Shown here piece after piece: positions 1 through 23,845 of a DNA stretch of 23,845 bases (within the stretch, counting starts at the first letter, position 1; the number at the start of each line of letters is the position of its first letter). A program made the position numbers and the translations under genes. The notes under the pieces were generated by a model. That model saw only the letters and a program-made list of their open reading frames with translations, was not told the origin of the DNA and made no database searches. Location of the stretch: positions 1 to 23,845 of the IMG/VR virus record IMGVR_UViG_3300020473_000124, one strand, 5' to 3'. The DNA comes from a virus.

Positions 1-651
1 TCAGGAGCAAAGATCTTGTTCGACGGGACTGACGGCACAGCAAACGAACTTATTTTCCAAACGTTCTCAGTGTCAGGTGGATTACAAGAATCATTTAGAG
101 CACAACAAGGCGGAGCAAAAGTCACAGGCGCTTTAACAGTGACAGGTGCAACAACCATGACTGATGCTTTGACGGTAACAAGTGTAACAACCAACGACAT
201 CACATCAAATGGTTCAAACGCAGATATCACTATAGATCCACAAGGTACAGGAGATATTAATTTAACTTCAACTGCTGATATAAACATACCAGCAGGTGTT
301 GGTTTAACTTTTGGTTCTGACACAGAAAAAATAGAAAATACTTCTGGAAACAATTTATATCTTTATGCTGATACTAACATTTATTTAAATGCTGAAAATG
401 ATTTACACTTTGATGCCAACGGTGGAGATATAGTTTTAAAAGACAATAATACAAAATTTGGTCAATTTTCACAATTAGGTTCAAAATTGACTATATATTC
501 AGGTCCATCATCTGATGCTGAAATCACCTTAGGCGGTGCAGTACTTTGCGAGAATGCTAGTGTCAAATTTACAAGTTTACCAACATCGGACCCAGGAGTG
601 GCAGGACGACTTTGGAGAGATGGAACGGATCTGAAAATCAGCATAGGATAA
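1..651 (+). CDS. Tail-fibre-like structural protein, C-terminal part (5' end outside window)
   Basis: The reading frame is open from the first base, so this is the 3' part of a longer gene; an internal TTG at 16 is not a convincing start. The protein is rich in Thr, Ser, Gly, Asn and Asp and contains short beta-type repeats such as SNGSNADITIDPQGTGDI, a module that recurs in the 649-residue protein starting at 8553. The C-terminus (LPTSDPGVAGRLW followed by a short tail) resembles endings I associate with phage fibre proteins. The first ~230 bases look less AT-rich than the rest. The stop is followed by a strong AGGAGG site for the next gene, so the two are probably co-transcribed. A virion fibre or appendage role is inferred from composition and neighbours; no enzymatic motif is visible. 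Confidence 0.7.
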   Translation, partial: SGAKILFDGTDGTANELIFQTFSVSGGLQESFRAQQGGAKVTGALTVTGATTMTDALTVTSVTTNDITSNGSNADITIDPQGTGDINLTSTADINIPAGVGLTFGSDTEKIENTSGNNLYLYADTNIYLNAENDLHFDANGGDIVLKDNNTKFGQFSQLGSKLTIYSGPSSDAEITLGGAVLCENASVKFTSLPTSDPGVAGRLWRDGTDLKISIG

Positions 652-652
652 T

Positions 653-658
653 AGGAGG
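653..658 (+). promoter_or_regulatory. Shine-Dalgarno site of the giant fibre gene
   Basis: AGGAGG lies 5 bases upstream of the ATG at 664, in the 12-base gap after the preceding stop. It is a full consensus ribosome site and fixes the start of the 2033-residue gene. Confidence 0.85.
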
Positions 659-663
659 TAACT

Positions 664-3600
664 ATGGCACAAAAAGTAATTGACATAGGTACTGTTGGTG
701 ATGACGGAACTGGCGATACTATTAGACTTGCTGGTATAAAAATAAACGAAAATTTCACGGAAGTATACGACTTTGATGTTGTTGCATCAGATATAAGATT
801 TTCAGGTAACGAAATAATTTCACAATCTTCTAACGCAGATATTGTTCTTAAAACTGCAGGAGTGGGTAAAATTTTATTTGGTCCAGGTATAACACTTAAC
901 GATAATAATATTGAGGCTACTAGATCAAATGAAGATTTAATTTTCATTGCGGCAGGAACAGGAGCAGTTACAACACCTGCATTAAGATTCAACGACAATA
1001 ATATTGAAGGTGCAAGAACAAACGACAATATTAATATAATGCCTACTGGAACAGGTGTAATCAACATGGGTTCAGGAATCATTCTCGATGACAACAACAT
1101 TAAAACTGCAAGATCAAATGATAATTTAATACTGATACCAAGCGGTACTGGACAAGTTGTGATTGCAGGTGTAGGATTTAGTAGTGGTACAACAATTACT
1201 GCACTTGATTCTTCTTCAATCAATATAAATGAAAACTTAATATTGGACGGAACTTTAAATGTTTCAGGAGCATCAACATTTTCTAGTGCAGTTGCTTTAG
1301 ATTTAACAACTATTTCAGTAACAGGTTTAACAACTTTATCAACTTTATCAAACGGTGGAGCATCAACTTTTGCTGGCACAACAACAATTGACAATTTAAC
1401 ATTTAACGATAACATAATTGGCACATCATCAAATGCTGATATAAGATTAACTCCAGGCGGTACTGGTGTTGTCAATGTATCAAACATGACAATTGATTCA
1501 AGCATAAACTTGACAGACAATATATTAAAAGTAACAAGATCCAATGACAATTTAATTTTAACTGCAAATGGATCAGGCAGTGTAGAAATTTTATCAGGAA
1601 TGACCACAGCGGCAGTTACAACTATTGGTGATGTTGATATTACTGGAGACAAAACAATTACAGGTCAATTAGATGTTGAAGGAATACAAATTAAAGATAA
1701 TAAAATTTCTACAGATGAATCAAATTCAAACCTATTAATTTCAGGAAATTCAAGTGGTAATGTTGTAATTGATGATGTTGACATTGGGGGTGGTGCTATT
1801 GATGGCGTGGTTATTGGTGGTACAACACCAGCGGCAGGTACGTTTTCATCTTTAACAATATCAAGCAACACAATATCATCATCTGGTGTAACAATTACTG
1901 ATAACGAAATAACAGCAATTTTATCAAATGATAATTTAGAATTTACTGCGAATGGATCTGGAAATGTTGTAATTAATGAGTTAGCATTACCAAACGCAGA
2001 CGGCGGAACAGGACAATTTATAAAAACAGATGGGAATAAATCTTTATCCTTTGATACTGTACCTATTGCATTGGGTATAACTGCTATTCAAGATGCACAA
2101 ACTCTGATTGGATTCTCAAGTGTTACAGAACAAAGTCCTACTACGGCAGTAGGTGCTCATGAATCAATAACAAGTTCATCAAGTATTATTGATGAATGGG
2201 ATCAAACAAAATATGACAGTGCTTGGTATTTCACTCTGCAAAGACACGCAACAACAGATAGTTCAATTCACTTTTCAAGTTTCAAAACTTCTTTAGTGCA
2301 AGGAACAACAGATGGTAGTACATATGACGCTTTTGATGGAACTGGACAAATTATTAAAACAAAAGATGATGACTTTATATTAACAACTTCTTCTGATATT
2401 AGAAGTGCTGTAACCAAAGTAAGATTACTAGGTACAGCAGGACTTCTTTCAGATTCAACTGTTGCACCTGAAACTGCTTTAACATTTTGGAGAATTGGAT
2501 TAGGAGATAACGATTCATCTGGATGGAGTTCAGGACAGGCGGCAACTATTGTGGTTGCTGACTTAGATTCAGCGGCGGCAAACTTAGACACTTGGGCACA
2601 CGCAGATTACAGAGGTGCAAAATATTATATTTCAGTAAACAACACAACAACAAACGAAGTTCAAAACAGTGAAGTTATTATAGTTCATAACGGATCTGAT
2701 GCATTCATACAAGAATACAACACAATAGTTTCTAATTCTGCAAGTACTCCTTTAGCAACTTTCACAGCAGATATAAGCGGAAGTAATGTAAGATTAAGAG
2801 GTGAAAACGGAACTGCTGGTACTTGTAGAGTTACAATGTACAGAATTATATTAGCAGATGATGAATCAGATGCATCAAGCACATATGAAAATGTAATTGG
2901 TGCTCAAACAGTAAGCAACACAGCATCAACTACTATTGATACAAACTCATTTAGAGGAGATGTAAGTCCTGATATGAGTTCAGAAAAAGTTATTAATAGT
3001 TTTGCTAAAGCAGACTATGATAGTGTTTGGTATCACATGATACAAAAAGATATAACAAACACTGAATTTGTAATGAACAAATTATCAACCAACCACGGAA
3101 TTGATACTGACGGTAGCACTGTTAATGCAGGTGTTACTGATTCATCTGTTGTAAAAACTGGAGCAATGACTGATATTACAAATTTTGATGTTGGTATAAA
3201 CAGTTCAAATTTTGAATTAAAAGCAACAGCCGTTACTGATGGTTCAACCACAATAGCAAATGCAATATCTTATTATGCTATAGGTTTAGGTGACAACACG
3301 ACAACTAACACAACTGGAAAAATTGGTACACACGCAGGAGTAACATTTGGTGGAAACAATGAAACAAGAGTTGATACTGTTACAGCAACAGGAACTACAA
3401 CTTCTATTCTTTCTACACAAAGAACACTTGCTGAATTTACAGCATCGGCATATGATAGTGCATGGTTCTTAGGAGTATCAAACGATGTTACAAACTCTGG
3501 TCTTGCAACTTTCAAATATTCTGTTATGCACAACAATTCAGATGCATTTATTACTTCTTCATCAATCACAAGAACAGATGAAAGTCATAATCACTTAGAA

Positions 3601-6600
3601 ACTGACGCTGATATTAGTGGTAGTAATGTAAGGTTACTAGGTAATGGTGGAAGACTTGATGACTCTTCAAAATCAAATTCAAATACTATCGCATATTACA
3701 GAATTGGTTTGGGTGATAACGACTCTTCTGCATATACAAGTGATGATGGCAACGCAGATACCGATGTCGTTACAGTTGGTGGTATTCAAGAAACAGATAT
3801 TGACCGCGTGACGGCAAGTGGAACTCATGCCACACTATCATCAGCAGGCACAACAACCTGTGCAGAGTTCACAGCAGGACAATATGACGGAGCATTGTTC
3901 TATGTTGTAAACCGTGATGTGGCAAATGGTAGTTTTGAAACACAGAAAATATCTTTGGCTCACAACATAAATGATTCATTCATGACAAGTTCATCTGTTG
4001 TAAGCACCGATGAAGGTGACACTCATCCAATCTATACTACAGATATTGTTACAGCAGATGACAGCACTAGTAAGGTTAGATTAAGATCTACAGATTCAGA
4101 CGGTAGCACCGTGTCAGCAAACAACACAATGGCATACTACAGGATAGGTTTAGGTGATGACGACTCAACTGGACACGTTGGTGAGTTAGGTTTGGTCACT
4201 GATATAATGCACGTGGACATCATAGACAGTTCTGTTGTCACTCTTGATCAAATTGCTCATGGAGCACACGTAGGAGCGAAATATTTCATAACAGTGATCA
4301 ATCAGTCAACAGGTGAGACAGGCAACATAGAAGCATTATTAATACACGACGGCTCGGACGCATACATCACAACATACAACGAAGTTAATACCGGAGGTCC
4401 TGGAGATTCGACAACAACTGCTAATTCATTAATCACATTGACGGCAGACGTCAGTGGTGGATCTTTCAGATTAAGAGGTTCAGCGACAGCGGGTGGTAGC
4501 ACAAAAGTCATAGTCAACAGGGTAGTTGCATTTGGAGATTCAGAGTCCGATGAAACCAACTCTGACAGCACAAGAAAAATAATTGGAAACGTCACAGTAA
4601 GTAGTACTCCAACGGCGTTTGATACATTCATGTCCAGCGAAACTGATGCGGCGCACTATGTGATAACTGGACAAAACGGCTCAAATGAAAATTTCATGTG
4701 TGAAACGGTTGTTATAACTGATGGCACAACTGCATATGTATCACAAGGACCTAATGTAAGTTCTAAAAGTACAGATATGTTAGAAATAACTGCGGCAGTA
4801 TCCAGTGGAGTAGTAACTGTTAGTGCAAGTTCAACATCAGGTGGATCCACAACTGTGCAGGCCTTTGCGATAAAATTAAAAGCACCTGAAAGTTCTACAG
4901 CAACAATTGATAGTTGGTCGGCAAGTACATACAGAGGTGCAAAATACTTTATATCATTGAACAACACAGATAGCAACGAGATCAGTAATATTGAATGTAT
5001 GGTTGTGCATGACGGAACAACTGCTTTTATAAACGAATACAATGAACATTATAGTGGTAGTGCAAGTTTAATAACTTTATCTGCTGACATCAGTGGTGGC
5101 AATGTAAGATTAAGAAGTGTTGTTGCTCAAGATAACACAAGAGTTACTTTCTATAAAATAATTTTAGCAGATGCTGAAACTGATATAACTGGCGGAACCA
5201 ACGTAAATGTAATTGGTGATGTTACAGTATCTAGTACAGCAACAGCGGTAGATACTTTTGTAGATTCAGAGTATGATGGTGCTCATTATGTGGTTATTGG
5301 TTATAACAGTTCTGAAGCCGCGGCATCTATACAAGAAGTAACTGTGGTCACTGATGGAACAAATGCTTTTGTGGCACATGGTCCATTTGTAAGTTCTAAA
5401 GAAACAACTCAACTTGTTATGACAGCGGCACATGATGGTTCAAACACAGTAACATTATCAGCGGCATCTACTTCGGGTGGTTCTACTAAAGTAAATGCAT
5501 ACAGAATTCACATGAAGGCTCCTACTGGGCAAACAGATAATTTAGATACATGGGCAAAAGGAACATACAGAGGTGCAAAATATTATATTTCTGCAAAAGA
5601 AACTATAACTGGTTACACTAGCAATATAGAATGTTTAGTAGTACATGACGGAACAACTGCTTATATAAATGATTTTAATGAACATTTTTCACACGTATCT
5701 TTGGTAACTTTAACAGCAGATATTAGTGGAAGTGATGTTAGATTAAGATGTGCAGGTAATATACCTGATGTTAAAGTCAAATGGTACAGAATTTTATTAG
5801 GAGACAGTGAGTCTAATGCAACTGGTGCCGACACTGCACTTATGGATACAGTAACAGTATCAAGTACAGCAACAGCAATAGATACTTTTGTGGATACAAG
5901 TTACACAGGTGCTCATTATGTCATTGTAGGATATAATTCAGGTGAGGGATCAGCATCTATATCAGAAGCAACTGTTTTAACTGATGGGACAAATGCTTAT
6001 GTGGCACAAGGTCCTGAGGTATCAACTAAAGATTCAAGTCATCTTACACTAACAGCGGCACATGATGGATCATCAACTGTAACTTTAAGTGCGTCGGCTA
6101 GTTCAGGTGGCTCAACAACTGTTAATGCATTCAGAATACATATGCTACGTGGTGATGCATATTCTTATGACGTAGTAGATACTTTTGCACACGCAACTCA
6201 CCAGGCCGCTAACTATGTGATTGTTGGAAAAAATGCCGCTTCTGAATCTCAAATTGCAGAAGTAAGTGTAGTTTCTGATGGTACAAATGCTTTTCTTTTA
6301 CAGGAAGGTGCAAACATAAGCACACATTCAACTTCATCAATGGTAATGAATTTTTCAACAGCAGTAAACGGCAGTAATGTAGAATTAAGAGCACAAAATA
6401 ATCAAGAAAATACAGACACCACTGTTAATATATACAAACTACAATTAGGAAGAGCGGCAGGTAACCCAAGTTCAATTGCAACACTAGACAGTTGGTCAGC
6501 AACTACATATAGAAGTGCAAAATACACAGTTTCTATAAGTGATTCTGCCAGCGGGTCTTTAGGTTTATACGAAACTTGTGATGTCTCTGTTACTCATGAT

Positions 6601-6765
6601 GGCAGTTCAGCATACATATCAGTATTTGGAAGAATTACAAACCATACAGGCGATATGGTAGACTTTTCAGCAGATATAGACAGCGGAAATGTTCGTTTAA
6701 GAGGAACGATAAGTAATACTAATACACATACGGTAACCGTAGTAAGAAAGGTTATGAAAAACTAA
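664..6765 (+). CDS. Giant repeat-containing tail-fibre-like protein (2033 aa)
   Basis: No catalytic motif is visible; the protein is probably a very long virion fibre or adhesin. The N-terminus (IGTVGDDGTGDTIRLAGIKI, then NENFTEVY) is a module shared with the genes at 6767 and 8553, and is probably the anchor to the particle. Residues about 48-171 are four 31-residue repeats with a SNDN..L.PSGTG core. Residues up to about 470 remain similar to the 575-residue neighbour and include TPAAGTF, a motif I associate with phage fibres. From about residue 505 to the end I count about 13 copies of a larger domain. Each copy has a Y(R/D)(G/S)A(K/W/H)Y(F/Y/V) strand, usually followed by a HDGS/T(D/T)A(Y/F) turn and an ADISG..VRLRG strand. 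A receptor-binding or host-range role is inferred. The start is set by the AGGAGG site. Base composition shifts within the array (see findings). Confidence 0.8.
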   Translation: MAQKVIDIGTVGDDGTGDTIRLAGIKINENFTEVYDFDVVASDIRFSGNEIISQSSNADIVLKTAGVGKILFGPGITLNDNNIEATRSNEDLIFIAAGTGAVTTPALRFNDNNIEGARTNDNINIMPTGTGVINMGSGIILDDNNIKTARSNDNLILIPSGTGQVVIAGVGFSSGTTITALDSSSININENLILDGTLNVSGASTFSSAVALDLTTISVTGLTTLSTLSNGGASTFAGTTTIDNLTFNDNIIGTSSNADIRLTPGGTGVVNVSNMTIDSSINLTDNILKVTRSNDNLILTANGSGSVEILSGMTTAAVTTIGDVDITGDKTITGQLDVEGIQIKDNKISTDESNSNLLISGNSSGNVVIDDVDIGGGAIDGVVIGGTTPAAGTFSSLTISSNTISSSGVTITDNEITAILSNDNLEFTANGSGNVVINELALPNADGGTGQFIKTDGNKSLSFDTVPIALGITAIQDAQTLIGFSSVTEQSPTTAVGAHESITSSSSIIDEWDQTKYDSAWYFTLQRHATTDSSIHFSSFKTSLVQGTTDGSTYDAFDGTGQIIKTKDDDFILTTSSDIRSAVTKVRLLGTAGLLSDSTVAPETALTFWRIGLGDNDSSGWSSGQAATIVVADLDSAAANLDTWAHADYRGAKYYISVNNTTTNEVQNSEVIIVHNGSDAFIQEYNTIVSNSASTPLATFTADISGSNVRLRGENGTAGTCRVTMYRIILADDESDASSTYENVIGAQTVSNTASTTIDTNSFRGDVSPDMSSEKVINSFAKADYDSVWYHMIQKDITNTEFVMNKLSTNHGIDTDGSTVNAGVTDSSVVKTGAMTDITNFDVGINSSNFELKATAVTDGSTTIANAISYYAIGLGDNTTTNTTGKIGTHAGVTFGGNNETRVDTVTATGTTTSILSTQRTLAEFTASAYDSAWFLGVSNDVTNSGLATFKYSVMHNNSDAFITSSSITRTDESHNHLETDADISGSNVRLLGNGGRLDDSSKSNSNTIAYYRIGLGDNDSSAYTSDDGNADTDVVTVGGIQETDIDRVTASGTHATLSSAGTTTCAEFTAGQYDGALFYVVNRDVANGSFETQKISLAHNINDSFMTSSSVVSTDEGDTHPIYTTDIVTADDSTSKVRLRSTDSDGSTVSANNTMAYYRIGLGDDDSTGHVGELGLVTDIMHVDIIDSSVVTLDQIAHGAHVGAKYFITVINQSTGETGNIEALLIHDGSDAYITTYNEVNTGGPGDSTTTANSLITLTADVSGGSFRLRGSATAGGSTKVIVNRVVAFGDSESDETNSDSTRKIIGNVTVSSTPTAFDTFMSSETDAAHYVITGQNGSNENFMCETVVITDGTTAYVSQGPNVSSKSTDMLEITAAVSSGVVTVSASSTSGGSTTVQAFAIKLKAPESSTATIDSWSASTYRGAKYFISLNNTDSNEISNIECMVVHDGTTAFINEYNEHYSGSASLITLSADISGGNVRLRSVVAQDNTRVTFYKIILADAETDITGGTNVNVIGDVTVSSTATAVDTFVDSEYDGAHYVVIGYNSSEAAASIQEVTVVTDGTNAFVAHGPFVSSKETTQLVMTAAHDGSNTVTLSAASTSGGSTKVNAYRIHMKAPTGQTDNLDTWAKGTYRGAKYYISAKETITGYTSNIECLVVHDGTTAYINDFNEHFSHVSLVTLTADISGSDVRLRCAGNIPDVKVKWYRILLGDSESNATGADTALMDTVTVSSTATAIDTFVDTSYTGAHYVIVGYNSGEGSASISEATVLTDGTNAYVAQGPEVSTKDSSHLTLTAAHDGSSTVTLSASASSGGSTTVNAFRIHMLRGDAYSYDVVDTFAHATHQAANYVIVGKNAASESQIAEVSVVSDGTNAFLLQEGANISTHSTSSMVMNFSTAVNGSNVELRAQNNQENTDTTVNIYKLQLGRAAGNPSSIATLDSWSATTYRSAKYTVSISDSASGSLGLYETCDVSVTHDGSSAYISVFGRITNHTGDMVDFSADIDSGNVRLRGTISNTNTHTVTVVRKVMKN
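805..1176 (+). repeat. Four tandem 31-residue (93 bp) beta repeats
   Basis: Residues 48-171 of the 2033-residue protein repeat every 31 residues, with Asn anchors at 50, 81, 112 and 143 and a core like NNIE..RSND followed by PSGTG. The same register occurs at the same residue positions in the 575-residue protein, which indicates paralogy. The nucleotide copies have drifted. Confidence 0.8.
2170..6760 (+). repeat. Array of about 13 copies of a ~110-130 residue fibre domain
   Basis: Strand motifs of the type YDSAWYF, YRGAKYY, YDSVWYH, YDSAWFL, YDGALFY, HVGAKYF, TDAAHYV, YRGAKYF, YDGAHYV, YRGAKYY, YTGAHYV, HQAANYV and YRSAKYT occur in order along the C-terminal three quarters of the giant protein. 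From the sixth to the eleventh, GAKYF/Y units alternate with AHYV units, which suggests that a two-domain unit was amplified. One further copy forms the C-terminus of the 575-residue neighbour. Unit borders are approximate. Confidence 0.75.
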
Positions 6766-6766
6766 T

Positions 6767-8494
6767 ATGGCAAAACAGACACTAGCAGTAGGATCAAATG
6801 CAAATGACGGTACAGGTGATACACTAAGAGCCGCAATGATTAAAGTGAACGATATGTTCACTGAGGTTTATAATTCACCAGGTATTGCGGCAGATACTAT
6901 TTCAATATCAGGCAATGATATATCTGCTGTAAGAAGTAATGATGATTTGGTTTTTACTCCGTCAGGCACAGGTTCCGTAAGAACGAATGCATTAAGATTT
7001 AGTGGTAACAATATTGAAGGTGTTAGGTCCAATGACGACATTAATTTGGTGCCATCAGGAACTGGTAGTGTATTATTAGCCGGCATTAGAATTAATGATA
7101 ATAATATTGAAGGTGTTAGGTCAAATGATAATATTAATTTAATACCGTCAGGAACTGGTGCAGTTACAACACCAGCATTAAGATTCAATGGCAACAATAT
7201 TGAGGGTGTAAGATCCAATGATAACATAAACTTAATACCATCAGGAACAGGATCAGTTGTATTTGGTGCAATTAAAATTTCAGGAACTTCATTAAGTTCA
7301 GATGATTCAACTGCTATTAACATTAACGAAGGACTTATTGTTGACGGAACAGCAAACGTATCAGGCAATGTAACTTTGACTGGTGCTGTAACGGCGGAAT
7401 CAACTCTTGAAGTTACAGGAAATACTACTTTAGCAAATTTAACTGTTACAGGTGCTTCAACACTAACTGGTACATCAACAGTAGATAATTTAACATTCAA
7501 TGATAACATTATTGGTACATCATCAAATGCTGATTTACGTTTAGTGCCTGGTGGAACAGGAACAGTTGTTATTTCAAACTTAACTATTGATGACAATATT
7601 AATATAACAGATAACATTATTAAAACAACAGTATCAAACTCTAATTTACAATTAACAGGAAGTGGTTCTGGAACAGTTGAAGTAACGTCAGGATTAACAA
7701 CAGCGGCAATTACAACTGTTGGAAACGTTGGTATAACAGGAACAGAAACAATAACAGGACAACTAGATGTTGACTATGTAAGAATTAAAGACAATACAAT
7801 TACAACAAATGCTTCAGATGCCAATTTAGAAATTTCTGCAAATGGATCAGGTAATGTTATAATTGATGATGTTGATATAGGTGGAGGTGCCATTGACGGC
7901 ACAGTAATTGGTGCGGCATCGGCGGCGGCTGGTACATTTACTACTGTAACAGCAACGACATCTGTAACTATTGACGGAGTTACAATTACAGACAATACAG
8001 TTTCAACTAATGCTTCAAATTCTCCTTTAGAGTTAACAGGAAACGGTACAGGTTCAGTAACAATTAGTGGTTTTACTTTTCCAACATCAGATGGAAGTGC
8101 AGGACAGTTTTTAAAAACAGATGGACTTGGTACATTATCTTGGGGTAGTGCAGGAGCAACTTTAAGTTATTCAGATATTGCAGATGCTACAACCACTGTG
8201 GCTACTTCAACAACTTCTGTTATGAATACTTTTGCCCATTCAACTTATAGAAGTGCCAAATACTTTATATCAATAGTAGATGCTACAAACAGTAGATATG
8301 AAATTGTAGAGGCGAATGTTACACACGATGGCTCAGATGCCTATATCGCAACTTTTGGTTCAACAACAAATTACACTGGAGGTTTGTGTACATTTTCAGC
8401 AGATATTAGTGGTAGTAACGTAAGAGTTTTGGTAACAAATATATCAGATGCTAGTACAGTATTCAAGTTCCAAGTAACCTATATAGACGCATAA
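6767..8494 (+). CDS. Tail-fibre-like structural protein, paralogue of the giant fibre (575 aa)
   Basis: This is a short version of the preceding giant protein. It has the same N-terminal module (NANDGTGDTLRAAMIKVNDM), the same four 31-residue repeats at residues 48-171, and the same middle region containing NDNIIGTSSNAD and DDVDIGGGAIDG. It then has a single copy of the large C-terminal domain (YRSAKYFIS, HDGSDAY, ADISGSNVRV) where the neighbour has about 13. The ATG lies one base after the upstream stop and has no clear ribosome site, so translation is probably coupled. Tandem duplication followed by expansion or loss of the C-terminal array is the simplest origin. The virion-fibre role is inferred from repeats and context. 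Confidence 0.8.
   Translation: MAKQTLAVGSNANDGTGDTLRAAMIKVNDMFTEVYNSPGIAADTISISGNDISAVRSNDDLVFTPSGTGSVRTNALRFSGNNIEGVRSNDDINLVPSGTGSVLLAGIRINDNNIEGVRSNDNINLIPSGTGAVTTPALRFNGNNIEGVRSNDNINLIPSGTGSVVFGAIKISGTSLSSDDSTAININEGLIVDGTANVSGNVTLTGAVTAESTLEVTGNTTLANLTVTGASTLTGTSTVDNLTFNDNIIGTSSNADLRLVPGGTGTVVISNLTIDDNINITDNIIKTTVSNSNLQLTGSGSGTVEVTSGLTTAAITTVGNVGITGTETITGQLDVDYVRIKDNTITTNASDANLEISANGSGNVIIDDVDIGGGAIDGTVIGAASAAAGTFTTVTATTSVTIDGVTITDNTVSTNASNSPLELTGNGTGSVTISGFTFPTSDGSAGQFLKTDGLGTLSWGSAGATLSYSDIADATTTVATSTTSVMNTFAHSTYRSAKYFISIVDATNSRYEIVEANVTHDGSDAYIATFGSTTNYTGGLCTFSADISGSNVRVLVTNISDASTVFKFQVTYIDA
6908..7279 (+). repeat. Four tandem 93-bp repeats encoding a 31-residue beta unit
   Basis: Residues 48-171 of the 575-residue protein form four 31-residue units, each with NNIEGVRSND and PSGTG or close variants. 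In the DNA, the segment reading aatattga(a/g)gg recurs with ends at 7020, 7113 and 7206, a spacing of exactly 93 bases. Copies two to four are also very similar at nucleotide level, so this part of the array was amplified or homogenised more recently than the first unit. Confidence 0.85.
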
Positions 8495-8517
8495 AATTAC
8501 ATTCGGTTTATAGAATT

Positions 8518-8530
8518 CTAAATAAATAAT
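8518..8530 (+). promoter_or_regulatory. T4-type late promoter candidate
   Basis: CTAAATAAATAAT sits 22 bases upstream of the fibre gene at 8553, in one of the few intergenic gaps (8495-8552). T4-family late promoters use a TATAAATA-like octamer about 10 bases before the transcript start. It follows directly on a perfect palindrome (TAGAATTCTA, 8511-8520). The assignment is inferred from motif and position. Confidence 0.55.
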
Positions 8531-8537
8531 CTTTATA

Positions 8538-8544
8538 AAGAGGA
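8538..8544 (+). promoter_or_regulatory. Shine-Dalgarno site of the 649-residue fibre gene
   Basis: AAGAGGA lies 8 bases upstream of the ATG at 8553 and supports that start. Confidence 0.7.
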
Positions 8545-8552
8545 ATTAATAT

Positions 8553-10502
8553 ATGGCACAACAAACTATTGGTATAGGATCAGCGGCTAATGACGGCACA
8601 GGCGATCCATTAAGAACAGCATTTAATAAGATAAATGATAACTTTACAGAATTATATGGAACTTCAGCATTTGGACAACAAATAACACTTTCAGGAAACA
8701 AGGTTTCTTCTAATGTTACTAATGCAAATTTAGTTCTAGAAGCAAGTGGCACAGGTGCCATTGAATTTGAAGGATTTCAAATAAGAGATAATCACATTGA
8801 AGGAACTAGAAGTAACGAAGATATAAGAATAACTGCAAATGGTACAGGAAATATATTTGTAGGTGCAATCAAACTAAACGGTACAACTTTTAGTTCAGAT
8901 GACTCAACACTAATAACTTTTGCAGAAGGTGTTGATGTAACAGGTGCTTTAACAGGAACATCAGCATCTTTAAGTACTACTTTAGCAGTAACAGGTACAA
9001 CAACTTTAACAGGTGCAACAACTGTCAATAATACTTTGACAGCAAACTCAGTTACAACAAATGCCATTTCATCAAATGGTTCTAACGCAGATATTTCAAT
9101 ACAACCAAGCGGTACAGGTGACGTTGTAATCAGTGCTTTAAGAGTAAATGGCACAACATTAGATTCATCAGATTCAACTTCTGTTACAATAGCAGAAGCA
9201 GTTGATATCACAGGTGCATTAACAGGAACGTCAGGTAGTTTCAGTACAACATTAGGAGTAACTGGTTTAACTACTTTAAGTGGCGGAGCGACTGTGCTAG
9301 GCACTATGACAGCAGGTTCAGTGACTACAAATGCTATCTCATCAAATGGTTCAAATGCAGATATAAGCATTCAACCAAGTGGAACAGGTGATGTAGTATT
9401 GAGTGCATTAAGAGTAAATGGTACAACACTAGACTCATCAGATTCAACAGCAATTAATCTTGCAGAAAACGTAGATGTAACTGGAACATTAACCACAACA
9501 GATATTACAACAACAGGTAACATAGTAGTTTCAGGCAACATCGCACCAGCAACATTATCAATTGGTGACTTAAACATCACTGCAGATGGTTCAATCACTT
9601 CAGATTCAAATGGTGATATAGTTATTGATCCAGCAGGTACAGGTGCAATAGTATTAACAGGAACAGTAACTCACACAGGTACACAAAATACAACAGGACA
9701 ATTAAATGTTGATAATTTAAGAATTGATGGAAACACAATTTCTGCTCCATCATCAGGTGGTATTACTTTAACACCACAGGCTGGTTCAACAGTTGCATTA
9801 GGTGGAATTGCTACTGCTACTGAATTCCAAGCAACACTAGGTGAATTCACAACATTAAGAGCAGACAAAATTGAAAACGATACTTCAAACCATGCTTTAG
9901 AACTTGGAACACAAGGAACTGGTCCAGTTAAAATTGGACAAACTGAAATTTCAACAACTGCATCAACAATAACAGGTTTAGTTACAAATGGTGACATAAC
10001 AATCACTCCACAAGGTACAGGTGCAGTAACAACAGCAAACCAATTAACTTTAACAGGATCTTTTAAACAAGCAATACATACTTTCACAGGAGATGACGCA
10101 ATTACTGAGGCAGAACACGCAGGTAGAACATTATTACTTGGTGAAGTAGGCGGTAACGCACAGGTTACATTAACACTTCCAGATGCTACAGGTTCTGGTA
10201 CAACATATAAGTTTGTAGTAAGTGTAACAAACACATCTAACTACATTATTAAAGTGCCAGATGCTAATAACACTATTGACGGTATAATCACTTACTTAGA
10301 TTTAGATGGTACAGCAGTTACAGGATATGGAACAGCGGCGACTTCAGATACAATAACTTTGAATGGTACTACAACAGGTGGACTACTTGGTGATCATCTA
10401 GAATTAATTGATATAGCAACTGACCAATGGCACGTAAGAGGTTGTATGAGGGTTCCAACTAGTTCTAACCCAGCAACTCCATTTAGTGCTACTGTATCGT
10501 AA
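8553..10502 (+). CDS. Tail-fibre-like structural protein (649 aa)
   Basis: This is the third member of the local fibre family. The N-terminus (SAANDGTGDPLRTAFNKI, then NDNFTELY) matches the shared anchor module. The middle consists of beta repeats, including a 44-residue block duplicated 90 residues apart (from about residues 166 and 256) with one conservative I/L change. The C-terminal ~130 residues are different: they begin around GRTLLLGEVGG, include a TLTLPDATGSGTTYKF strand and end near DQWHVRGCM. This looks like a separate beta-sandwich tip domain. The gene has its own late-promoter candidate and ribosome site, so it is probably the first gene of a transcription unit. A fibre or appendage role is inferred; no enzymatic residues are recognised. 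Confidence 0.75.
   Translation: MAQQTIGIGSAANDGTGDPLRTAFNKINDNFTELYGTSAFGQQITLSGNKVSSNVTNANLVLEASGTGAIEFEGFQIRDNHIEGTRSNEDIRITANGTGNIFVGAIKLNGTTFSSDDSTLITFAEGVDVTGALTGTSASLSTTLAVTGTTTLTGATTVNNTLTANSVTTNAISSNGSNADISIQPSGTGDVVISALRVNGTTLDSSDSTSVTIAEAVDITGALTGTSGSFSTTLGVTGLTTLSGGATVLGTMTAGSVTTNAISSNGSNADISIQPSGTGDVVLSALRVNGTTLDSSDSTAINLAENVDVTGTLTTTDITTTGNIVVSGNIAPATLSIGDLNITADGSITSDSNGDIVIDPAGTGAIVLTGTVTHTGTQNTTGQLNVDNLRIDGNTISAPSSGGITLTPQAGSTVALGGIATATEFQATLGEFTTLRADKIENDTSNHALELGTQGTGPVKIGQTEISTTASTITGLVTNGDITITPQGTGAVTTANQLTLTGSFKQAIHTFTGDDAITEAEHAGRTLLLGEVGGNAQVTLTLPDATGSGTTYKFVVSVTNTSNYIIKVPDANNTIDGIITYLDLDGTAVTGYGTAATSDTITLNGTTTGGLLGDHLELIDIATDQWHVRGCMRVPTSSNPATPFSATVS
9048..9449 (+). repeat. 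Internal 270-bp duplication with a near-identical 44-residue block
   Basis: The block starting SVTTNAISSNGSNADISIQP occupies 9048-9179 and again 9318-9449, a spacing of 270 bases (90 residues). The proteins differ at one residue (I/L), while many third codon positions differ. A related version (SVTTNDITSNGSNADITIDP) occurs in the partial gene at the left edge of the window. Confidence 0.8.
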
Positions 10503-10523
10503 TAATACGTATCATAACAAAAA

Positions 10524-10538
10524 GTCTTAACATAAGAC
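10524..10538 (+). other. Short perfect inverted repeat
   Basis: GTCTTA, ACA, TAAGAC forms a 6-bp stem with a 3-base loop just after the fibre gene and 3 bases before the ATG at 10542. No T-run follows, so it is not a convincing rho-independent terminator. It could shape the leader of the small gene or be chance in AT-rich DNA. Confidence 0.35.
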
Positions 10539-10541
10539 AAT

Positions 10542-10697
10542 ATGAGAAAACATTATAACAACAAAAGACATCGATCTCCACGATCAGAAATTACTAGATT
10601 ACAAGAAGCACTTAAACGTGAAAGAGACCCTGTTGCACGTGAAAATATAAAGCAACACCTAGAACATTGGCATCGCACACAGAATAATAGATACTAA
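10542..10697 (+). CDS. Small basic helical protein, unknown function (51 aa)
   Basis: An ATG-to-TAA frame of 51 codons fills most of the 229-base gap between two structural genes. The product begins MRKHYNNKRHR, continues with a charged helix (LQEALKRERD) and ends with HLEHWHRTQNNRY. It is strongly basic and has no membrane segment or known motif. There is no clear ribosome site; a small hairpin lies just upstream. Its LQ.AL…LE.WH spacing loosely recalls the 83-residue protein at 13821 (LQKALLTYQ…LEQWHKN), so the two may be related small helical proteins flanking the Ig-like tail gene. That similarity is weak and is my own reading. Function unknown. Confidence 0.6.
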   Translation: MRKHYNNKRHRSPRSEITRLQEALKRERDPVARENIKQHLEHWHRTQNNRY

Positions 10698-10702
10698 AAC
10701 TC

Positions 10703-10710
10703 AATAAATA
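10703..10710 (+). promoter_or_regulatory. T4-type late promoter candidate
   Basis: AATAAATA lies 21 bases upstream of the ATG at 10732. By analogy with T4 late promoters the transcript would start near 10716, immediately before the ribosome site. Motif and position support it; no -35 element is expected for this class. Confidence 0.55.
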
Positions 10711-10716
10711 CTGACG

Positions 10717-10723
10717 AAGGAGT
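10717..10723 (+). promoter_or_regulatory. Shine-Dalgarno site of the Ig-like structural gene
   Basis: AAGGAGT is 8 bases upstream of the ATG at 10732 and fixes this start. Confidence 0.8.
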
Positions 10724-10731
10724 AAGTTTTA

Positions 10732-13242
10732 ATGTCGACACCAGTGTGGACAACCACAGCAGGTAAAATTGCGTCAATTGACGAACAAGTGGCATATTCG
10801 CTACAATTAGAAGCGAATACAGCCGATTCTACGGCTGTCACTTACTCCGTAATCGCAGGAAGCCTACCTTCAGGAATGGAACTTACTTCAACAGGCTTAC
10901 TGACAGGAATTCCAGCCGAGGTTTCGAAAAGAACTAGATATACCTTCGTCGTACGTGCCACGGCTGGAACAAAAATTACAGACAGAACATTTTATCTTGA
11001 TGTATCAGGTGCAGATGCTCCAACATTTACAACCGCTTCAGGACAACTTAAAATGGAAGATTCCACAAGAGTTGGACTTTATTGGATATTAGATGGTGGA
11101 CAAATGTCAGTTCAAATACAAGCAACTGATTCTGATACTGCGGCAGGACAACAATTAGTATATGAAATAGTACAAGGTGAATTGCCACCGGGTATTACTA
11201 TGTCAAGCACAGGATTAGTAACAGGAATAGTTCAATTAACAGAAGACATATTTGCTGATTCGCGTGGTGGTTATGATAATAATCAAGAAGCATACGATGA
11301 TGCAGTTTATGATAAAACAGTTACTACAAGAAGTATTTCAAGAAATTTTGATTTTATAGTTAGAGTTTCAGATGGTACAAGTTATGTAGATCAAAATAAT
11401 TCAATATTTGTTTATTCAGCAGATTATTGGAGAGTATCTAATACACAAATTACTATTGATATGACTATCCTTGATGGTTCACCTTTAACTATGGACCTAA
11501 GTGCTAATAGAAGACCAGTATTTAAAACAGCATCAGACCTTGGAACGTTTAGACACGACAACGCCTGTGTTATTAAAATTGATGTAGATGATTTTGATCC
11601 TTTACAAGCAGATTTAGAATATTCAATTCAATCAGGTGCATTACCTTCTGGATTAAACATTGATCTTAAAACAGGAGAAATATTTGGTACTCTGGCTAAA
11701 CAAGCCGCAATTGAAACCACTTACACTTTCACTGTAAGAGCAAATAGAGTTGTTAGTACAGGTATTCATGTTTTCACTGATCAAACTTTCACAATGAAAG
11801 TTATTGGAGAAATTGATATTGGAATAGCATTCTCAACTCCTACAGTTATTGGAACTTTGAGTGCTGACGTACCAAGCACATTATCAATTGTTGCAGTTGC
11901 AGAAAATACAAATAGAGTATTAACTTATGAAGTAACTTCAGGTTCTTTGCCAACTGGAATAACACTTTCTGAACAAGGTAATCTAATTGGAACTATTGAT
12001 CCGAGTGATTTCTCAGATTCAACAAGAGCATACACGTTTACAGTTTCAGTAAGTGACCAATACCAAGAAGCGGCAACATCAAAAGAATTTACTTTAAACA
12101 TTGATATACCATATACATCAATTGAATATGGAAGTATGGTTGGACATTCAACATCATTTATTGATCAAAATGTATTTTATAATATTGCACAAGATCCAAA
12201 CATAAACTCACCTGAGTACATATATCGACCAGAAGATACAAATTTTGGAATGAAATTAAATCCTGAAATGTTAATGATGGCAGGACTAGAAGCACAAACA
12301 CTACAAACATTCCAAAGACAAATGGAACAAAGTCACGCACCAAAAACTTTATATTTTGGAGAATTAAAAACTGCCATAGCAAAAGAAAGCGGTACTACAA
12401 AATACGAAGTTGTTTATATTGAAATGAAAGATGAATTTGTTAATAATAGTGGTACAGCAATTGGCGAATCAGTTACACTAAGAAGTGCAGTTGCAAAACC
12501 TATGATAGGTCCAAGAGCATCTACTACTGAAGCAACCACTGACATGAACGAATACGAAATTACTACAAGTGGTGGATTGGCATTTTCAACTTCTGGTTCC
12601 AAAGTAAGATATGCAAATCAATTATCGGCAGACTTAGACTTTATGGGAACACTTTATCCAAATGCAGTTGCAAATATGAGAAGCAGAATGAAAAGTTTAG
12701 GGCACAAAGAATGGGAACATCTACCTTTATGGATGAAAACAATACAAGCAGACAGCAAAGCACCATTAGGATTTGTATTAGCAGTGCCTATATGTTATTG
12801 TAAACCAGGCACATCTGCTCTATTAAAGAAAAGAATTAATGATAAATCGTTAACTTTTAGTAATATTCAATTTATTGTTGACAGATATCAAATTACTAAA
12901 AGTAAAATTACACCTGCTAAATTTACAGGTGATGGCTCAACTACTACATTTGAATTAGATGAGATTGTACATGAAGAAGATATTTTAGTTAAAGAAGGAA
13001 CTAGTACTGTTTACGTAGGAAATGGTGTATCAGCAGATAATAATATTGTTCCAACGTGGCTAACAGCAGACGGCACATTGAGATCAGCAGATCATGAATT
13101 TGGTATTGAACTTTCTCATAATACATCAACTGGTAAAACTACAATTACATTTACCAAAGAAGTACCGTCAGACGGCACTATTATTACAGTTGAAAGAGCC
13201 AACGATAAATATCTTAAATTTAGGAGCAAAGGAATATTTTAA
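10732..13242 (+). CDS. Ig-like (He_PIG-type) domain structural protein (836 aa)
   Basis: The N-terminal half holds four Ig-like segments recognised by a GSLPSGM.L...G.LTGIP signature: GSLPSGMELTSTGLLTGIP, GELPPGITMSSTGLVTGIV, GALPSGLNIDLKTGEIFGTL and GSLPTGITLSEQGNLIGTI. These fall at about residues 40-60, 145-165, 300-320 and 400-420. Such putative Ig folds are common in phage tail and adhesin proteins, where they bind surface carbohydrates or act as spacers. Residues about 470-700 are a different domain (YRPEDTNFGMKLNPEML, then QTFQRQMEQSHAPKTLYFGE). The last ~120 residues look like another beta domain that begins FTGDGSTTTFELDE. A tail or baseplate-associated structural role is inferred. 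It has its own late-promoter candidate and ribosome site, and its stop overlaps the next start (TAATG). Confidence 0.75.
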   Translation: MSTPVWTTTAGKIASIDEQVAYSLQLEANTADSTAVTYSVIAGSLPSGMELTSTGLLTGIPAEVSKRTRYTFVVRATAGTKITDRTFYLDVSGADAPTFTTASGQLKMEDSTRVGLYWILDGGQMSVQIQATDSDTAAGQQLVYEIVQGELPPGITMSSTGLVTGIVQLTEDIFADSRGGYDNNQEAYDDAVYDKTVTTRSISRNFDFIVRVSDGTSYVDQNNSIFVYSADYWRVSNTQITIDMTILDGSPLTMDLSANRRPVFKTASDLGTFRHDNACVIKIDVDDFDPLQADLEYSIQSGALPSGLNIDLKTGEIFGTLAKQAAIETTYTFTVRANRVVSTGIHVFTDQTFTMKVIGEIDIGIAFSTPTVIGTLSADVPSTLSIVAVAENTNRVLTYEVTSGSLPTGITLSEQGNLIGTIDPSDFSDSTRAYTFTVSVSDQYQEAATSKEFTLNIDIPYTSIEYGSMVGHSTSFIDQNVFYNIAQDPNINSPEYIYRPEDTNFGMKLNPEMLMMAGLEAQTLQTFQRQMEQSHAPKTLYFGELKTAIAKESGTTKYEVVYIEMKDEFVNNSGTAIGESVTLRSAVAKPMIGPRASTTEATTDMNEYEITTSGGLAFSTSGSKVRYANQLSADLDFMGTLYPNAVANMRSRMKSLGHKEWEHLPLWMKTIQADSKAPLGFVLAVPICYCKPGTSALLKKRINDKSLTFSNIQFIVDRYQITKSKITPAKFTGDGSTTTFELDEIVHEEDILVKEGTSTVYVGNGVSADNNIVPTWLTADGTLRSADHEFGIELSHNTSTGKTTITFTKEVPSDGTIITVERANDKYLKFRSKGIF
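13228..13233 (+). promoter_or_regulatory. Shine-Dalgarno site inside the upstream gene
   Basis: AAAGGA lies 8 bases before the ATG at 13242, inside the last codons of the Ig-like gene, and supports the TAATG-coupled start. Confidence 0.55.
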
Positions 13243-13805
13243 TGGCAAGTAATATAGTACCAGGAAACGTAGATGCAACCTTCCCAAAAGCAGGGCAGGA
13301 TAATAGTTCTCAAGGTTTTAGAGATAATTTTAATTCAATTCAAAATAATTTTACTGAAGCAAAAACAGAAATTGAAGCATTACAAACAAATAAGGCTAGT
13401 TTAGATGGATCAAGTAATTTTGCAGACAACGAAGTTACGAGAGCAACATTTAAAGATACTGCTGAAAAAGTATACGCACATGGTACAACAGGTGGATCAA
13501 TAACTCTAAATCATGGAAACGGACATTACCAAACAATCACAACAAATGCATCTGTAACATTGTCTTTTACAAATTTACCAGCAACAGGATCACTAGGTAG
13601 AATAGTGTTAGATATCACTTGCGCCGATGTAGCACACACATTAACTATTCCAAGTGCTGTAATTGTTGCCGATAACGTAACAGGAGGTGATGGATCGTCT
13701 GATACAATTACTTTTCCTGATAACAAAAGATTTTTATATGAATTTTTAACTCCAGATGGTGGCACAACAATACTAATGCACCAAATTGGTAAAGTTTATA
13801 TCTAA
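13242..13805 (+). CDS. Short fibre-like structural protein (187 aa)
   Basis: The N-terminus (NVDATFPKAGQDNSSQGFRD, then NFNSIQNNFTEAKTEIEALQ) is a diverged version of the anchor module of the larger fibres: a flexible Gly/Asp/Asn part, then a helix of N.NF.E type that runs on as a probable coiled coil to about residue 52. The C-terminal ~110 residues are beta-rich (GSITLNHGNGHYQTI, then LSFTNLPATGSLGRIVLDI) and end with FLYEFLTPDGG and MHQIGKVYI. This looks like a compact fibre or collar subunit: one oligomerising helix and one globular head. It overlaps the upstream stop by one base and is followed by a gene with an AGGGGG site. The role is inferred from neighbours. Confidence 0.65.
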   Translation: MASNIVPGNVDATFPKAGQDNSSQGFRDNFNSIQNNFTEAKTEIEALQTNKASLDGSSNFADNEVTRATFKDTAEKVYAHGTTGGSITLNHGNGHYQTITTNASVTLSFTNLPATGSLGRIVLDITCADVAHTLTIPSAVIVADNVTGGDGSSDTITFPDNKRFLYEFLTPDGGTTILMHQIGKVYI

Positions 13806-13810
13806 TAATT

Positions 13811-13816
13811 AGGGGG
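13811..13816 (+). promoter_or_regulatory. Shine-Dalgarno-like site of the 83-residue gene
   Basis: AGGGGG lies 4 bases before the ATG at 13821, in the 15-base gap after the preceding stop. Confidence 0.6.
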
Positions 13817-13820
13817 TACT

Positions 13821-14072
13821 ATGTACTTTCATCCATTACAAGAAGAAATTAATAATTTGTCTGACGAGGATATATCAAAAAGAATTAAAGAACTTTCTCG
13901 AAAAACGGCTATTGCTAGAAGAGGAAGAAATCCTGAGATGTTAGCAAACTTACAAAAAGCATTACTCACATATCAAGATGCTATTAGACAAAGAAGACTC
14001 GAACAATGGCACAAGAATTATAAAAAAGCAAGAGGTGAACCAGATCTCGGTGATTTAATCAACATGGAATAG
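13821..14072 (+). CDS. Small charged helical protein, unknown function (83 aa)
   Basis: The product is mainly predicted helix, rich in Lys, Arg, Glu and Gln. It has a NLSDEDISKRIKELSRKTAI segment, an RNPEMLANLQKALLTYQ segment and a C-terminal LEQWHKNYKKARGEP. No membrane segment, cysteine pair or catalytic motif is visible. The start is supported by an AGGGGG site. It follows the tail gene cluster directly, so a virion-assembly or minor structural role is plausible but unproven. A loose resemblance to the 51-residue protein at 10542 (LQ.AL, then LE.WH) is noted. Confidence 0.65.
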   Translation: MYFHPLQEEINNLSDEDISKRIKELSRKTAIARRGRNPEMLANLQKALLTYQDAIRQRRLEQWHKNYKKARGEPDLGDLINME

Positions 14073-14084
14073 TAAGTATTGTTG

Positions 14085-14720
14085 ATGTCAAACAGTTTTA
14101 GTTGGAAAACAAAATTCAAATCAATCATTATAGTAGATGGAGAATTATTTTCTAACGAGTATAATGTTAAACTTCATATAACTCCACACACAGCAAATTT
14201 AAAAGAACAAACAGAATATTTTGAAAGATTAAAAAATCTTTTTGAAATGGTATTTGCAAATACAATTACCACTTGGAGAGAAGAAAAACTTTATCATACA
14301 TTATCTAAAACTTCAAACAATAGATTTATTGAATTACCAAAGCCGCCATACGATCAAATAATGTCAGCAGTGTGTTTTTGTAAAGCAAATTCAGTATTAG
14401 ATTCGGTAATCACTGTTAGCAAATTAGAATTAAGCAGTTGGCAAGGCGATGGTATTACATATACAGTTGACAAAGACAGTAAAGAACTGTTATTATTAGA
14501 TACACCCAATTGGTTTTCAGAAAAATACAACAATTTTGATCCATGGTGGTTAAGGGCAGACACGGCAACATATGACAAAGAACTTGATAAAGGCATATAC
14601 ACAGGACACTTTAGTTGGAAAGCAGAAAAAATACCAGTTGACAAGAAGCACGAGTACCATGCTAAAATATTTGAGTTTAACCCAAAGGTTTTAGATGGTG
14701 GCAAAGACAAAAATAAATGA
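14085..14720 (+). CDS. Protein of unknown function, probable late/structural (211 aa)
   Basis: I do not recognise the family. The protein starts MSNSFSWKTKFKS and is rich in Trp and other aromatics (TTWREEKLYHTL, SSWQGDGITYTVD, NFDPWWLRAD, HFSWKAEK). It has no signal peptide or membrane segment. I chose the ATG at 14085; two TTG codons immediately upstream (14079, 14082) could extend it by two residues but are less likely starts. There is no clear ribosome site. The 3' end overlaps the next gene by 26 bases in another frame. Its position directly after the tail genes suggests a baseplate or tail-assembly role, which is inference only. Confidence 0.7.
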   Translation: MSNSFSWKTKFKSIIIVDGELFSNEYNVKLHITPHTANLKEQTEYFERLKNLFEMVFANTITTWREEKLYHTLSKTSNNRFIELPKPPYDQIMSAVCFCKANSVLDSVITVSKLELSSWQGDGITYTVDKDSKELLLLDTPNWFSEKYNNFDPWWLRADTATYDKELDKGIYTGHFSWKAEKIPVDKKHEYHAKIFEFNPKVLDGGKDKNK

Positions 14721-15216
14721 GACAGGTGATTGCATTTTTACAGAACAAGATGCAATAGATATTCTTTATAACAATCCAGATTTTGACATTTCTAAAATAT
14801 TTTTTGATGATATTCAAAAATATAACGATAGTCTAAATGCAACTGGTTTAGATTTTCCAATGTTAAAGACTATACCACGAAGACCTACACCAGCAGAGTT
14901 TGACAAAAGAAATTGTGAACAATGGCATATGCCTGGAAAATATTATAAAATTAATGTGTTACAATGGTTATTAGAAAAGTGTCAAACAGATGAGGAAAAA
15001 ATACGTGTGCAAAATGAATATGATCTATTTGAAAAGAAAAACTTTATTAGGGTTTTACAGTTTTTAATATATTTTGTAGATACTTTAAGAGAGAATAATG
15101 TAGTATGGGGTGTGGGCAGAGGTAGTAGTGTAGCAAGTTTTTGTTTATTTTTAATAGGTGTACATAAAATAAATCCACTACTATACAATTTAGATTACAC
15201 TGAATTTTTAAGATGA
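14695..15216 (+). CDS. DNA polymerase III alpha-like palm fragment (173 aa)
   Basis: The C-terminal half matches the start of the bacterial Pol III alpha (DnaE/PolC) palm. A helical NEYDLFEKKNF...FVDTLRENN stretch leads into VVWGVGRGSSVASF (residues 136-149) and then INPLLYNLDYTEFLR at the C-terminus. In DnaE the corresponding motif is G.GRGS...S, ending with DPL.Y.L.FERFL, and the Gly-Arg-Gly-Ser loop contacts the incoming nucleotide. The phage protein stops just before the Asp-x-Asp metal-binding strand, so it cannot be a polymerase by itself. There is no PHP, fingers or tau-binding region. The N-terminal ~100 residues are less clear but include a PRRPTPAEFDKRN stretch. It may be a regulator or decoy of host Pol III, or a domesticated remnant; the function is unknown. 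The frame is clean and starts inside the preceding gene. Confidence 0.7.
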   Translation: MVAKTKINETGDCIFTEQDAIDILYNNPDFDISKIFFDDIQKYNDSLNATGLDFPMLKTIPRRPTPAEFDKRNCEQWHMPGKYYKINVLQWLLEKCQTDEEKIRVQNEYDLFEKKNFIRVLQFLIYFVDTLRENNVVWGVGRGSSVASFCLFLIGVHKINPLLYNLDYTEFLR

Positions 15217-15242
15217 TAAGTAAAACATAATAGGAGCATAAA

Positions 15243-15623
15243 ATGGTAGCAAGAGCACCCAGAAAAAGAATGTATAGAACAATGCAAGGTCGTATGATCG
15301 ACATAGAAAAATTAAGAGGTTCCAACGAAGATGTTAGAGCAGTTGGTAATATGAATGTCAATGCTAGAGGCGATATATTAGGACCGGGTGGATCAATAGC
15401 GGCAACTAAAGAAAAAGTTATTGCAAAATACTACGAGCAACCAAGAGGTAAAGTAGACGAAACTCCAGCAAGAGCAAAACCTACTCCACCAAGAAAGGTT
15501 CCACCAGCACCACAACCAAAAGCAGTAGAATCAAAACCTGCTCCAAGAACAAGACAAACAAAACCAAAAACTGCACCAGCACCTAAAAAAGGTATTGACG
15601 CGGCACTTGACGGAATAGAATAA
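15243..15623 (+). CDS. Basic Pro/Ala/Lys-rich protein, unknown function (126 aa)
   Basis: Residues 1-60 form a compact, probably conserved part (RTMQGRMIDIEKLRGSNEDV, then NMNVNARGDILGPGGSI). Residues 75-118 are a low-complexity basic tail rich in Pro, Ala and Lys (KPTPPRKVPPAPQPK, KPKTAPAPKKG), likely disordered and able to bind nucleic acid or act as a linker. It ends with IDAALDGIE. The ATG is preceded by AGGAG at a suitable distance. The last codons contain the promoter candidate for the co-chaperonin gene. I do not recognise the family. A virion-associated or scaffolding role is possible but unsupported. Confidence 0.65.
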   Translation: MVARAPRKRMYRTMQGRMIDIEKLRGSNEDVRAVGNMNVNARGDILGPGGSIAATKEKVIAKYYEQPRGKVDETPARAKPTPPRKVPPAPQPKAVESKPAPRTRQTKPKTAPAPKKGIDAALDGIE

Positions 15624-15635
15624 ATCTAATATAAT
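15607..15635 (+). promoter_or_regulatory. Sigma70-like promoter for the GroES-like gene
   Basis: TTGACG (15607-15612) and TATAAT (15630-15635) are separated by 17 bases, a near-consensus host-type promoter inside the end of the preceding gene. The predicted start, about 7 bases after the -10 box, is near 15642, only two bases before the ATG at 15644. No Shine-Dalgarno site is present, so the message may be leaderless. Confidence 0.6.
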
Positions 15636-15643
15636 ACTTCTAT

Positions 15644-16087
15644 ATGGGACAAATAGAAGATCTACAGAATAAAGGTTTCGGATCACACGGTGGTAAACAA
15701 TACACTGTTGATAACGATATTACTCCACTTAAAAAAAGAGTGCTTGTATCTGATATGCACTTTGGTGAAACAAGATCTAAAGGCGGTATTATACTTGTAG
15801 ATGACGATGGATCACAATCAGGTATCCATCCTAGATGGGCAAAAGTATATGCTATTGGAAATAAACAAGATGATGTTAAAGTTGGAGAATGGATATTAGT
15901 TTCACATGGTAGATGGTCTAGAGCATTCAAAGTTAAAAAAGACGGTGTTGAATTAGAAGTAAGAATGATAGATGAGAATGATATCTTACTTGTATCAGAA
16001 ACCGAACCAGAGCAAAATAGAAAACAGGCTGGGTATGTCAACACTGGTGGTATGGAGCAGATGACTAAACTACCCGGCAATGACTAA
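15644..16087 (+). CDS. GroES/gp31-like co-chaperonin (147 aa)
   Basis: It would cap the host GroEL ring during folding of phage proteins such as the major capsid protein, the job of T4 gp31. The GroES fold is recognisable: PLKKRVLV at residues 28-35, then the mobile loop GETRSKGGIIL at 41-51. That loop closely parallels the cellular ETKSAGGIVL loop, whose last hydrophobic residues dock into GroEL. It is followed by WAKVYAIGN and VKVGEWILV, the usual 'vGD.Vlv' strand, and NDILLV near residue 112. It is longer than typical GroES (about 97 residues) at both ends. It has no ribosome site and a strong sigma70-like promoter close to the ATG, suggesting early, host-polymerase transcription. It overlaps the next gene by 8 bases. 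Confidence 0.8.
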   Translation: MGQIEDLQNKGFGSHGGKQYTVDNDITPLKKRVLVSDMHFGETRSKGGIILVDDDGSQSGIHPRWAKVYAIGNKQDDVKVGEWILVSHGRWSRAFKVKKDGVELEVRMIDENDILLVSETEPEQNRKQAGYVNTGGMEQMTKLPGND

Positions 16088-16943
16088 ACAAATTTTTAAC
16101 ATAAAAGATTTAAGCCACGACTGGATACCACCACTATCTAATGACAAAAAATTATTAGAAATTAGATTAGATTTTTTTAAAAACTTCAATAACGAAACTT
16201 TAAAATACATTACAGCAAATTATCAAGACTTTATTGCAACATTTGAAAAATCAATAAAAGAAAACAAGTCTATGAATATATCAGGTTTAGATCTTTTTAA
16301 TCAAAAAGACGTTATTATAGGATGCCAACATTTTATAGACGAACTTATAATGACACACGGTATAGACAATATACAACTGTTTGACAAAGGATATAATTAT
16401 TACAAAAAAATAAATCCAAATATCAAATATGTAACTTTAGATACATTACAATCTAAAAAACCACTTATATTAGAATATCCATTTCCAAAATATCTTGGAG
16501 AACACCCTCTTTATAAAGATATAATAAAAAAATGTAACGAACTAGACATAGATGTATATTTAGATTGTGCATGGTTACCTGCGTCTTATGGATTAACTTT
16601 AGATTTAGACCAACCATGTATAAAAGGAATGGCTATGAGTTTAAGTAAATGTTTTGGTTTACATTGGAGCAGAATCGGTGTAAGATGGTTAAAAAATAAA
16701 ACTAAAGATTCAATTGCACATCAGAACGAAAATAGAATGATATCATTTCCTAATTTAATGATAGGACAATATTATTTAGATAGATTACCTATGGACTATC
16801 TAATTACAAAATATAAAATAAAACATCATGAAATATGTACAAGTTTAAATCTTAGACCAGGCAATATAATTTTAGCGGCACATTCACAGGATTATAAAAG
16901 CATTTACGGTTTAGCAAATTTATTATTAAAAGAAAATGGTTAA
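16080..16943 (+). CDS. Compact PLP-dependent aminotransferase-like protein (287 aa)
   Basis: The fold-type-I PLP signature is visible. VYLDCAWLPASYG contains the Asp (D162) that normally pairs with the pyridine nitrogen. MSLSKCFGLHWSRIGVRW contains the expected Schiff-base lysine (K190) and phosphate-binding arginine (R198), in the spacing of class I/II aminotransferases (S.SK.FGL...RIG). An earlier IIGCQHFIDELI segment resembles the N-terminal 'G...ai' cofactor helix. At 287 residues it is about 100 short of ordinary enzymes and largely lacks the small C-terminal domain. It could be a minimal aminotransferase, for example for amino acids or a nucleotide sugar, or a PLP-binding protein with another role. 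The substrate cannot be told from sequence. It overlaps both neighbours by 8 bases. Confidence 0.65.
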   Translation: MTKQIFNIKDLSHDWIPPLSNDKKLLEIRLDFFKNFNNETLKYITANYQDFIATFEKSIKENKSMNISGLDLFNQKDVIIGCQHFIDELIMTHGIDNIQLFDKGYNYYKKINPNIKYVTLDTLQSKKPLILEYPFPKYLGEHPLYKDIIKKCNELDIDVYLDCAWLPASYGLTLDLDQPCIKGMAMSLSKCFGLHWSRIGVRWLKNKTKDSIAHQNENRMISFPNLMIGQYYLDRLPMDYLITKYKIKHHEICTSLNLRPGNIILAAHSQDYKSIYGLANLLLKENG

Positions 16944-17187
16944 AAAATTACATACTTGTTACGTCTGTCATAAAACTTTTTTTAATGGCGTGTATTGGTT
17001 TGATTCTTTATACTACAACAATTTTGATAAAAGAATTATAAGACCGTTTTGTGGACCAATATGTTCTAATCGTTATAGAGATACCACAGATGTAAATGAT
17101 TGGCCAGACAGAGAAAAACCTTTTCCAAAAGGAGATGAATGGAAATTAATACAAGATATAGATTATATAGATTATGAAACGGATTAA
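16936..17187 (+). CDS. Small putative zinc-binding protein (83 aa)
   Basis: Four cysteines are arranged as C8-x2-C11 and C39-x3-C43 (CYVC and CGPIC), a spacing typical of a small zinc ribbon or treble-clef finger. The C-terminal half is acidic (DWPDREKPFPKGDEW, then IDYIDYETD). No other motif is recognised. The ATG overlaps the stop of the upstream gene by 8 bases, and its own 3' end overlaps the ParB-like gene by 14 bases, so it is part of a tightly coupled accessory operon. Zinc binding is inferred from cysteine spacing. A role in nucleic-acid or protein contact is possible. Confidence 0.6.
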   Translation: MVKKLHTCYVCHKTFFNGVYWFDSLYYNNFDKRIIRPFCGPICSNRYRDTTDVNDWPDREKPFPKGDEWKLIQDIDYIDYETD

Positions 17188-17554
17188 AACAAAAAGAACT
17201 TTTGTACCAATAGACAAACTTGTAACTATGGCTGAAATGGGTCTAGGTGCAGTGCGTCCTTTAAACAAAGAAAAAAGAAGTTGGATAGCAAAATTAGTTA
17301 AAGACGGAATATGGGATCCAATATTAGTTACACCAATTAAAGATTCAGGATATTATTTGCTAACAGATGGTTGGCACAGAGTACAGGCGGCAAAAAAATT
17401 AAAACAAAAAGAAATTGAAGCATTGCCAGTACCAGCAGATATTGGTTTAAGCATGGCAAAAGCAAACAAAATACTTCGAGACATAGACCGCGAATATGGT
17501 TTTAAACTGAAATGCAGTGATATAATTGGCCAATGGGCCTTTTATAAAGATTGA
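17174..17554 (+). CDS. ParB N-terminal-like (sulfiredoxin-fold) protein (126 aa)
   Basis: The segment FVPIDKLV…VRPLNKEKRSW…GIWDPILVTPI…YYLLTDGWHRVQAAKKL follows the ParB/Srx N-terminal domain: an input strand, a helix, the 'pi.V.p' strand and the DG.HR..AAK.L motif (residues 65-76) that in related proteins binds and hydrolyses nucleotides. The C-terminal ~45 residues are helical (MAKANKILRDIDREYGFKL). It lacks the ParB DNA-binding HTH, so plasmid-type partition is unlikely. Stand-alone ParB-N proteins in phages have been linked to nuclease, transcription or kinase-like activities, and which applies here is unknown. The stop lies within a sigma70-like promoter that serves the next gene. Confidence 0.7.
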   Translation: MKRIKTKRTFVPIDKLVTMAEMGLGAVRPLNKEKRSWIAKLVKDGIWDPILVTPIKDSGYYLLTDGWHRVQAAKKLKQKEIEALPVPADIGLSMAKANKILRDIDREYGFKLKCSDIIGQWAFYKD

Positions 17555-17578
17555 CAAATAACATATATCTGTTACAAT
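17551..17578 (+). promoter_or_regulatory. Sigma70-like promoter for the UV endonuclease gene
   Basis: TTGACA (17551-17556) and TACAAT (17573-17578) are 16 bases apart. The predicted start falls about 17585, the A of the ATG, and there is no Shine-Dalgarno site, so a leaderless message is likely. A second TATAAT at 17579-17584 is too far from the -35 box (22 bases). Confidence 0.5.
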
Positions 17579-17584
17579 TATAAT

Positions 17585-18625
17585 ATGCACAAACGTATAG
17601 GATTTTGCTGTCAGTGGTATCATCATGATCAGACACTAAAAACAAAACAATTAGAAGAAATACAAAGACCTTTTAACACAAAAGCAACCACAGTTCGTTG
17701 GTTAAACGAACACAAAGATCAAGCAGAAGCAAAACTTGATATGGTTGTTAAACACAATATTGAATCACTTAAAAAACTTGTTGCAAAAGTAGGTACACTA
17801 CCACTAGACCGTAGAATGTGCAGACTAGGATCTCCCGTACTACCTATGGCAACAGAAAAAACTTGGCGTTATTATATAGACTCTCCAGACATTGTACGTT
17901 ATTGTGAAAAACATTTTGCAGAAGTGGGCGATCTTGCTCGTAAACTAGATGTAAAAATATCTTTCCACCCAGGACAATTTACTGTACTTGCATCTGAGAC
18001 TCCAGACATTGTAGATCGTAGCATAGATGAATTTGAATATCATGTTAACATGGCACGTTGGATGGGTTTTGGTAAATCATTCCAAGACGGTTGCAAGATT
18101 AATGTACACATCTCAGGCAGACAAGGACCAGAAGGTATTATAAAAGTATTACCTAGACTATCACCTGAAGCAAGAAATCTTATTACAATCGAGAACGACG
18201 AAATGGGACATGGATTAGATGCAAGTTTAGAACTAGAAAAACATCTTGCACTTGTTATGGACATACACCATCATTGGATACGTGATGAGGAATACATTGA
18301 GCCTAATGATGACAGAGTTAAAAGAGTTGTAGACTCGTGGCGTGGTGTTAGACCTACCATGCATTATTCTTATTCTCGAGATGAAGCACTTGCACCTGCA
18401 CAGTTGGGTAACAAAACACATACAGAAATGCACAACATCAAAGATTTACTAGACAGAGGTTGTAAAAAACAAAAACTTAGAGCACATTCAGACTTATTAC
18501 CAAACGCAAAGGTAAATGATTGGGCATTGTCGTTCAATGAACAATTTGACATACAAGTAGAAGCCAAATCTAAAAATCTTGCCGCAGAACAATTATATAG
18601 ACAAAGAGAATCAAATATCATATAA
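17585..18625 (+). CDS. uvsE: UV-damage endonuclease UvsE/UVDE (346 aa)
   Basis: This enzyme nicks DNA 5' of cyclobutane dimers and 6-4 photoproducts, starting alternative excision repair. The TIM-barrel family motifs occur in order: RIGFCCQ at the N-terminus, FHPGQ (127-131), NVHISG (173-178), TIENDE (201-206), MDIHHH (225-230), HYSYSR (260-265), HSD (301-303) and VEAKSK (325-330). His128, His175, Glu203, Asp226, His229, His260, His301 and Glu326 are the likely metal ligands, by analogy with characterised bacterial UVDE. Length is close to the usual ~300-350 residues and the frame is intact. T4 uses the unrelated DenV for this purpose; a UVDE in a sunlit-ocean phage is a natural substitute. 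The likely promoter abuts the ATG. Confidence 0.9.
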   Translation: MHKRIGFCCQWYHHDQTLKTKQLEEIQRPFNTKATTVRWLNEHKDQAEAKLDMVVKHNIESLKKLVAKVGTLPLDRRMCRLGSPVLPMATEKTWRYYIDSPDIVRYCEKHFAEVGDLARKLDVKISFHPGQFTVLASETPDIVDRSIDEFEYHVNMARWMGFGKSFQDGCKINVHISGRQGPEGIIKVLPRLSPEARNLITIENDEMGHGLDASLELEKHLALVMDIHHHWIRDEEYIEPNDDRVKRVVDSWRGVRPTMHYSYSRDEALAPAQLGNKTHTEMHNIKDLLDRGCKKQKLRAHSDLLPNAKVNDWALSFNEQFDIQVEAKSKNLAAEQLYRQRESNII

Positions 18626-18626
18626 T
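18598..18626 (+). promoter_or_regulatory. Sigma70-like promoter for the formate dehydrogenase gene
   Basis: TAGACA (18598-18603) and TATAAT (18621-18626) are separated by 17 bases and overlap the last codons of uvsE. The predicted start is near 18633, leaving a ~17-base leader that contains the AGGAGA ribosome site. Confidence 0.6.
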
Positions 18627-18638
18627 TGCTACACTAAC

Positions 18639-18644
18639 AGGAGA
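18639..18644 (+). promoter_or_regulatory. Shine-Dalgarno site of formate dehydrogenase
   Basis: AGGAGA lies 5 bases before the ATG at 18650. It fixes the start so that the protein N-terminus (MKILCILYDDPKGG) matches the family start. Confidence 0.8.
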
Positions 18645-18649
18645 CACAA

Positions 18650-19846
18650 ATGAAAATACTTTGTATTTTATACGATGACCCAAAAGGCGGAATGCCTGAG
18701 TCTTATCCACTTACGGATTTACCTAAGTTAGAAAAGTATCCAGATGGTATGACATTACCTTCACCTAAAGGCAGAGATTTTAATGCAGGTGAATTGTTAG
18801 GTTGTGTATCTGGAGAACTTGGACTTAGAAAGTTCTTAGAAGACGCAGGACATGAACTCGTTGTGACTTCTAGTAAAGATGGTGACGAATGTGAAGCAGA
18901 CAAACATATTGTTGACGCAGACGTTGTTATTTCTCAACCTTTTTTCCCTTATTATTTGACAAGAGAAAGAATTGAAAAAGCAAAAAACCTAAAAATGGCA
19001 ATCACGGCAGGTATTGGATCTGATCACGTGGACTTACAAGCGGCTATGGACAACAAAATTGATGTTGTTGAAGTAACTTATTGTAATTCAAGATCAGTTG
19101 CAGAACATATTGTTATGATGATTGTTTCTATGGTGAGAGATTATCACAATCAACATAGAATAGTTAACGAAGGTGGTTGGAATATTGCTGACGCAGTACA
19201 AAGATCATATGACGTTGAAGGTATGCACATAGGTACAGTTGCGGCTGGACGTATTGGCTTAGATGCTTTGAGAAAAATGAAACCATTTGATGTACATTTA
19301 CATTACTTTGACAGACACAGACTACCCGAAGCAGTAGAGCAAGAGTTAAATCTTACTTTTCATGAGTCAGTAGAATCTATGGTTAAAGTGTGTGATGTTG
19401 TAACAATCAACTGTCCACTACACCCAGAGACAGAAAACTTATTTGATGCAGAAATGATAAGCAAGATGAAAAAAGGTGCTTACATTGTTAATACTGCAAG
19501 AGGCAAAATCTGTAATAGAGAAGCCATTGCTGATGCATTAAAAAGTGGACAACTATCTGGCTATGCAGGAGACGTTTGGTTCCCACAACCAGCACCAAAT
19601 GATCACGTTTGGAGAACAATGCCGAATCATGGTATGACTCCTCACACATCAGGAACATCTTTATCAGCACAGGCAAGGTATGCTGACGGTGTTAGAGAAA
19701 TATTAGAATGTTTCTTTGACAACGCACCAATTAGAAATCAATATCTAATTGTGCAGAACGGCGAACTTGCAGGTATGGGTGCTCACAGTTACAGTAAAGG
19801 TACTGCTACTGGAGGATCTGAAGAGGCGGCGAAGTATAAGAAATAA
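18650..19846 (+). CDS. fdh: NAD-dependent formate dehydrogenase (398 aa)
   Basis: It should catalyse formate + NAD+ to CO2 + NADH in the cytoplasm with no metal cofactor (EC 1.17.1.9, D-2-hydroxyacid dehydrogenase superfamily). Family landmarks, which I recall from the well-studied Pseudomonas enzyme, fall at the same residue numbers: Ile122-Gly123, Asn146, Asp221 (NAD ribose), Arg284, Gln313, His332 and Ser334. The nucleotide-binding loop is GTVAAGRIG (195-203). Formate-dehydrogenase-specific blocks are intact, including SGELGLRKFLE, TAGIGSDHVDL, EVTYCNS, NCPLHPET, GDVWFPQPAP, PHTSGTSL and the C-terminal GAHSYSKGTATGGSEEAAK. Length matches the ~400-residue family, with no truncation. It has its own promoter candidate and ribosome site. 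As a phage gene it is a candidate auxiliary metabolic gene supplying NADH from host one-carbon metabolism; that role is inferred. Confidence 0.93.
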   Translation: MKILCILYDDPKGGMPESYPLTDLPKLEKYPDGMTLPSPKGRDFNAGELLGCVSGELGLRKFLEDAGHELVVTSSKDGDECEADKHIVDADVVISQPFFPYYLTRERIEKAKNLKMAITAGIGSDHVDLQAAMDNKIDVVEVTYCNSRSVAEHIVMMIVSMVRDYHNQHRIVNEGGWNIADAVQRSYDVEGMHIGTVAAGRIGLDALRKMKPFDVHLHYFDRHRLPEAVEQELNLTFHESVESMVKVCDVVTINCPLHPETENLFDAEMISKMKKGAYIVNTARGKICNREAIADALKSGQLSGYAGDVWFPQPAPNDHVWRTMPNHGMTPHTSGTSLSAQARYADGVREILECFFDNAPIRNQYLIVQNGELAGMGAHSYSKGTATGGSEEAAKYKK

Positions 19847-19847
19847 T

Positions 19848-19982
19848 ATGGAACAAAAAGATAAAAAAAAAGAAGTTCCATTATCTGAAAGAATGCACCC
19901 GGTTGTTATATTACCAGCATTATTAATTGTTGTGTTTGTATTAATCGGGATTGCATATGCTAAAATGAAGGGTCATTACTAA
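19848..19982 (+). CDS. Small single-pass membrane protein (44 aa)
   Basis: The ATG lies one base after the formate dehydrogenase stop. The product has a charged N-terminus (MEQKDKKKEVPLSERMHP), a ~20-residue hydrophobic segment (VVILPALLIVVFVLIGIAYA) and a short basic tail (KMKGHY). This suggests a single membrane span with the N-terminus perhaps inside. There is no ribosome site, so translation is probably coupled to the dehydrogenase. The stop overlaps the clamp-loader start (TAATG). An in-frame extension to 19749 exists but lies entirely within the dehydrogenase gene and is unlikely. Function unknown. A holin role is unlikely given its place away from the lysis genes. Confidence 0.6.
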   Translation: MEQKDKKKEVPLSERMHPVVILPALLIVVFVLIGIAYAKMKGHY

Positions 19983-20911
19983 TGAAAGAACTTTGGGTAG
20001 AAAAATATAGACCAAACACAGTAAAAGAATATGTGGTTCGTGACGAAACGCAAAAAAAACAAATTGAAACTTGGGTAAAAGAAAAATCAATTCCACATTT
20101 ATTATTTCATGGATCTCCAGGTACAGGAAAAACTACACTTGCTAAAGTTTTGCTGAATGAATTAGAAGTAAGCAGTTATGATATACTTCATATAAATGCG
20201 GCCAGAGAAACAGGTGTTGATGAAGTTAGAGATAAAATTACAAGATTTATACAAATAATGCCATTTGGTGAATTCAAATATGTTTTACTTGATGAAGCAG
20301 ATTATATGAGTGTAAATGCTCAAGCGGCATTACGTGGAGTTATGGAAGAATATGCCAGTAGTGCAAGATTTATTTTAACTTGTAACTATGTGCATAAAAT
20401 TATTGAAGCAATAAAAAGCAGATGTCAAGGATTTAAAATGGATACTCTTGACAAAACAGAATACACGGCAAGAGTTGCTGAAATACTAGTTGCTGAAAAA
20501 GTTGAAATTGATATTGATACTGTAGATACGTATGTTAGATCATGTTATCCTGATTTAAGAAAATGTATTAATGCAGTACAACAAAACGTAAAAGACAGTA
20601 AATTACTTCCACCAGCGGCTGAGGAAAGTATGCAATTAGATTGGATGTCAAAAATGGTTGAACTTTTCAAACAAGGTAAAGTTAATGAAGCAAGAAAACT
20701 TGTAGTATCAAAAGCAAATCCTCAAGAGTGTGAAGGCATATACAGATGGTTATACAACAATCTAGATTTAATATCTAAAGACGAGGATCAACAAGACAAA
20801 GCAGTTTTAATTATAAAACAAGGACTAGTTGATCATCCTGCTATGGCTGATCCAGAAATAAACTTGGCGGCAACGATGATTAAACTGGCAAGATTATCAA
20901 ATGGGCAGTAA
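19982..20911 (+). CDS. 44: Sliding-clamp loader ATPase, T4 gp44-like (309 aa)
   Basis: This is the AAA+ subunit that loads the gp45 sliding clamp onto primer-template junctions for the phage replisome. Motifs in order: the WVEKYRP N-terminus typical of RFC/gp44 proteins, Walker A GSPGTGKT (44-51), Walker B LLDEAD (102-107), sensor-1 TCNY (133-136) and the SRC motif (146-148) that supplies the arginine finger. A helical C-terminal collar follows. The length is close to T4 gp44 (319 residues). The start overlaps the upstream stop by one base. In T4 the partner gp62 gene follows directly; here an unrecognised 89-residue gene takes that place. Confidence 0.9.
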   Translation: MKELWVEKYRPNTVKEYVVRDETQKKQIETWVKEKSIPHLLFHGSPGTGKTTLAKVLLNELEVSSYDILHINAARETGVDEVRDKITRFIQIMPFGEFKYVLLDEADYMSVNAQAALRGVMEEYASSARFILTCNYVHKIIEAIKSRCQGFKMDTLDKTEYTARVAEILVAEKVEIDIDTVDTYVRSCYPDLRKCINAVQQNVKDSKLLPPAAEESMQLDWMSKMVELFKQGKVNEARKLVVSKANPQECEGIYRWLYNNLDLISKDEDQQDKAVLIIKQGLVDHPAMADPEINLAATMIKLARLSNGQ

Positions 20912-21170
20912 GCACAACAAAAAAAGATTTCTACTTGTAAAATACAGTATTAACAGTCAAGGAAAATATGACGAACTAGTTGAATTAACTAGAAAGAAAG
21001 TTGGTCCAGGTAAAAGAGCAGGAGCAGGAATAGTATTAGACTTGGTAAACAAGACTGTTATTAAATGTGAAATACCAGGAGTTAAGCAAGATCAAATATT
21101 ATCGTATGAAAAGATATACAACTATTTCTACAATTATTACAAACAATCCATTGATCCGTTCATCAAATAA
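20901..21170 (+). CDS. Unknown protein downstream of the clamp loader (89 aa)
   Basis: I do not recognise the family. The product is basic (MGSKHNKKRFLLVKYSINSQ, then TRKKVGPGKRAGAG), contains a short beta segment (GIVLDLVNKTVIKCEIPG) and ends in an aromatic helix with four consecutive Tyr/Phe pairs in YNYFYNYYKQ. The ATG overlaps the gp44 stop region by 11 bases, so the two are translationally coupled. In T4 this site is occupied by gp62, the small clamp-loader subunit, but at 89 residues it is well short of T4 gp62 (187) and shows no clear likeness. Its last codons are followed by a late-promoter candidate. Confidence 0.65.
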   Translation: MGSKHNKKRFLLVKYSINSQGKYDELVELTRKKVGPGKRAGAGIVLDLVNKTVIKCEIPGVKQDQILSYEKIYNYFYNYYKQSIDPFIK

Positions 21171-21174
21171 CTTC

Positions 21175-21182
21175 GCTAAATA
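21175..21182 (+). promoter_or_regulatory. T4-type late promoter candidate
   Basis: GCTAAATA lies in the 20-base gap before the ATG at 21191. By analogy with T4 late promoters the transcript would begin near 21188, leaving a leader of about three bases. There is no Shine-Dalgarno site. The octamer overlaps a small inverted repeat (GCTA, five bases, TAGC). Confidence 0.5.
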
Positions 21183-21190
21183 ATAGCATT

Positions 21191-21667
21191 ATGCATGATG
21201 TATTAGATATAATCAGAAATGTACAGTCTTTATACGCCGTAGGCCCTACTTTAACGATTTTAAAGGATTTTGAAAGGGTATTAGACGAGTTAGATGTGTA
21301 TGTTTTCGCTAATTGGCAAGAAGGTGAACTATTAAGCGGTCCTAATGATTCAAGACATTTTGTTACTTGTTCATTTATGTGGCCTGCTGATAAAATGCCT
21401 GATCCATCTGGTGGCAAAAGATTACTAGATAGAGGTTGTAAAGTTACATACCAAAAAGACGAACTATTAAAACCAAGACAAATCAAGTCTCCAGAAGATT
21501 ACAGACCTGGTACAACTAAAGGTAAAATTGACGCACACGATATTTGGGTAGTAGAGATTAAAATGCCAAAAGAATTAATTGGTAATTTTAAACACGGTAA
21601 AGACGAAATAGAAAGTCAAGACGAAGCAGACATGAACACAGGAAATACTTTCAATGCAGATAGTTAA
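21191..21667 (+). CDS. Probable late protein of unknown function (158 aa)
   Basis: I do not recognise the family by name. Residues 1-40 form a helix-rich start (MHDVLDIIRNVQSLY, then FERVLDELDVYVFANWQEGE). The middle has FVTCSFMWPADKMPDPSGGK and LLDRGCKVTYQKDEL, followed by PEDYRPGTTKG and DIWVVEIKMPKELIG, and the C-terminus is acidic. No signal peptide or catalytic motif is visible. A late-promoter-like octamer just upstream, and the lysis genes further on, argue that it is a late gene, so a minor virion protein is plausible. It overlaps the next gene by 14 bases, and the two may act together. Confidence 0.65.
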   Translation: MHDVLDIIRNVQSLYAVGPTLTILKDFERVLDELDVYVFANWQEGELLSGPNDSRHFVTCSFMWPADKMPDPSGGKRLLDRGCKVTYQKDELLKPRQIKSPEDYRPGTTKGKIDAHDIWVVEIKMPKELIGNFKHGKDEIESQDEADMNTGNTFNADS

Positions 21668-22397
21668 AGAAGGATTAAAAGCCGGAGATTTAGAAGGTGT
21701 TGTTTCAAATCGTTTTTCAATTGATCAATACAAATCTAAAATGGGCGAAGACAGGAACATAATGGTTCTTGCTTTTACAGTTGATGGACAAGCACCAGCA
21801 AGAGATTTAGAACGTTTTGCAGAAACAGGATATAAAGCAATCATGGACGCAGATGCTACTCCAGGTACAATGGAAGATGGCAAACACAGAGTATTCATAG
21901 AGTTTGCTAGAAAGCCAGATGTTATATCACATATAGTTTCTTTTTTAGAAGATTTAAAAAAATTAACTAATCACGAATGTTTTGAATACACATATCATAA
22001 AGGACAAAATCCAACAACAGTATCTGATTCAACATTAGCAGAAACGGTTCCAACTACTCCAGAAGCATATGAACAAAGAGTGAGTGAAATTAAAATTGGT
22101 GAAGCAAAAAACTTTTTTGACAAATATGATATGTTAGAATGCAAAATGCAAGACAATATTTTAAGTGTTAAAAAATCAGGAACACAACAAGAACTACAAT
22201 TTGAAATACACAAAGTTGGTAAAACAAACGAAATAATGAAAGAAGCAAAAGCATTTGCCATTGATATGGCATCTGTTGCAGAATGCACACATCTTACCAA
22301 ATATTTTGGACCATATAATATTACCAAAACTACAGAAAACAAATTCATTTTCAGCAAAGGCGACCAGTCTGCTCTATTAAGTAAAAGCGGATGGTAA
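21654..22397 (+). CDS. Probable late protein of unknown function (247 aa)
   Basis: I do not recognise the family by name. The N-terminal ~120 residues look like one alpha/beta domain (SNRFSIDQYKSKMGED, then MVLAFTVDGQAPARDLERF, DADATPG, HRVFIEFARKPDVI). A Thr/Ser/Pro-rich linker follows (PTTVSDSTLAETVPTTPEAY, about residues 121-140). The C-terminal ~100 residues form a second domain ending with YFGPYNITKTTENKFIFS and LLSKSGW. There is no membrane segment or known catalytic motif. It overlaps genes at both ends and lies downstream of a late-promoter candidate, so late expression and a structural role are inferred. Confidence 0.65.
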   Translation: MQIVKEGLKAGDLEGVVSNRFSIDQYKSKMGEDRNIMVLAFTVDGQAPARDLERFAETGYKAIMDADATPGTMEDGKHRVFIEFARKPDVISHIVSFLEDLKKLTNHECFEYTYHKGQNPTTVSDSTLAETVPTTPEAYEQRVSEIKIGEAKNFFDKYDMLECKMQDNILSVKKSGTQQELQFEIHKVGKTNEIMKEAKAFAIDMASVAECTHLTKYFGPYNITKTTENKFIFSKGDQSALLSKSGW

Positions 22398-22855
22398 GAT
22401 TAAGCGAAAATTTCAGTTTACAAGAATTTACTAAAAGTCAAACTGCCATAAGACAAGGCATTGATAACACACCCGGCGAAGAACATTTAGCAAACGCAAA
22501 AGAATTATTTTCTAATGTTGTACAACCTGTTAGAGATAAATTTGGTGTAACAGTTATTAATTCAGGATATAGAGGTCCTGCACTAAACGAAGCAGTTGGC
22601 GGCTCTTCTAAATCACAACATTGTAAAGGACAAGCAGTTGATATTGAATGTCCAGGAACACCAAACTTTGATGTTGCAGATTGGATTGAAGAAAATTTAG
22701 ATTTCGATCAACTTATATTAGAATTTTATACACCCGGTATACCAGATTCTGGTTGGGTTCATGTCAGTTATAATGCAGAAGGTAATAGAAAATCTGTTCT
22801 TACAGCAATGAAAGAGAACGGAAAAACTGTTTATAAGCCTGGCCTTATTCAATAA
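22391..22855 (+). CDS. Endolysin, peptidase M15-type (154 aa)
   Basis: This is probably a D-Ala-D-Ala-type or L-Ala-D-Glu-type peptidase that cuts cell-wall peptide stems at lysis. The M15A pattern is clear: NFSLQEFTKS at the N-terminus, INSGYRGPALNEAVGGSSKS (56-75) and the zinc motif SQHCKGQAVDIE (His77, Asp84). The third ligand is in GWVHVSY (His124). The length is typical for single-domain phage M15 endolysins and there is no separate wall-binding domain. It has no signal peptide, so it needs a holin, which I do not find in this window. It overlaps the upstream gene by 7 bases and is followed by the spanin pair, forming a lysis cassette. Confidence 0.85.
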   Translation: MVRLSENFSLQEFTKSQTAIRQGIDNTPGEEHLANAKELFSNVVQPVRDKFGVTVINSGYRGPALNEAVGGSSKSQHCKGQAVDIECPGTPNFDVADWIEENLDFDQLILEFYTPGIPDSGWVHVSYNAEGNRKSVLTAMKENGKTVYKPGLIQ

Positions 22856-22858
22856 ATA
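22851..22858 (+). promoter_or_regulatory. T4-type late promoter candidate
   Basis: AATAAATA overlaps the endolysin stop codon and ends 8 bases before the ATG at 22867. The predicted start would be near 22864, a leader of about three bases, and no Shine-Dalgarno site is present. Confidence 0.5.
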
Positions 22859-22866
22859 CGTACATT

Positions 22867-23340
22867 ATGTTTTCGAGTATTAGACTTATATTCACTGTCC
22901 TTATCATCTCCGGTATTGCTGGAGGAGGTATGTATGTGATGAAACTGAGGGCAGACAACGCCACTTTAAAAGCAAACCAAATACAATTAGAAACTGCTAT
23001 TACTGAACAAAACAAAGTGCTTGAACAACAGAAAAAAGACTTTAATGCAATCTTAGAAAGCAACAAAAAATTAAACGTTTTAATAAACACATTCAAAAAA
23101 GATCTACAGGAGTTAGATAAAAGGTTTACAAAGAAAAATAGAGACATTGGCAAACTAGCAATCGAAAGAACAAAAGCCATTGAAAGAATTATTAACAAAG
23201 GTTCAGCCAATGCGGCAAGATGTGTTGAATTGGCATCAGGTGCCGAACACACAGAGAAAGAACTAAAAGCAACTTTAAAATCGGAGATAAACCCGGAATG
23301 CCCGAGTTTAGCAAACCCAAACTATGTACCATATCAATAA
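22867..23340 (+). CDS. Putative i-spanin, Rz-like (157 aa)
   Basis: Inner-membrane spanins bridge to an outer-membrane lipoprotein and fuse the membranes at the last step of lysis. The product has an N-terminal membrane anchor (residues about 5-26) and then a long coiled-coil helix from about residue 28 to 110 (LETAITEQNKVLEQQKKDF, DLQELDKRFTKKNRDIGKL). The C-terminal segment contains two cysteines and prolines (CVELASGAE, NPECPSLANPNY), as in many Rz-type proteins. It overlaps the lipoprotein gene by 17 bases, the classic overlapping i-spanin/o-spanin arrangement, and directly follows the endolysin. The identification rests on topology and context, because spanins are poorly conserved in sequence. 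Confidence 0.75.
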   Translation: MFSSIRLIFTVLIISGIAGGGMYVMKLRADNATLKANQIQLETAITEQNKVLEQQKKDFNAILESNKKLNVLINTFKKDLQELDKRFTKKNRDIGKLAIERTKAIERIINKGSANAARCVELASGAEHTEKELKATLKSEINPECPSLANPNYVPYQ

Positions 23341-23704
23341 AATATTTGCAATAGCATTAATTGTATTTCTTACTGGTTGTTCTATAGGTGGAGAAAAGAA
23401 AATTAAAATATTCTCAATTGAAAAACCTCGAGAAAAACTTGATTATCCAATGCCAACAGCATTAGAGTTAGAAGAACTTAAATGGATCATTATTACAAGT
23501 AAGAACGCAGACGAAGTGTTTGCAAAACTAGAAGCGGCAGGTATAGATCCTGTGCTGTTTGGAATAACAGACAAGGACTATCAAGTACTTGCTAGAAATT
23601 TTGCTCAGATAAGACAGAAGTTACAAGAGACAAACAACCTTTTGGAAGAATACAAAAAATATTACGAAGGCACTGACACTGATAAGAAAAACGAGCAAGA
23701 ATAA
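23324..23704 (+). CDS. Putative o-spanin lipoprotein (126 aa)
   Basis: The N-terminus is a lipoprotein signal: MYHINKIFAIALIVFLTGCS, with the lipobox LTGC placing the lipidated cysteine at residue 19. The mature part is charged, with a helical C-terminal half (LARNFAQIRQKLQETNNLLE). It is longer than lambda Rz1 (60 residues) but within the range of outer-membrane spanins of larger phages. Its start overlaps the i-spanin gene by 17 bases, and its stop overlaps the next start by one base. The outer-membrane lysis role is inferred from the lipobox and from pairing with the coiled-coil membrane protein. Confidence 0.75.
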   Translation: MYHINKIFAIALIVFLTGCSIGGEKKIKIFSIEKPREKLDYPMPTALELEELKWIIITSKNADEVFAKLEAAGIDPVLFGITDKDYQVLARNFAQIRQKLQETNNLLEEYKKYYEGTDTDKKNEQE

Positions 23705-23845
23705 TGTGGACTTATAGGGCAAAAGTAGTAAGAGTAATAGACGGCGATACAGTTGATGTTGACATTGACTTAGGTTTTGGTATATGGCAAAAAAATGAAC
23801 GTGTAAGAATTATGGGCATTGACACTCCAGAATCTAGAACAAGAG
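23704..23845 (+). CDS. Staphylococcal-nuclease-like (thermonuclease) protein, 5' part only
   Basis: The first 47 codons are present and the gene runs off the right edge. The SNase signature is complete for this part: VVRVIDGDTVDVDIDLGFG, then RVRIMGIDTPES. The Asp residues of DGDT (13 and 15) are candidate calcium ligands. Arg35, Asp40 and Glu43 keep the spacing of the catalytic Arg, Asp and Glu of staphylococcal nuclease. It probably degrades or processes DNA or RNA during late infection. The start overlaps the o-spanin stop by one base (TAATG), so it is coupled to the lysis genes. Whether a secretion signal or extra domain follows cannot be seen. Confidence 0.8.
   Translation, partial: MWTYRAKVVRVIDGDTVDVDIDLGFGIWQKNERVRIMGIDTPESRTR

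Follow-up and report, generated by a model that had tools for sequence, protein, structure and literature searches.

Whether the number of repeated domains in a phage fibre is free to vary, as a dial for fibre length or receptor avidity, is the question raised by a 2,033-residue protein encoded on the forward strand at positions 664..6765 of the marine virus record IMGVR_UViG_3300020473_000124 (positions 1-23,845; this whole stretch of 23,845 nucleotides is referred to as the window). A sequence-only reading had described a fibre with one domain repeated about 13 times, a two-unit alternation in the middle (GAKY and AHYV types) and a single copy of the domain in the adjacent paralogue, and had taken copy number as an obvious way to vary length or avidity.

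Domain units of the long fibre protein and its paralogue

The N-terminus of the long protein, which resembles a baseplate anchor, and a repetitive shaft are encoded at 664..2187 on the forward strand. Searching the whole protein against PDB sequences with phmmer (E up to 1) matched residues 5-49 to T4 gp10 (E 8.7e-5) and gave no gp9, and the long protein was accordingly not classed as a gp9. The paralogue (6767..8494, forward strand) carries the same N-terminus and shaft, with ~54% identity across residues 1-487 of the long protein, and a single T unit at ~8219-8491; its N-terminal family is phrog_677 (E 8.5e-8), listed in PHROGs as baseplate wedge tail fibre connector. These matches indicate an N-terminal domain related to the gp10/connector family, as expected of a baseplate-anchored fibre, and carry no information on where in the virion either protein lies.

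A unit profile found 13 domains in the long protein, from ~residue 509 to the C-terminus (weakest i-Evalue 4e-26), and one in the paralogue, both as previously read. Since the profile was built from these very units, its E-values indicate coherence only; a better sign of a real unit is that an iterated profile recovered the domain from 172 distinct ORFs, drawn from the window and from loci related to it. Types C, A and B and the terminal T were taken from an unsupervised tree of units, in which C (n=121), A (n=128) and B (n=128) had support of 0.999, 0.889 and 0.999, respectively, and T comprised the remaining 143 units, always in last position.

Unit order in the window is CACCCABABABB-T, or four nested trios, all on the forward strand. 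The outer layer consists of units 1 (C, 2188..2580), 2 (A, 2581..2988) and 12 (B, 6172..6480); the second of units 3 (C, 2989..3423), 10 (A, 5539..5877) and 11 (B, 5878..6171); the third of units 4 (C, 3424..3855), 8 (A, 4906..5247) and 9 (B, 5248..5538); and the cap, the sole contiguous trio, of units 5 (C, 3856..4239), 6 (A, 4240..4611) and 7 (B, 4612..4905). Unit 13 (T, 6481..6762) forms the terminal tip. The GAKY/AHYV alternation noticed earlier is real, corresponding to ABABAB in units 6-11, and is part of this longer order.

Same-type units in the window were 26-63% identical in amino acids, the longest direct repeat was 294 nt at 73% identity, the periods reported by Tandem Repeats Finder in the unit region did not exceed 10 nt, and dS between same-type unit pairs was 0.73-2.51; the duplications in the window are therefore old.

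Copy number, unit order and layers among relatives

The rule of count and order was examined in 82 complete, distinct multi-copy ORFs from IMG/VR, the window included. Sequence-identical ORFs and loci that repeat others (L001-L004, L012-L023 and L027) were removed before counting, ORFs cut by a locus end (n=39) were counted apart, and X residues were taken as A in profile searches. Copy number varies among relatives (1, 4, 7, 10, 13 or 16 units). In every one of the 82 ORFs C, A and B were equal in number, with 3n+1 units in total (4, 7, 10, 13, 16), or 3 where T was missing; copy numbers of 2, 5, 8, 11 and 12, and of 3, 6 or 9 counted with T, were absent from this set. Thirteen complete CAB ORFs were without T, with a typing margin of just 3-10 bits in L180, L182 and L183; in two T-less ORFs, 91 and 135 residues followed B.

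Order followed the nested rule (CAB, CA[..]B or C[..]AB) in all 82 complete ORFs, and the 39 truncated ORFs were all compatible with it. Scans later than the first noting of the rule supplied 37 of the 82, only one of which had an unseen word (CCCABABAB, L129). A B-C border occurred at 0 of 610 unit borders, and the chance of a nested word under a first-order border chain was 0.25, 0.056, 0.015 and 0.004 at 6, 9, 12 and 15 units. A minimum of 16 arm-word changes was counted on the T-unit tree (69 ORFs) and of 19 on the shaft tree (82 ORFs), all of them rule-conforming. None of 852 single tandem duplications turned one nested word into another, while nested words do result when C is duplicated together with AB, or CA together with B. 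The ORFs L061 (CCABAB) and L129 (CCCABABAB) were 93-99% identical in DNA across matching units, L129 differing by one C and one AB, placed on either side of the cap.

Separate trees of the C, A and B units clustered by layer (C/A/B support 0.98/0.94/0.87 for the outer layer, 0.95/0.90/0.91 for the second layer, 0.99/0.96/0.93 for the cap and 1.00/1.00/0.84 for the third layer of 13-copy ORFs), as listed for clades with support of at least 0.8 in which each copy number is represented by a single layer index, L035 being unlabelled. The third layer of 13-copy ORFs was split round a conserved cap (4 .. 8,9). Matching units between ORFs by identity was only partly clean: the set missing from 10-copy ORFs was C4, A8, B9 in 39 of 85 pairs, C4, A8, B7 in 18 and C4, A8, B11 in 13; among 255 comparisons of 10-copy with 7-copy ORFs, a non-layer set was indicated in 73, the cap in 59 and the second layer in 14; and the extra set of L129 relative to L061 was C1, A6, B9, which is not a single layer. 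Exchange between layers would explain this imperfect matching.

Pairing C, A and B in first-in, first-out fashion was also considered and was less favoured, as judged by missing-unit sets. The set it calls for was missing from 10-copy ORFs in 13 of 85 pairs (C4, A8, B11) versus 39 of 85 for C4, A8, B9, and its sets for 4-copy ORFs were missing in 2 of 600 (C1, A2, B5) or 25 of 600 (C3, A4, B6), versus 402 of 600 for C1, A2, B6.

Predicted fold and a proposed out-and-back arm

Unit 6 was aligned on the C-terminal domain of T4 gp9 (1qex_A 169-284) with Z 13.7 and rmsd 2.4 over 113 residues, and unit 11 with Z 12.6, identity within these gp9 alignments being just 12-14%; unit 7 was aligned on a tailspike C-terminal domain with Z 9.3. 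According to the available text of PMC10253068, the C-terminal domain of gp9 trimerises that protein. The predicted unit fold is that of this trimerisation domain, the units with a fold match of their own being of types A and B, with C and T placed by sequence profile. The prospect that the units might prove to be unrelated folds was not realised: all units fall within one profile, and alignments to domains of gp9-like or tailspike proteins were obtained for each of units 6, 7, 9 and 11.

Packing was modelled with AlphaFold2 for units 4-9, which form the nested block C[CAB]AB (707 aa; pTM 0.73, mean pLDDT 84.1, 32 rows), and for units 8-13, in which trios are broken (620 aa; pTM 0.44, mean pLDDT 83.8, 32 rows). 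A higher pTM for the nested block than for the trio-breaking block had been forecast in writing before the result. Prediction supports a defined packing of the nested block, with pTM expressing confidence that the parts are placed rather than where they lie. The single control was shorter and contained T, which had a lower pLDDT and may be partly behind the fall to 0.44, because T would normally trimerise with other chains; both models are monomers, and a homotrimer lies outside what monomer prediction shows. Against BFVD, the nested model matched a 1,062-aa S-SKS1 protein (TM 0.45) and A0A8S0I641_1 (TM 0.42), with TM of 0.15 or less for the rest of the matches listed, and the control model matched the same two proteins at TM 0.30-0.31. 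By its length the S-SKS1 protein was taken as SWZG_00164, a baseplate wedge subunit, on which the unit profiles gave weak matches at ~540-645 and 680-770.

We consider it probable that each C-A-B trio forms an intramolecular trimer of the gp9 type and that trios are stacked in an out-and-back arm beside a T homotrimer. The ancestor would have been a gp9-like fibre ending in a single trimerising T domain, as in the paralogue, and the long protein a baseplate-anchored fibre in which an arm of 3n same-fold domains was inserted between shaft and T. C, A and B would be three specialised forms of the domain, one of each giving a pseudo-trimeric disc from a single chain. The chain would pass outward via the C units of successive discs, form the contiguous C-A-B cap at the far end and return via B, closing each disc and ending in T, with A placed either outbound or inbound; discs in the window would be (1,2,12), (3,10,11), (4,8,9) and the cap (5,6,7). 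A T homotrimer on the fibre axis, if formed, would give three arms per fibre. Gain or loss of a disc would always involve a C, an A and a B together, one of each, and the most likely role of the arm would be to provide extra receptor-contact surface at the fibre tip.

The view that the domains are equivalent beads on a string, their number drifting by slippage or unequal crossing-over and so tuning length or avidity, draws on the presence of tandem domains of one family with variable copy number, and we regard it as highly improbable. Interchangeable beads do not give 3n+1 or 3 units with three equal types in 82 of 82 complete ORFs, off-rule copy numbers were absent from these, and nested words become improbable under a first-order border chain as the arm grows (0.25 to 0.004 from 6 to 15 units); simple slippage was ruled out by counts, order and dS together. 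The reading of copy number as a free dial is not supported, as it changes only by C, A and B together, in an order beyond simple tandem duplication, and the duplications in the window are old; the nested order would also be a better match to side arms than to a lengthened shaft. It is also quite unlikely that the rule is a by-product of gene growth in which CAB cassettes recombined into older ones with no need for a protein trio. Same-type units are alike enough for recombination, and a contiguous CAB put at the C/A or A/B border of the innermost trio also yields nested words; however, B/C or B/T sites (giving CABCAB) would be equally easy targets, yet no B-C border was found among 610 unit borders, 13-copy ORFs have a third layer that lies on both sides of a conserved cap, and the contrast in pTM would be unexpected.

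A trio might instead be assembled between chains, the C of one chain meeting A and B units that belong to partner chains of the fibre homotrimer. Tail fibres are usually homotrimers, as the available text of PMC10253068 has it, and equal counts would be required just as much, so that the count rule cannot separate trios within a chain from trios between chains. We nevertheless hold this to be rather unlikely, as a single chain of units 4-9 already reaches pTM 0.73 and a last-in, first-out order would suit one out-and-back chain but would not be needed between chains. The trios might also serve as sockets, each pseudo-trimer holding a further fibre and the protein acting as a multi-fibre hub, a reading that departs from the out-and-back arm in role and shares its structure. 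It is prompted by the gp9 fold match and by the gp9 C-terminal trimer being the attachment site of the long tail fibre; no partner fibre was identified, stacked layers would leave just the cap and the sides of the arm free, and we find this role doubtful.

If the out-and-back arm is correct, a constraint of folding could be read as a formal grammar in the structure of the gene, allowing sharp and cheap tests of multidomain assembly, and the locus would illustrate a route from a homotrimer to layered single-chain pseudo-trimers. Marine phages would thereby multiply fibre-tip surface without extra genes, one gene giving branched fibre arms in which each chain has as many as 15 domains that form pseudo-trimers. 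The copy number of fibre repeats need not be free, moving here in steps of three and at two places in the gene at once, and from the rule it follows what ought, and what ought not, to be met in long-read data from natural populations.

Comparison with known systems

Sixty CAB trios were scanned against profile collections, with no match in Pfam, one chance-like match in NCBIfam, and matches in PHROGs to phrog_6005 (virion structural protein) in 24 trios (best E 1.4e-9) and to phrog_967 (connector) in 3; none of the three collections gave a match to the CAB trio of the window itself. The sole match of a trio profile to solved structures, a gamma-carbonic anhydrase (E 0.02), was regarded as a chance hit. 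The 16-unit protein, used as a query, matched only itself, and a scan of genome contigs gave 12 pattern matches, none of them confirmed. Three unit searches of INPHARED phages matched 4, 2 and 5 records; in the four records examined (S-SM2, C48C1, whose gene is cut by the record start, DSL-LC02 and AG-345-O18) a single T unit per record was detected with the profile, and phage isolates may also carry arms. Literature searches, with subscription papers outside their scope, found no published description of a nested-trio arm. We lean towards regarding the combination of a strict nested grammar, a single chain stacking pseudo-trimeric discs, and discs gained or lost as three non-neighbouring units as a new principle of architecture.

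The relatives at hand each share one part of the long protein. Cyanophage gp9 baseplate wedge tail fiber connectors (P-RSM4 and S-SM1, for example) are ~42% identical to the paralogue over their N-terminal ~105 residues, but the match stops past the N-terminus and no arm is matched. The phage tail fiber-like protein SSM2_107 of Synechococcus phage S-SM2 has a terminal T unit 49% identical to that of the paralogue, in single copy and without C, A or B. The C-terminal domains of Acinetobacter phage tailspikes (6c72, 6e1r) are alike in fold (Z 9.2-9.5), with one such domain per chain, unlike the long protein; these domains are joined to an enzymatic beta-helix. A pseudo-trimeric claw made from one phage tail protein is described for the distal tail protein of Mycobacteriophage Mysterious (PMC13252515); in the available text of that source the claw is short and loop-rich (residues 1-136) and faces a trimeric fibre, with no nested layers of repeated domains. 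T4 gp9 (PDB 1qex) is alike in unit fold through its C-terminal domain (residues 169-284), but it has one domain per chain and forms a homotrimer, whereas the long protein has 13 per chain, in matched types.

The fibre genes and their neighbours

The window (23,845 bases) is a fragment of a virus genome from an IMG/VR record. A contig of 196,581 bases (G001), which ends within the long fibre gene, encodes T4-type virion proteins and a protein identical to the paralogue; its gp23 has its best isolate identity among the matches listed, 73%, with Sinorhizobium phage Phosso. The long gene (664-6765) adjoins the paralogue (6767-8494), with which it has an N-terminus and shaft in common (54% identity over aa 1-487), and the paralogue carries a single copy (unit) of the repeated domain. 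Units were typed as C, A, B or T, the arm being the C, A and B units between shaft and T. Across related loci, with duplicates kept in the count, 115 arm-bearing ORFs with T were followed next by a T-only ORF in 94 cases and not in 10, the other 11 lying too close to the locus end to judge. The shafts of the two neighbouring fibre genes contain tandem arrays (6989-7248 and 8922-9448; periods 93 and 270; 78% matches), and variation in length may therefore be more recent in the shaft than in the arm.

Elsewhere, four stretches of an 836-aa protein (10732-13242) match the He_PIG Ig-like family, and a 173-aa ORF (14695-15216) matches a 171-aa DNA polymerase family along its entire length, as if a polymerase gene were split. 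GroES/gp31-like (15644-16087) and ParB-like (17174-17554) proteins are also encoded, and a UvdE-like UV endonuclease (17585-18625) adjoins a D-isomer 2-hydroxyacid dehydrogenase (18650-19846), possibly a host-derived metabolic gene.

Number and order of units

Unit borders in the long gene were set by eye, and the units were aligned and made into a profile; loci from two additional scans served to iterate it. With the iterated profile, complete ORFs held only 1, 4, 7, 10, 13 or 16 units (n = 100, 12, 8, 18, 5 and 1 ORFs, respectively). A tree of 520 units, built ignoring position, gave clades of 121 (C), 128 (A) and 128 (B) units, each with four window units, and a remainder of 143 (T), every one last in its ORF.

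Using a separate profile per type, the numbers of C, A and B were equal in every complete multi-unit ORF. After three more scans the final tally was 82 complete distinct multi-unit ORFs, all of which (82/82) obey CAB / CA[..]B / C[..]AB. Their words (orders of types) were CAB-T (27 ORFs), CACCABABB-T (17), CACABB-T (15), CAB without T (13), CACCCABABABB-T (5), CCABAB-T (2), and CCCABABAB-T, CCACABBAB-T and CACCACACABBBABB-T (1 each). At 3 to 15 units the rule permits 1, 2, 4, 8 and 16 words, out of 6, 90, 1,680, 34,650 and 756,756 possible with equal counts, and neighbours are limited to seven kinds (CA, AC, CC, AB, BB, BA and BT). The 37 ORFs from later scans, when the rule was already framed, added one new word, within the rule. 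Because the ORFs are related, the 82 are not 82 independent events; they fell into 25 clusters by shared 5-mers, with at least 16 word changes on the T-unit tree and 19 on the shaft tree, figures that recombination may inflate. That the nested equal-count rule holds for the sequences seen is nearly certain.

A second fibre family (L024:9947-12910, - strand, on a contig from this kind of virus; also loci L164-L191) has a C-terminal CAB trio without T; in one scan 10/10 complete ORFs read CAB and nothing else, with few bits deciding the types in some. In L161:3792-5900 and L162:3343-7122, CAB is followed by 91 or 135 non-T residues, perhaps a different tip.

Arm growth

Growth by one tandem duplication was rejected, as 0 of 852 duplications of nested words yield a nested word; contiguous deletions leave one in 34 of 837. 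Gaining one trio requires a matched pair of duplications, or a contiguous CAB placed within an earlier one. Among natural sequences the best pair is loci L061 (CCABAB) and L129 (CCCABABAB), with 93-99% DNA identity across matching units; L129 has one extra C ahead of the cap (the contiguous CAB) and one extra AB beyond it. By identity the extra units are C1, A6 and B9, which fit no one layer (trio); the likely cause is exchange, or growth in two steps. When C, A and B were each given their own tree, units parsed to one layer clustered across 7-, 10- and 13-copy ORFs, and pairwise unit matching agrees with the layers in many cases, not all.

Predicted structure and known systems

Structure prediction for units 4-9, a nested block (707 aa, 32 rows), gave a mean pLDDT of 84.1 and a pTM of 0.73. 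For units 8-13 (620 aa, 32 rows), a control with each trio broken, the pTM forecast set beforehand was 0.35-0.55 should the trios be important, and close to 0.73 should successive units just pack together. The control gave pTM 0.44 (mean pLDDT 83.8), inside the former range, and is fair, if imperfect, as it includes T and its five models were more variable (pLDDT 83.8 to 70.7). Against solved structures (989 chains aligned), the top match of the nested model was T4 gp9, the baseplate socket of the long tail fibre (1qex_A, Z 13.7); next came 9f4a, a Klebsiella phage relative (Z 12.1), and a pair of tailspikes (Z 9.3 and 9.2). The protein gp9 was again top for the control (Z 12.6). Aligned ranges begin some 15-20 residues ahead of our unit borders, placing the true domain borders upstream. 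In Synechococcus phage S-SKS1, a baseplate wedge subunit (L200:40098-43286, - strand) has weak unit-like stretches and a predicted structure similar to that of the nested model (BFVD TM 0.45, the protein being equated by its length); this giant baseplate protein perhaps contains a distant gp9-like trio.

By analogy with gp9, the end of a T-only three-chain fibre would be a homotrimer of this domain. The arm appears to be the same trimer built by a single chain, with C, A and B as three specialised copies, one of each per disc; the chain would run away from the shaft, up via C units, turn at the CAB cap and return via B units, with T last. We consider this disc-and-arm reading of the nested array probable. 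As to the arm's role, our first guess is receptor contact and our second, fibre sockets.

The arm domain fold is already known from T4 gp9, where it trimerises the protein (PMC10253068) and holds the long tail fibre, and the N-terminus of the long protein belongs to a kind already described. One phage tail protein with a small pseudo-trimer, the Mysterious distal tail protein, is already in print (PMC13252515). The literature searched yielded no description of trimer domains in a nested array with balanced counts; if the discs are seen, the array could represent a new principle of architecture.
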